Shown here: positions 1-42,251 of the stretch, in pieces
Numbering within the stretch: the stretch's first letter is position 1
How the letters are laid out: every line of letters starts with the position of its first letter
Assembly: GCA_031262035.1 (NCBI GenBank)
Contig: JAISIL010000067.1
Coordinates: 1-42,251, forward strand
Length of the DNA stretch: 42,251 nt
Direction of reading: 5' to 3'
From: Spirochaetaceae bacterium
GTDB taxonomy: Bacteria > Spirochaetota > Spirochaetia > Treponematales > Breznakiellaceae
Program-made: the position numbers and the translations under genes
The notes under the pieces: generated by a model
What the model saw: the letters and a program-made list of their open reading frames with translations, nothing else
Databases searched by the model: none
Told to the model about the DNA's origin: nothing

Positions 1-1769
1 CACTTGATGCACTTCGACTGGTCGATACGGTAGGGGGCCTTCTTCTTGCCGGGCTGTATGTGGCTGTCGTCCAACTGGCTGATGCAGCCTGCCGGGCAGT
101 TCTTGGCGCACATGCCGCAACCAACGCACTTTGCCTCATCAATCTTGAATTGCAACAGATTTTTGCACTTTCCCGCGCGGCATTTGTGTTCTTTTATATG
201 CTCAATATATTCCTCACGGAAATTCTTGATGGTCGAAAGAGTCGGATTCGGCGCTGTCTGCCCCAGGGCGCAGAGCGATGCCTTCTGCATTGCCTTGCTG
301 ATGGCCTCAATTTTATCGAGGTCGTCCATTTCGCCCTTGCCTTCGCAGATTTTGTCGAGAAGGTTGAGCAATTGCCTCGTGCCGATACGGCAGGGAGAAC
401 ATTTTCCGCAGGATTCGTCCACGCAGAAGTCCATGTAGAAGCGGCTGACATCGACAACGCAGTCGTCTTCGTCCATGACAATCATGCCGCCTGAGCCCAT
501 CATTGAACCGTTTTTGGTAAGGCTTTCGTAGTCAATCGGTGTGTCCAGAACGGCATCGGTTAAAATACCGCCCGAAGGCCCGCCTGTTTGCACGCCCTTG
601 AATTTCTTGCCGTTTTTAATCCCGCCGCCAATTTCAAAGATGATTTCGCGGAGAGTTGTCCCCATAGGAACTTCAACAAGGCCTGAATTTTTTACCTTTC
701 CGGTAAGGGCAAATACTTTAGTGCCTTTACTGCCCTCGGTGCCGATTTTTGCAAGCCATGCCCCGCCCTTTGCCGTAATAACCGGGATGTTTGCCAGGGT
801 TTCAACATTGTTGATGATAGTAGGCTTTCCCCACAAACCTTTGTTTGCCGGGAATGGGGGCTTGGGAACGGGCATGCCGCGGTTTCCTTCGACCGATTTA
901 ATCAATGCCGTCTCTTCACCGCAGACAAAGGCCCCGGCGCCGAGGCGGATTTCAATATCAAAATCGAAGCCGCTTCCCAAAATATCCTTACCCAAAAGGC
1001 CGTAGTCCTGGGCCTGTTGCAGGGCAATCTTCAATCTTGCAATGGCAAGAGGATATTCTGCACGGATATAAACGATGCCGTGATGCGCCCCAATAGCCTT
1101 ACCTGCTGTTATCATTCCTTCAATGACGCTGTGGGGATCGCCTTCAATAGTCGAGCGGTCCATATAGGCTCCGGGGTCGCCTTCATCGGCATTGCAGATG
1201 ACATATTTATCGTCTCCAACCGCCTTTCGGCACAAATCCCACTTGAGCCAGGTGGGGAAGCCTGCGCCGCCCCGTCCGCGAAGCCCTGAGGTCTTCACTT
1301 CCTGAATAATCTCCTCAGGCGTCCATTTTTCAAGAACCTTTTCAAGACCGGTGTAGCCGTCGCGGGCAATGTATTCATCAATATTTTCGGGGTCAATAAC
1401 GCCGCAATTACGAAGAACAACGCGCACCTGCTTCTGATAAAACTGAATATCTTCGATAGCAGTGATGTCTTTTTTGACATTTTCTTCTTTATAAAGAAGC
1501 CTTTTAACCTCACGTCCTTTGATAATCTGCTCGGCGATAATCTCTTTGACATCCTCCGGGGTAACGCCTACATAAAAGGACTCCTCGGGAAGAACCTTTA
1601 CAATGGGCCCCTGCTCGCAAAAGCCGAAACAGCCGGTCTGCACGATTTGCACATCGCCTTCAACCTTTTGCGCTGCCGCTTCTTTTTTGAGTTCCTGGTA
1701 AATAGCCCCACCTTTGTTCGATTCACAGGCCGTTCCACCGCAAACCAGTATAAAATGTTTATATGCCAT
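1..1769 (-). CDS. hydB: HydB/NuoF-like hydrogenase/NADH dehydrogenase flavoprotein subunit (3' end cut by window edge)
   Basis: Flavoprotein subunit that would bind NADH and FMN and pass electrons between NADH, ferredoxin and an [FeFe]-hydrogenase. Read from the reverse strand, 589 residues are present. The order is: an N-terminal thioredoxin-like 2Fe-2S domain (CGGTACES near residue 10, then QTGCFGFCEQGP near 45); the NuoF core with the nucleotide-binding glycine run GLRGRGGAGFPTW; the 4Fe-4S motif SCGKCSPCR; and a C-terminal ferredoxin domain with one complete cluster (CVGCGMCAKNCP). The second cluster begins at CIK and leaves the window. The extra N- and C-terminal Fe-S domains are typical of HydB/HndC proteins rather than respiratory NuoF. 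The start at 1769 is preceded by AGGAGAC. It is the last gene seen in a four-gene minus-strand operon; a catalytic hydA gene would be expected just beyond position 1 but is not visible. Confidence 0.9.
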   Translation of the reverse strand, partial: MAYKHFILVCGGTACESNKGGAIYQELKKEAAAQKVEGDVQIVQTGCFGFCEQGPIVKVLPEESFYVGVTPEDVKEIIAEQIIKGREVKRLLYKEENVKKDITAIEDIQFYQKQVRVVLRNCGVIDPENIDEYIARDGYTGLEKVLEKWTPEEIIQEVKTSGLRGRGGAGFPTWLKWDLCRKAVGDDKYVICNADEGDPGAYMDRSTIEGDPHSVIEGMITAGKAIGAHHGIVYIRAEYPLAIARLKIALQQAQDYGLLGKDILGSGFDFDIEIRLGAGAFVCGEETALIKSVEGNRGMPVPKPPFPANKGLWGKPTIINNVETLANIPVITAKGGAWLAKIGTEGSKGTKVFALTGKVKNSGLVEVPMGTTLREIIFEIGGGIKNGKKFKGVQTGGPSGGILTDAVLDTPIDYESLTKNGSMMGSGGMIVMDEDDCVVDVSRFYMDFCVDESCGKCSPCRIGTRQLLNLLDKICEGKGEMDDLDKIEAISKAMQKASLCALGQTAPNPTLSTIKNFREEYIEHIKEHKCRAGKCKNLLQFKIDEAKCVGCGMCAKNCPAGCISQLDDSHIQPGKKKAPYRIDQSKCIK

Positions 1770-1789
1770 GTCTGTCTCCTCTTTTTCCT

Positions 1790-2182
1790 TTAGGCCATAA
1801 TATCGGCTGCAGGGCGGTTCAGGATATGTTGATCAAGGAGTTCATGCGCAACGATGTGTTTTTTCACAATATCCTTTGCTACAGCGGCGTCCACATTGCC
1901 GTAAATGACATTAGGCATTCCCGGACAAATAACTTCAACGGTTGGCTCTGAATGGCACAAACCCATACAGCCTGTCTGGCGGACAACAACCTGGTCAGCA
2001 AGTTTGTTTTCGTCAAGGGCGTTTACAAATGAATCCAGGGTGACCTTGGCTCCGGCTGCGATTCCGCAAGTGCCCATGCCCACAATAACCTGAATGTCCT
2101 TGCCTTCGGCTTCCCGCCGCGCAATGTCGCCTTTTTTGGCGTCCCGCAGCTTGCGAAGGTCTTCCAAACTCATCTTTGCCAT
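1790..2182 (-). CDS. 2Fe-2S thioredoxin-like ferredoxin of the hydrogenase operon
   Basis: A 130-residue protein of the (2Fe-2S) ferredoxin/thioredoxin-like family that accompanies HydB/NuoF-type hydrogenase genes. The four cluster cysteines lie in GMGTCGIAAGA (near residue 39) and in RQTGCMGLCHSEP (near 79), the same C-x(n)-C...C-x3-C pattern as at the N terminus of the neighbouring HydB-like protein. It probably relays electrons within the complex. AGAGGAGAT lies before the ATG at 2182. The gene sits 20 bases upstream of the HydB-like gene and 35 bases after the HATPase gene, so it belongs to the same transcript. Confidence 0.85.
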   Translation of the reverse strand: MAKMSLEDLRKLRDAKKGDIARREAEGKDIQVIVGMGTCGIAAGAKVTLDSFVNALDENKLADQVVVRQTGCMGLCHSEPTVEVICPGMPNVIYGNVDAAVAKDIVKKHIVAHELLDQHILNRPAADIMA

Positions 2183-2217
2183 AATTTATCTCCTCTTTGG
2201 GCACCCAAACGATGCCC

Positions 2218-2778
2218 CTACTCTTCTTCTAAACCTTGTAGATATTGCCCTAAGAGGGCTAGGGAACCGGCATCTTCAAGGCTGCCGATTGCATCAACAA
2301 TTTCACTTTTCCGGACTGTGTAGTCAAGATTCCGCTTACTATCCCGGCAAATCCGTCGAAGAACTATTTCGCCCGGCCCCTGGAAAAGCAAAACGGAACG
2401 GAACATGCCGGGAATGTCGCCGACAGGAGGCGTATCAATATTATTCAAGTCGAACCAGGCAGTCACTGTAGTGCCCTTTCCCGGTTCCGACTTGACCTCT
2501 GTTCCGCCACCCGACTGCTCGGCAGTCTGAATGAGAAAAGGAACCCCAAGGCCGATTTTACGCAAAGGATGCTTCACTCCGTCGGTAAAAAAGGGGTCTT
2601 TGGCCTTTTCCAGTTCATCAGCGTTCATTCCCTTGCCGTTATCGCTAACAGTAAAGCGGAATTCCGCCTTTCCTGTATCATCTCTTAACTCTGACACTGA
2701 CAAATCTACTTGGGAAGCACCGCTTTCGATACCGTTTTGAGTAATATCTGCAACTAAATCTGCCAGTGTCCAATGCAT
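2218..2778 (-). CDS. GHKL (HATPase_c) ATP-binding protein in hydrogenase operon
   Basis: A 186-residue stand-alone GHKL ATPase domain. It has the N box (DITQNGIESGA, residues about 10-20), the G1 box DNGKGM and the G2 region GLGVPFL, followed by a C-terminal tail of about 70 residues. There is no dimerisation/phosphoacceptor histidine domain or sensor domain, so it is not a complete histidine kinase. Genes of this type recur between the NuoE-like and ferredoxin-like genes of bacterial HydABC loci; their role is not established, and regulation or assembly are the usual suggestions. The ATG follows the stop of the upstream NuoE-like gene after only two bases, so translation is probably coupled. 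Confidence 0.85.
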   Translation of the reverse strand: MHWTLADLVADITQNGIESGASQVDLSVSELRDDTGKAEFRFTVSDNGKGMNADELEKAKDPFFTDGVKHPLRKIGLGVPFLIQTAEQSGGGTEVKSEPGKGTTVTAWFDLNNIDTPPVGDIPGMFRSVLLFQGPGEIVLRRICRDSKRNLDYTVRKSEIVDAIGSLEDAGSLALLGQYLQGLEEE

Positions 2779-2780
2779 AA

Positions 2781-3251
2781 CTACTTTCTGTATATATCAA
2801 AAATGCCGGGGAGTTGTGCTTTGGTGAGTTTACCGTAAGTATCGGTAACTTCGCCTGTAGAAACCGTCATTACCGGCGCCAGGCCGCAACAACCTACACA
2901 GCGAACCGGGTCAATCGAAAAAAGGCCGTCCTGGGTTACTTCCCCGACCTTTATCCCTAATATCTTCTGTGATTCATCAAGAAGGTCCTGCCCGCCTTTC
3001 AGATAGCAGGCGGTGCCAAGGCACACGGAAATTTTGTGCTTACCGGGCTTGGTTGTCTTAAAGAAATGGTAAAAAGTGATTACCCCGTAAATTCTTGAAA
3101 GCGGTATGCCGGTAATTCCTGACAATTCTGTTGCCGCTTCTTTGGAAATGTAGCCAAATGTTTCCTGCGTTTTGTGCAAAATCATAATGAGGCTGCCGGG
3201 TTTGGCCTTCCATTCTTCAATGTAATCTTTTAATTCCTGCGGAAAATCCAT
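2781..3251 (-). CDS. hydC: HydC/NuoE-like 2Fe-2S subunit
   Basis: A 156-residue NuoE/HydC-family subunit with the thioredoxin-fold 2Fe-2S site. The ligands are in SVCLGTACYLKGG and DPVRCVGCCGLAPV, with typical spacing. The N-terminal helical part (DFPQELKDYIEEW...) and the segment IYGVITFYHFF are diagnostic. It transfers electrons in the HydABC-type complex. I chose the ATG at 3251, with AGAGGAGAG just upstream; a TTG 21 bases earlier would start inside that ribosome-binding site. It is the first gene of the operon and is divergent from lysA. Confidence 0.9.
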   Translation of the reverse strand: MDFPQELKDYIEEWKAKPGSLIMILHKTQETFGYISKEAATELSGITGIPLSRIYGVITFYHFFKTTKPGKHKISVCLGTACYLKGGQDLLDESQKILGIKVGEVTQDGLFSIDPVRCVGCCGLAPVMTVSTGEVTDTYGKLTKAQLPGIFDIYRK

Positions 3252-3273
3252 GATTAACTCTCCTCTGTCCAAT

Positions 3274-3302
3274 AGTATATAATATTATTCTAAATTTGAC
3301 AA
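3274..3302 (-). promoter_or_regulatory. Sigma-70-type promoter of the hydrogenase operon
   Basis: On the minus strand, TTGTCA (3302-3297) and TATACT (3279-3274) are separated by 17 bases. The start point would be about 7 bases further, leaving a leader of roughly 15-20 bases with AGAGGAGAG before the ATG at 3251. It lies back to back with the lysA promoter. Confidence 0.7.
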
Positions 3303-3334
3303 GCCTGTCCAAAAAAAAATGTAAAAAAATTGTA

Positions 3335-3363
3335 TTGCATAAATATTTATTTTGTGTTATATA
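3335..3363 (+). promoter_or_regulatory. lysA promoter, predicted leaderless start
   Basis: TTGCAT (3335-3340), 17 bases, TATATA (3358-3363). The lysA ATG is 8 bases after the -10 box and there is no ribosome-binding site, so transcription and translation probably start at the same place. Confidence 0.6.
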
Positions 3364-3370
3364 TTTTTGT

Positions 3371-4675
3371 ATGAATACTACAAATAGCAAGAGTTTCCCT
3401 TTAAGCAAGAAAGATGTTGAACTGCTCAGCGAGAAATACCCGACTCCCTTCTATCTTTACGATGAGGCGGCGATTCGGGCTAATGCGCGGCGCTTAAAAG
3501 AAGCTTTCTCGGTGTTTCCGGCCATCGAAAATGAGCCCGGCTACATAGAACACTTTGCCGTGAAGGCCCTGCCTAACCCGGCTATACTGAAGATTTTGGC
3601 AGATGAGGGCTTTGGGGCTGATTGTTCCAGCCTTCCGGAGTTGCTTTTGGCAGATATGGCGGGGATTAAGGGCGAGAAGATTATGCTTACCTCGAATGAG
3701 ACGCCCGCGGAGGAATACAAGAAGGCTTTTGAGTTGGGGGCGATTATAAATCTTGATGATATTTCACATATTGAGTTTTTGGAGAAGGCGTTAATTTCTC
3801 ACGGAGACACGGAGACACGGAGGGGATCATTGCTTCCTTCTATTATATGCGTGCGTTACAATCCGGGGCCGTTGAAAGGTGGGAATGCGATTATTGGGAA
3901 GCCGGAGGAGGCGAAGTATGGGCTTACCAGGGAGCAGGTCTTTGAGGCTTACCGGATTTTGCAGGCAAAAGGAGTGAAACGATTTGGCCTCCACTGTATG
4001 GTTGCCAGTAATGAACTTAATATTGACTATCATTTTGAAACGGCGCTGATTCTGTTCGAGTTGGCAGCCGAGGTGAAGGAGCGGCTTGGTATCAGCCTTG
4101 AATTTATCAACCTCGGTGGTGGTGTGGGTATTCCCTACCGGCCCGAAGATACCGCCATAGACTGGAAGGAACTGGCACAGGGGATTAAGAAATTATATGA
4201 TGATATATGGGGTGCAGCAGGTCTTAACAGCATTCAATTGCGCACCGAATATGGCCGCCCTATTACCGGCCCGTATGGTTGGCTCGTAACCAAGGCCATT
4301 CATCACAAAGACATTTACCGAAAATACATCGGAGTAGACGCTACCATGGCCGACCTGATGCGCCCTGCTTTATATGGGGCATATCACCACATTACTGTGT
4401 TGGGAAAGGAAGACGCCCCATTAACAGAAACCTACGATGTGGTTGGCAGCCTTTGTGAAAACAATGACAAGTTTGCTATTCGGCGACCTTTGCCCAAAAT
4501 AGATGAGGGCGATATTCTCGCCATCCACGATGCCGGCGCACACGGCCGTGCAATGGGCTTTAACTACAACGGCAAACTGAGGTGCGGGGAATTGTTGTTA
4601 AAGACTGATGGCAGTGTTGAGATGATTCGGCGGCGAGAAACCGTCGAGGATTATTTTGCTACATTGAAGATATAA
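3371..4675 (+). CDS. lysA: Diaminopimelate decarboxylase
   Basis: Catalyses the last step of lysine synthesis, meso-diaminopimelate to L-lysine plus CO2, with pyridoxal phosphate. A 434-residue fold-type III PLP decarboxylase: the PLP lysine is in HFAVKALPNP (K65), HCMV follows mid-protein, a glycine-rich phosphate site lies in FINLGGGVGIPYR, a second-domain substrate site in EYGRPITGPYG, and the catalytic cysteine in SLCENNDKF. An in-frame start further upstream (3296) lies in the promoter region; the ATG at 3371 is preferred because homology begins near it and the promoter ends there. An odd stretch near residues 143-152 (SHGDTETRRGS) is encoded by a small tandem repeat and looks like an insertion. 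dapL, encoding the preceding pathway enzyme, is next. Confidence 0.92.
   Translation: MNTTNSKSFPLSKKDVELLSEKYPTPFYLYDEAAIRANARRLKEAFSVFPAIENEPGYIEHFAVKALPNPAILKILADEGFGADCSSLPELLLADMAGIKGEKIMLTSNETPAEEYKKAFELGAIINLDDISHIEFLEKALISHGDTETRRGSLLPSIICVRYNPGPLKGGNAIIGKPEEAKYGLTREQVFEAYRILQAKGVKRFGLHCMVASNELNIDYHFETALILFELAAEVKERLGISLEFINLGGGVGIPYRPEDTAIDWKELAQGIKKLYDDIWGAAGLNSIQLRTEYGRPITGPYGWLVTKAIHHKDIYRKYIGVDATMADLMRPALYGAYHHITVLGKEDAPLTETYDVVGSLCENNDKFAIRRPLPKIDEGDILAIHDAGAHGRAMGFNYNGKLRCGELLLKTDGSVEMIRRRETVEDYFATLKI
3798..3823 (+). repeat. ACGGAGAC short tandem repeat inside lysA
   Basis: Unit ACGGAGAC occurs 2.75 times from 3801, preceded by CTC. It reads in frame as HGDTETRR within LysA, between two well-conserved blocks. 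Similar GACACGGAG strings are often found as dispersed repeats in bacterial genomes, so this may be a captured repeat rather than ancestral coding sequence. Confidence 0.6.
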
Positions 4676-4676
4676 A

Positions 4677-4808
4677 TTAACCGCGAACCTCGCGAACGAC
4701 GCGAACGGGTTTCGACCCTTCGACAGGCTCAGGGACCGCAGGTTCAACCCCCGGTGGTCGAGCGTGTCGAGACCACAAGTTCGCGTGGTTGGCGTGGTTC
4801 GCGGTTAA
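4677..4808. repeat. 132-bp palindromic element with 13-bp terminal inverted repeats (family A, copy 1)
   Basis: Ends TTAACCGCGAACC (4677-4689) and GGTTCGCGGTTAA (4796-4808) are perfect inverted repeats. Inside are CCCTTCGACAGGCTCAGGG (4716-4734) and GGTGGTCGAGCGTGTCGAGACCAC-type sequence (4753-4776), each a smaller inverted repeat. It fills the lysA-dapL gap, ends six bases before the dapL ribosome-binding site, and could act as a terminator or mRNA stabiliser. Relatives are at 30642-30714, 35703-35777 and 39165-39214. Confidence 0.85.
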
Positions 4809-4824
4809 TAATTTAGGAGTTATT

Positions 4825-6024
4825 ATGACACGCAACAAAAACATGGCGGCCCTGAAAGCGGGTTATCTTTTCCCGGAGGTGGCGCGCAGGAGGCGGGCAT
4901 TTGCTGAGGCCCATCCTGATGCACATATTATCAGCCTGGGTGTAGGTAACACCACTGAGCCCTTACCCAAGACCATCACCAAGGGGCTGGTTGACGGGGC
5001 TGCACGGCTTGGCACCATGGAAGGTTATGTCGGTTATACCGATGAAGGTTTTATCGAACTTCGCCAAAAAATAAGCGAAGTCTATTATAAAGGGCAGTTT
5101 TCCGCTGACGAGATTTTTGTTTCCGATGGGGCAAAGTGCGATATAGGCCGCCTGCAAATTTTGTTTGGTAGTGCTGTTTCTATTGCCGTGCAGGACCCCT
5201 CATACCCGGTGTATGTAGACGGTTCTATTATCATGGGCGTTCAAAACATCAGCTTTTTGCCCTGCACAGCGAAAAACAATTATTTTCCCGACCTTTCTGC
5301 TATACCGGCAAACAGCCTGGTCTATTTCTGCTCACCGAATAACCCGACCGGAGCGGTCGCAACAAAAGAACAATTGAAGGCGCTGGTCGATACGGCTCGT
5401 GCCAAAGGCTGTATCATTATTTTTGATGCAGCCTACTCCTGCTTCATTCGCGATGCAAGTTTACCAAAAAGCATTTTCGAAATAGAGGGGGCAAAGGAAT
5501 GTGCCATTGAGGTGCAGTCATTCTCCAAGCCGGCCGGGTTTACCGGCGTTCGCTTGGGCTGGACGGTTGTGCCAAAAGAACTGCGGTATACGGTGGTTTC
5601 GACAGGCTCAACCACCGAGACCACCGGGGCTACCGTCCATTCCGACTGGAACCGGATTATGGGGACCTTGTTTAACGGCGCTTCGAATATAGCACAGTGG
5701 GGCGGGCTTGCGGCCTTAAGCAGCGAAGGACAGGCCGAAATGAAGGGCCTCTGTGATTATTACCTGGGGAATGCAGCCATCATTCGCAGCACCCTTGAAA
5801 CGAAAGGCATTCAATGTATTGGTGGGGATAACGCACCTTATGTCTGGGCCAAATTCCCCGGCCGTGACTCCTGGGATGTCTTCAATGAAATATTGGAAAA
5901 ATGCCAGGTAGTTACCACCCCCGGCGCCGGTTTTGGGCCTGCAGGTGAAGGCTATATCAGATTCAGCGCATTTGGACATAGAAAGGATGTTGAAGAAGCC
6001 TGTAAGCGTTTAGGATGCTTTTAA
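4825..6024 (+). CDS. dapL: LL-diaminopimelate aminotransferase
   Basis: Converts tetrahydrodipicolinate directly to LL-diaminopimelate using glutamate, the one-step route used by spirochaetes, chlamydiae and plants. 399 residues, fold-type I PLP enzyme: the aspartate/asparagine sites are in YFCSPNNPTGA and IIFDAAY, the PLP lysine in QSFSKPAGFTGVRLGWT (K235), and the C-terminal RFSAFG motif holds the carboxylate-binding arginine. AGGAG (4815-4819) precedes ATG 4825; an upstream in-frame ATG at 4789 lies inside the palindromic element and is not used. Residues about 256-268 (TVVSTGSTTETTG) replace a short loop seen in family members and are encoded by a copy of the same repeat family found upstream, so the protein carries a repeat-derived insertion. 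Confidence 0.93.
   Translation: MTRNKNMAALKAGYLFPEVARRRRAFAEAHPDAHIISLGVGNTTEPLPKTITKGLVDGAARLGTMEGYVGYTDEGFIELRQKISEVYYKGQFSADEIFVSDGAKCDIGRLQILFGSAVSIAVQDPSYPVYVDGSIIMGVQNISFLPCTAKNNYFPDLSAIPANSLVYFCSPNNPTGAVATKEQLKALVDTARAKGCIIIFDAAYSCFIRDASLPKSIFEIEGAKECAIEVQSFSKPAGFTGVRLGWTVVPKELRYTVVSTGSTTETTGATVHSDWNRIMGTLFNGASNIAQWGGLAALSSEGQAEMKGLCDYYLGNAAIIRSTLETKGIQCIGGDNAPYVWAKFPGRDSWDVFNEILEKCQVVTTPGAGFGPAGEGYIRFSAFGHRKDVEEACKRLGCF
5592..5625 (+). repeat. Family-A-type palindrome inside dapL
   Basis: GGTGGTT (5592-5598) and AACCACC (5610-5616) form a 7-bp stem around TCGACAGGCTC, the same core seen in the intergenic element at 4720-4731. A further GAGACCACC follows, as in that element. It is read in frame as part of DapL. 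Confidence 0.75.
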
Positions 6025-6084
6025 TATCTTTATTATAATAGCCTTTGATTAAGTAATAAAAAATTTATACTAGTCTATAAAAAG

Positions 6085-6119
6085 TGTTAAGTTCACACCT
6101 TGGAATGACTATCTATTTA
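6085..6119 (+). promoter_or_regulatory. Regulon promoter copy 1 (TGTTAAGT-N16-CTATCTATTTA)
   Basis: TGTTAAGT at 6085-6092 and CTATCTATTTA at 6109-6119, separated by 16 bases and preceded by AAAAAG. It drives the CARF-like/sigma operon; GAAGGA follows before ATG 6133. Three other copies (7471, 9623, 20110) have identical spacing. Confidence 0.75.
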
Positions 6120-6132
6120 AGAAGGAACAAAA

Positions 6133-6747
6133 ATGAAAACTGTGATTGTAACAATGCCGATGAAGGAGCGGCTTTATCGCTTCAAGTATCCGGTCGTGGG
6201 AAATGCCTCTATTGAATATGACGGCGAGGTCAGTTTCCCCGTTAATGGGCTGCTTGCCCGGACACTGGAGCGCGGCGAGGAAGTGAAGATTATCTACATT
6301 ATCACCAAAGGCGGCGACAACAAGGGCGGTGAACATACAAGGGCTTTTCGGCAGGAACTGGATGAAATCAACAAGAACATCGGCGCCCGCTTTAGCGAAG
6401 AAACTATCGAACTGGAATTTGATCCCAAAAAAGATGAGTTCAAAAAACTCCTCTATAGTCTGATAGAAAAAATTGGGGAGGACGCCCAGATTATTGCCGA
6501 TATTACCTTTGGCTCAAAGCCCTTCCCTTTCACCCTGCTTTGTGCGCTAAACTATGCAGAAAATTTCCACAATGCAGATCTGCTCTACATCGTCTACGGT
6601 AAAGTTGATTGGATAGACGGCGAGCCTACAAACCCGAAATTTTATGACATAACTTCAAACTACTACTTACAAAAACTAATCGGTTCTTTGGAAGGGCGTT
6701 CGCTTGAAATAGCAGACGCCCTGCTGGAAAGTTTTTTTGAAGAGTAA
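6133..6747 (+). CDS. CARF-like (CRISPR-associated Rossmann-fold type) protein
   Basis: A 204-residue soluble protein. Its N terminus (MKTVIVTMPMKE) and the strand EEVKIIYIITKGG look like the first strands of a Rossmann fold. The segment ADITFGSKPFPFTLLCAL (near residues 120-137) matches the D-x-T-x-G-x-(K/R)-x-x-P signature of CARF/Csx-type domains, which bind cyclic oligonucleotides or similar signals. No effector domain (HEPN, nuclease or HTH) is visible in it. The stop is six bases before the sigma-factor gene, so the two are co-transcribed and probably coupled. I infer a ligand-sensing partner of that sigma factor. The CARF assignment is by motif only; a different Rossmann-like sensor is possible. 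Confidence 0.55.
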   Translation: MKTVIVTMPMKERLYRFKYPVVGNASIEYDGEVSFPVNGLLARTLERGEEVKIIYIITKGGDNKGGEHTRAFRQELDEINKNIGARFSEETIELEFDPKKDEFKKLLYSLIEKIGEDAQIIADITFGSKPFPFTLLCALNYAENFHNADLLYIVYGKVDWIDGEPTNPKFYDITSNYYLQKLIGSLEGRSLEIADALLESFFEE

Positions 6748-6753
6748 AATTGG

Positions 6754-7476
6754 ATGAATAAAAATAAAACTATTAACGACACTATACAAGCGTTGAATAC
6801 ATCGCCCTATTTCTCTCTATTTGGAGAGAACATGGAAAGTGCACGGCAGGTGGCATGGTCAAAACTATGTCAAGATTGCTATCATTATGCAGAAATTATT
6901 GCTAACAAATTTAAACACCAGCGACATGCACTTGAAACACTGGATGATGAATCTGGCGGGAAATTGATTGACGAGGTGTATGAAATAATCAGAAAATGTC
7001 TTACGCCAGGATATTATAAACCGGAACGCGGTGTGCCTTTTTCTGCTTATTTCTATCAGTGTATTCGAAACGCAATTTCCCGAGCATGGCGGAGAAGCAG
7101 CAGGGTGAAGAACATGTTTTCTGAACAACACACAAAACTGAGTGCAGATGAGAAGGAAGAAATAGAGGAAGAGATGCGTGCTATTGATAAAGCATTTTGC
7201 AGTATGCAAGAACGGGTAAAGCCGTTTCGCAGTGCTTTACTTACTGTTCATCTCTATTCAGTGTTAGTGCTACTAGATATGGATGCTTCAAATAAGAAAT
7301 ATACTTTTGTTGATTATGGTATACTCGAAAATATTCGGAAAACAGGAAGAAAAAGAAGTCAGAGAGATATTGCAAAGATATTTGGTAAACACGAAGCGGC
7401 TGCAAGCCGTTCATTAACACAGGTGTTGGATTTAGCAAAAAAAGTGTATAAAAAAAATCTTAACGAAAAGTGTTAA
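6754..7476 (+). CDS. Sigma-70-family RNA polymerase sigma factor, probable regulon activator
   Basis: A 240-residue protein with the two features of small sigma-70-family factors. One is a region-2-like segment (GYYKPERGVPFSAYFYQCIRNAISRAWRR, residues about 89-115, here split by description: aromatic and basic residues suited to -10 melting). The other is a C-terminal helix-turn-helix (RSQRDIAKIFGKHEAAASRS, about 201-221) resembling region 4. It is longer than ordinary ECF factors and divergent; no anti-sigma gene with membrane segments is adjacent. It shares an operon with the CARF-like gene and is preceded by conserved promoter copy 1, while its stop codon lies inside the -35 box of copy 2. 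I infer that it recognises this promoter. The family assignment is moderately sure; the regulon link is inference. Confidence 0.65.
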   Translation: MNKNKTINDTIQALNTSPYFSLFGENMESARQVAWSKLCQDCYHYAEIIANKFKHQRHALETLDDESGGKLIDEVYEIIRKCLTPGYYKPERGVPFSAYFYQCIRNAISRAWRRSSRVKNMFSEQHTKLSADEKEEIEEEMRAIDKAFCSMQERVKPFRSALLTVHLYSVLVLLDMDASNKKYTFVDYGILENIRKTGRKRSQRDIAKIFGKHEAAASRSLTQVLDLAKKVYKKNLNEKC

Positions 7477-7505
7477 GTTTTCGGTTGCTACATACTATTT
7501 ATAGA
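7471..7505 (+). promoter_or_regulatory. Regulon promoter copy 2
   Basis: TGTTAAGT (7471-7478), 16 bases, CTATTTATAGA (7495-7505), preceded by GAAAAG. The TGTTAA also encodes the last Cys and stop of the sigma gene. A ribosome-binding site AGAGAGG (7519-7525) follows, before ATG 7532. Confidence 0.7.
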
Positions 7506-7531
7506 TAAATCCATTACAAGAGAGGTATCTT

Positions 7532-8200
7532 ATGAAAGACTCATTAACGGAAATCGTGGCGATTCTTGACAAAAGCGGCTCAATGGCGCATCTCACTGCA
7601 GACACCATTGGCGGCTACAATACTTTTATTAAGGCACAACAAGAATTGCCCGGCGAAGCGGTTTTATCAACAGTGCTTTTCAGCACCGGCAAAGAAAATG
7701 TGTTGCATAACCGGGCTGCACTTGCGGGGATTCAGCCGATAACAGAAAAGGAATACCGGGCAGGCGGAGGTACCGCATTACTCGACGCAATGGGCAGGGC
7801 AATCGACCACATCGGTAAAGAACTGGATAAAACCCCTGAAGATGAAAAACCAGGCAAAGTTATTTTCTTTGTCATTACCGACGGCCAGGAAAATTCCAGC
7901 ACTGAATATTCCTACAAACAAATTAAGGATATGGTAGAAAGGCAAACTAATATCTACAAATGGGAATTTATCTTTATGGGCGCCAACATCGACGCCTTTA
8001 GCACCGCAGAATCTATGGGCATCCTGCGCGACCATGCCTTTAACTACAAGGCAAAATCCGCAAACATCATGGCCCTCCACAGCGCCCTCGGCGAAGCCGT
8101 AGAAAATATCCGTAGACACAAGAACATAGATATAGGCAAACCATTCCGGCAAAAGATGGCCCGTGCGAATGAGGAGGATGGGGAAAAGGCGAGGAAGTAG
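7532..8200 (+). CDS. von Willebrand factor A (vWA) domain protein
   Basis: A 222-residue cytoplasmic vWA protein made almost entirely of the domain. The metal-ion-dependent adhesion site is intact: DKSGSM (residues 13-18), the threonine in AGGGTALLDAM and the aspartate in FVITDGQENSS. No signal peptide or membrane helix is present, so it is a TerY-like intracellular vWA protein rather than a secreted adhesin. Such proteins act as metal-dependent protein-interaction modules and often accompany stress or defence systems, including CoCoNuT/TerY-P loci. It has its own conserved regulon promoter, and its 3' end faces the minus-strand gene ending at 8207. No TerY-P kinase or phosphatase partner is seen nearby. 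Confidence 0.85.
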   Translation: MKDSLTEIVAILDKSGSMAHLTADTIGGYNTFIKAQQELPGEAVLSTVLFSTGKENVLHNRAALAGIQPITEKEYRAGGGTALLDAMGRAIDHIGKELDKTPEDEKPGKVIFFVITDGQENSSTEYSYKQIKDMVERQTNIYKWEFIFMGANIDAFSTAESMGILRDHAFNYKAKSANIMALHSALGEAVENIRRHKNIDIGKPFRQKMARANEEDGEKARK

Positions 8201-8206
8201 TGTGTT

Positions 8207-8674
8207 TTACCGCCCAGCCCCTGCCGTATGGGTCTGGGCGGCAGAATAGAGAGACTGCACCCGGTCGAGAGGAAGGTCGGTAGCGTAAGCAACCTCATCG
8301 GGTGACATACCATCAGCGACAAGCCTTTCAGCAACAGTAAGTGAAACACGTTCTTTGACTCCCATTTCAAAATAAGGTCTGGCGCCGATTTTATCAATAA
8401 ATTCAATAAATGAATTTCTATATTGTTCCATATCTACATCAGTTGGCCGATTTCTTATAAACTTATCAAGTTTGCAAAACATTTCGATTGGTTCTAAAGG
8501 TAAGTCAACCGCTTTCGCAAGTTCCATAGGGTCAATACCAAGATTGATAAACTCGTGAATAATCCGTGGCAATACAACAGGATTATGATAATAAATCATA
8601 TAGAGATAAGAAGCGCCTAAAGGCTCTTCTCTTTTTTGTGGCTGTTGTTTTACAGGTCGAAGACGTTTGCTCAT
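8207..8674 (-). CDS. Small protein sharing a C-terminal module with the upstream Rpn-like protein
   Basis: A 155-residue protein of unknown function. Residues 1-110 include IDPMELAKAVDLPLEPIEMF, which resembles one of the short helical repeats found in Rpn/PD-(D/E)XK-type proteins. The last 40 residues (AERLVADGMSPDEVAYATDL and following) closely match the end of the gene at 8674-9558, including the terminal THTAGA. No nuclease motif is visible. Its ATG overlaps the upstream stop as TAATG, so it is translationally coupled. It may be an inactive partial relative, antidote or partner of the neighbour. Confidence 0.65.
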   Translation of the reverse strand: MSKRLRPVKQQPQKREEPLGASYLYMIYYHNPVVLPRIIHEFINLGIDPMELAKAVDLPLEPIEMFCKLDKFIRNRPTDVDMEQYRNSFIEFIDKIGARPYFEMGVKERVSLTVAERLVADGMSPDEVAYATDLPLDRVQSLYSAAQTHTAGAGR

Positions 8675-9558
8675 TACCGCCTCGCCCCCGCTGTGTGGGT
8701 CTGGGATGCCGCATAGAGGGACTGCACCTGGTCGAGGGGAAGATCAGTGAAGTAAGATATTTGCTCCGCCGGAACATGTGAGGCCGCCATCTTTTGGGCA
8801 ATCTGCATTGATTTACGCTCTGCTTCCCAGTGTCCAATTATCGATGTGGCGCCAATTTCTTTGGCAAATTCTACAAATGGGTCTCTATCATATTTTTTTC
8901 GCATAATCTCCTCCATAGTATCACTATTTACTTTGCTAAACCAGTACATAAATGCCGATAATTGGGCATTATTACCGATTTTTGCACTTTCATCAAGAAT
9001 TTTGTCCACAGTAGCCGCTTCTACCCCTTCCCGCAGGCTGCTCACCCAGAGGCTATCGGCCACAGAAAGCCTCTTTGTCTCAATTATCTGTATTGGCAGA
9101 TGGTCACCTTCTATATTATATACCCCTGGCCACTTCTCGTCAAGGCCGAATTTCCGTTCTTTTTCAAGATAATCAATGAGACTTTTCGGGTGGCGATTTT
9201 CTACAAAGGTGATAGTCACATCATTATAAGAAATATTGCGCAGGGATACATACAGGTTGGCATAAGCCTGGACTTTGTAGAAGTCGCTCACCGTAAGGGA
9301 ATCATCGGGACTCTTGAATTCAATAAGATTATGGCCCCGGAAGATAGCCGCTATATTCTTTTTAATAACGACATCGGGCTTTTTCTTGATGATAACTACA
9401 TCAATCCGCAAGGGTTCTGTTGCCAGTTGATGTTCGGATTGAAAAGTCAGAGCATCGCTATAGTCTGAAAGGTCCAGTTGTATAGCGCCATAGAAGGAAT
9501 CATGCCAGGTTATTCGTTCTTTAGAATTGTCCGAGGTTTGCTGTTTGTTCGCTTTCAT
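8674..9558 (-). CDS. Rpn/PD-(D/E)XK-nuclease-like protein
   Basis: A 294-residue protein with a candidate PD-(D/E)XK core. RIDVVIIKKKP supplies an acidic residue and HNLIEFKSPDD gives the (E/Q)xK element (E-F-K), as in the Rpn/transposase-like nuclease superfamily abundant in treponemes. The C terminus carries the helical repeat AEQISYFTDLPLDQVQSLYA and ends THTAGARR, which the next gene repeats. I chose the ATG at 9558, not 9573, because a consensus promoter ends exactly 7 bases before it. Role (DNA cleavage, recombination or mobile-element origin) is unproven. Confidence 0.65.
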   Translation of the reverse strand: MKANKQQTSDNSKERITWHDSFYGAIQLDLSDYSDALTFQSEHQLATEPLRIDVVIIKKKPDVVIKKNIAAIFRGHNLIEFKSPDDSLTVSDFYKVQAYANLYVSLRNISYNDVTITFVENRHPKSLIDYLEKERKFGLDEKWPGVYNIEGDHLPIQIIETKRLSVADSLWVSSLREGVEAATVDKILDESAKIGNNAQLSAFMYWFSKVNSDTMEEIMRKKYDRDPFVEFAKEIGATSIIGHWEAERKSMQIAQKMAASHVPAEQISYFTDLPLDQVQSLYAASQTHTAGARR

Positions 9559-9564
9559 ATCGTA

Positions 9565-9593
9565 ACTATACAAAATTGTAGATATATTGTCAA
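9565..9593 (-). promoter_or_regulatory. Consensus promoter, leaderless start for the Rpn-like gene
   Basis: TTGACA (9593-9588), 17 bases, TATAGT (9570-9565) on the minus strand. The ATG at 9558 is 7 bases past the -10 box and has no ribosome-binding site. Confidence 0.75.
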
Positions 9594-9622
9594 GTGGGTT
9601 TTGAGAAAAAAATTTTAAAAAC

Positions 9623-9657
9623 TGTTAAGTTCCCCTACCACAACACCTATCTATATA
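9623..9657 (+). promoter_or_regulatory. Regulon promoter copy 3
   Basis: TGTTAAGT (9623-9630), 16 bases, CTATCTATATA (9647-9657), preceded by AAAAAC. It lies upstream of the 66-aa gene. Confidence 0.75.
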
Positions 9658-9670
9658 TAAATACAATAAA

Positions 9671-9695
9671 GCCTGCTGATAAACAGGCGGAGGAG
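9671..9695 (+). promoter_or_regulatory. Leader hairpin next to a strong ribosome-binding site
   Basis: GCCTG (9671-9675) pairs with CAGGC (9684-9688) around an 8-base loop. The stem abuts GGAGGAG (9689-9695), six bases before ATG 9702, so it may modulate translation or mark the mRNA 5' region. Confidence 0.45.
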
Positions 9696-9701
9696 AAAAG
9701 T

Positions 9702-9902
9702 ATGTTTGATAGAACAGACCTAACAGACCGAAGCGGTAGACGCATCGGCACCATCGAAACACAACCTAACGGCAGCCAAATCATTATGGACCGTGGCGGT
9801 AATCGCCAAGGCACCTACGACCCCATGACCAACACAACCACTGACAGAGGCGGACAAGTGGTCGGCCACGGTAACCTACTCAGCGGGCTGCTGGATTGGT
9901 AA
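9702..9902 (+). CDS. Small Gly/Asp-rich repeat protein of the regulon
   Basis: A 66-residue protein of unknown function: hydrophilic, rich in Asp, Arg, Gly and Thr. Imperfect repeats of the type DRxGxRxG/GTYD recur (DRSGRRIGTIE, DRGGNRQGTYD, DRGGQVVGHG), reminiscent of short beta-hairpin YD/RHS-like repeats. It ends LLSGLLDW and has no signal peptide. GGAGGAG and conserved regulon promoter copy 3 make it very likely expressed; it is probably highly translated when the regulon is on. It is just upstream of the CoCoNuT-like operon but separated from it by a distinct promoter. Confidence 0.7.
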   Translation: MFDRTDLTDRSGRRIGTIETQPNGSQIIMDRGGNRQGTYDPMTNTTTDRGGQVVGHGNLLSGLLDW

Positions 9903-9955
9903 GCGGTAAGGGGGCGGTGCTAGACGATAAGGCTGGCGTTGCCTCTCGGCTGGGC

Positions 9956-9984
9956 TTGCGAGATTTTAAGAAATTTGATATATT
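9956..9984 (+). promoter_or_regulatory. Promoter of the CoCoNuT-like operon
   Basis: TTGCGA (9956-9961), 17 bases, TATATT (9979-9984), followed by GAGGAG (9995-10000) and the TTG start at 10006. It is of ordinary sigma-70 type, not the regulon motif. Confidence 0.5.
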
Positions 9985-10005
9985 TAATAAAAAAGAGGAG
10001 ATAGT

Positions 10006-13000
10006 TTGAAGAATTCACGACTTGGGACTCCTATAATTGGCAACTTTAGCGCCGAACAATCTATTTCTGACAATGAGATACTTTATGTCAATAAACGGCA
10101 TGACTTCCTTATTATCAAAACGAAGCAAAATGACAATATTAAGCTTTTCCCAAAGGATGATGGTGCAGAAATAGTCATTAATCATTTTGGAATTGGATTA
10201 GACGAAAATAATGATTCTATATACACAGTTAAAACATGTTGGGAAAGAAGAAAAGAAAATATTGTTATTGTCCTATACTTATTCAAACAGACTCGTCGTA
10301 TTGAGTTGGAAAGTGAATCGTTGAATTTCTATCTTGAACGACTTGAAACCAGTAGGCTGATAACAGATGGTATCATGAAAAAAACTGATGAAATACAGTT
10401 TTTGGAGAAAGAATTTCTTGATGGAAGGAGTATATTTGTTATTGATGAATATCAAGGTGTAAACTCAAACAAATTTCAGATATTCGGGAATAAGTATCGT
10501 GCGGAATGTGAGTATGAACGACCTGGAGTTGTCAAGATTTCTAAAATAATTCAAACAAAGACAATTAATCGTAATAATGATATTGTACAGTATTTCGGAA
10601 ATGTGAAATTTGTATCCTTTGACGAGGCTATGCAAATACATGGGCATAAATACGAAAATCATCAAGTTGTAATAGATGATATATTTCAGATATGGAAGCA
10701 GTATGAAAACTATAAAGAGGAGATATCCAATAATGAGATACGGAAAAGGGGTTATATTCGTTATAAAGCATATACCATAAACAATGGTCTTTTGAATATT
10801 TCATTTGATAATGATGCAGATTATATAAATTTGTTTTTTGGTGATGATAATTCTGATGTTGAATTTGATATCATAACCTATGAGACTTCTGCTGATTTAC
10901 CTAACAGTATAGATGATATTTTATCATATAAAAAGGAAAACCAAAATAATATTATAACTGTTGGTAGTTGTGTCAAACTTGAAGGATTCAATATTTGGTT
11001 TTATTTACCAAAAAATATAGAGCGAATAACATCGCATGGAGTTCTTATTCATTCTGATAGAAATGTTAGAATTGAAAAACGCAGAAGAGATAGAATTTAT
11101 AATATTCTCAATTCAAGAAATAACCCTACAGCCAATATGATTATGAGATTAACTGCAGGTGATGCTGATTCACAAACTGGGGGACTTATAAACGATAAAG
11201 ATATTATAACTACAAATGTTTTGGATAAAATGTTCGGTGATGATAGTTTTAAAATAACTGAAAATTATCGAGAAGCGATTAAGATTGCACTGAATACACC
11301 AGATATTGCTCTTATACAAGGCCCACCAGGAACAGGCAAAACGACTTTGATTAAAGGAATTGTAGCCCGTTTAAATGAAATGAGTAACAAAAATTATAAA
11401 ATCCTTATTTCAACTGAGCAACATGACGCACTTTATAATGTGACAGATAAGTTGTCAGAAAATAAGTTATTGCCTCCGTTCATTGTGAGTAAAAGATTTA
11501 ATGAAAAGGATGGGAACCAAGAAGATAGTAATAATTTTATGAAGGACATTACCAATTTTCAATACGAATTTCAGACTTTATGCAATAATATTTTAAAAGA
11601 TAAAAAAGATAATAAAAATGATTTTTCAGCAGGATTAAGTCAAATTATTTATTGCATACAAAGTATCCGTCTTGCAAACTATTCCAATCAAGTAATTCGT
11701 GAGAACTTAGATGTGCTCTATAAAACAGCAATACAAATGAGTTTATCAAATACAGTAATAGATGTTATACAAGATATCAAATTTAAATTTAATTTCCAGA
11801 TAGAAAATGAAGATTGTAGCAATGAGATGTTAGACATTGAACAAGTCAAGCAAAAACTTAGCAATCAGCGAACAACTATTGAGGATTATAAAAATGATGG
11901 TTCATATCAATTAAAAGAACTACAACGTTGTCTTCGGAAAAGACCAAATTATGAGAAACTGCTGATTGAACAATCGTTATTGTCAAGAATGACTTCTGGC
12001 GATAATGATGCTCTTAAAACTTCATTTGATGAATATATCAAATATATTGATTATCTAAAAGATAAAATACTTTCTTTAAGTGTCAGCAATAGCGATGAGA
12101 ATATCCTGCAAGCGAAAAGTTTGTTTGACGAACTAATGTATAAACTTCAAGATGCTGTTAAGTCTCATAAAAAAGATTTTTTTGAGGTGGTTGAAGAATT
12201 GAAGTACAAATTGTTAGATATTGATAATGTTAATGCGCTTGTAAAGCGCTACACAAATATTATAGGAAGTACTTGTGCACAGGCAGGACGTAGTCTTGAT
12301 AGGGTTGAACTAAATAGCCATTCCTGTTTTGATTATGTTATTATTGATGAGGCTGCAAGAGCTAATCCATTGGATATTATGTTGCCAATACTAATGGGAA
12401 TACGTGTTATTCTGGTTGGTGACCAAAAACAATTACCACATTTTATCGAATCAAAAGAAGTTCGTGATTTTTTAGCAAATGATAAATACAAGAATTTGTA
12501 TGATAAAGAATTACTTGAAAAATCTTTGTTCGGGCTAATTTTTGAACGAGTAGAAGATTCATGGGAAAAGAAGAAATTAGTATTTAAACGACATATCAGA
12601 ATAAATGAACAACATCGTATGCATCCATCTATTGGCGATTTTATAAGTAAAGAATTTTATAATGGTGAAATCACAAATGGACCTAAAACATCTAATAATA
12701 TAAATGATTATAATGTTTTTGGGAATAAGAATGTTGCATGGCTTAATATTCCAATTATTGACGGAATGGAAGAAGGAAAGCCTTCATATTTCCGAATGAA
12801 AGAAGTAGATAAAGTACTTGAAACCATTAACATTATCGTACATAATCTAAAAGGGATGAAATCACATATTGGCGTGATTTCATTCTATAAAAAGCAAATA
12901 GAAATTATAGAAAGTATTATAAGCAATAAATATCCTGATAATATATCTACATTGATTGAATGTGGGACTGTTGATTCTTTTCAAGGCAAAGAATTTGATA

Positions 13001-13209
13001 TTGTTTTACTTTCAACGGTTCGTAGTAATGCCCATCAAACTCCCAGTGAAAGTCTTGGATTCATACATTATAGTGATAGCAGAATAAATGTTGCCCTTTC
13101 AAGAGCTAAGACATTGCTTGTGGTAATCGGTGACGCTGAAACATTTATGAAAAACTCAATTTTCAGAAATTTTATTAACTATGTCAAAAAGGAAGGGTTT
13201 TATGCCTGA
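10006..13209 (+). CDS. UPF1/Dna2-like superfamily 1 helicase of a CoCoNuT-like system
   Basis: A 1067-residue SF1 helicase of the AAA_11/AAA_12 (UPF1/SMUBP2-like) type. The Walker A GPPGTGKTT starts at residue 439 and the Walker B IIDEAARAN near 780, followed by GDQKQLPHF (motif III). EQHRMHPSIGDF is motif IV-like, TVDSFQGKEFDIV is motif V and NVALSRAK motif VI. About 430 residues precede the motor and a roughly 300-residue insertion separates motifs I and II. The start is TTG with GAGGAG upstream. It overlaps the next gene by 8 bases and begins a four-gene AT-rich operon. UPF1-like helicases of this kind are components of CoCoNuT type IV (McrBC-related) systems, thought to act on RNA; the enzymatic substrate here is inferred. 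Confidence 0.9.
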   Translation: MKNSRLGTPIIGNFSAEQSISDNEILYVNKRHDFLIIKTKQNDNIKLFPKDDGAEIVINHFGIGLDENNDSIYTVKTCWERRKENIVIVLYLFKQTRRIELESESLNFYLERLETSRLITDGIMKKTDEIQFLEKEFLDGRSIFVIDEYQGVNSNKFQIFGNKYRAECEYERPGVVKISKIIQTKTINRNNDIVQYFGNVKFVSFDEAMQIHGHKYENHQVVIDDIFQIWKQYENYKEEISNNEIRKRGYIRYKAYTINNGLLNISFDNDADYINLFFGDDNSDVEFDIITYETSADLPNSIDDILSYKKENQNNIITVGSCVKLEGFNIWFYLPKNIERITSHGVLIHSDRNVRIEKRRRDRIYNILNSRNNPTANMIMRLTAGDADSQTGGLINDKDIITTNVLDKMFGDDSFKITENYREAIKIALNTPDIALIQGPPGTGKTTLIKGIVARLNEMSNKNYKILISTEQHDALYNVTDKLSENKLLPPFIVSKRFNEKDGNQEDSNNFMKDITNFQYEFQTLCNNILKDKKDNKNDFSAGLSQIIYCIQSIRLANYSNQVIRENLDVLYKTAIQMSLSNTVIDVIQDIKFKFNFQIENEDCSNEMLDIEQVKQKLSNQRTTIEDYKNDGSYQLKELQRCLRKRPNYEKLLIEQSLLSRMTSGDNDALKTSFDEYIKYIDYLKDKILSLSVSNSDENILQAKSLFDELMYKLQDAVKSHKKDFFEVVEELKYKLLDIDNVNALVKRYTNIIGSTCAQAGRSLDRVELNSHSCFDYVIIDEAARANPLDIMLPILMGIRVILVGDQKQLPHFIESKEVRDFLANDKYKNLYDKELLEKSLFGLIFERVEDSWEKKKLVFKRHIRINEQHRMHPSIGDFISKEFYNGEITNGPKTSNNINDYNVFGNKNVAWLNIPIIDGMEEGKPSYFRMKEVDKVLETINIIVHNLKGMKSHIGVISFYKKQIEIIESIISNKYPDNISTLIECGTVDSFQGKEFDIVLLSTVRSNAHQTPSESLGFIHYSDSRINVALSRAKTLLVVIGDAETFMKNSIFRNFINYVKKEGFYA

Positions 13210-14653
13210 AGTTATAGATAGTGTTAGATGGCCTTTTTATCAATATAATATTCTCATGCCTGAATATATTGAAGCAGATATTTTTGTTTGGCTTTATCTA
13301 TCCTTAATTATTATGCAAAACGAGCAAGGTGGGCTTCCAAAAAATAGTTATGAGAAAGAAGAGAAACTTGCAGTTGAAACAATAATGAAAGAAAAGTTTT
13401 TCAATGTAATTGATAAAATTACATTGAAAAAAATTATTGCTTATGCAGAAAGAGATTATGTAGTTAGGGATGAAACAAATTTAATAAATAAGAGGAAAGA
13501 ACTTGATGATAAGACTTTTGAATTTGTAGAAACTTTTAGTAGTCTTTTTTCTGATAAACTTCAAATTCAAAAGGTATATATGGATGCTATTACAGGTAAT
13601 GTAGTGCCTATTTTCGATGCTTTACCTTATATAAAAGATTGTAAAGATGAAAATATTGCAAGGCTTACTAAGTTAATTGATGATAAACCTTCTGCCAATA
13701 CAGTGAAATCTGCATACAGTCATTATAAAGAATTATCTAAGACCGAAAAATCTGAAATGGAGGTAAATGGTAAAGGTATTGATACTATTTTGAATATAAA
13801 AGAACCACGGGAATCTGATTTTAACATTATCTTTCTTGAAGATAAGGGGACTTTATTTAATTTTGAAGTAAAAATAGAAATTGATGATAATGAGATAAAA
13901 GTATCAACACCCTTTGGCCAAGATAATGTGAAAAATATAACATATATGTGGATGCAGACATGTTTTAAGGAAGCTAGAAGCGTCTGTAAAGAGTTAGATG
14001 AAAAGATAAAAGAGATTGAAACACAATATTTGTATGATAATAAAATTATAAATAAGGAAAACTCTACAATATTTAATATCAGTGTTTCAGACCAACTTCC
14101 TGTCTGTGGAAATATATATCGTTTACTTGAAACAGTAAAGATGAATAATGTTGAAACTATAAATAAAGCAAAGAAAATTCTAATTTCCATTGATAATTAT
14201 TATACCGAGCAATCAAAATACTACTTTCTAGAAATAGGTAGTTTTCTGGAATGTTTAATTTCAGTGCTTGTAGAACATAAAGATATGATGAAAAGGAAAT
14301 TAACGACTGAACATGTTTTTAGAACAGCTATTAAGAGTGCTTGCTCAAGAGTAAAAGTTGACTATAGTTTAATGATGGGTTATGAAATATTTTATAATTG
14401 GGAAAAGGGCCGTGTAAATTTTAAATCTGACATGGCAGATATTGTCTACAGTAATATACATTTTCTACGATGTCCTTCACTCTATTGGGATTTTGTTAAT
14501 GATGCTTTTAGCCTTTACAATTTAAGAAATCAACAGGCTGCACACTATCATTCTGATAATGATTTTAGAAATGCAATTGATAAATTACAAATTGATAAAC
14601 TATATAATATTACAAAAGTCTTTTTAGACTTAAATCAAGGAGGAACAATATGA
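13202..14653 (+). CDS. CoCoNuT-operon protein with C-terminal HEPN-like RNase motif
   Basis: A 483-residue protein that I do not recognise over its full length. Near the C terminus, SLYNLRNQQAAHYHSD contains R442-N-x4-H448, the R-x(4-6)-H signature of HEPN RNases (with the common Asn after Arg), in a predicted helical context. The first about 400 residues are mixed alpha/beta with many Lys/Glu. The start at 13202 is preferred over 13181 because AAGGAAGGG precedes it, and it overlaps the helicase stop (ATGCCTGA). Its stop overlaps the next ATG. Its position between helicase and McrB-like gene suggests an RNA-cleaving component of the system; HEPN is inferred from one motif. Confidence 0.6.
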   Translation: MPEVIDSVRWPFYQYNILMPEYIEADIFVWLYLSLIIMQNEQGGLPKNSYEKEEKLAVETIMKEKFFNVIDKITLKKIIAYAERDYVVRDETNLINKRKELDDKTFEFVETFSSLFSDKLQIQKVYMDAITGNVVPIFDALPYIKDCKDENIARLTKLIDDKPSANTVKSAYSHYKELSKTEKSEMEVNGKGIDTILNIKEPRESDFNIIFLEDKGTLFNFEVKIEIDDNEIKVSTPFGQDNVKNITYMWMQTCFKEARSVCKELDEKIKEIETQYLYDNKIINKENSTIFNISVSDQLPVCGNIYRLLETVKMNNVETINKAKKILISIDNYYTEQSKYYFLEIGSFLECLISVLVEHKDMMKRKLTTEHVFRTAIKSACSRVKVDYSLMMGYEIFYNWEKGRVNFKSDMADIVYSNIHFLRCPSLYWDFVNDAFSLYNLRNQQAAHYHSDNDFRNAIDKLQIDKLYNITKVFLDLNQGGTI

Positions 14654-16827
14654 GTAAGAAAGGAAAAAGTGGAAACAACAAACCAAAACCATCAATTCAA
14701 ACTAAAAAACCGACAGAAATTCAACAACCAACTTCACCTGAAGTAAAAGAAGGTTTAACAGAAAGAAACCGATTGATTAACGAAGGTGAGAGTAAAAAGA
14801 AAGAACTAATTGCTCAAGGTGAGAAACTAAGGCAAGAAATTGAGTCTAAAGCCAAAAGTGAAGTCGCAAAAGAAGAAGATAAAATCAAAAAATCATATAT
14901 AGATGAAGTCAAAGATAAAGCAATTGAAGAAGCAAATAAAGAAAAGGAAAAAATACTCAAGGCGATAGAAAAAGAAAAGAAGGCAACTGAAATATTGGCT
15001 CATGATATTGATGTAAAAAATGAGACAATTGAAGCAATAAGACAATCTCTGGAACAAAAGCAGCAACAATTACTTGAAGAAAAGACAAATTTTGAAAAAG
15101 AAAAAAAAATTTATAAGACAGAATATCTTGCTTCTTTACAAGATGACCTAGACAATTTACGAGCAGAAAAAGAAAATGTTGAGAGTGAAAATCTACAGTT
15201 AAATAAAAAATTGTCTCAGCTAGAAAAAGAGAATAAATTTGGCGAGGAAGACCGCAATGCACTTGAAGAAGAATTACGAGATGCACAGGGATTTCGTGCA
15301 GAGAGAATTAAATTACAATCTAAGATTTACAATTTGGAAAATGATAATGAAACAATTAGAAAACTATATAGTAATTCTCAGGATGAACTTAATGAGGCGA
15401 AAAATACAATAGAACGTTATGGAGATGACCCACAACAAACTCTTCATGAAAATGAAACACTAAAAGCAAGAATTGAACAACTTCAAAATAGAATTGCAAA
15501 TTATCCCGATGATTATGAATTATTAAGTCTACGAAAAGTAAATGAAGATTATGAGAAAATCAGAGATGAAAACGAAACATTACATAATGAAAAAATAATG
15601 CTTGAGCGTGAACTTATTGATTATAAAATGTATAAAGAAGATTGTGAGAACAAGGACCGCTCAATAAAATGTAAAGAACGGCAACTTTGTGAATTGCAAA
15701 CTGAATTAGATAAAATTACAGATATATATAATAAAAATTTCAAAAAAGTTTTTTCAAGCCTTTCAGAAATTGATGAATGGTTAATTAATCCGATCTATAA
15801 CACAACTAATTACAATCTTAAGGAAATTTGTGAATATTTCAAATATTATCTTGCTACACAGAGTCAACCGCATTTATATTATGATATGCGTCACATACGA
15901 ACTTTTATAGCCGGTATGGCTGCATCTAAGATTTTAATACTTGAAGGTATGAGTGGCACAGGAAAATCAAGCATGCCTCGTGAGTTTGGGAAATTCATTG
16001 GTTGTGACACATCTGAAATACCTGTCCAGTCTTCATGGAAAGACAGAAATGACATACTAGGCTATTATAATGATTTTGAAAAACGATATAAAGAAACAGA
16101 ATTTCTTAAGAAATTGTATTGGGCAATTAGAGATAAAGAAAATGTTCATTGCATCATGTTAGATGAAATGAATCTGTCTAGAATTGAATATTATTTTGCA
16201 GATTTTCTTTCTGTGCTTGAAAAACCATATCAGCATGATTGGAAAATAAATCTTATACCAGATTTTGTTAGAGGTGAAATGCCGGAACTGTTAGACCAAC
16301 ATGGTGATTTACTCTTAACGAATAATATTTGGTTTATTGGGACTGCAAATAAAGATGATTCAACGTTTACTATAACCGATAAGGTATATGATAGAGCAGT
16401 CGTATTGAATTTTAGGGAAAAAGCCACAGAACAACCAATTGATAAACGAATATATCCATTAAATATCAGTTTTCATGAGTTTCAGTCTTTATTAACAAAC
16501 GCTATAAAACCGAGTCCGCAAGAAAAAGATAAACTATCTAATATCATTGATTATCTTGATATGTTATTAACTGATTTTGAAATAGGGTTTGGAAACAGAA
16601 TAAAGTCTCAAATAGAAAAGTTTGTTCCTGCATATATAAAATGTGGTGGAAAACTGGAAGAAGGTGTCGATATTATTTTTTCAACTAAAGTTCTTAGAAA
16701 AATACAAGGTTATGATGATAAAACAAAGACTAATCTTGATGAACTTTATAAAGAACTGGATAAAAACTATCCATCTGATTTTCTGGAGTCAAAAAAACAC
16801 ATCACCAAGTTGAAAGAGAGCATATAA
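14650..16827 (+). CDS. Coiled-coil McrB-like AAA+ ATPase (CnuB-like)
   Basis: A 725-residue motor of McrB type. Residues about 40-380 are a long Glu/Lys-rich coiled coil (many EKEK/ENE heptads). Then comes the AAA+ domain: Walker A GMSGTGKSS (433-441), Walker B with the McrB-type sequence MLDEMNLSR (about 500-508), and WFIGTANKDDS (about 559-569), the sensor-1/NxxD region typical of McrB. McrB proteins hydrolyse GTP and drive an associated McrC nuclease; the N-terminal coiled coil is the hallmark of CoCoNuT CnuB proteins. It overlaps the previous gene by 4 bases (ATGA) and is immediately followed by the DUF2357 gene. No modified-base or YTH-like reader domain is apparent at its N terminus. 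Confidence 0.85.
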   Translation: MSKKGKSGNNKPKPSIQTKKPTEIQQPTSPEVKEGLTERNRLINEGESKKKELIAQGEKLRQEIESKAKSEVAKEEDKIKKSYIDEVKDKAIEEANKEKEKILKAIEKEKKATEILAHDIDVKNETIEAIRQSLEQKQQQLLEEKTNFEKEKKIYKTEYLASLQDDLDNLRAEKENVESENLQLNKKLSQLEKENKFGEEDRNALEEELRDAQGFRAERIKLQSKIYNLENDNETIRKLYSNSQDELNEAKNTIERYGDDPQQTLHENETLKARIEQLQNRIANYPDDYELLSLRKVNEDYEKIRDENETLHNEKIMLERELIDYKMYKEDCENKDRSIKCKERQLCELQTELDKITDIYNKNFKKVFSSLSEIDEWLINPIYNTTNYNLKEICEYFKYYLATQSQPHLYYDMRHIRTFIAGMAASKILILEGMSGTGKSSMPREFGKFIGCDTSEIPVQSSWKDRNDILGYYNDFEKRYKETEFLKKLYWAIRDKENVHCIMLDEMNLSRIEYYFADFLSVLEKPYQHDWKINLIPDFVRGEMPELLDQHGDLLLTNNIWFIGTANKDDSTFTITDKVYDRAVVLNFREKATEQPIDKRIYPLNISFHEFQSLLTNAIKPSPQEKDKLSNIIDYLDMLLTDFEIGFGNRIKSQIEKFVPAYIKCGGKLEEGVDIIFSTKVLRKIQGYDDKTKTNLDELYKELDKNYPSDFLESKKHITKLKESI

Positions 16828-18618
16828 ATGCGTAAGAAAGAAAAGAAGTATTTAAGGCATTTTACAAAAGCTTTTCTAGAACTGTTCCCAGAAGGGGGGA
16901 GAGGAAATGATATTATCTTAAATGTTACTAACAAAAAACTTCTTCTTGAACCAGAAGTTTCAGAATCATCAATAAAGATAGATAATGAGTGTATAAATAA
17001 AATAAAAGAAGTTTTGCCATATCTTTTCAGAATTTTAGAGAAACCACATACGTTTATTGTATCATATGAAGATAAATTACCTGTGTCAACAGCGAAAAGA
17101 ATCAGTAAAAAGGCTATTACTCACTTAACTCAGGATAGCAATGATTGGTTTGGAAGAACATTTTTATCAATTATACCAAAAAATATTTTATCAGAACAGA
17201 ATGAAGAAACTTTTTCTATTTATGAGAACAGATTTGTTGTTACATTAATAGATAAACTTTATGCATATATTCAAAATAGATACAATGAGATTGACAAACT
17301 ATATAGGCAATTAGAAAATGAACGTGCCCAAAAGAAACTAGAAGAGCGTGGATATATTAGATTTTCAGCAGAGGATAATTTATTATTAAAAAGTTTGCTA
17401 CGAAAAGGAAGAAATCCATTGGAAGTTGATATTACAATAAATGAGGTATATGAGGAGAGGCAAGTTATCAAGAAACTTAAACAAAAATTGTATAGTATGA
17501 AACAATCTGTAATGTATTCTGATTTAAAACGATGTAGACCTGTTAATAGTCCAATTCAAAAAACAAATATCCTTATTTTTGACCATAATTACAATATGGC
17601 TTATAGAATGTGGGAATACTTATACAAAGTTAATAATGAATATATTATCACTATTGAAGATAATACGATACAATTCGTAGATATGTTTTACAATTTGTAT
17701 TTATTGATTAGTATTTTCTGTGTGTTACAGAATATGAAATATACTATTGATAAAGATACATTGGTTATGTTTAAGAATAATAAAATATATATAAGTAATA
17801 CTATGATATGGAAGAATAGTCAGAATGGAATTAAGATTAATTTAGAATATTATAATGATGAAATAAAATTAGAATTCTATTTCATCAACAATAATAAAAA
17901 ATTTGATACAATTATAATTACCCCTAATTATAATATTGATTTTGAAGATAAAATAATAACAGAAATTGTAGAAGAAAAACAAGAATTACTAAATTACTCT
18001 ATTCAAAAACTCCTTAATGAAAAAATAAACATTTCATATTTTTATTCGCTTTCTATTGATGTCCCACATTGCTGTGGCAGTGATAATGATTGGGGTACGT
18101 CTGTATATCGAAATCTTTATAATATTGGTGATAACTATCCGGAAACAGAACAAGATATTAATTTATTATCAAATTATAAATCAGGTATGATTATAATTAC
18201 ACCTGATAATTTTCAAACAAACTTTTCACGATTAGAACGTTTAATTAATTCCAGGATTTTTAGACATACTATCAAAACTTTAGATATAGAAAAATGTCCA
18301 ATATGTGGCAGTTCAAATATCAAGAAAATAAATAATGGGAAAGAAATATTATGTTTTTCTTGCAAACATAATATTTCTATATCTCTTTGTAAAAATTGTA
18401 ATAATGAGTTCCTTTGGATAAAATATATAGATGATAAATTCCTAAAAATTGAAGAAGTTACTGAAGGAATAGAAAGAATGCCGTATTACTATCAAATCCT
18501 TAGATATGAATCAATAATGGGAGAATATGCTATTACATCTTTTACTATTGAGAAAGAAAATGAAGAATGGAAACTAAAAAGCCTTTGTCCAAAGTGCGGG
18601 CATAAATTGGGAGAATAA
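16828..18618 (+). CDS. DUF2357/McrC-like protein with C-terminal zinc ribbons (CnuC-like)
   Basis: A 596-residue protein of the DUF2357/McrC-like group that pairs with McrB-type ATPases. Typical features are the segment YENRFVVTLIDKLYAYI (about residues 131-147), a coiled arm, and NILIFDHNYNMAYRMWEYL (about 249-267). The C terminus carries Cys pairs CPICGSSN (about 490) and CFSCKHN, then CKNCNN and CPKCGHK, suggesting two zinc ribbons. A clear PD-(D/E)XK catalytic set, expected in McrC, is not obvious between them, so nuclease activity may be diverged, lost or supplied by the HEPN-like protein. It abuts the McrB-like stop (16827/16828) and is the last gene of the AT-rich operon. Confidence 0.7.
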   Translation: MRKKEKKYLRHFTKAFLELFPEGGRGNDIILNVTNKKLLLEPEVSESSIKIDNECINKIKEVLPYLFRILEKPHTFIVSYEDKLPVSTAKRISKKAITHLTQDSNDWFGRTFLSIIPKNILSEQNEETFSIYENRFVVTLIDKLYAYIQNRYNEIDKLYRQLENERAQKKLEERGYIRFSAEDNLLLKSLLRKGRNPLEVDITINEVYEERQVIKKLKQKLYSMKQSVMYSDLKRCRPVNSPIQKTNILIFDHNYNMAYRMWEYLYKVNNEYIITIEDNTIQFVDMFYNLYLLISIFCVLQNMKYTIDKDTLVMFKNNKIYISNTMIWKNSQNGIKINLEYYNDEIKLEFYFINNNKKFDTIIITPNYNIDFEDKIITEIVEEKQELLNYSIQKLLNEKINISYFYSLSIDVPHCCGSDNDWGTSVYRNLYNIGDNYPETEQDINLLSNYKSGMIIITPDNFQTNFSRLERLINSRIFRHTIKTLDIEKCPICGSSNIKKINNGKEILCFSCKHNISISLCKNCNNEFLWIKYIDDKFLKIEEVTEGIERMPYYYQILRYESIMGEYAITSFTIEKENEEWKLKSLCPKCGHKLGE

Positions 18619-18674
18619 GTTTTAAAAATGGTAAATAAAATTTTCAACAAGATTATAATAAGGAGCACCACTCC

Positions 18675-19196
18675 ATGACCACACTTCACCTTATCCTCGG
18701 CCCGATGAAATCAGGCAAATCCGAGGAACTCCAGCGTCTTATTCGCCGTGTCGATATAGCCGGACAATCGCATATACTTATAGTCCCCAAAATTCAAAAG
18801 CGCGAGAGGGATGCAAGGCTCCCGGCAAACAACAAGAACGGTTGTGTGCAGGAACTGCCGCTTGATGTTAAAAACTTTACCCATGACCGTCTTGTCACTT
18901 TTATTGATGAGGCGCAATTTTTCGATTCACTTTTGTGGACTGTGAAATTCCCCACTACCGTCATTTGTGCACTGAACGGAACGGCTGAACAAAAGGTGTG
19001 GCCTTCTATTGCAGAAATTATCCCCTATGCTACAAGCATACAGTTACTCACATCTATCTGCGACAGTTGCGGAAAGGAAGCCACTTGCAGTTATTACCCT
19101 GCCGGAAAAACAGAGGATATTCTGATAGGCGATAGCACCTACAAAGCCCTTTGCCGTGATTGCCTTGACAAGCAGCATAGTCCTATAATGGAATGA
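18675..19196 (+). CDS. tdk: Thymidine kinase
   Basis: A 173-residue type II thymidine kinase that phosphorylates thymidine to dTMP in pyrimidine salvage. It has the P-loop GPMKSGKSEEL (residues 9-19), the Walker B/DEAQFF motif FIDEAQFFD, and zinc-binding pairs CDSCGKEA and CRDC near the C terminus. It is shorter than the usual 190-200 residues but contains all motifs. AAGGAG (18660-18665) precedes ATG 18675 by 9 bases. It follows the AT-rich operon by 56 bases, with a possible TATAAT at 18654; GC content returns to the chromosomal level here. Confidence 0.88.
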   Translation: MTTLHLILGPMKSGKSEELQRLIRRVDIAGQSHILIVPKIQKRERDARLPANNKNGCVQELPLDVKNFTHDRLVTFIDEAQFFDSLLWTVKFPTTVICALNGTAEQKVWPSIAEIIPYATSIQLLTSICDSCGKEATCSYYPAGKTEDILIGDSTYKALCRDCLDKQHSPIME

Positions 19197-19242
19197 TAGA
19201 GGGGCTGGCCAAATTTTTTTTAATTTTTTTTCTTCAACACAC

Positions 19243-19272
19243 TTGACAAAATATCAGTAAATATTGTATAGT
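19243..19272 (+). promoter_or_regulatory. Consensus promoter, leaderless start for the KilA-N gene
   Basis: TTGACA (19243-19248), 18 bases, TATAGT (19267-19272); ATG 19278 is 6 bases past the -10 box with no ribosome-binding site. T-rich runs (19213-19231) just upstream may terminate tdk transcription. Confidence 0.65.
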
Positions 19273-19277
19273 ATAAT

Positions 19278-20084
19278 ATGGCAAAGATACTTGTTCAACA
19301 GACTGAAATTTCAGTTATTTCACAGAGTGAGAGCGATTACATCTCTCTTACCGACATGGCAAAGTCCAAATCTGACGAACCTGCTCAGGTTATCAGGAAT
19401 TGGATGCGTAACAGAATGACCATCGAATACCTTGGGTTATGGGAAATTCTTTATAACCCGGATTTTAAACCTGTCGAATTCGACAGGTTTAGACGGGATG
19501 CAGGTCTCAATTCATTTACCCTTTCTCCTCAAACATGGGTAGAAAAGACATCCGCCTTAGGCATTATTGCAAAATCCGGGCGTTATGGGGGAACTTTTGC
19601 CCACAAGGATATTGCATTTAAGTTTGCCTCATGGATTTCAACTGAATTTGAATTGTATCTGGTCAAAGAATTTCAGCGGCTAAAAAATGAGGAGCAGGCA
19701 AAACTTGGCTGGTCTGCAAAACGAGAATTGGCCAAAATTAACTATCATATTCATACGGATGCAATTAAAGAAAACCTTATTCCCTCGGAACTTACTCCAA
19801 AACAGGCATCAAGCATTTATGCCGATGAAGCAGATGTCTTGAATGTAGCGCTTTTTGGTATGACAGCCCGGCAATGGCGGGAACAGAATATCGGCAAAAA
19901 GGGAAATATCCGCGATTATGCAAACATCAACGAACTAATCTGTCTTTCAAATATGGAAAATATAAATGCTATGCTGATACATGACGGTGCCAGCCAACAT
20001 GACCGGCTCTTGAGGCTTAATAAGATAGCAATTCAGCAAATGACTATTCTAGCCGGTGTAGAAAACAGAAGGTTGTTGAAATAA
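19278..20084 (+). CDS. KilA-N domain protein
   Basis: A 268-residue KilA-N protein, a DNA-binding family carried by phages and other mobile elements. Conserved hallmarks are YISLTDMAK, VIRNWMRNRMTIEYLGLWE, AGLNSFTLSPQTWVE, GRYGGTFAHKDIAFKFASWI and EFELYLVKEFQRLK. The C-terminal half (ELTPKQASSIYADEADVLNV and following) is the usual accessory region of stand-alone bacterial members. Function unknown; defence, antirepressor and toxin roles have been proposed for the family. It stands alone and is probably a remnant of an integrated element. A 24-bp perfect palindrome lies inside it. Confidence 0.85.
   Translation: MAKILVQQTEISVISQSESDYISLTDMAKSKSDEPAQVIRNWMRNRMTIEYLGLWEILYNPDFKPVEFDRFRRDAGLNSFTLSPQTWVEKTSALGIIAKSGRYGGTFAHKDIAFKFASWISTEFELYLVKEFQRLKNEEQAKLGWSAKRELAKINYHIHTDAIKENLIPSELTPKQASSIYADEADVLNVALFGMTARQWREQNIGKKGNIRDYANINELICLSNMENINAMLIHDGASQHDRLLRLNKIAIQQMTILAGVENRRLLK
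19467..19490. repeat. 24-bp perfect palindrome inside the KilA-N gene
   Basis: Arms AAACCTGTCGAA (19467-19478) and TTCGACAGGTTT (19479-19490), with no loop. It encodes KPVEFDRF. The TTCGACAGG half is shared with the family-A repeats. Confidence 0.7.
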
Positions 20085-20109
20085 ATTTTTTTAAAACACA
20101 AACAAAAAC

Positions 20110-20144
20110 TGTTAAGTCTCTTTTCCATAGCGACTATCTATTTA
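20110..20144 (+). promoter_or_regulatory. Regulon promoter copy 4
   Basis: TGTTAAGT (20110-20117), 16 bases, CTATCTATTTA (20134-20144), preceded by AAAAAC. The lipoprotein ATG at 20149 follows directly, so this transcript is also likely leaderless. Confidence 0.75.
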
Positions 20145-20148
20145 CAGA

Positions 20149-21138
20149 ATGACAAAAATAGTTTTCCGACTAATACTTCTTCTCACGATTTTATTCCTGC
20201 TTTCAGCCTGCGCCACAGGGATGCAGCCCGTGGAACAATCTCCAGAACCATCAAGGTCGGAACTGAGCGAAATTACCGCCGATTTTATTCAATCGTCAAA
20301 CATAGAAAATGCGATATACGGTAAAGATATTGCACTAAACTTTCAAGATGGCTACCTTATAACAGATTTTACTAACCTTTTTCGCAGTTCTGTAGTCCAG
20401 TGCTCAACGGTAGTATTCTCGGATAATTCAATCATCCAGCGGGAGATTAACCGGCAATTATCGGGTAATGTTGATGACAGTGAGGCAATCAAAATAGGAC
20501 ATCAGAAGGGCGCAGAAATTGTGCTGAACTTGGATTTATACAAGCTGCCGGGAACAGAAATGATTGATATAAAGCTCATTGCTGCAAATATCAGTCTAAA
20601 TACTTTGACGCTGGAATATTCCAAACACTATCAGTGTCCTCTTGGGTTTGATATTGAATATGTCCGGGAACAAAACGAAACACGAAAAGGAACGATGAAA
20701 AGAATTGTGGGCGATATATTTGCACAAAATGACCAAGGAATTTACACACAATCTACCCGGAATGTTAGTATAACAGGCATAGGGCCATCCCATATTGAAA
20801 TACCTCAGCACACTCTTGATTTGCATATAAATAGATATAAATATGATGAAATAAATCCGCAAAAAATCAATTATTATAAAATTGATGTATCAAATATGCA
20901 CAGTATTTGTATCTATTCAAAACAATACACACAATACTATGCTGATATATGGCTAACTGTGTATGATGGAAATGGAGACAGTATTGCTAATACTGATGAC
21001 GGATTTCCATGCACAATAAATATTCCTAACCGCTATAATGGGTATATTTATCTGCGAGTAAATAGCTATAATGATAATTCAATTGGTTCCTATCACATAG
21101 GTTATAGTAGAAATGCTTATTCTGAACCGAGAGGGTAA
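20149..21138 (+). CDS. Lipoprotein with CsgG/LpoB-like N-terminal and PPC-like C-terminal domains
   Basis: A 329-residue lipoprotein with lipobox LLSACATG (acylated Cys at about residue 21). Residues about 45-170 (VVFSDNSIIQREINRQLSG, AIKIGHQKGAEIVLNLDLYK) resemble the CsgG/LpoB/FlgO-like fold common in treponemal lipoproteins. The last about 110 residues (YYKIDVSNMHSICIYSKQ, LTVYDGNGDS, YIYLRVNSYN) resemble bacterial pre-peptidase C-terminal (PPC)-type beta domains. It probably sits in the periplasm or outer membrane. It is the first gene of a run of secreted proteins and is preceded directly by regulon promoter copy 4, linking the cell envelope to the same control as the CARF/sigma block. 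Exact function unknown. Confidence 0.7.
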   Translation: MTKIVFRLILLLTILFLLSACATGMQPVEQSPEPSRSELSEITADFIQSSNIENAIYGKDIALNFQDGYLITDFTNLFRSSVVQCSTVVFSDNSIIQREINRQLSGNVDDSEAIKIGHQKGAEIVLNLDLYKLPGTEMIDIKLIAANISLNTLTLEYSKHYQCPLGFDIEYVREQNETRKGTMKRIVGDIFAQNDQGIYTQSTRNVSITGIGPSHIEIPQHTLDLHINRYKYDEINPQKINYYKIDVSNMHSICIYSKQYTQYYADIWLTVYDGNGDSIANTDDGFPCTINIPNRYNGYIYLRVNSYNDNSIGSYHIGYSRNAYSEPRG

Positions 21139-21144
21139 TGATAT

Positions 21145-21885
21145 ATGAAGAAAATGAGTATATGTTTCATTTTAATAATAATTAGTCTACTTGATATTGC
21201 TGCTGAAGGAAACCGTATCATCGGCACCGGTCCTTATAGGCAGTATCCTGGACAACATGAGAAAGTGCGCATTGTTACTCATCGTGATATGAGTAAAGCA
21301 AAACCTGGTGACTATCTCTGGGCGAACAATCAATATACAGGTGGTAAATGGGATTGGTATTATGTGTCTCAAGGTGATATTATTTATTCAAAAGAACACG
21401 ATTTTATGGCTGGTTTTAAAGAAACATATAAGAGTGTAGACGAGAATGGCACATTTACTGAGTATGATAAGAACGAGAATTATTCAAGGCGTGTGTATGA
21501 TTCAGGCATTATCGAAGATATGATAGAAGAAGAGAGACAGTTTCGTGATGCCCTTGCAAATTATAGCAAGATTTATAACAAAGCAATTCCCAGAAGAAAT
21601 AATTATGTGGGAGGCGCTAATAATTGGTATTACATTGATGAAGTTTCTAAAGATTTCCCCAAAACCTTTTGGGCATCGATAGAGCTGAGTGGGGAAGTAA
21701 TGAAGGTCAGAGTTGCCAATGGTTTAGGCCATAAGATTGCGCAAGGATATTGGGCACTGCCAAGTCTTACACAGAAATATCCTAACGCGAGCTGGTCTGT
21801 AGAGGGAATAGACCAGGAGCCGGATACTCATGCTGTAAAAATCCAAAGTGATCCAAGCATGACCTATAGTTATGTTGAATTTTAA
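21145..21885 (+). CDS. Secreted hypothetical protein
   Basis: A 246-residue protein with an N-terminal signal peptide (KKMSICFILIIISLLDIAA) and no lipobox cysteine. The mature part has WANNQYTGGKWDWYYV and NNWYYIDEV, Trp/Tyr-rich motifs that may belong to a small repeated beta unit, and no known catalytic motif. It starts six bases after the lipoprotein gene, with GAGAGGG upstream, so the two form an operon. Family not recognised. Confidence 0.7.
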   Translation: MKKMSICFILIIISLLDIAAEGNRIIGTGPYRQYPGQHEKVRIVTHRDMSKAKPGDYLWANNQYTGGKWDWYYVSQGDIIYSKEHDFMAGFKETYKSVDENGTFTEYDKNENYSRRVYDSGIIEDMIEEERQFRDALANYSKIYNKAIPRRNNYVGGANNWYYIDEVSKDFPKTFWASIELSGEVMKVRVANGLGHKIAQGYWALPSLTQKYPNASWSVEGIDQEPDTHAVKIQSDPSMTYSYVEF

Positions 21886-21925
21886 TTGATCTTAATTGAA
21901 TAAAAGGTTAATAAATGAGGTTATT

Positions 21926-22342
21926 ATGAAAGAAAGAAATGAATTTTTACTGGTTTTTCTCTATATCTACACGATGATGATATCCGCTCAGGAACAAACT
22001 GATGATTCTCGCCCCACCCACGCCACCTGGACCGACAACACCCACAGCGCCATGCTCATCGCCGGGCATACTTACAAGGTTTGCAATGCCAACAGCCCCA
22101 TTGCGCCACGGGGCGGCGAAATGGTAATCGATTTCGCAGGTGCTCTTCCTTATTACATGTGGGTCTACAGCTTGGTGACTCATGATTGGGCAAAAGAGAC
22201 TGAGGAAACAGCAAATGATACAGATAATGTAAGCGGCGCAAATTTTGCGATAGCCCGTATTGATATGAATTTAAAAATCTACTATAATGATACAAAGACG
22301 GATAAGTTTATTGCGCCGGATGGAGCGGTTTTGAATGAATAG
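21926..22342 (+). CDS. Small secreted hypothetical protein
   Basis: A 138-residue protein starting MKERNEFLLVFLYIYTMMISAQ, a short signal peptide. The rest (APRGGEMVIDFAGALPYYMW, DMNLKIYYNDTKTDKFIA) has no family I recognise. I chose ATG 21926 because GAGG lies 5 bases upstream; a TTG in frame 30 bases earlier lacks one. GC content rises sharply at about 22010-22110, unlike its AT-rich surroundings, suggesting a recombination patch. Its end overlaps the next gene by 8 bases. Confidence 0.65.
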   Translation: MKERNEFLLVFLYIYTMMISAQEQTDDSRPTHATWTDNTHSAMLIAGHTYKVCNANSPIAPRGGEMVIDFAGALPYYMWVYSLVTHDWAKETEETANDTDNVSGANFAIARIDMNLKIYYNDTKTDKFIAPDGAVLNE

Positions 22343-23423
22343 GACGAGGAAGGTTCTACCTTCTGTATTACTTATAATGATAATTTCCCTTTTATTGTCC
22401 TGTGCCGGGCTGCCGGTGGATAAAAGCGATTCTGGGACTGCTGTTACACTACAATCTCAGCCCGATTGGGTTTTGAATTTGCAATCTATGTTTCCCTCAG
22501 ATGATTGGCTTGCGGCAAGAGGACAAGGGATGACACGGGAAACTGCACGAAATGATGCATTGAATCAAATTGCCCTGCTTTTCAGGACTGATATAAACGG
22601 TTTGACGAGGACTCAGGAACTATTACAGAATATCACGATAGAAACACAGAGTAATAAAAATAGTAATGTAACAAGCGCTTTGCGCAAATCAGAACAGGAT
22701 ATTACTGCGGGCAGTAATATTTCAGGCCTTATCGGTTTGCAGTTTGAGGAATGGACGGCAAGGGATGGCAGTATTTATGTATGTGCCTATTTGAATAAAA
22801 AGGAATCTGCCGCCCGTTACAAGGCTATAATTAATGAGAATGACGGTATCATTAGCAGCCTTATTGAAAAAGCCAATGCCAAGCCTGCAAGTTTCGAAAG
22901 TTACAGTGAATTACAGGCTGCTCTAAAACTTGCAGAAATCACCGATAATTATTATTCGATGCTCATTGTTTTGGATGCAGGAGAGGCTGCCGGTAAACCT
23001 CAATACGGAAGTTATCAGGCAATAAAAACACTCTTCGATGCAAACGCAAAGGCAATAGTCATCAATATTGATGTTCAAGATGATGATGGAGGCCGTATAA
23101 AAACTGCATTTGGTAATTTCTTTACCCAAAAAGGTTTTAAAACAGGTAACACTGATATAAATACTCTGTATATATTTACTGTGCACACTGAATTTACTAA
23201 TGTAGAATATAATGATAACACTCAGTATCAATGGCTGCGTTATACTTTAAGGGCGGAACTTTCTGATAATGCCAAGAAAAGCCTCTTTCATCATGCAGAA
23301 AATGGCAGAGAAGGACATCTGACAAAAACAGAGGTAAAAATGCGGGTATTAAACACTATAGAAGAAAGTATTCATAAAGGGAATTTTGCAAATGAATTTA
23401 ACTTGTGGTTATCTTCATTGTAA
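22335..23423 (+). CDS. LPP20-like lipoprotein
   Basis: A 362-residue lipoprotein (lipobox LLLSCAG, Cys about 23). Residues 45-150 fit the LPP20-type domain: QPDWVLNLQSMFPSDDWLAARG, then a helix with ARNDALNQIALLF, then a conserved YVCAYLNKKESAARY strand-helix. The C-terminal half (VINIDVQDDDGGRIKTAFGN, IFTVHTEF) has a second, DUF4384/CsgG-like fold often fused in treponemes. Probably an outer-membrane or periplasmic structural/accessory protein. Co-transcribed with the preceding secreted proteins. Confidence 0.7.
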   Translation: MNRTRKVLPSVLLIMIISLLLSCAGLPVDKSDSGTAVTLQSQPDWVLNLQSMFPSDDWLAARGQGMTRETARNDALNQIALLFRTDINGLTRTQELLQNITIETQSNKNSNVTSALRKSEQDITAGSNISGLIGLQFEEWTARDGSIYVCAYLNKKESAARYKAIINENDGIISSLIEKANAKPASFESYSELQAALKLAEITDNYYSMLIVLDAGEAAGKPQYGSYQAIKTLFDANAKAIVINIDVQDDDGGRIKTAFGNFFTQKGFKTGNTDINTLYIFTVHTEFTNVEYNDNTQYQWLRYTLRAELSDNAKKSLFHHAENGREGHLTKTEVKMRVLNTIEESIHKGNFANEFNLWLSSL

Positions 23424-23457
23424 AAAATATAAAAATATATTTGAGAGGAGAAAGAGT

Positions 23458-24141
23458 ATGAAAAAAACAGTATTGATTTGTGCCGCAGTGCTTTGTCTTG
23501 CAATGGGCCTTGCCTCATGTGCATCGGTTGCAGGTAAACCAATGCAGGCAACAGAATTGCTTGACTGGAAAGGTGCAGCACTGGGGCAAAAGGTTCCTGC
23601 ATGGGTTATAGCTGCAAATGAAAGTGTTGAAGCAATTCAATCACTACCCGACTATCAAGGGCAGTATTGTTTTGCCGTCACCCTGGACAATGCATCAAAA
23701 GACTTTGCAGTAAGCTGGGTTACAAATCCTGCCAATGCAAGTGCCGAAGTGTCACGCATGATAGCCAACACTGTTAATGCCGAAGCGGAAACACAGGCAA
23801 AATCGGCAGGGCAGGACATCAATCGTGGATTAAGTGAGCTGAATACCGAAATGTCTAACGCATCGTTTAAAAACCTGCGCAAGTCTGCGGACTTCTGGAT
23901 ACTCAGCAAGAATAAGGCGACAGCGGAAGAATACTACACAGCCTATTCCCTGTGGACAATTCCACAGACAGACCTGAACGACCAAATTGCTGCTAATTAC
24001 CAGAACATCATCGACAACAATAAAGCAATGAGCGAAGCTGAGCGTTCAATCTATCTGGACATCATCAAGAATATCCGCGAACGGGGTATGACAACAGTAA
24101 GTTCGCAAAGCCAGCCGGAAACAGAAGTGGCAGAACAATAA
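23458..24141 (+). CDS. Lipoprotein
   Basis: A 227-residue lipoprotein: signal MKKTVLICAAVLCLAMG followed by lipobox LASCAS. It shares the PxWV opening of the LPP20-like neighbour (KVPAWVIAANESVEAI) and has a long amphipathic helical middle (VSRMIANTVNAEAETQAKSA). It lacks the second domain of the neighbour, so it may be a shorter paralogue or partner. AGAGGAG precedes ATG 23458; an upstream in-frame ATG lies in the previous gene and is rejected. Confidence 0.75.
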   Translation: MKKTVLICAAVLCLAMGLASCASVAGKPMQATELLDWKGAALGQKVPAWVIAANESVEAIQSLPDYQGQYCFAVTLDNASKDFAVSWVTNPANASAEVSRMIANTVNAEAETQAKSAGQDINRGLSELNTEMSNASFKNLRKSADFWILSKNKATAEEYYTAYSLWTIPQTDLNDQIAANYQNIIDNNKAMSEAERSIYLDIIKNIRERGMTTVSSQSQPETEVAEQ

Positions 24142-24163
24142 AGTAGTGTATTTTTTAGCATTC

Positions 24164-24192
24164 TTGTAAAAATTGCTCAAATAGTGTATACT
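24164..24192 (+). promoter_or_regulatory. Consensus promoter, leaderless start for the beta-CASP gene
   Basis: TTGTAA (24164-24169), 17 bases, TATACT (24187-24192). ATG 24199 is 7 bases past the -10 box. The GTG at 24184 would overlap the -10 box and cannot be the start of this transcript. Confidence 0.75.
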
Positions 24193-24198
24193 TTTACT

Positions 24199-25626
24199 AT
24201 GGATATAAACTTTTATTCCCTTGGGGCTGCCGAAGAGGTTACCGGATCTAAGCATATTCTTGAAGTGGGCGGCTCCGATTCTGTTCCGCCCCAGACTTTT
24301 CTGGTAGATTGCGGGTCTTTTCAGGGGAAGCGGGCCGAGGCGAACAGGAAAAACCAAAATATCGGGATAGAAGCTGATAGAATTGATGCGGCGATTCTTA
24401 CCCACGGGCATCTTGACCACTGTGGCATCTTTCCGCTGCTTACAAAACAGGGTTACAGGGGAAATATTTATACAACGCCTGCAAGCCGCGACCTTGCAAA
24501 CCTTATCATGATGGATTCTGCTAAAATTCAGTTTTATGATGCAAAGTTTCTCCGTTCCCAGGCGGCAAAAAAGGGCGAAAAGTTTAACTGGCAGCCCCTT
24601 TATTCAGAGGCCGATGCTATTCAGGCGGCAAGCCAGATGGTCGGCCTTTCATACAACAGGCCGATGCCCATTGGCGATGGGGTGAAGCTTGAGTTTTACG
24701 ATGCCGGCCATATCCTCGGTTCAAGTTTTGCGATGGTGACTGTGGGGAAGGGCACCGAAGAAAAACGCATCCTTTTTAGCGGCGATATAGGCCGGCCGGG
24801 GAAGCCTATTATTCGCAACCCGGCAAAGGATGTTCCTGCACCGGATTATATCATTCTGGAAAGCACCTATGGGGACAGGCTGCACGAAAAAGCAAAGGAC
24901 GCTCTAAAACAATTGGCCGAAATTGCCAAGCGCTGTGTTGAAACCAAGGGGCGCATCATCATACCTTCATTTGCAATAGAGCGAACACAGGAATTGGTCT
25001 ACTATTTTCATCTGCTTGTGGACAATGGCCTTATACCCGAGCTGCCTATCTATGTAGACAGCCCCATGGCGACAAACGCTACCACCATCTTTCAGGTGCA
25101 TCCTGAGTGCTATGACGAAGAAACAAGGCAGGCCTTTATTCAGCACCATAAAAACCCCTTTGGTTTTAACAGCCTGCACTTTACCTCGAGTGTAGAAGAT
25201 TCCAAGGCCCTGAATACCATGCCCGGCCCCCTTATTATCATTTCCGCAGACGGTATGTGCGAAGCCGGCCGGATTCAGCATCATCTGATTAATAGCATCG
25301 AAGACCCCAATACGACTATATTAATCGTCGGCTATATGGCCGAAGGCACTTTGGGAAGGCGCATCTACCGCAGGGAGACAGAGCTTCGCATTCATGGGGA
25401 ATGGTTTAAACGAAAGGCTGCCGTAGAAAACCTCAATGCCTTTAGCGCCCATGGCGATTATGCCGAGATGATTGCCTGGCTAAAAAGCATTGATACAAGC
25501 CGCCTTAAAAGAATCTTTTTGGTTCACGGAGAACCTGCAGCACAGTCTGCATTTAAAAAACATCTTGCCGATAATAAATATAATGATGTTACTATTTCAC
25601 GCTACGGAGAGACCTACGAACTTTAA
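24199..25626 (+). CDS. Metallo-beta-lactamase/beta-CASP ribonuclease
   Basis: A 475-residue beta-CASP (CPSF73/Ysh1-like) nuclease acting on RNA, presumably in RNA processing or decay. The metal motifs are LTHGHLDHCG (near residue 60), DAGHILGS (near 168) and FSGDIGR. The beta-CASP domain has IPSFAIERTQELVYY, YVDSPMAT and ISADGMCEAGRIQHHL, and the C-terminal LVHGEPAA supplies motif C histidine. All catalytic residues appear intact. Likely cytoplasmic. The downstream TPR gene overlaps its 3' end. Confidence 0.9.
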   Translation: MDINFYSLGAAEEVTGSKHILEVGGSDSVPPQTFLVDCGSFQGKRAEANRKNQNIGIEADRIDAAILTHGHLDHCGIFPLLTKQGYRGNIYTTPASRDLANLIMMDSAKIQFYDAKFLRSQAAKKGEKFNWQPLYSEADAIQAASQMVGLSYNRPMPIGDGVKLEFYDAGHILGSSFAMVTVGKGTEEKRILFSGDIGRPGKPIIRNPAKDVPAPDYIILESTYGDRLHEKAKDALKQLAEIAKRCVETKGRIIIPSFAIERTQELVYYFHLLVDNGLIPELPIYVDSPMATNATTIFQVHPECYDEETRQAFIQHHKNPFGFNSLHFTSSVEDSKALNTMPGPLIIISADGMCEAGRIQHHLINSIEDPNTTILIVGYMAEGTLGRRIYRRETELRIHGEWFKRKAAVENLNAFSAHGDYAEMIAWLKSIDTSRLKRIFLVHGEPAAQSAFKKHLADNKYNDVTISRYGETYEL

Positions 25627-26842
25627 GATAATCTCCGGTATTTTTGCTATTTCTTGTATCCTTTGTATATTTGCGTCTTGTGCTTCGACGGAAGTAGGGG
25701 CGGGTTTGAAACCCGCCCCTACTTCCGTCCCGGTATCTCTTACGACATCGGTCCCGATACCCGACGCGCTTCCAGAATCGCCGCCATCTCCTCCTTCTCT
25801 TATCACCGATGAGAATCGGGAGACTCTTTACGGTATTTTTGATGATATTCAGAATGAAAATTATCAGGCTGCGCTGGTTCTTTTTGATAATCTTGATGTA
25901 TCGGACCTGAAAAAAAGCGAAATCCGTAATTTAAAGGCAAATGTCTTGAGTATTCTTGGTTCTCAAAGCTATAAAAACCGGAAAAAGGACAAGAATGCCC
26001 TAAAAGATGCAGTGTATTACTATGATATGGCCCTGGATATAAACCCCGACGACACTATGGCCTTGCAGGGAAGGGGCAATATCCTTCGAAAAGAAAAAAA
26101 ATACGAGGCTGCCTTTCGGGACCTAGACCGTGCGGCAAGCCTTGAACCAAAGGACTATTGGATTGCCTGCGACAAGGGGAATGTGCTCATCGACCTGGGC
26201 CGTAAAAAAGAAGCCCTGGAGGTTTTTGAACAGGCGATTAACCTTTCCGAGGATAACTTTGTTGCCCTTGTTTTTGCTGCAGGCCTTAACGAGGAGCTAA
26301 AACACAATGGCCGGGCAAAAGAACTCTACAGGGCAGTTATCGATATAAAGCCTGAATACTATTTTGCCTACGAAAGGCTTGGTGTTCTGTATATGAACGA
26401 CGGCAATTGGAACGATGCAAAAAATGCATTCGGCCTTGCCTATAGCCGCTCGCCGACACAGTCTGCACAATTAAGCTCTGCCGAGGCGGATTATGCCCTT
26501 TTGGCCATTGTAAATTGGTTAAAAATTGATACAAAAGAAAAGGTCCAGCCCTTTATTGATACGGTTATGCGCCGTATTCCTCAAAATAGCGATAATTGGT
26601 ATCTTTTGCGAACCTTCATGCTTGGGGCAGGGGAAAAAGAGATAACAAGAATGATACAGAAAACAGCAGAGCCATTGGAAAAAGGCCGGCTTTTATTCTA
26701 TTTGGGACAGTATTACGATATACAAAATAAACCTGCAGCGGCAAACAGAATGTATGCAGAAATGTCCCGCAGTGGCCGCCCCGGCGGTATTGAATGGCAG
26801 ATTCTGCAAAATATGGAGAAACGATGGAAAGAATCAGCGTAG
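25583..26842 (+). CDS. TPR-repeat lipoprotein with an embedded palindromic element
   Basis: About 419 residues. The signal sequence (FKIISGIFAISCILCIFASC) is followed by a lipobox Cys, then a short Pro/Thr-rich linker, then TPR-type helices (ALKDAVYYYDMALDINPDDT, EALEVFEQAINLSEDN, AKELYRAVIDIKPEYY) in the rest. TPR lipoproteins scaffold protein complexes in the periplasm. The start is uncertain: ATG 25583 or 25586 lies within the end of the beta-CASP gene, with overlap of about 40 bases. The linker VGAGLKPAPTS is translated from a 41-nt palindrome. The next gene overlaps its end by 19 bases. Confidence 0.75.
   Translation: MMLLFHATERPTNFKIISGIFAISCILCIFASCASTEVGAGLKPAPTSVPVSLTTSVPIPDALPESPPSPPSLITDENRETLYGIFDDIQNENYQAALVLFDNLDVSDLKKSEIRNLKANVLSILGSQSYKNRKKDKNALKDAVYYYDMALDINPDDTMALQGRGNILRKEKKYEAAFRDLDRAASLEPKDYWIACDKGNVLIDLGRKKEALEVFEQAINLSEDNFVALVFAAGLNEELKHNGRAKELYRAVIDIKPEYYFAYERLGVLYMNDGNWNDAKNAFGLAYSRSPTQSAQLSSAEADYALLAIVNWLKIDTKEKVQPFIDTVMRRIPQNSDNWYLLRTFMLGAGEKEITRMIQKTAEPLEKGRLLFYLGQYYDIQNKPAAANRMYAEMSRSGRPGGIEWQILQNMEKRWKESA
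25688..25728. repeat. 41-nt near-perfect palindrome inside the TPR lipoprotein gene
   Basis: Arms of 20 bases (25688-25707 and 25709-25728) around a single G; the right arm reads AAACCCGCCCCTACTTCCGT. It is in frame and encodes STEVGAGLKPAPTSVP right after the lipobox. Sequences of this VGAGLKPAPT type recur as dispersed repeats in several bacterial genomes. Confidence 0.85.
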
Positions 26843-27990
26843 ATGGTAGGGAAATAATCCTTGTAGGAACAGCTCATGTTTCCAGGGAAAGTATAGCGGA
26901 AGTGCGCAAAACGATACAAGATGAAGCGCCTTCGATGGTCTGTGTCGAACTTGACGAAGGCCGCTATCAGTCGATGATCGAAAAAGATAATTGGTCAAAA
27001 CTCAATGTTATGAAGGTATTCCGCGAAGGCAAGGGCTTTTTGCTGATGGCAAACCTCGTTCTGGGAAGCTTTCAGCGCCGAATGGGAAATGAATTGGGGG
27101 TAAAGCCCGGCGAAGAAATGCAGGCGGCCATTGATACGGCAAAAGAAATGGAGATACCCTTTAGCCTCGCCGACCGGGAAATTCAGATTACCCTAAGGCG
27201 TGCCTGGGCAAAGTGTAATTTCTGGAATAAATGCAAGCTTCTTGCCACCCTTTTAGCCAGCGCCTTTACTACAGAAAAACTGACTCAAGAGGAAATTGAA
27301 GGCCTTAAAAACCATAATGAATTGGACGGCATGATGGCAGAACTGGCAAACTACCTCCCCAGCGTAAAAGAAGCCCTGATTGATGAACGGGACGCCTACC
27401 TTGCCAAAAAGATATACGATGCAGCCCCGGAAGGCGGTAAAACCGTGGCGGTTTTGGGAGCAGGCCATATTCCGGGAATAAAAAGGATACTCGGAGGGAA
27501 CGCTGTTTCTACGCTAGACCTGGGCACAATAGAGGCAATTCCGCCAAAATCATTTATCGGCAAACATCTTAACTGGCTCTTTCCTATTCTGATTCTGGGC
27601 CTTATTGTGATAGGTTTTATCCGTGCCGGCGCCGATGTGAGCCTTTCCATGCTGCTTCGCTGGCTGCTTTTAAATGGCGGCCTTGCCGTGCTGGGAAGCA
27701 TTATTGCATTGGCCCACCCGCTTACTCTGCTTGTTTCTTTTGTTGGTGCACCGATTGGCACCCTAAGCCCCATCTTAAGCATTGGTATCTTTGCCGGCAT
27801 GACCGAAGCCTGGGTTCGAAAGCCCCGTGTGGAAGATGCTGAAAACATCAATACTGATGTAACAAGCATTAAGGGCATGTATAAAAACCGTATTATACAC
27901 GCCCTGCTGGTGTTTTTCCTTGCAGGTATCGGCGGCGCTATTGGAAACATCATCGCCGTGCCCTCATTGGCAGGGCTACTTTTTAAGTAG
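26824..27990 (+). CDS. TraB/PrgY-family membrane protein
   Basis: A 388-residue TraB/PrgY-type protein. The N-terminal soluble domain has the family motifs GTAHVSRESI (residues 14-23), CVELDEGRY (near 44) and VLGAGHIPGI (near 215). The C-terminal third has about four hydrophobic membrane segments (LFPILILGLIVIGFI, LLNGGLAVLGSIIALAHPLTL, LSIGIFAGMTEAW, ALLVFFLAGIGGAIGNIIAV). PrgY acts in pheromone shut-down in enterococci; the general function, possibly peptidase- or chelatase-like, is unclear. GGAG precedes ATG 26824, inside the end of the TPR gene. Confidence 0.85.
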   Translation: MERISVDGREIILVGTAHVSRESIAEVRKTIQDEAPSMVCVELDEGRYQSMIEKDNWSKLNVMKVFREGKGFLLMANLVLGSFQRRMGNELGVKPGEEMQAAIDTAKEMEIPFSLADREIQITLRRAWAKCNFWNKCKLLATLLASAFTTEKLTQEEIEGLKNHNELDGMMAELANYLPSVKEALIDERDAYLAKKIYDAAPEGGKTVAVLGAGHIPGIKRILGGNAVSTLDLGTIEAIPPKSFIGKHLNWLFPILILGLIVIGFIRAGADVSLSMLLRWLLLNGGLAVLGSIIALAHPLTLLVSFVGAPIGTLSPILSIGIFAGMTEAWVRKPRVEDAENINTDVTSIKGMYKNRIIHALLVFFLAGIGGAIGNIIAVPSLAGLLFK

Positions 27991-28000
27991 CACCCGGTCG
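27986..28000. repeat. 15-bp direct repeat, left copy
   Basis: AGTAGCACCCGGTCG, beginning at the TraB stop codon. An identical copy in the same orientation lies at 30751-30765 at the 3' end of the FGGY gene. Confidence 0.8.
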
Positions 28001-28052
28001 GTTGTATTTATATATTCTCAAAAAAAAATTTTCAAAAATTTTTTTCTTTTAC

Positions 28053-28081
28053 TTGACAAATATGATAGAATATTATAAAAT
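28053..28081 (+). promoter_or_regulatory. Promoter of the modular lipoprotein gene
   Basis: TTGACA (28053-28058), 17 bases, TAAAAT (28076-28081). The predicted start near 28088 gives a leader of about 150 bases containing the (CT)13 tract. Long T and A runs just upstream (28021-28050) may help. Confidence 0.7.
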
Positions 28082-28094
28082 GAGAAATAAGTAG

Positions 28095-28241
28095 ATGAAA
28101 AAGGGTAAAGTTTTGCAGAAAAATAGCCGACTCTCTCTCTCTCTCTCTCTCTCTCTAATTAGAACCCCATTCAGATTAACGGCAGATTCTCTTGTGAGGT
28201 TTAGTATTCTCAATGTCCATAAAGGAGAAAATAATATATGA
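28095..28241 (+). CDS. Leader ORF crossing the (CT)13 tract, possibly translationally coupled to the lipoprotein
   Basis: A 48-codon frame starting just after the predicted transcription start. The CT tract is read as alternating Leu-Ser, and the frame ends at a TGA (28239-28241) that overlaps the lipoprotein ATG at 28238. With one CT unit fewer it would stop at TAG, and with one more at TAA, just after the tract. Hence only repeat numbers equivalent to 13 modulo 3 reach the main start codon. Whether the peptide is made is unknown; there is no good ribosome-binding site. Confidence 0.35.
   Translation: MKKGKVLQKNSRLSLSLSLSLIRTPFRLTADSLVRFSILNVHKGENNI
28131..28156 (+). repeat. (CT)13 dinucleotide tract in the lipoprotein leader
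   Basis: Thirteen uninterrupted CT units, a substrate for slipped-strand mispairing. It lies about 43 bases after the predicted transcription start and 82 bases before the start codon. Confidence 0.95.
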
Positions 28242-30610
28242 AAACGAAAAATCTATTTTCATTCGGTATTGCCGCTCGCATGCTTTGCATGCTCATGGTC
28301 GGCATTTCACTCATGCTCACGGCTTGTCCGCCGCCTGCCGGCTCCGGTGATAGAACCGCGCCGACTGTCGGTGTGCCGACGGTAGCTGCTATTACCCAAA
28401 TTACGGCAACAGCTACTTTTACTTCCGACGAAGAGGGAACCTACTATTATCTGGTCCTCCCTTCAGCTACTGAAGCGCCGGAAGCAAGCGCTATCGTTGA
28501 GGCCGCAAGCGGCGTCTTCGGCTATGCCGATGCAGTGGAAGGTAGTAATACAATCAGCCTGACCGGTCTTACTGCCAACACCGCTTACAAGATTTACCTT
28601 ATCGTAAAAGATGATGCAGGGAATCTGTCTAAAGTGATGTCAAGTGTAGAATGGACAACACTGGCTTCTGACCCTGATGATAAAACGGCACCGACTGTTA
28701 GTGTCCCAACAGTAGCTGAGATTACCCAAACTACGGCGAAGGTTACCTTTAGTTCCGATGAAGCGGGAACCTACTATTATCTGGTGCTGCCTTCGAGCGA
28801 TGCAGCGCCTGAGGCAAGCGCTATTGTAGGGGCTGCAAGCGGTGTTTTTGGCTCTGCCAGTGCAGTGGAAGAGACCAATACAATCAACCTGACCGGGCTC
28901 AGTGCCGGCACTGCTTACAAGATTCACCTTGTAGTAGAAGATGCGGCAGAGAATGTGTCTCTTGTAATGTCAAGCGCAGCATGGACCACATCGTCGCCAA
29001 ACTCGGATATTACCGGTGTAACAGTGACCCCGGCAGAGGGCACCTATTGGCTGACCGGTATGTATTATATGGATAGAGGCGGGACATTGCAACTCAACGC
29101 CGCGGTAACTGGAGAAAATAGTCCATCTCAGGATGTTACCTGGTCGCTGGAAGGGGAGTATACAGACGGAACAAGTATCAGCAGCACAGGCCTATTAACA
29201 CTTGACGCAGATGAAACCGGGTTTTATGTTACGGCAAAAGCAACAGCGCAGGCTGACACAAGCAAATCCGCTTCATTTAAAGTTGCCCAGATAGATTCCG
29301 GATGGAACAGTTTTACTAATTCATCTTCAGTAACCGGTTCTTTTACCATTGATGACAATGGCAGTAATACGATAGTTTTAAGCGGCACCCCCGGTGAATA
29401 CTGGTATGGAGGAACAGGATATTTCGACAAATATGCAGAAACTACAGGGAAAAGGTACAAAATACAGTTTGATACCTGGATAGAAAACAGTTCCTCAGAA
29501 AATCCTAAAGTACAAATTATGTATTACCATTATATTGCGTCTGACCGATGGACCGGCTTTATTCAGCAAATTACTAATACCAAGACAACGTATTCTTTTG
29601 TCACTCAAACTATAGGTGAAGACCAGGGAATGGAAACTGTGGACTTCTGGCTAGGCAAGCAGACTGGCACTGTGCATATAGAAAATGTGTCTGTAACAGA
29701 AACAGAAGATGCGCCGACACCAGCCTGGGAGGTGTATTATGATACTAATGCGGGGGCCGGACCTGAAGTTACTTATGACTTATTAAGTGAAGATAGGAAG
29801 ACTGCTAAAGTAACAGTTTCAGGCACCCCGAATAGTAATGCTTGGTCATCACAATTACAATACCCCTATGGTAGCGAAGCAGGTAAAAAATATAGGTATA
29901 AATTTAAGTTATGGACTGATTCTGGTACTTATACTATCAATTATATTGAATACCAATGGATAGATGGAATTAGTGATAAAGATAGTAGAATCGGGTATAA
30001 TATTCCGGTAAGCACAACGCCCAAAACCATAGAATGGGTAGGTGCTCCTTTGATAGGAAATGCTCATCACCGTCTACTACTCTTTGCTATAGGTGATAAA
30101 ACAGGCTCATTTAATATAGAGATGGTCTCTATAGAAGAAACAGAAGATGACCCATCAATTGCACTAAAGTATGAAGCAGATGAAAATTCTGAGGTACCTT
30201 ATCCTGATTATATTGCAGAATTTGATCTTGCAGATTATATTAGTGAGCTTAACACAAACAACACATACGATTATTCAATATCCGGAATACCTACTATTGA
30301 TTCAGATGATGTATGGGTGCGTATTGTAGAAAGCCATGCCGACCCGGATGCTGATGGCGGTTGGTTATGGAAGGCTTTTTATGAGTCAAAAGAGAGTGAA
30401 GAACCCGATATAACGACGACTTTTACAGCATCTAGCCCATTCACAATATCCGGCAATGCAGACATTAGTGGTATTTGGGGAAATACTTTTCCGGAAGTAA
30501 TAACAGTAACTTCGGGTAAGCACTATATTCAGATACTTGCCCATGTAACAAGCAATTTGGGTATACAGAGTATAAGCGACTGCGAAGTTACCTTTGCCCT
30601 TGAAGAATAG
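28238..30610 (+). CDS. Large modular lipoprotein with duplicated fibronectin-III-like domains
   Basis: A 790-residue surface-type lipoprotein with lipobox MLTACPPP. The order is: two near-identical fibronectin-III-like/Ig-like repeats of about 105 residues (about 36-140 and 147-250, each starting (K/R)TAPTV and ending S-x-x-WTT); a Big-2-like domain (about 256-350, ITGVTVTPAEGTYW to SASFKV); two related beta-sandwich modules of about 140 residues (about 355-490 and 500-640), each ending in NVSVTETED or MVSIEETED, resembling CBM4/9-type carbohydrate-binding folds; and a C-terminal beta-rich domain. GGAG (28224-28227) precedes the ATG. It is probably displayed on the outer surface and may bind polysaccharide. 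The CT tract upstream suggests variable expression. Confidence 0.75.
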   Translation: MKTKNLFSFGIAARMLCMLMVGISLMLTACPPPAGSGDRTAPTVGVPTVAAITQITATATFTSDEEGTYYYLVLPSATEAPEASAIVEAASGVFGYADAVEGSNTISLTGLTANTAYKIYLIVKDDAGNLSKVMSSVEWTTLASDPDDKTAPTVSVPTVAEITQTTAKVTFSSDEAGTYYYLVLPSSDAAPEASAIVGAASGVFGSASAVEETNTINLTGLSAGTAYKIHLVVEDAAENVSLVMSSAAWTTSSPNSDITGVTVTPAEGTYWLTGMYYMDRGGTLQLNAAVTGENSPSQDVTWSLEGEYTDGTSISSTGLLTLDADETGFYVTAKATAQADTSKSASFKVAQIDSGWNSFTNSSSVTGSFTIDDNGSNTIVLSGTPGEYWYGGTGYFDKYAETTGKRYKIQFDTWIENSSSENPKVQIMYYHYIASDRWTGFIQQITNTKTTYSFVTQTIGEDQGMETVDFWLGKQTGTVHIENVSVTETEDAPTPAWEVYYDTNAGAGPEVTYDLLSEDRKTAKVTVSGTPNSNAWSSQLQYPYGSEAGKKYRYKFKLWTDSGTYTINYIEYQWIDGISDKDSRIGYNIPVSTTPKTIEWVGAPLIGNAHHRLLLFAIGDKTGSFNIEMVSIEETEDDPSIALKYEADENSEVPYPDYIAEFDLADYISELNTNNTYDYSISGIPTIDSDDVWVRIVESHADPDADGGWLWKAFYESKESEEPDITTTFTASSPFTISGNADISGIWGNTFPEVITVTSGKHYIQILAHVTSNLGIQSISDCEVTFALEE
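28345..28988 (+). repeat. Tandem duplication of a roughly 310-bp domain-coding unit
   Basis: Segments 28345-28655 and 28681-28988 encode the two fibronectin-III-like domains and are closely similar in DNA as well as protein (GGAACCTACTATTATCTGGT occurs in both). This indicates a fairly recent duplication and offers a site for domain gain or loss by recombination. Confidence 0.75.
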
Positions 30611-30641
30611 CGGTACTGAAAAAGTAGCCGGTATTAAATAG

Positions 30642-30714
30642 CCCCGAACCACCGACCACGCGGACACCCCGTTCGCGTGGTCAACGCATACATGCGTCAG
30701 TGGCTCGCGGTTAA
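30642..30714. repeat. Degenerate family-A palindromic element (copy 2)
   Basis: Contains GACCACGCG/CGCGTGGTC (30654-30662/30673-30681) and the small palindrome ACGCATACATGCGT (30684-30697), and ends CTCGCGGTTAA, matching the right end of the element at 4677-4808. It lies between convergent genes and may serve as terminator. Confidence 0.7.
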
Positions 30715-30740
30715 ATTAACTTTTCGGAGTGGACTCAAGT

Positions 30741-32285
30741 TTAATTTAATAGTAGCACCCGGTCGATTACCTCATACAAGGGTGACAATTTACTGAATAT
30801 TTTTTCAAAGACCTCTGCGTAGAGCTCCTGGTAAATGCGGCTTTCCTTTGCATTGGGGGTAAATTCATCTTTGATATGGACCATTGCCTTTATGGCCTCC
30901 TCATAAGAGGCAAAGTCTTTCAGCGAAACAAAGGCGGCAATGGCAGCGCCTAAACCGGTCGCCTCAAAGGTGCTGCCCCTATACACCGGAAGGCCGAACA
31001 TGTTGGCGGTAATTCTACAGACTTCATCGCTTTGGCTGCCGCCGCCTGCCACATAAAGTTTTTCAATTTTCTGCTTGCCCCGTTTTTCCATTTGGTAAAG
31101 GCCTTCCATAAGGGCAAAGTTGATGCCTTCAATAATGGCACGGTAAAGATGAATACGGGTATGCACATCGGAAAAGCCCAGCACTGCGCCTTTTGCAAAG
31201 GGCATGCTTGCACCGGGGGTAAAGAATGGCTGCATAATAAGGCCATCACAGCCTGCAGGCACTTCTTTAAGGCGGGCGTCTAAAATATGTTCGGCAGACA
31301 CACCTTTTTGTTCTGCTTCCAGAACCTCTTTTGCGGCAAATTCTTTTTTAAACCAGGATAAAAGCCAATAACCGCGGTAGATTTCCATTTCGGGGTTATA
31401 AAAACCGGGCATTATGGCAGGATATGCAGGTAAATGCGGCTGCGGCTCAAAATACTGTTCGGTAGAAAATTGCACGGTTGCCGTTGTACCAAAGCTGATT
31501 GCCGCAGAAGCCCTGTCATGACAGGAAAGCCCCAGTGTTTCACAGCCCTTGTCGCTTCCTGCAACAATATAGGGGATGCCTGCCTTGATGCCTGTTGCCG
31601 CTGCCGCCTCGCTGGTAATGCTGCCTATCTCGCTGCCCGGCGGAACAAGCGCCACCTGACGGCCAGTATCCAGGGCAAAAACGGCACGCAGTATATCACC
31701 GGCCTTCATCCAGGAGCGGCTTTTTGAATCGAAGGGGAGGTGGCCAATCATACCGGCAGTCGATTCTACCAGCACCCCGCTAAATTTATAGTTTAACCAG
31801 CCTGAGATATAGGAAATCTTTGCCGTTTTATCCCAGCGTTCCTTGTCCTGATATGCCAGCCAATTAACATGCGAAGAAGCCCTCTGTGTCTGGACCGTGT
31901 TCATAGCACCGGCAATGGTGAACAGCGCCTGTTGGCCTGCCGGCAGGGGCGGGCACACTGCCTTACGGGTATCGAGCCAGATAATAACATCACCGAGAAC
32001 ATTGTTCTCTTTATCAAGGCAGACAATCGTATCGCGAATGGTGGAGGAGGTAACGGCAGCAATGTTATCCCATGCTTCCCCGGCCATCTGCTTTAGTTCA
32101 AGGCTTGCTTCGCAAAACTGCTTCCAGTAAAAGTCAGCCGATTGTTCAGCCCATCCCGGCGCCTTCGAAAAATAAGGCTCGGCAAATGTTTTCTTTGCCT
32201 TAAAAAGAATATCCCCTTTAGGACTTACCAACAGAGCCCGCGCGCTCTGTGTCCCAAGGTCAAAAGAAAGAATAAGCTTGTCCAT
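30741..32285 (-). CDS. FGGY-family carbohydrate kinase (xylulokinase-like)
   Basis: A 514-residue sugar kinase of the FGGY group, which phosphorylates pentuloses, glycerol or related polyols with ATP. The N-terminal phosphate-1 motif is LSFDLGTQSARALL; the FGGY signature-1 region is near IIWLDTRK; and the C-terminal adenosine/phosphate-2 region is in GCETLGLSCHD, AISFGTTATVQFS and LYVAGGGSQSDEVCR. Length is normal. The substrate cannot be told from sequence alone. The start is ATG 32285, with GGGGGA upstream; the longer upstream frame runs into the promoter and repeat. It lies convergent to the lipoprotein gene, and its last codons contain the 15-bp direct repeat. Confidence 0.88.
   Translation of the reverse strand: MDKLILSFDLGTQSARALLVSPKGDILFKAKKTFAEPYFSKAPGWAEQSADFYWKQFCEASLELKQMAGEAWDNIAAVTSSTIRDTIVCLDKENNVLGDVIIWLDTRKAVCPPLPAGQQALFTIAGAMNTVQTQRASSHVNWLAYQDKERWDKTAKISYISGWLNYKFSGVLVESTAGMIGHLPFDSKSRSWMKAGDILRAVFALDTGRQVALVPPGSEIGSITSEAAAATGIKAGIPYIVAGSDKGCETLGLSCHDRASAAISFGTTATVQFSTEQYFEPQPHLPAYPAIMPGFYNPEMEIYRGYWLLSWFKKEFAAKEVLEAEQKGVSAEHILDARLKEVPAGCDGLIMQPFFTPGASMPFAKGAVLGFSDVHTRIHLYRAIIEGINFALMEGLYQMEKRGKQKIEKLYVAGGGSQSDEVCRITANMFGLPVYRGSTFEATGLGAAIAAFVSLKDFASYEEAIKAMVHIKDEFTPNAKESRIYQELYAEVFEKIFSKLSPLYEVIDRVLLLN
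30751..30765. repeat. 15-bp direct repeat, right copy
   Basis: AGTAGCACCCGGTCG, identical in sequence and orientation to 27986-28000. It encodes (minus strand) part of the last residues of the FGGY kinase. Confidence 0.8.
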
Positions 32286-32307
32286 ATGATTGTCCCCCGT
32301 AGTAAAG

Positions 32308-32336
32308 AGTATAAGACAGGGAGACTGCTTTGTCAA
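32308..32336 (-). promoter_or_regulatory. FGGY kinase promoter
   Basis: Minus strand TTGACA (32336-32331), 17 bases, TATACT (32313-32308). This one has a short leader with GGGGGA before ATG 32285, unlike the leaderless promoters. Confidence 0.75.
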
Positions 32337-32346
32337 GGATGTATAA

Positions 32347-32484
32347 TAACCACGAATAACCACGAATCGGCTTTGCCGACACGAATTTCCACTTACTAAT
32401 ACTATAATAAGTAAGTAAAAATTCGTGTGGCCGAAGGCCATTCGTGTTATTCGTGGTTACTATAAAATTAAATGATTTTGTCCC
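32347..32484. repeat. MITE-like palindromic element (family B, copy 1), one end in the SDR gene
   Basis: Arms rich in CACGAAT/ATTCGTG with inner hairpins around GGCCGAAGGCC. The stretch 32409-32484 is nearly identical, in inverted orientation, to 34131-34206 (about four mismatches over 76 bases). The element runs into the 3' end of the SDR gene and encodes its last residues and stop. Confidence 0.8.
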
Positions 32485-33296
32485 GAGCTTCTTCCTACAA
32501 ACTTGTCCATACTGTGGCTTATTCCAAAAAACTCTGCGATGAAATCCATGAAAGTCACCGGTAAAAGGCGCAAGAGGTTGACTGAATAGACAAAGCGGGG
32601 CATGATCAGGCGTTTTGTGCCCCGCAAGACCGCTTTTGTGATCTGTTTGGCCACATATTCAGGCTGTAATATGGGGAGGATAAGCGGAAAACGGGTTCGA
32701 ACCCCTTTGAACATTCCGGTGTCGGTAAAAAAGGGACAGACAATGGTTGTTCTTACCCCCGGTGCGCTCTGTTTCAGTTCCATTCGGATAGCTTCATGCA
32801 GACCAAAAACGGCAAACTTACTCGCCGAATAATCGGCGAGGCCTTTTACCCCGATAATACCTGCCGCAGAACTGATGGTAACGAGGTGGCCGCTATTGGC
32901 AGCAATCATTCCAGGCAGAAAGGCCTTGCAGGTCCAAAAATGCGCCATTGTATTTACCTGCATCGTGAGGTTTATTTTTTCGTCCGGTGTTTCAAGGAGC
33001 GTTTTGCCTGAAACCACCCCGGCATTATTCACCAACAGGGCCAGCGGCCCCATTTCCTGCTGCAATTCACCTGCCATACGGTAGACCTGTTCCCGGTTTG
33101 TCACATCACAGACTGCACCCTTGATAAAAAAGCCTTTTTCTGCCGCTTCCCTTTCCAGGGCTTTCAAGGCCGCTTCAGACAAATCCCAGACTATCACCTT
33201 CGCCCCAAGCTCCGCAAGGGACAATGCCAGAAGCCTCCCAATGCCGCTGGCCCCGCCGGTAATCAAAACCGGCTTATTCTTGATATTTCGTTTCAT
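32460..33296 (-). CDS. Short-chain dehydrogenase/reductase
   Basis: A 278-residue classical SDR using NAD(P)H. The cofactor motif is GGASGIGR (near residue 14), followed by LVNNAGVV (near 88), the catalytic Ser in ISSAAGI and the YSASK pair. A C-terminal MPRFVYSVNLLRLLPVTF hydrophobic segment may associate with membrane, as in several lipid- or steroid-related SDRs. Substrate unknown. The last codons (GQNHLIL and stop) come from the family-B repeat, so the native C terminus has been replaced or extended. A perfect promoter (TTGTCA-N17-TATACT) ends 7 bases before the ATG. Confidence 0.88.
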   Translation of the reverse strand: MKRNIKNKPVLITGGASGIGRLLALSLAELGAKVIVWDLSEAALKALEREAAEKGFFIKGAVCDVTNREQVYRMAGELQQEMGPLALLVNNAGVVSGKTLLETPDEKINLTMQVNTMAHFWTCKAFLPGMIAANSGHLVTISSAAGIIGVKGLADYSASKFAVFGLHEAIRMELKQSAPGVRTTIVCPFFTDTGMFKGVRTRFPLILPILQPEYVAKQITKAVLRGTKRLIMPRFVYSVNLLRLLPVTFMDFIAEFFGISHSMDKFVGRSSGQNHLIL

Positions 33297-33302
33297 GCTT
33301 TA

Positions 33303-33331
33303 AGTATAGCAAAATGTTGAAAAAATGACAA
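33303..33331 (-). promoter_or_regulatory. SDR promoter, leaderless
   Basis: Minus strand TTGTCA (33331-33326), 17 bases, TATACT (33308-33303); ATG at 33296, 7 bases past the box. Confidence 0.75.
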
Positions 33332-33354
33332 TATGACGAGAATTGTCTTTTTGT

Positions 33355-34074
33355 CTAATTGGCATCCCGGCCTAACCAGCGGTGAATCGATTCCATTGCC
33401 TCTTTCTTCTTTATAATATTCATGTGCGTGCAATCGTTTATTTTTTCGAGGCCGGTATTGGGGATAAGGCGGGCAATGTCCTGGAAGTGCGCCTCTTTAA
33501 TCATATCATCTTCGGCATAGTAGAGGCGGCACTGCGTGTTAATTGAACGGAGGTCATCATCAGAAAGGCCGATGTCTTCAAGCATAAGGTGCCAGCGGAG
33601 GATGGCCTTACCGGTTGGCAGCCCCAGTCGGCGGGCAAGTTTTAGAAAGCGCTCAACAAGTTTCAGTGTTCGCAGGGTATCATCGGTTTGGCCGGACACC
33701 AGGTAATTGGGCGAAATAAAAACCACACGTGTAAAAATATCAGGGCGTTTTTTCGCCAGGAAAAGCGCAATGTTTCCACCGTCGCTGTATCCCACGACGA
33801 AAGCCTGTATAATACCCAGCGCCTCGCAAAAGGCAATCACATCATCGGCCATCATTTCGATAGTAAGAGCGCTGTCCGCCAGCTCTGAACGGCTCTGCCC
33901 ATGACAGCGGGAATCGAGCGCATAGCTGTGGAAGTCCCGGAAATAAGTATCCTGCCAAGCGGTAAAGATGCTTTTATTTTCAGAATTACCATGAAGCAGA
34001 ATAAGCGGCCTGCCTTCCCCGCATTCCCGGTAGGCGATAGTGATATGACGAGTTGGCAACGATAGTGTGGTCAT
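33355..34074 (-). CDS. Alpha/beta hydrolase
   Basis: A 239-residue alpha/beta hydrolase-fold protein. The oxyanion-loop motif is LILLHGNSENKSIF, then ALDSRCHGQSR, the nucleophile elbow VVGYSDGGN (Ser in G-x-S-x-G), an acidic residue in YYAEDDMI and the histidine in CTHMNII. The triad appears complete. Substrate unknown (esterase/peroxidase-like). It follows the SDR gene convergently in order on the same strand but has its own promoter (TGGACA-N17-TAGACT) ending 7 bases before its ATG at 34074. Confidence 0.88.
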   Translation of the reverse strand: MTTLSLPTRHITIAYRECGEGRPLILLHGNSENKSIFTAWQDTYFRDFHSYALDSRCHGQSRSELADSALTIEMMADDVIAFCEALGIIQAFVVGYSDGGNIALFLAKKRPDIFTRVVFISPNYLVSGQTDDTLRTLKLVERFLKLARRLGLPTGKAILRWHLMLEDIGLSDDDLRSINTQCRLYYAEDDMIKEAHFQDIARLIPNTGLEKINDCTHMNIIKKKEAMESIHRWLGRDAN

Positions 34075-34080
34075 GGAAAT

Positions 34081-34109
34081 AGTCTACACGGTTTTCGGTG
34101 CTTTGTCCA
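34081..34109 (-). promoter_or_regulatory. Hydrolase promoter, leaderless
   Basis: Minus strand TGGACA (34109-34104), 17 bases, TAGACT (34086-34081); ATG 34074 is 7 bases further. Confidence 0.55.
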
Positions 34110-34128
34110 GACGGATGGCGAGGTAACT

Positions 34129-34289
34129 CAGGGCAAAATCATTTAACTTTATAGTAACCACGAATAACACGAATGGCCTTCGGCCACACGAATTTTTGCT
34201 TACTTATCATAGAATATTCGTGTCGGCGAAGCCGATTCGTGTATTCGTGGTTGTTTTTTATGATTTCAAGGTTAAATGATTTTGCCCTG
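34129..34289. repeat. MITE-like element with 19-bp terminal inverted repeats (family B, copy 2)
   Basis: Perfect ends CAGGGCAAAATCATTTAAC (34129-34147) and GTTAAATGATTTTGCCCTG (34271-34289) enclose inner inverted repeats of ACCACGAAT/ATTCGTGGT. No coding capacity. No clear target duplication beyond the ends. Related to copy 1 at 32347-32484, in inverted orientation. Confidence 0.85.
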
Positions 34290-34318
34290 TTGTCGCTTCT
34301 GTTGTGCTGTGATATACT
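34290..34318 (+). promoter_or_regulatory. Promoter of the B3/B4 gene, leaderless
   Basis: TTGTCG (34290-34295), 17 bases, TATACT (34313-34318); ATG 34325 is 7 bases past the box. The -35 box directly abuts the MITE end. Confidence 0.7.
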
Positions 34319-34324
34319 GGATGT

Positions 34325-34987
34325 ATGACCTTTTTGATTAGCGATGAATTCAGGCGGCTCTTTCCACAGGCACGGATTGGGGTGCTTATTGCTACCGGAA
34401 TAGATAACCGGGTGGTAATTCCTGAATTACTCGAGGCGGCCTGTGCCACTTCGGCGAAATGGACGGCGCTTGAGCCTTTGAGTGCAAACCCGGCTGTCGG
34501 GGTCTGGCGGGAGGCCTTTCAGCAATTCAAGACGAAGAAAGGCGTCCGCTCCTCAATAGAAGCGCTCCTGGGGCGGGTAAAAAAGGGCAACCCGCCCCGG
34601 CCGATTAATCCGCTGGTCGATTTATACAATGCTGTCTCGCTTACCTACGGCTTCCCCTGCGGCGGTGAAGATATTGATGCCCTGAACGGCCCGCTCCGCC
34701 TCTGTATTGCACAAGGCGGCGAAAGTTTTATCGGCATAGGCGAAGAAGAAAACGACCCCGCCCTCCCCGGCGAAGTAATTTACTGCGATGATACAGGCGC
34801 CGTATGCCGCTGCTGGAACTGGCGTGACGGCCGGCGAACAATGCTTACTGAAAACACCAAAAATGCAGTCCTCGTAATAGAGTCCGTCGACCCCGCACGG
34901 GATGCAGAACAGAAAGCAGCACTTGATACGCTGGGCCGGTATATTGAAACATATCTTGGAGGTAAGGTGAAGGGAGAGATGTACTGA
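34325..34987 (+). CDS. B3/B4 domain protein (PheT-related)
   Basis: A 220-residue stand-alone B3/B4 domain, the fold found in the beta subunit of phenylalanyl-tRNA synthetase, where it edits mischarged tRNA. Recognisable parts are RPINPLVDLYNAVSLTYGFP, the glycine-rich GGEDIDALNGPLRLCIAQGGE, and VICDDTGAVCRCWNWRDG-like (YCDDTGAVCRCWNWRDGRR). Function of the free-standing proteins is unknown; tRNA deacylation is a reasonable guess. Promoter is leaderless, starting directly next to the MITE. Confidence 0.82.
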   Translation: MTFLISDEFRRLFPQARIGVLIATGIDNRVVIPELLEAACATSAKWTALEPLSANPAVGVWREAFQQFKTKKGVRSSIEALLGRVKKGNPPRPINPLVDLYNAVSLTYGFPCGGEDIDALNGPLRLCIAQGGESFIGIGEEENDPALPGEVIYCDDTGAVCRCWNWRDGRRTMLTENTKNAVLVIESVDPARDAEQKAALDTLGRYIETYLGGKVKGEMY

Positions 34988-35008
34988 GGGGGATGATGCT
35001 TCTCCCCT

Positions 35009-35656
35009 TCAAAACTCAAACCACTGAAAGCCCTGATTGGTGCAATCGACGAACACAAAGTCTGTGCCGTCTTCCTCTACACGCTGGATGCCGCCGCGAA
35101 ATTCGGTGTGGCCGACTATCTGTTTGGGGAAGTAGTAGTCGGCCATAAGGGATTCGGGGCGCACCCAGAGAGGGCCTTGTTCGATGTTATCGCCGTAACT
35201 ATCCGGGCACCGGTCGTTAAAGCCGAGAAAAAGAAGATTTGCCCTAAACTGCTGCTCTACATCGGCAATGCTGGTGCAGGCCGTTTCCCGCATAAAAGTT
35301 TTGGTAAAGCCGGCATGGCTTATCACATAACCTGAGTCACTTTGGTAGGCAGCCTTGAGGTAAGGCAGCGCACCCTCGACCATCTCCTTAATAAATGCGG
35401 CATACTTATACTGAAAACCGGAATACTGCTGCCAGTCTGAAATGAGGTAATGCAAATCATGGTTGCCAATGCAAAGGTGAAGGCGCTCATTTCGCTTGGC
35501 CTCATCAATCAGGTCGATAAAATTATTCTTCTGTTTGGCAAAGGACAGCCTGAAACTATCAAAATAGTCGCCGGTAATATAGTAGTTATCAGCAGGAATC
35601 TTGAGCATATCGCGCCAATACGATTCCCCATGCAAGTCGCCAATAGCGATGTTCAT
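35009..35656 (-). CDS. Metallophosphoesterase
   Basis: A 215-residue calcineurin-like phosphoesterase. The metal motifs are IGDLHG (residues 5-10), YITGDYFDS, CIGNHDLHYL and VISHAGFT, with a final IVGHTEFR. It resembles serine/threonine phosphatases and diadenosine tetraphosphatases; substrate unknown. It is convergent with the B3/B4 gene. Its promoter (TTGAAA-N17-TATAAT) ends 7 bases before ATG 35656. Confidence 0.88.
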   Translation of the reverse strand: MNIAIGDLHGESYWRDMLKIPADNYYITGDYFDSFRLSFAKQKNNFIDLIDEAKRNERLHLCIGNHDLHYLISDWQQYSGFQYKYAAFIKEMVEGALPYLKAAYQSDSGYVISHAGFTKTFMRETACTSIADVEQQFRANLLFLGFNDRCPDSYGDNIEQGPLWVRPESLMADYYFPKQIVGHTEFRGGIQRVEEDGTDFVFVDCTNQGFQWFEF

Positions 35657-35662
35657 GCTGGT

Positions 35663-35691
35663 ATTATAAGAGATTGCAGATTGAATTTCAA
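35663..35691 (-). promoter_or_regulatory. Phosphoesterase promoter, leaderless
   Basis: Minus strand TTGAAA (35691-35686), 17 bases, TATAAT (35668-35663); ATG 35656. Confidence 0.75.
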
Positions 35692-35702
35692 GGGGGACAA
35701 GA

Positions 35703-35777
35703 TTAACCGCGAACTACGCGAACTACGCGAACTTGCAATTTGCTATCTGACAGCGAGTTCGCGTGGTTCGCGGTTAA
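35703..35777. repeat. 75-bp palindromic element (family A, copy 3)
   Basis: Perfect ends TTAACCGCGAAC (35703-35714) and GTTCGCGGTTAA (35766-35777), with CTACGCGAA repeated inside. It sits between divergent promoters of the phosphoesterase and the HTH gene. Confidence 0.85.
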
Positions 35778-35784
35778 AATCTAC

Positions 35785-35812
35785 TTGACAAATATCTTTA
35801 TTTATATATACT
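35785..35812 (+). promoter_or_regulatory. Promoter of the HTH gene, leaderless
   Basis: TTGACA (35785-35790), 16 bases, TATACT (35807-35812); ATG 35819 is 7 bases further. Confidence 0.75.
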
Positions 35813-35818
35813 TATATT

Positions 35819-36286
35819 ATGATAGCATATAATGATTTACGCAAACAACTTGATCGGTATATCAAAACTCACTTGTTCACTTCATACGGATTTGTCCGTG
35901 ATGTTTCTACGATAGATGAATATTTGGCGGCAAACCATAGCGAAGAAACATTTTCGGTTATGCTGAATGAATACCGCAAGAAACAGAAGATATCGCCGCA
36001 GGAATTATACACAAGGGCCTGTATCGACCGCCGTCTGTATTCAAAAATCATAAGCAAGGCTGATTACAGGCCGTCGAAAAACACCGTGATTGCCTTCGGC
36101 CTCGCCCTGCACCTTGGCCTTTCCGATATGCAAAACCTGCTTGCCAAAGCCGGTTTCGCACTGAGCAACAGTTCTGTTTTTGATCTGGTCATTCTTTTCT
36201 GCCTTGAAAATCAGATTTATAAGATAGATGAGGTGAACGAGTTGCTCTATGGACAAGGGCAGGGGCTGATTGGGCAGGGGTTTTGA
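35819..36286 (+). CDS. XRE-like helix-turn-helix protein
   Basis: A 155-residue protein with a divergent helix-turn-helix: ETFSVMLNEYRKKQKISPQELYTRA, then RRLYSKIISKADYRPSKNTVIAFGLALHL (the typical second helix and turn), followed by LLAKAGFALSNSSVFDLVILFCLE. This is a widespread family in firmicutes and spirochaetes, often next to vWA/TerD-type genes; function is presumably regulatory. Here it is alone between convergent and divergent housekeeping genes. A 24-bp palindrome starts at its stop codon. Confidence 0.75.
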   Translation: MIAYNDLRKQLDRYIKTHLFTSYGFVRDVSTIDEYLAANHSEETFSVMLNEYRKKQKISPQELYTRACIDRRLYSKIISKADYRPSKNTVIAFGLALHLGLSDMQNLLAKAGFALSNSSVFDLVILFCLENQIYKIDEVNELLYGQGQGLIGQGF

Positions 36287-36309
36287 AACGTCCCAACGTT
36301 GGGACGTTT
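36286..36309. terminator. 24-bp perfect palindrome between convergent genes, probable terminator
   Basis: Arms AAACGTCCCAAC (36286-36297) and GTTGGGACGTTT (36298-36309). Situated between the ends of convergent genes (36286 and 36316). It ends in TTT, but lacks a long U-run, so bidirectional termination is possible but not certain. Confidence 0.55.
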
Positions 36310-36315
36310 GGGGAG

Positions 36316-36495
36316 CTAAATATCTTCTATGATGTTAATATTGGCATCCGGGTCAACTGACCAGATTATATCTGCCAAATCGTACAGAGTAATAACATCA
36401 CTGTCCAACCAGTAATCATCACCGCGTTTTACCGTTATTATACCATCTTTCTCTGATATTTCAATCATATCGTCGTCCATAATATCATCTGCCAT
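36316..36495 (-). CDS. Small acidic protein
   Basis: A 59-residue acidic protein (MADDIMDDDMIEISEKDG at its start, ending NINIIEDI) with an antiparallel beta look. AAGGAGAAAAAGGT precedes ATG 36495; an in-frame upstream start would have no ribosome-binding site. It is the third gene of an RNA-ligase operon. No family recognised; it could be an inhibitor or partner, judging by acidity only. Confidence 0.65.
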   Translation of the reverse strand: MADDIMDDDMIEISEKDGIITVKRGDDYWLDSDVITLYDLADIIWSVDPDANINIIEDI

Positions 36496-36517
36496 ACCTT
36501 TTTCTCCTTCAGGATAA

Positions 36518-37336
36518 TTAATCCACCAAATCATCAAGGTGCTTGCCAAACAGTTCCCGGCTTGCCTTGGCCCGCTTCCATATCACATCACTCTCGTATC
36601 TTACATTAAAGTAATGCACTTCCCGACATAAGAATGTATATTTATCAGGTTCTTTCTTGTCACGGTCACTTTCATCACACATCATGCAAGCTATTCCCGG
36701 CTCAGATGATTTATAATAATAGTTAACTGATTTGTTTTCAGGAACATGGGCGTGCGGATTTTTCAAACCCCATTTTTTGCAGAAATCGTCACGCTGCTTG
36801 TCGGTTTTGTAATCCTCATAATGCAGTTTCCACTCGAACCAGAAAAGCATTTCCTGTAATGTTTTCTCCCATGCTTCAGGGCCGCCACCCTGAATCCTAC
36901 CTTCGGTAATTGCCTTGTCATATTCCTCACGGCTTTTCCATTCGTTCTTGTGATATTCAGCAAACTCGCTGGGATAACTATGCCTTTCAGATTTGATAAA
37001 GCGTTTCAGACGCGGATACATCCATCTGGCAAAAGTATCACTCAGATTCCAAATATCGTCATCTGCTATATGTTCCCTATCAAAATGATGTTGAAAAAAA
37101 CGTTTTGAAGTATATGGTAGTTCGACCCAAAAACCATAATGTATGGACCGAAAAAAGCCGATTTTAACAAGCCAATCATGAAAGCGTTTATGTATGCTTT
37201 TTGGTTTTGAGTTATCGCAGTCAAGGTCAAGCCACAGGCCGATGGTTTCAGGCTCTACCACATCCTTCATACGCGTATCATATTCAGCCCATGTTTCACC
37301 AGGGTTTCGCGGGTCAATAAAAGTTCTTCGTTTCAT
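36518..37336 (-). CDS. Hypothetical protein of RNA-ligase operon
   Basis: A 272-residue soluble protein that I do not recognise. It is rich in Trp, Tyr and His (FHDWLVKIGFFRSIHYGFWV, HHFDREHIADDDIWNLSDTF) with a Cys pair in GIACMMCDESD. GAGAGGCAG precedes the ATG, nine bases after the RNA ligase stop. Composition resembles phage-borne hypothetical proteins, and a phage origin for the operon is plausible. No catalytic motif can be named. Confidence 0.65.
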   Translation of the reverse strand: MKRRTFIDPRNPGETWAEYDTRMKDVVEPETIGLWLDLDCDNSKPKSIHKRFHDWLVKIGFFRSIHYGFWVELPYTSKRFFQHHFDREHIADDDIWNLSDTFARWMYPRLKRFIKSERHSYPSEFAEYHKNEWKSREEYDKAITEGRIQGGGPEAWEKTLQEMLFWFEWKLHYEDYKTDKQRDDFCKKWGLKNPHAHVPENKSVNYYYKSSEPGIACMMCDESDRDKKEPDKYTFLCREVHYFNVRYESDVIWKRAKASRELFGKHLDDLVD

Positions 37337-37345
37337 ATCTGCCTC

Positions 37346-38350
37346 TCACCCCTTATCCTTCAGCAGCGCATCATTGTTCAGCACCTTAAACGAAATCCCC
37401 TTGGGCGCTTTGGTGGAGCGGACGACGATGCCTTCTTTGTCGAGGCCGCTGGGATACTTGCCACGCGCTTTTTCTAGCAGTTCTTCCAGTGTGTAATCGA
37501 AACGCTCGCCCCGTTCTTCAAGCGGCACGGTGTTAAGGCCGAAGTCTTTGCATATCGCCAGAGCCTCATCGTAGGGGAAGTATTTTCGGGTGGCGCCGTC
37601 CATCACATCAAATACATACCATTCGATTGACGGAAGGCGGAGGCGGTTTTTCTGTATGCCCGGCCCGCAAAGTTCACCGGTAAAGATAATGTCCTTGCCG
37701 TATTTAGCGAACTTTTCCCTAAGGCCGTATTTGTGAACCGGCGTCCAGTAGAGCACTCCTTCCTCATCCTCGATGTCGAGGTTGCGGCTACAGCAGCCGA
37801 TTTTTCCTTCTATATTATAGGCAATGCAAGAGGTGCCATCCATTTTTGTGGTGATGTAATAGGGCTTGCCTTTCAGGCGGTCAATCAGTTCCAGCGCAGA
37901 CTGCACACGGATTTCGTCGGAGGCAGGTATGCCGAAAGGCCGCCCGCCCTTGCTCTTGCCGCCAAAGGTTGAAACTTCGGGTATATACCATTTTTTCACG
38001 CCGAGCCGTTCGGTCACATCGTCGCCTTCATTGCAGCCGGACAATTCGGGAAACTTCTCGAGCGGAATAAACAAGCCCTGTGACAACTCGCCCCGGAGTT
38101 TCACCGTCCGTATGCGGAAGCCCGTGCCATTATCGACATTCTCCCTGAACGAGGAGGCCCGCAAAAACTCGTAGCGCTCGTCTATGGGGAGAAAACTATC
38201 AACCTCGAAATACACGCCGAGGTCGCCTTCGTGGAACTCACCTTTTTTCACCACGCACTGCCAGCCCATGATGTGAGCGGTCTCGAGAAAGTCGGAAGCA
38301 GGTATCGGCCTTATCGCTCGCACCCGCTGAATGGTTGCCAATGCTCTCAT
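37346..38350 (-). CDS. ATP-dependent RNA ligase (DRB0094/Rnl5-like)
   Basis: A 334-residue RNA ligase of the DRB0094 (Deinococcus RnlA/Rnl5) family that seals RNA nicks through a ligase-AMP intermediate. The nucleotidyltransferase motifs are present: motif I TTKMDGTS (Lys is the AMP site, about residue 168), then CSRNLD (motif Ia-like), IIFTGELCG (III-like), IEWYVFDV (IIIa), KEGIVVRS (IV) and ISFKVLN (V). An N-terminal OB-like domain (about 1-150) is typical of the family. AGGAGG precedes ATG 38350; the longer upstream frame is not supported. It heads a minus-strand operon with two unknown genes. RNA repair is its likely job, but no direct link with the defence island was seen. Confidence 0.9.
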   Translation of the reverse strand: MRALATIQRVRAIRPIPASDFLETAHIMGWQCVVKKGEFHEGDLGVYFEVDSFLPIDERYEFLRASSFRENVDNGTGFRIRTVKLRGELSQGLFIPLEKFPELSGCNEGDDVTERLGVKKWYIPEVSTFGGKSKGGRPFGIPASDEIRVQSALELIDRLKGKPYYITTKMDGTSCIAYNIEGKIGCCSRNLDIEDEEGVLYWTPVHKYGLREKFAKYGKDIIFTGELCGPGIQKNRLRLPSIEWYVFDVMDGATRKYFPYDEALAICKDFGLNTVPLEERGERFDYTLEELLEKARGKYPSGLDKEGIVVRSTKAPKGISFKVLNNDALLKDKG

Positions 38351-38481
38351 ATCGTTCCTCCTGTGATATATGCTACTGATATACACTACTATTAGTATAG
38401 CGAAAAGGGAAAGTTTATGTGTCGCTTAGTAGGCGACAAGTTTTACAGACTGCGGCTAGGGGCGAATTTGCTACTATGTGA

Positions 38482-38826
38482 TTAGCGCCTTATATTCAGC
38501 ACCTGTAGAAGACCGTCTTCCACGCGGCGCATTACCTTTTCGCTTACCTCGCCAGCCTGCTCGACGAAGCGTGCTCTGTCAAGCGGATAAATCTGAAAGG
38601 GGATAGTCATGCAGTCTTTTGAAAGGCCGCTTTGCGCTTTGGAGATGACGACATTGCCAAGTGAGTCAGCGTTAATCAGGTTAGTAGTCAGGGGAATAGC
38701 CATGATGGTATGTAGACCACCTTCATTCAGCACATCGGACTGCATGACGAGCACTGGTCGCCGATAGCCCGGCTCACTGCCAAAAGGCACACCAAAGTCT
38801 GCCCACCACACTTCACCACGTGTCAT
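38482..38826 (-). CDS. MazF/PemK-family toxin
   Basis: A 114-residue MazF-type endoribonuclease toxin. Hallmarks are MTRGEVWWADFG, GSEPGYRRPVLVMQSDV and a C-terminal IYPLDRARF region with VEQAGEVSEKVMRRVEDGL. It cleaves mRNA when released from its antitoxin. The ATG at 38826 is inside the antitoxin 3' end (14-base overlap), so the longer upstream frame is not used; order antitoxin then toxin is normal. Confidence 0.9.
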   Translation of the reverse strand: MTRGEVWWADFGVPFGSEPGYRRPVLVMQSDVLNEGGLHTIMAIPLTTNLINADSLGNVVISKAQSGLSKDCMTIPFQIYPLDRARFVEQAGEVSEKVMRRVEDGLLQVLNIRR

Positions 38827-39070
38827 TTTTGAGTGTCTCCCATACGGTTGCAGTGGACATTTCCTCAGCCCGTTTTGAAAAAGACGCATCATCGGCTGTC
38901 TGCGCGTTGTAGAATGCCTCTATTTGACTGGCAACAGTCTGTTTGTCGGCCTGTGCCTGTCTCCGCGCTTTGCCGTAGCGCGTCTTGAGAAATTCTATAA
39001 AGTCATACACTTCGGGGAAGAACCCGCTATCTAAGGTCTCCAGTTCCTGTGTTAATGCTGCTTGTGTCAT
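38813..39070 (-). CDS. Antitoxin partner of MazF-type toxin
   Basis: An 85-residue helical protein. Its centre (FFPEVYDFIEFLKTRY) matches a DUF2281-like antitoxin segment and its C terminus (FSKRAEEMSTATVWETLKND) is a probable toxin-binding tail. It is placed immediately upstream of, and overlapping with, the toxin gene. A consensus promoter ends 7 bases before its ATG, predicting a leaderless mRNA. Confidence 0.8.
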   Translation of the reverse strand: MTQAALTQELETLDSGFFPEVYDFIEFLKTRYGKARRQAQADKQTVASQIEAFYNAQTADDASFSKRAEEMSTATVWETLKNDTW

Positions 39071-39076
39071 GATATT

Positions 39077-39105
39077 AGTATAGCAGAACAGAACGATTTT
39101 GTCAA
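39077..39105 (-). promoter_or_regulatory. Toxin-antitoxin operon promoter, leaderless
   Basis: Minus strand TTGACA (39105-39100), 17 bases, TATACT (39082-39077); ATG 39070. No ribosome-binding site precedes the ATG. Autorepression would be expected of such a system, but no operator is obvious. Confidence 0.75.
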
Positions 39106-39119
39106 GATAACAAGAAAAT

Positions 39120-39154
39120 CCTCACGCAACGATCGCAGCGTCCGCGGCGTGAGG
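39120..39154. terminator. Hairpin CCTCACGC/GCGTGAGG, possible terminator
   Basis: 8-bp stem CCTCACGC (39120-39127) and GCGTGAGG (39147-39154). T-rich sequence follows on both sides, so it may end the TPR-protein transcript from the right. It may also be a repeat. Confidence 0.5.
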
Positions 39155-39164
39155 TTTATTATGA

Positions 39165-39235
39165 TTAACCGCGAACCCTTCGACAAGCTCAGGGACCGCC
39201 ATGCCAACCACGCGAACGGGAAAACCGGAGGGTAA
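39165..39235. repeat. Partial family-A element (copy 4)
   Basis: Starts TTAACCGCGAACCC, contains CTTCGACAAGCTCAGGGACCG and CCACGCGAACG, but lacks the right terminal repeat. It lies just beyond the 3' end of the TPR gene. Confidence 0.75.
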
Positions 39236-39238
39236 CTG

Positions 39239-40504
39239 TTACTTATTAAGTTTCTCCGCTAGTAAAGGTGATAATAACTCAATGCATTCGGTTAGTGTTG
39301 TCTCTGCATCTTGCCATGAAACATTGTCAATTGCATTAAGTTTAAATTGCTTTACATAAGTTGCATCAATTTTATGAAACGAATCTTTAGCCAGACCCTT
39401 ATAATGATGTGCAAGATCTGGATCAACTTTTGCATTTAGCATATTATTTTCTGCACTATTTCTTAATACAAGTAGTGCTTCATATACTCCCCAGTTATTA
39501 TTGAGTTGAAAACCAAGGTCTATCGTCCTCAACTTCTCATAAGTATTTTGATTTGGTGTGAGCATAAAGTTGATTAACGGTGTTTTAACTAACTGGTCAA
39601 CTACCTTTGCCGTATTTGTTTTGGAATACCATGAGTCAATAGTCAGCTTATTAAACTCCTCATCCACCACGTCTGCCACATACACGCCCACATTCTGCTT
39701 ATAAAACCCCTCTATCTCCCCCTGCGTCACATTCCCGCGCCCGGTGATGTAGTGCAGCATGGACTGGTAGCGCGTGGTGTCCTGGCCCAGGAACTTCCCC
39801 ACCTGCATCTCCATGTAGACGGCCGCGCCCGCCACCACGGGGATGCCGGGGGTTTCAAGGTCAAAATACAATCCCATCATGCGCTCGCTTAATGTTTTAC
39901 GTTCTGCAGCTATGTGTACAATTTGCAGATAATCCTGTAAAGCCGCTATGGGTTTATCCGCTTGTAAGTATGCTTGAGCGCGTCTTCTATAAGCGGACCG
40001 AGATGGACCGCCTATATCAAGGGCTTTTGATAGATAAGTAAGAGCATCCTCATATTTACCTCCATCTATGAGTTGTGATGCATAGGTAATAAAATCTGAA
40101 GCCATATTGCCCTTAAGACCTTCATCTTGCAACCCTGTCTCTATTGCTTTGTCATAGTCTGCAAAACCTTTCGTATAGTTTTCTTGCAACACATATATTT
40201 TACCACGGTAAAAATAAGCCCGGTTTGCTCCAGGTAATAGTTGTATTACTTCGGTAAAATCACTTAAGGCTTTATCATATTCCTTTTGGAAATAGAAAAC
40301 ATTTCCACGGTTCCAATACGCGTCTGTATACTTCGGATTTAGTTTTATTGCCTGAGTATAGTCAGCGATAGCTTTATTATGCTCGCCATTGTTATGGTAC
40401 TCAACAGCACGGTTGTAGTACTCCTCCGCCGTCTTCGGCAGTGTCTGCGCAAGGGCACACACTGCGCAAAGCGCCATTAGTAATACGATAATTGTCTTTT
40501 TCAT
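39239..40504 (-). CDS. Secreted TPR-repeat protein
   Basis: A 421-residue protein with signal peptide MKKTIIVLLMALCAVCALAQ (cleavage after Ala-Gln region, no lipobox Cys). About three clear TPRs follow (YYNRAVEYHNNGEHNKAIAD, DAYWNRGNVFYFQKEYDKAL, AYFYRGKIYVLQENYTKGFA) and a fourth weaker one, then a C-terminal region with no recognised domain. Periplasmic protein-interaction scaffold. GGAGGAATCTAA precedes ATG 40504. It follows the secreted MBL-fold gene by 24 bases, so both likely share a promoter. GC content rises at about 39670-39850, as in a recombination patch. Confidence 0.8.
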   Translation of the reverse strand: MKKTIIVLLMALCAVCALAQTLPKTAEEYYNRAVEYHNNGEHNKAIADYTQAIKLNPKYTDAYWNRGNVFYFQKEYDKALSDFTEVIQLLPGANRAYFYRGKIYVLQENYTKGFADYDKAIETGLQDEGLKGNMASDFITYASQLIDGGKYEDALTYLSKALDIGGPSRSAYRRRAQAYLQADKPIAALQDYLQIVHIAAERKTLSERMMGLYFDLETPGIPVVAGAAVYMEMQVGKFLGQDTTRYQSMLHYITGRGNVTQGEIEGFYKQNVGVYVADVVDEEFNKLTIDSWYSKTNTAKVVDQLVKTPLINFMLTPNQNTYEKLRTIDLGFQLNNNWGVYEALLVLRNSAENNMLNAKVDPDLAHHYKGLAKDSFHKIDATYVKQFKLNAIDNVSWQDAETTLTECIELLSPLLAEKLNK

Positions 40505-40528
40505 TTAGATTCCTCCATAAAATATCTT

Positions 40529-42091
40529 TTATCCAAACAACCTAAAGTTGTTGTTTAAAAACAAAATCATACTGATAAACGAATATTCTGTACTATCAGT
40601 GCATTTGAATTTATCACTAAAATCAAATCTGCTAATGTAATCCTCAAATTTTCCACCTGTCTGGGCCGGATGTGTTTGATACATGATATATTGCGGCTGT
40701 ATCAGTTCATACATTCGGGTTATCAATTCATCGGTTTCCATATTATCAGAAAACTTATGAGCATGGTGCGGCCACTTAACAATATCAGCCTTCAGAGAAG
40801 GGCATTTGGATAATGCATTCTTAACCTGCTCACGTTTAAGTTTCAAATCCACTATCACCAGATCAGTAAGGCTGCTGCTATATCCCGATCGAGACATATC
40901 CTGTTGTAGATTTTCATTTTTTTTCAATTGCAGGAATAAATCAGAATCGTATTCTTTTAGTGATATTCGCTGAAGCTCGATTTGCTCAGCAGTTTCAATA
41001 AAACTTGCAAGTGCATCTGGATTATCAAAATCACCAAATAAAAGGTATGATATATTTTTGTGTGTAATTCTATATATTACACTTTCATCATTTTCAGTCT
41101 TTGCATATTTATATTTATACATCTCTACATATATTTTGTCAGCAATTGAAAATTTTGAATAGTAAAAATTACCCAGATCAAGAGCAAAAATATTATATTT
41201 AAGCGCAGTATCAGGTAATGATACCTCTAAAATCTCTTTGGCTAGTAAAATTTCTGTATTCATACCGGTTTCTTTCAGCAAATCAAACACTGTATTTTTT
41301 GATGATGCCAGTGATGGTGCTGGTGCCAAAATGTGGTTATAACTATTTTCATTCAATATACGCTTCGCGACCGCCTGATTAAAATGATCAGAATGATAAT
41401 GCGTTATCAGCTCTATCATATTTTCATCAAAATGGGTGCTGGTATTAAGTAAACCATCTACTCTTAAAAATGGACTGCCAGCAAAGGTGTAGTTTACCGT
41501 AGAGGTTTTATTAAACGTACTTGTTACAGCCTTATCAGGGGTGGAAGTATTAAAATTGATGGTAATTTTGCTATTGTCTACAATGGTATCAGGTAATCGT
41601 GTTCGCCAGATGAGTTCCTGTATTTCATAGTGTGGGTAATATTCATCTTCATACCGGAGTATCTTTTGCCGGTTTTCTTCCGTCATTCTGGTTTCAAGTT
41701 CAGTCATGTCTTCCCGTTGAAAAGTTATCCCCTCATTACCAATAAGTATCTCTGAAAGAGTGCTATCAGTAAAGATAAAACCTAAGTGCTGATATGAATT
41801 ATAGGCCTGTAATACTATTTGTCCGGCATCTTTCAGTGTTTGCAAAGTTGTTTCTACACTAGTTCCATTGTTATAAAAGGCTGTAACTGTGCCGCTTATG
41901 ACAGAAAGGTCATGAATATTATCAACCGACAATTCTTTTTTGCTGTATTCCAGGCAATACCCGCGTTTTATGTCACGGTTAGTAATAGTTTGTCCCGGTG
42001 AAAGGAAAAAAGATTGCGGATCTGCCCATAGACTACTGATGGTGCAGAATACAAAAATAATGAATACTCCAATTTTTCTCAAGTGTGTCAT
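40529..42091 (-). CDS. Secreted metallo-beta-lactamase-fold protein
   Basis: A 520-residue protein with signal peptide MTHLRKIGVFIIFVFCTISS cleaved near SLWA-D. The MBL metal motif is THYHSDHFN (near residue 239, T-H-x-H-x-D-H), then YLLFGDFDNP and KWPHHAHKF. This is compatible with a ComEC-type or similar extracytoplasmic hydrolase, but much of it is unlike the well-known families and the N-terminal about 180 residues are unassigned. AGGAGGC precedes ATG 42091. It heads an operon with the TPR protein and has a poly-G/C tract upstream. Confidence 0.75.
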   Translation of the reverse strand: MTHLRKIGVFIIFVFCTISSLWADPQSFFLSPGQTITNRDIKRGYCLEYSKKELSVDNIHDLSVISGTVTAFYNNGTSVETTLQTLKDAGQIVLQAYNSYQHLGFIFTDSTLSEILIGNEGITFQREDMTELETRMTEENRQKILRYEDEYYPHYEIQELIWRTRLPDTIVDNSKITINFNTSTPDKAVTSTFNKTSTVNYTFAGSPFLRVDGLLNTSTHFDENMIELITHYHSDHFNQAVAKRILNENSYNHILAPAPSLASSKNTVFDLLKETGMNTEILLAKEILEVSLPDTALKYNIFALDLGNFYYSKFSIADKIYVEMYKYKYAKTENDESVIYRITHKNISYLLFGDFDNPDALASFIETAEQIELQRISLKEYDSDLFLQLKKNENLQQDMSRSGYSSSLTDLVIVDLKLKREQVKNALSKCPSLKADIVKWPHHAHKFSDNMETDELITRMYELIQPQYIMYQTHPAQTGGKFEDYISRFDFSDKFKCTDSTEYSFISMILFLNNNFRLFG

Positions 42092-42131
42092 ACTTTGCCT
42101 CCTATAGCAAATGTGTAATATATATACATGA

Positions 42132-42145
42132 GCCCTCTATAGGGC
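42132..42145. promoter_or_regulatory. Small hairpin in the upstream region of the secreted MBL-fold gene
   Basis: GCCCTCTATAGGGC: 5-bp stem, 4-base loop, about 40 bases upstream of ATG 42091 in the probable leader. Confidence 0.4.
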
Positions 42146-42191
42146 GCTATGCCATGATTAGGATGTAGTGATGCCACCAGATGTGATAAAA

Positions 42192-42227
42192 CCGCACTAT
42201 ATGCGGGGGGGGGGGGGGGGGGGGGGG
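42192..42227. repeat. 23-base poly-G tract (poly-C on the coding strand) with an adjoining hairpin
   Basis: G tract 42205-42227 (23 G) is preceded by CCGCACTATATGCGG (42192-42206), whose first and last bases pair. On the minus strand the order is poly-C, then a possible -10 TATAGT (42201-42196), then the secreted MBL-fold gene about 105 bases on. The tract would occupy the position of a -35 element or spacer. This resembles the poly-G switch tracts upstream of treponemal surface genes. A homopolymer of this length near a sequence end could also be sequencing or assembly noise. Confidence 0.7.
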
Positions 42228-42251
42228 TAATTTTTGCCGGTTTAAATATAA

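Follow-up and report, generated by a model that had tools for sequence, protein, structure and literature searches.

A putative Type II-like compact CoCoNuT operon in an island with a CARF and sigma-70-like gene pair in a Spirochaetaceae genome

A run of four AT-rich genes in a 42,251 nucleotide stretch of DNA from a Spirochaetaceae bacterium (the window) raises the questions of which system these genes encode and whether the CARF, sigma-70-like and vWA genes that precede them take part in its control. The initial annotation read the run as a single operon of the CoCoNuT class, acquired by transfer and lying in a possible regulon-linked defence island. All four reading frames are on the + strand, none is interrupted, and the proposed stop/start overlaps of 8, 4 and 0 bases were borne out (Table 1). 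The cnuE start at ATG 13202 is preceded by AGGAAGGG, and an alternative ATG at 13181 opens a longer frame of 490 aa. Between 10006 and 18618 the gene order is H-E-B-C, as in Type II CoCoNuTs, and this order is also present in L040, L041, L043-L046, L023 and the plasmid references. On its sequence features we file cnuHEBC as a putative CoCoNuT, a Type II-like compact variant. The same variant was found in two Clostridiales MAGs, there accompanied by TerY-P.

Table 1. Positions of the genes, protein motifs and promoter motif copies in the window.
Feature	Position	Strand	Description
Motif TGTTAAGT-N16-CTATCTAT	6085..6116	+	before CARF-sigma pair
CARF gene	6133..6747	+	single-domain, CARF2 family, Csx1-like, 204 aa; PADLOC CARF2 244 bits
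Sigma-70-like gene	6754..7476	+	240 aa; region 2 above Pfam cut-off; C-terminal helix-turn-helix
Motif copy (CTATTTAT)	7471..7502	+	before vWA gene
vWA gene	7532..8200	+	222 aa; differs from the TerY-type vWA of CoCoNuT operons
Motif copy	9623..9654	+	before small gene preceding CoCoNuT operon
Small gene	9702..9902	+	66 aa, RBS GGAGGAG; stop 103 bases before cnuH
cnuH	10006..13209	+	TTG start, AGGAG immediately 5'; CnuH-like UPF1-family SF1 helicase, 1067 aa
CnuH motif I	11320-11343	+	GPPGTGKT
cnuE	13202..14653	+	CnuE-like, HEPN-type domain C-terminal; 483 aa from ATG 13202
CnuE HEPN motif	14525..14545	+	RNQQAAH; R, N, H invariant across three-member clade
cnuB	14650..16827	+	CnuB-like McrB GTPase, 725 aa, ~400-residue N-terminal coiled coil
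CnuB Walker A	15946..15969	+	GMSGTGKS
CnuB NxD signature	16348..16356	+	NKD, then D
cnuC	16828..18618	+	CnuC-like, 596 aa, DUF2357 and C-terminal zinc ribbon
CnuC zinc-ribbon region	18295..18618	+	cysteine pairs CPIC, CFSC, CKNC, CPKC
Motif copy	20110..20141	+	before lipoprotein-like gene
Lipoprotein-like gene	20149..21138	+	3' of fourth motif copy

Several features support identification as a CoCoNuT: the motif, the coiled coil, the order of the genes and the profile comparisons, in which each of the four proteins matched its Type II counterpart (CnuH, CnuE, CnuB or CnuC) over most of its length, with E-values of 0.08-0.5 for four mismatched pairs used as hhalign controls. The assignment of CnuH as a UPF1-like SF1 helicase was confirmed by AAA_12 (1.6e-41) and AAA_11 (1.2e-30) and by PDB matches to Sen1 (4e-32) and UPF1 (1e-26), and the clade profile aligned with Type II CnuH at E 8e-118 (hhalign). 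Its DEAA box lies 342 residues past motif I, in keeping with the large insertion between Walker A and Walker B of Type II CnuH, for which the spacing in the Type II references is 325-350. Type II CnuH begins with SmpB-like (SPB) and RNase-toxin-like (RTL) domains; in the profile comparison residues 118-425 gave a match (E 5e-19), and the first 112 residues gave no match to the SPB region of Type II. The claim that CnuE is a HEPN-type protein likewise held, on an invariant RN...H and a full-length match to the Type II CnuE profile (E 4.5e-13; mismatched controls above 0.08). Its motif exceeds RxxxxH by one residue, and L040 and L041 carry RNxxSH-type motifs. The CnuE C-terminal model is helical, its best structural matches (VIA) including Csm6, a HEPN toxin and RnlA at middling Z, with Csx1 also in the list; the N-terminal model, where Type II proteins have an elongated winged HTH, is of low confidence. 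CnuE gave no convincing match to the Type III-A profile (E 0.008, probability 5%), and Foldseek returned nothing significant for the CnuE or CnuC models.

For CnuB, described at the outset as a coiled-coil McrB-like ATPase, McrB was the top PDB match and AAA_5 matched only below the cut-off; the clade profile aligned with Type II CnuB at E 6e-121 (hhalign). The Walker A, LDEMNLSRIEYYFADFLS and GTANKDD (context GTANKDDST) motifs are intact, and CoCoNuT GTPases are defined by an NxD motif, with E or D as the usual next residue (PMC11090510). The predicted coiled coil spans some 400 residues N-terminal to the Walker A region, with heptad periodicity exceeding 300 of 300 shuffles and only 2% Pro+Gly, and this charged N-terminus consists of 41% E/K/R/Q. 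CnuC contains DUF2357, as annotated (35.3 bits against a cut-off of 23.3), and its clade profile matched Type II CnuC at E 1.5e-51 (hhalign). A profile search found no nuclease family match in CnuC. Type II CnuC has an inactivated PD-(D/E)xK fold; the CnuC model here, of low confidence, shows a beta-rich stretch at 306-364, and the structural matches (VIA) of the protein are generic helical stalks. In CoCoNuTs the McrC partner has no active PD-(D/E)xK, and its gene is closely linked to one for a HEPN or other nuclease; here the DUF2357 protein stands with an overlapping HEPN-type gene.

The locus resembles Type II CoCoNuTs (Bell et al. 2024, PMC11090510) in its H-E-B-C order, UPF1-like helicase, one HEPN domain in CnuE, coiled-coil NxD GTPase and DUF2357 protein with a zinc ribbon and no recognisable active nuclease. 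It differs from them in the divergent N-terminus and long stem branch of CnuH, in having CARF and a sigma-like factor in place of RtcR, and in the lack of two further elements, TerY-P and the CnuC N-terminal beta-sandwich. The latter is stated for all Type II CnuCs (PMC11090510), whereas the CnuC of the window is 60-100 residues shorter before DUF2357 and its model is helical there. TerY-P is a common but not core feature of Type II CoCoNuTs; its triad is not in the window operon, and an STK query of the genome found no kinase. It is present in L040 and L041, where its genes run VWA-STK-PP2C instead of VWA-PP2C-STK. The vWA and CARF genes do lie within 4 kb of the operon, as noted initially, but the reading of the local vWA protein as a CoCoNuT companion failed, with 20% identity to TerY (E 0.04), and a TerY-P built on it was rejected on these values.

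Phylogeny had been named as evidence that could overturn the assignment, and the outcome was divided. In a GTPase-domain tree built without Type I CoCoNuT references the window clade is sister to CoCoPALM-like rows (96/93) and not nested in Type II; the helicase tree places it beside the Type II systems of Bacillota (97/94), and an AU test did not reject grouping of the window GTPase with Bacillota Type II (p 0.057). The GTPase-domain tree would favour a system nearer to CoCoPALM, or a separate NxD McrBC lineage that kept helicase and HEPN and has a target other than RNA, which we regard as improbable. The GTPase domains of CoCoPALM (PMC11090510) are the nearest in the tree to window CnuB, but the architecture is wrong: in those systems the N-termini are hydrophobic, the neighbours are of signal-peptidase type, and helicase and HEPN genes are lacking, whereas CnuB has no FtsB-like TM segment and no signal peptidase gene adjoins it, unlike L047, L063 and L095, which have both a membrane-type N-terminus and a signal peptidase gene. 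CnuE and CnuC, moreover, match Type II. Least credence is given to a Mokosh-like RNA-helicase defence standing beside an unrelated McrBC-like pair. Mokosh type I consists of the MkoA helicase and its kinase partner MkoB, and PADLOC matched CnuH to MkoA at 1.8e-105. The SF1 helicases are related, but only the helicase matches; there is no kinase or PLD partner, the helicase frame is part of a chain of overlaps with E and B, and the H-E-B-C order kept in distant genomes contradicts the idea. That the operon is a decayed, non-functional remnant would fit its AT-richness, single copy and lack of TerY-P, but is highly improbable given four open frames with intact catalytic motifs.

The composition of the operon agreed with the earlier claim that it is AT-richer than its flanks: GC is 29.1% at 10006-18618, compared with 45.0% elsewhere in the window and 46.5% in 102 kb of genome sampled from 11 other contigs. 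In GC the four cnu genes all fall 3.3-4.2 SD below the genes of the genome. The low GC is confined to this segment, and the flanks, including the vWA and CARF genes, are genome-like. Acquisition of cnuHEBC by transfer is supported because GC is low and the CnuE family is rare, being found in one of 394 genomes of the host's order. The genes were probably acquired from AT-rich bacteria, with Bacillota the most likely donor. CnuE was not found in the plasmid collection and prophage or plasmid carriage is not supported; for CnuC, the matches in six plasmids and one phage covered under half of the protein. No viral contig with these genes was recovered, a weak negative as the peptide patterns used are weakly specific. 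Neither a tRNA nor flanking repeats were found at the insertion boundaries, and Rfam gave no structured RNA.

Neither the CARF gene nor the vWA gene beside the operon belongs to TerY-P, yet they are more than neighbours. A search of the 3.07 Mb genome for the motif TGTTAAGT-N16-CTATYTAT, allowing up to one mismatch, gave four copies, all in the island, on the + strand and free of mismatches; the reversed-pattern control gave 0 matches. In the relative G310 the CARF-sigma operon is preceded by a copy that has one mismatch and a spacer of 15 bases; no common promoter motif was found at other, more divergent CARF-sigma loci. A sigma-like gene follows the CARF gene at 16 of the 20 CARF loci of the order. 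The family profile of these sigma-like proteins matches SigA/RpoS/RpoD in PDB (best E 3.5e-5), and the window's member is the only one to pass the Pfam sigma cut-off. In two treponemes (G230 and G287) the pair heads contiguous same-strand clusters that end in CoCoNuTs. CARF regulators are known companions of Type II CoCoNuTs (PMC11090510), and from the arrangement described we consider that the CARF-sigma pair likely controls this one. The description of the island as regulon-linked stands for the flanking genes, which have the four motif copies, and for the CoCoNuT depends on read-through from the small gene.

An alternative is that the CoCoNuT was inserted by chance between genes under CARF-sigma control and lies outside the regulon, driven by a promoter of its own. 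The restriction of AT-richness to 10006-18618 between genome-like flanks would fit this, as would the lack of a motif copy directly 5' of cnuH, where there is a sigma-70-like promoter match (TTGCGA-17-TATATT with a TG element, 9956-9984) and the 103-base gap after the small gene holds a stable hairpin (-30 kcal/mol, z -1.3). Against it, the motif at 9623 would drive a same-strand gene that ends just 5' of cnuH, no + strand terminator-like site was found between the two, and in the treponemes G230 and G287 the same kind of CARF-sigma pair runs on without a break into a CoCoNuT. We judge chance insertion to be rather unlikely, though it deserves weight. The explanation that we prefer, and hold to be probable, is a Type II-like compact CoCoNuT within a CARF-sigma island regulon. 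We propose that upon a nucleotide signal of infection the CARF protein and sigma-70-like factor would recognise the private promoter and switch on their own genes, the vWA gene, the small gene and gene 20149, with cnuHEBC probably transcribed by read-through. CnuB would form an NTP-driven ring that the DUF2357 stalk of CnuC activates, in the manner of McrC and McrB. Aberrant or phage RNA may be recognised and fed in by UPF1-like CnuH together with the coiled coil and the zinc ribbon, and the HEPN domain of CnuE would cut RNA, so that the phage is restricted or the cell halted. RNA targeting and phage defence are predicted for cnuHEBC as they are in the literature consulted, in which no demonstrated phenotype or mechanism was found for any CoCoNuT.

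The proposed control has parallels in two known systems. In RtcR-regulated CoCoNuT superoperons, too, an upstream CARF protein links defence transcription to a signal presumed to be RNA or a nucleotide. There, however, the activator is RtcR, which has a CARF-AAA-HTH make-up and works at sigma-54 promoters, whereas CARF and the sigma-70-like factor are encoded by separate genes in the window. In CalpL-CalpT-CalpS of type III CRISPR, as described in PMC11229360, a nucleotide sensor leads to a freed sigma factor; the window differs in having no recognised Lon protease or anti-sigma gene and a bare CARF domain as its putative sensor. More broadly, we suggest tentatively that a treponeme cassette, in which a bare CARF sensor is paired with a dedicated sigma-70-like factor that has a promoter sequence of its own, may head defence operons, among them two types of CoCoNuT as well as further candidate defence genes. 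Here, running a one-island regulon with a compact CoCoNuT, it may act as an infection-triggered transcriptional switch. The cassette would, if the proposal is true, work like RtcR or Calp while being built differently. The locus offers a compact four-gene CoCoNuT and, separately, a CARF-sigma pair with an exact, genome-unique promoter sequence. With this pair, the published hypothesis that links CARF to CoCoNuTs becomes testable by a simple reporter experiment; such control, if true, would extend the known kinds of infection-triggered transcription control by one.

The four-gene operon is a real, intact CoCoNuT, compact in form and resembling Type II; the class is already known and the compact form is new. 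As claimed in the initial annotation, the genes form a single unit of four intact, co-directional frames with overlaps of 8, 4 and 0 bases, the first counted from the CnuE start ATG at 13202, which is preceded by AGGAAGGG. CnuH is an SF1 helicase resembling UPF1, SEN1 and IGHMBP2, CnuB combines a coiled coil with an AAA+ GTPase whose nearest solved structure is E. coli McrB, and CnuC carries a DUF2357 domain passing the Pfam cut-off and a zinc ribbon. A family search with the CnuE sequence gave no match. Its C-terminal 180 residues are predicted to form a helical bundle holding an RN..H motif invariant across the window clade (the window system and loci L040 and L041 of two Clostridiales MAGs). 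The model matched Csm6 (three), HEPN toxin (two entries), RnlA and Csx1 structures in VIA at Z 4-7, which is no proof where folds are helical, and vinculin tails and rhodopsins were also listed; the HEPN assignment therefore rests on the motif and on homology to Type II CnuE. In Lachnospiraceae Type II CnuE (L045, L046, L048, L069, L084) the HEPN R-x4-6-H motif is lost. The undescribed PADLOC candidate PDC-M26A may itself be a CoCoNuT, as its model matches CnuB (138 bits) across coiled coil and GTPase.

Features of the locus
Feature	Position	Strand	Remark
CARF	6133-6747		
Sigma-70-like gene	6754-7476		
vWA	7532-8200		
Two adjacent ORFs	8207-9573	-	near-identical C-terminal peptides LPLD.VQSLY.A.QTHTAGA.R
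Small gene	9702-9902		
Operon H-E-B-C	10006-18618	+	frames intact, co-directional
CnuH	10006-13209	+	
CnuE	13202-14653	+	
CnuB	14650-16827	+	
CnuC	16828-18618	+	
KilA-N protein	19278-20084		between CoCoNuT and gene 20149; PADLOC candidate PDC-S22, 438 bits
Beta-CASP metallo-beta-lactamase	24184-25626		related to aCPSF1 and type VII Cas14
Motif site	6085-6116	+	precedes CARF
Motif site	7471-7502	+	precedes vWA
Motif site	9623-9654	+	precedes small gene
Motif site	20110-20141	+	precedes gene 20149

The proposed CoCoNuT identity held: NxD, a coiled coil, an McrC partner without a recognised nuclease and HEPN are all present, and all four proteins of the window clade matched Type II profiles that draw on 13 loci (E 8e-118 for CnuH, 4.5e-13 for CnuE, 6e-121 for CnuB and 1.5e-51 for CnuC; four mismatched controls, 0.08-0.5). 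Type III-A profiles gave good matches for CnuH and the CnuB GTPase domain only. However, the beta-sandwich that is a stated feature of Type II CnuC was not found in the window CnuC, and the system is therefore filed as a Type II-like variant rather than plain Type II. On a position outside the CoCoNuT branch, which the initial annotation had named as counting against this identity, the trees point both ways. The GTPase tree made the window clade sister to 26 rows resembling CoCoPALM (support 96/93); forced grouping with Bacillota Type II cost 10.2 log units and was not rejected (AU p 0.057). This tree does not settle the type, because its rows were chosen for their similarity to the window and include no Type I. 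In the helicase tree the clade joined Bacillota Type II (97/94), though its stem was long, at 2.4 changes per column.

A CnuB-seeded genome scan yielded 80 loci; the types given here were assigned by comparing gene order and protein sizes with PMC11090510. In L040 and L041 all four genes recur with matching sizes (about 1062/490/736/597 aa). Their CnuH, CnuE and CnuC are 33-47% identical to the window proteins, and VWA, kinase and phosphatase genes stand ahead of the four. Type II layouts occur in Bacillota (L043-L046, L048, L069, L084), on Deinococcus, cyanobacterial and betaproteobacterial plasmids (L121-L125) and in the treponeme G230 (L023); L025, L026, L028 and L126 are III-A-like and L127 is III-B-like. 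The window's genome is the only one, of 394 in its order, with a member of the CnuE family. The operon was probably acquired by transfer. The AT-rich block noted initially is evident (GC 29.1% versus 45.0% in the remaining window and 46.5% for a 102 kb sample covering 11 other contigs), each gene lying 3.3 to 4.2 SD under genome genes.

Comparing upstream sequences by eye, we saw TGTTAAGT-N16-CTAT[CT]TAT before four window genes. Across the genome (3.07 Mb, 215 contigs, one of them the entire window) it occurs four times at up to one mismatch, always in the window, on the plus strand and exact; a reversed-pattern control in the same search gave no sites. The strength of the set lies in this exactness and count and not in the window shuffle test (three mismatches allowed), where about one match is expected and at least four arose in 1/100 shuffles. 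As the pattern was itself derived from the four sites, what carries information is that no further sites turned up and that genome G310 has a copy. A slightly relaxed motif had four other sites, each single, in 244 genomes of the order. The G310 site precedes an operon ending in an orthologous CARF-sigma pair (CARF 57% identical); the other three may be chance, as no such pair was found nearby. In this G310 region (L151 1-8636) the motif copy has one mismatch, and a Cas1-like ORF and repeats resembling CRISPR are found roughly 1 kb away from the CARF-sigma pair.

The window CARF (204 aa; PADLOC CARF2, 244 bits) has homologs in 30/244 genomes. The next same-strand gene belongs to the sigma-like family in 16 of 20 loci; nine of the 20 also fed the family profile, and the family is present in seven of the remaining 11. 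Against the PDB this profile matched RNA polymerase sigma factors (best 3.5e-5, the majority of 60 rows), Pfam sigma region 2 being detected in the window member only. In two genomes the pair opens an unbroken series of same-strand genes: CARF-SIG-VWA-PP2C-STK-H-E-B-C in G230, and CARF-SIG-VWA-CARF/PD-DExK-VWA-PP2C-... ahead of a III-A CoCoNuT in G287. Elsewhere it precedes AbiD-like and PDC-S01 genes. The G287 run (L182 3378-7943, with L025) includes a TerY-type VWA, a CARF4-PD-(D/E)xK effector, a second VWA and a phosphatase. Four window-family CARF homologs (L165-L168) have no adjoining sigma-like gene.

The KilA-N gene has its own promoter match (TTGACA/TATAGT). The Cas14 match of the beta-CASP protein (368 bits) is under the cut-off of 800, and no cas genes lie beside it. 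The two minus-strand ORFs look, from their peptides, as if derived from a duplicated gene. Lipoprotein matches were to BB0158 and LPP20, in keeping with a treponeme-like spirochaete as the probable host.

We propose that CARF senses a nucleotide or RNA-end signal, whereupon the sigma-like factor would be freed or activated and would transcribe the island. By analogy with McrBC, CnuC would activate the CnuB ring, while CnuH with accessory domains would engage target RNA and the HEPN domain cleave it, as in published CoCoNuT predictions. The weakest steps are assignment of the motif to the sigma-like protein and read-through across the 103 bases before cnuH, which hold a -30 kcal/mol hairpin and a separate promoter-like match. 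The suggested regulon linkage stands for the flanking genes behind the motif, and would reach the CoCoNuT itself through that read-through.

Type II CoCoNuTs have been linked to RtcR, a CARF protein that activates sigma-54 promoters (PMC11090510), whereas here CARF is paired with a sigma-like gene; no sigma factor gene is mentioned in that paper. The more surprising part of the locus is its private promoter set together with the CARF-sigma pair; these make CARF control of CoCoNuTs, a published hypothesis, directly testable.
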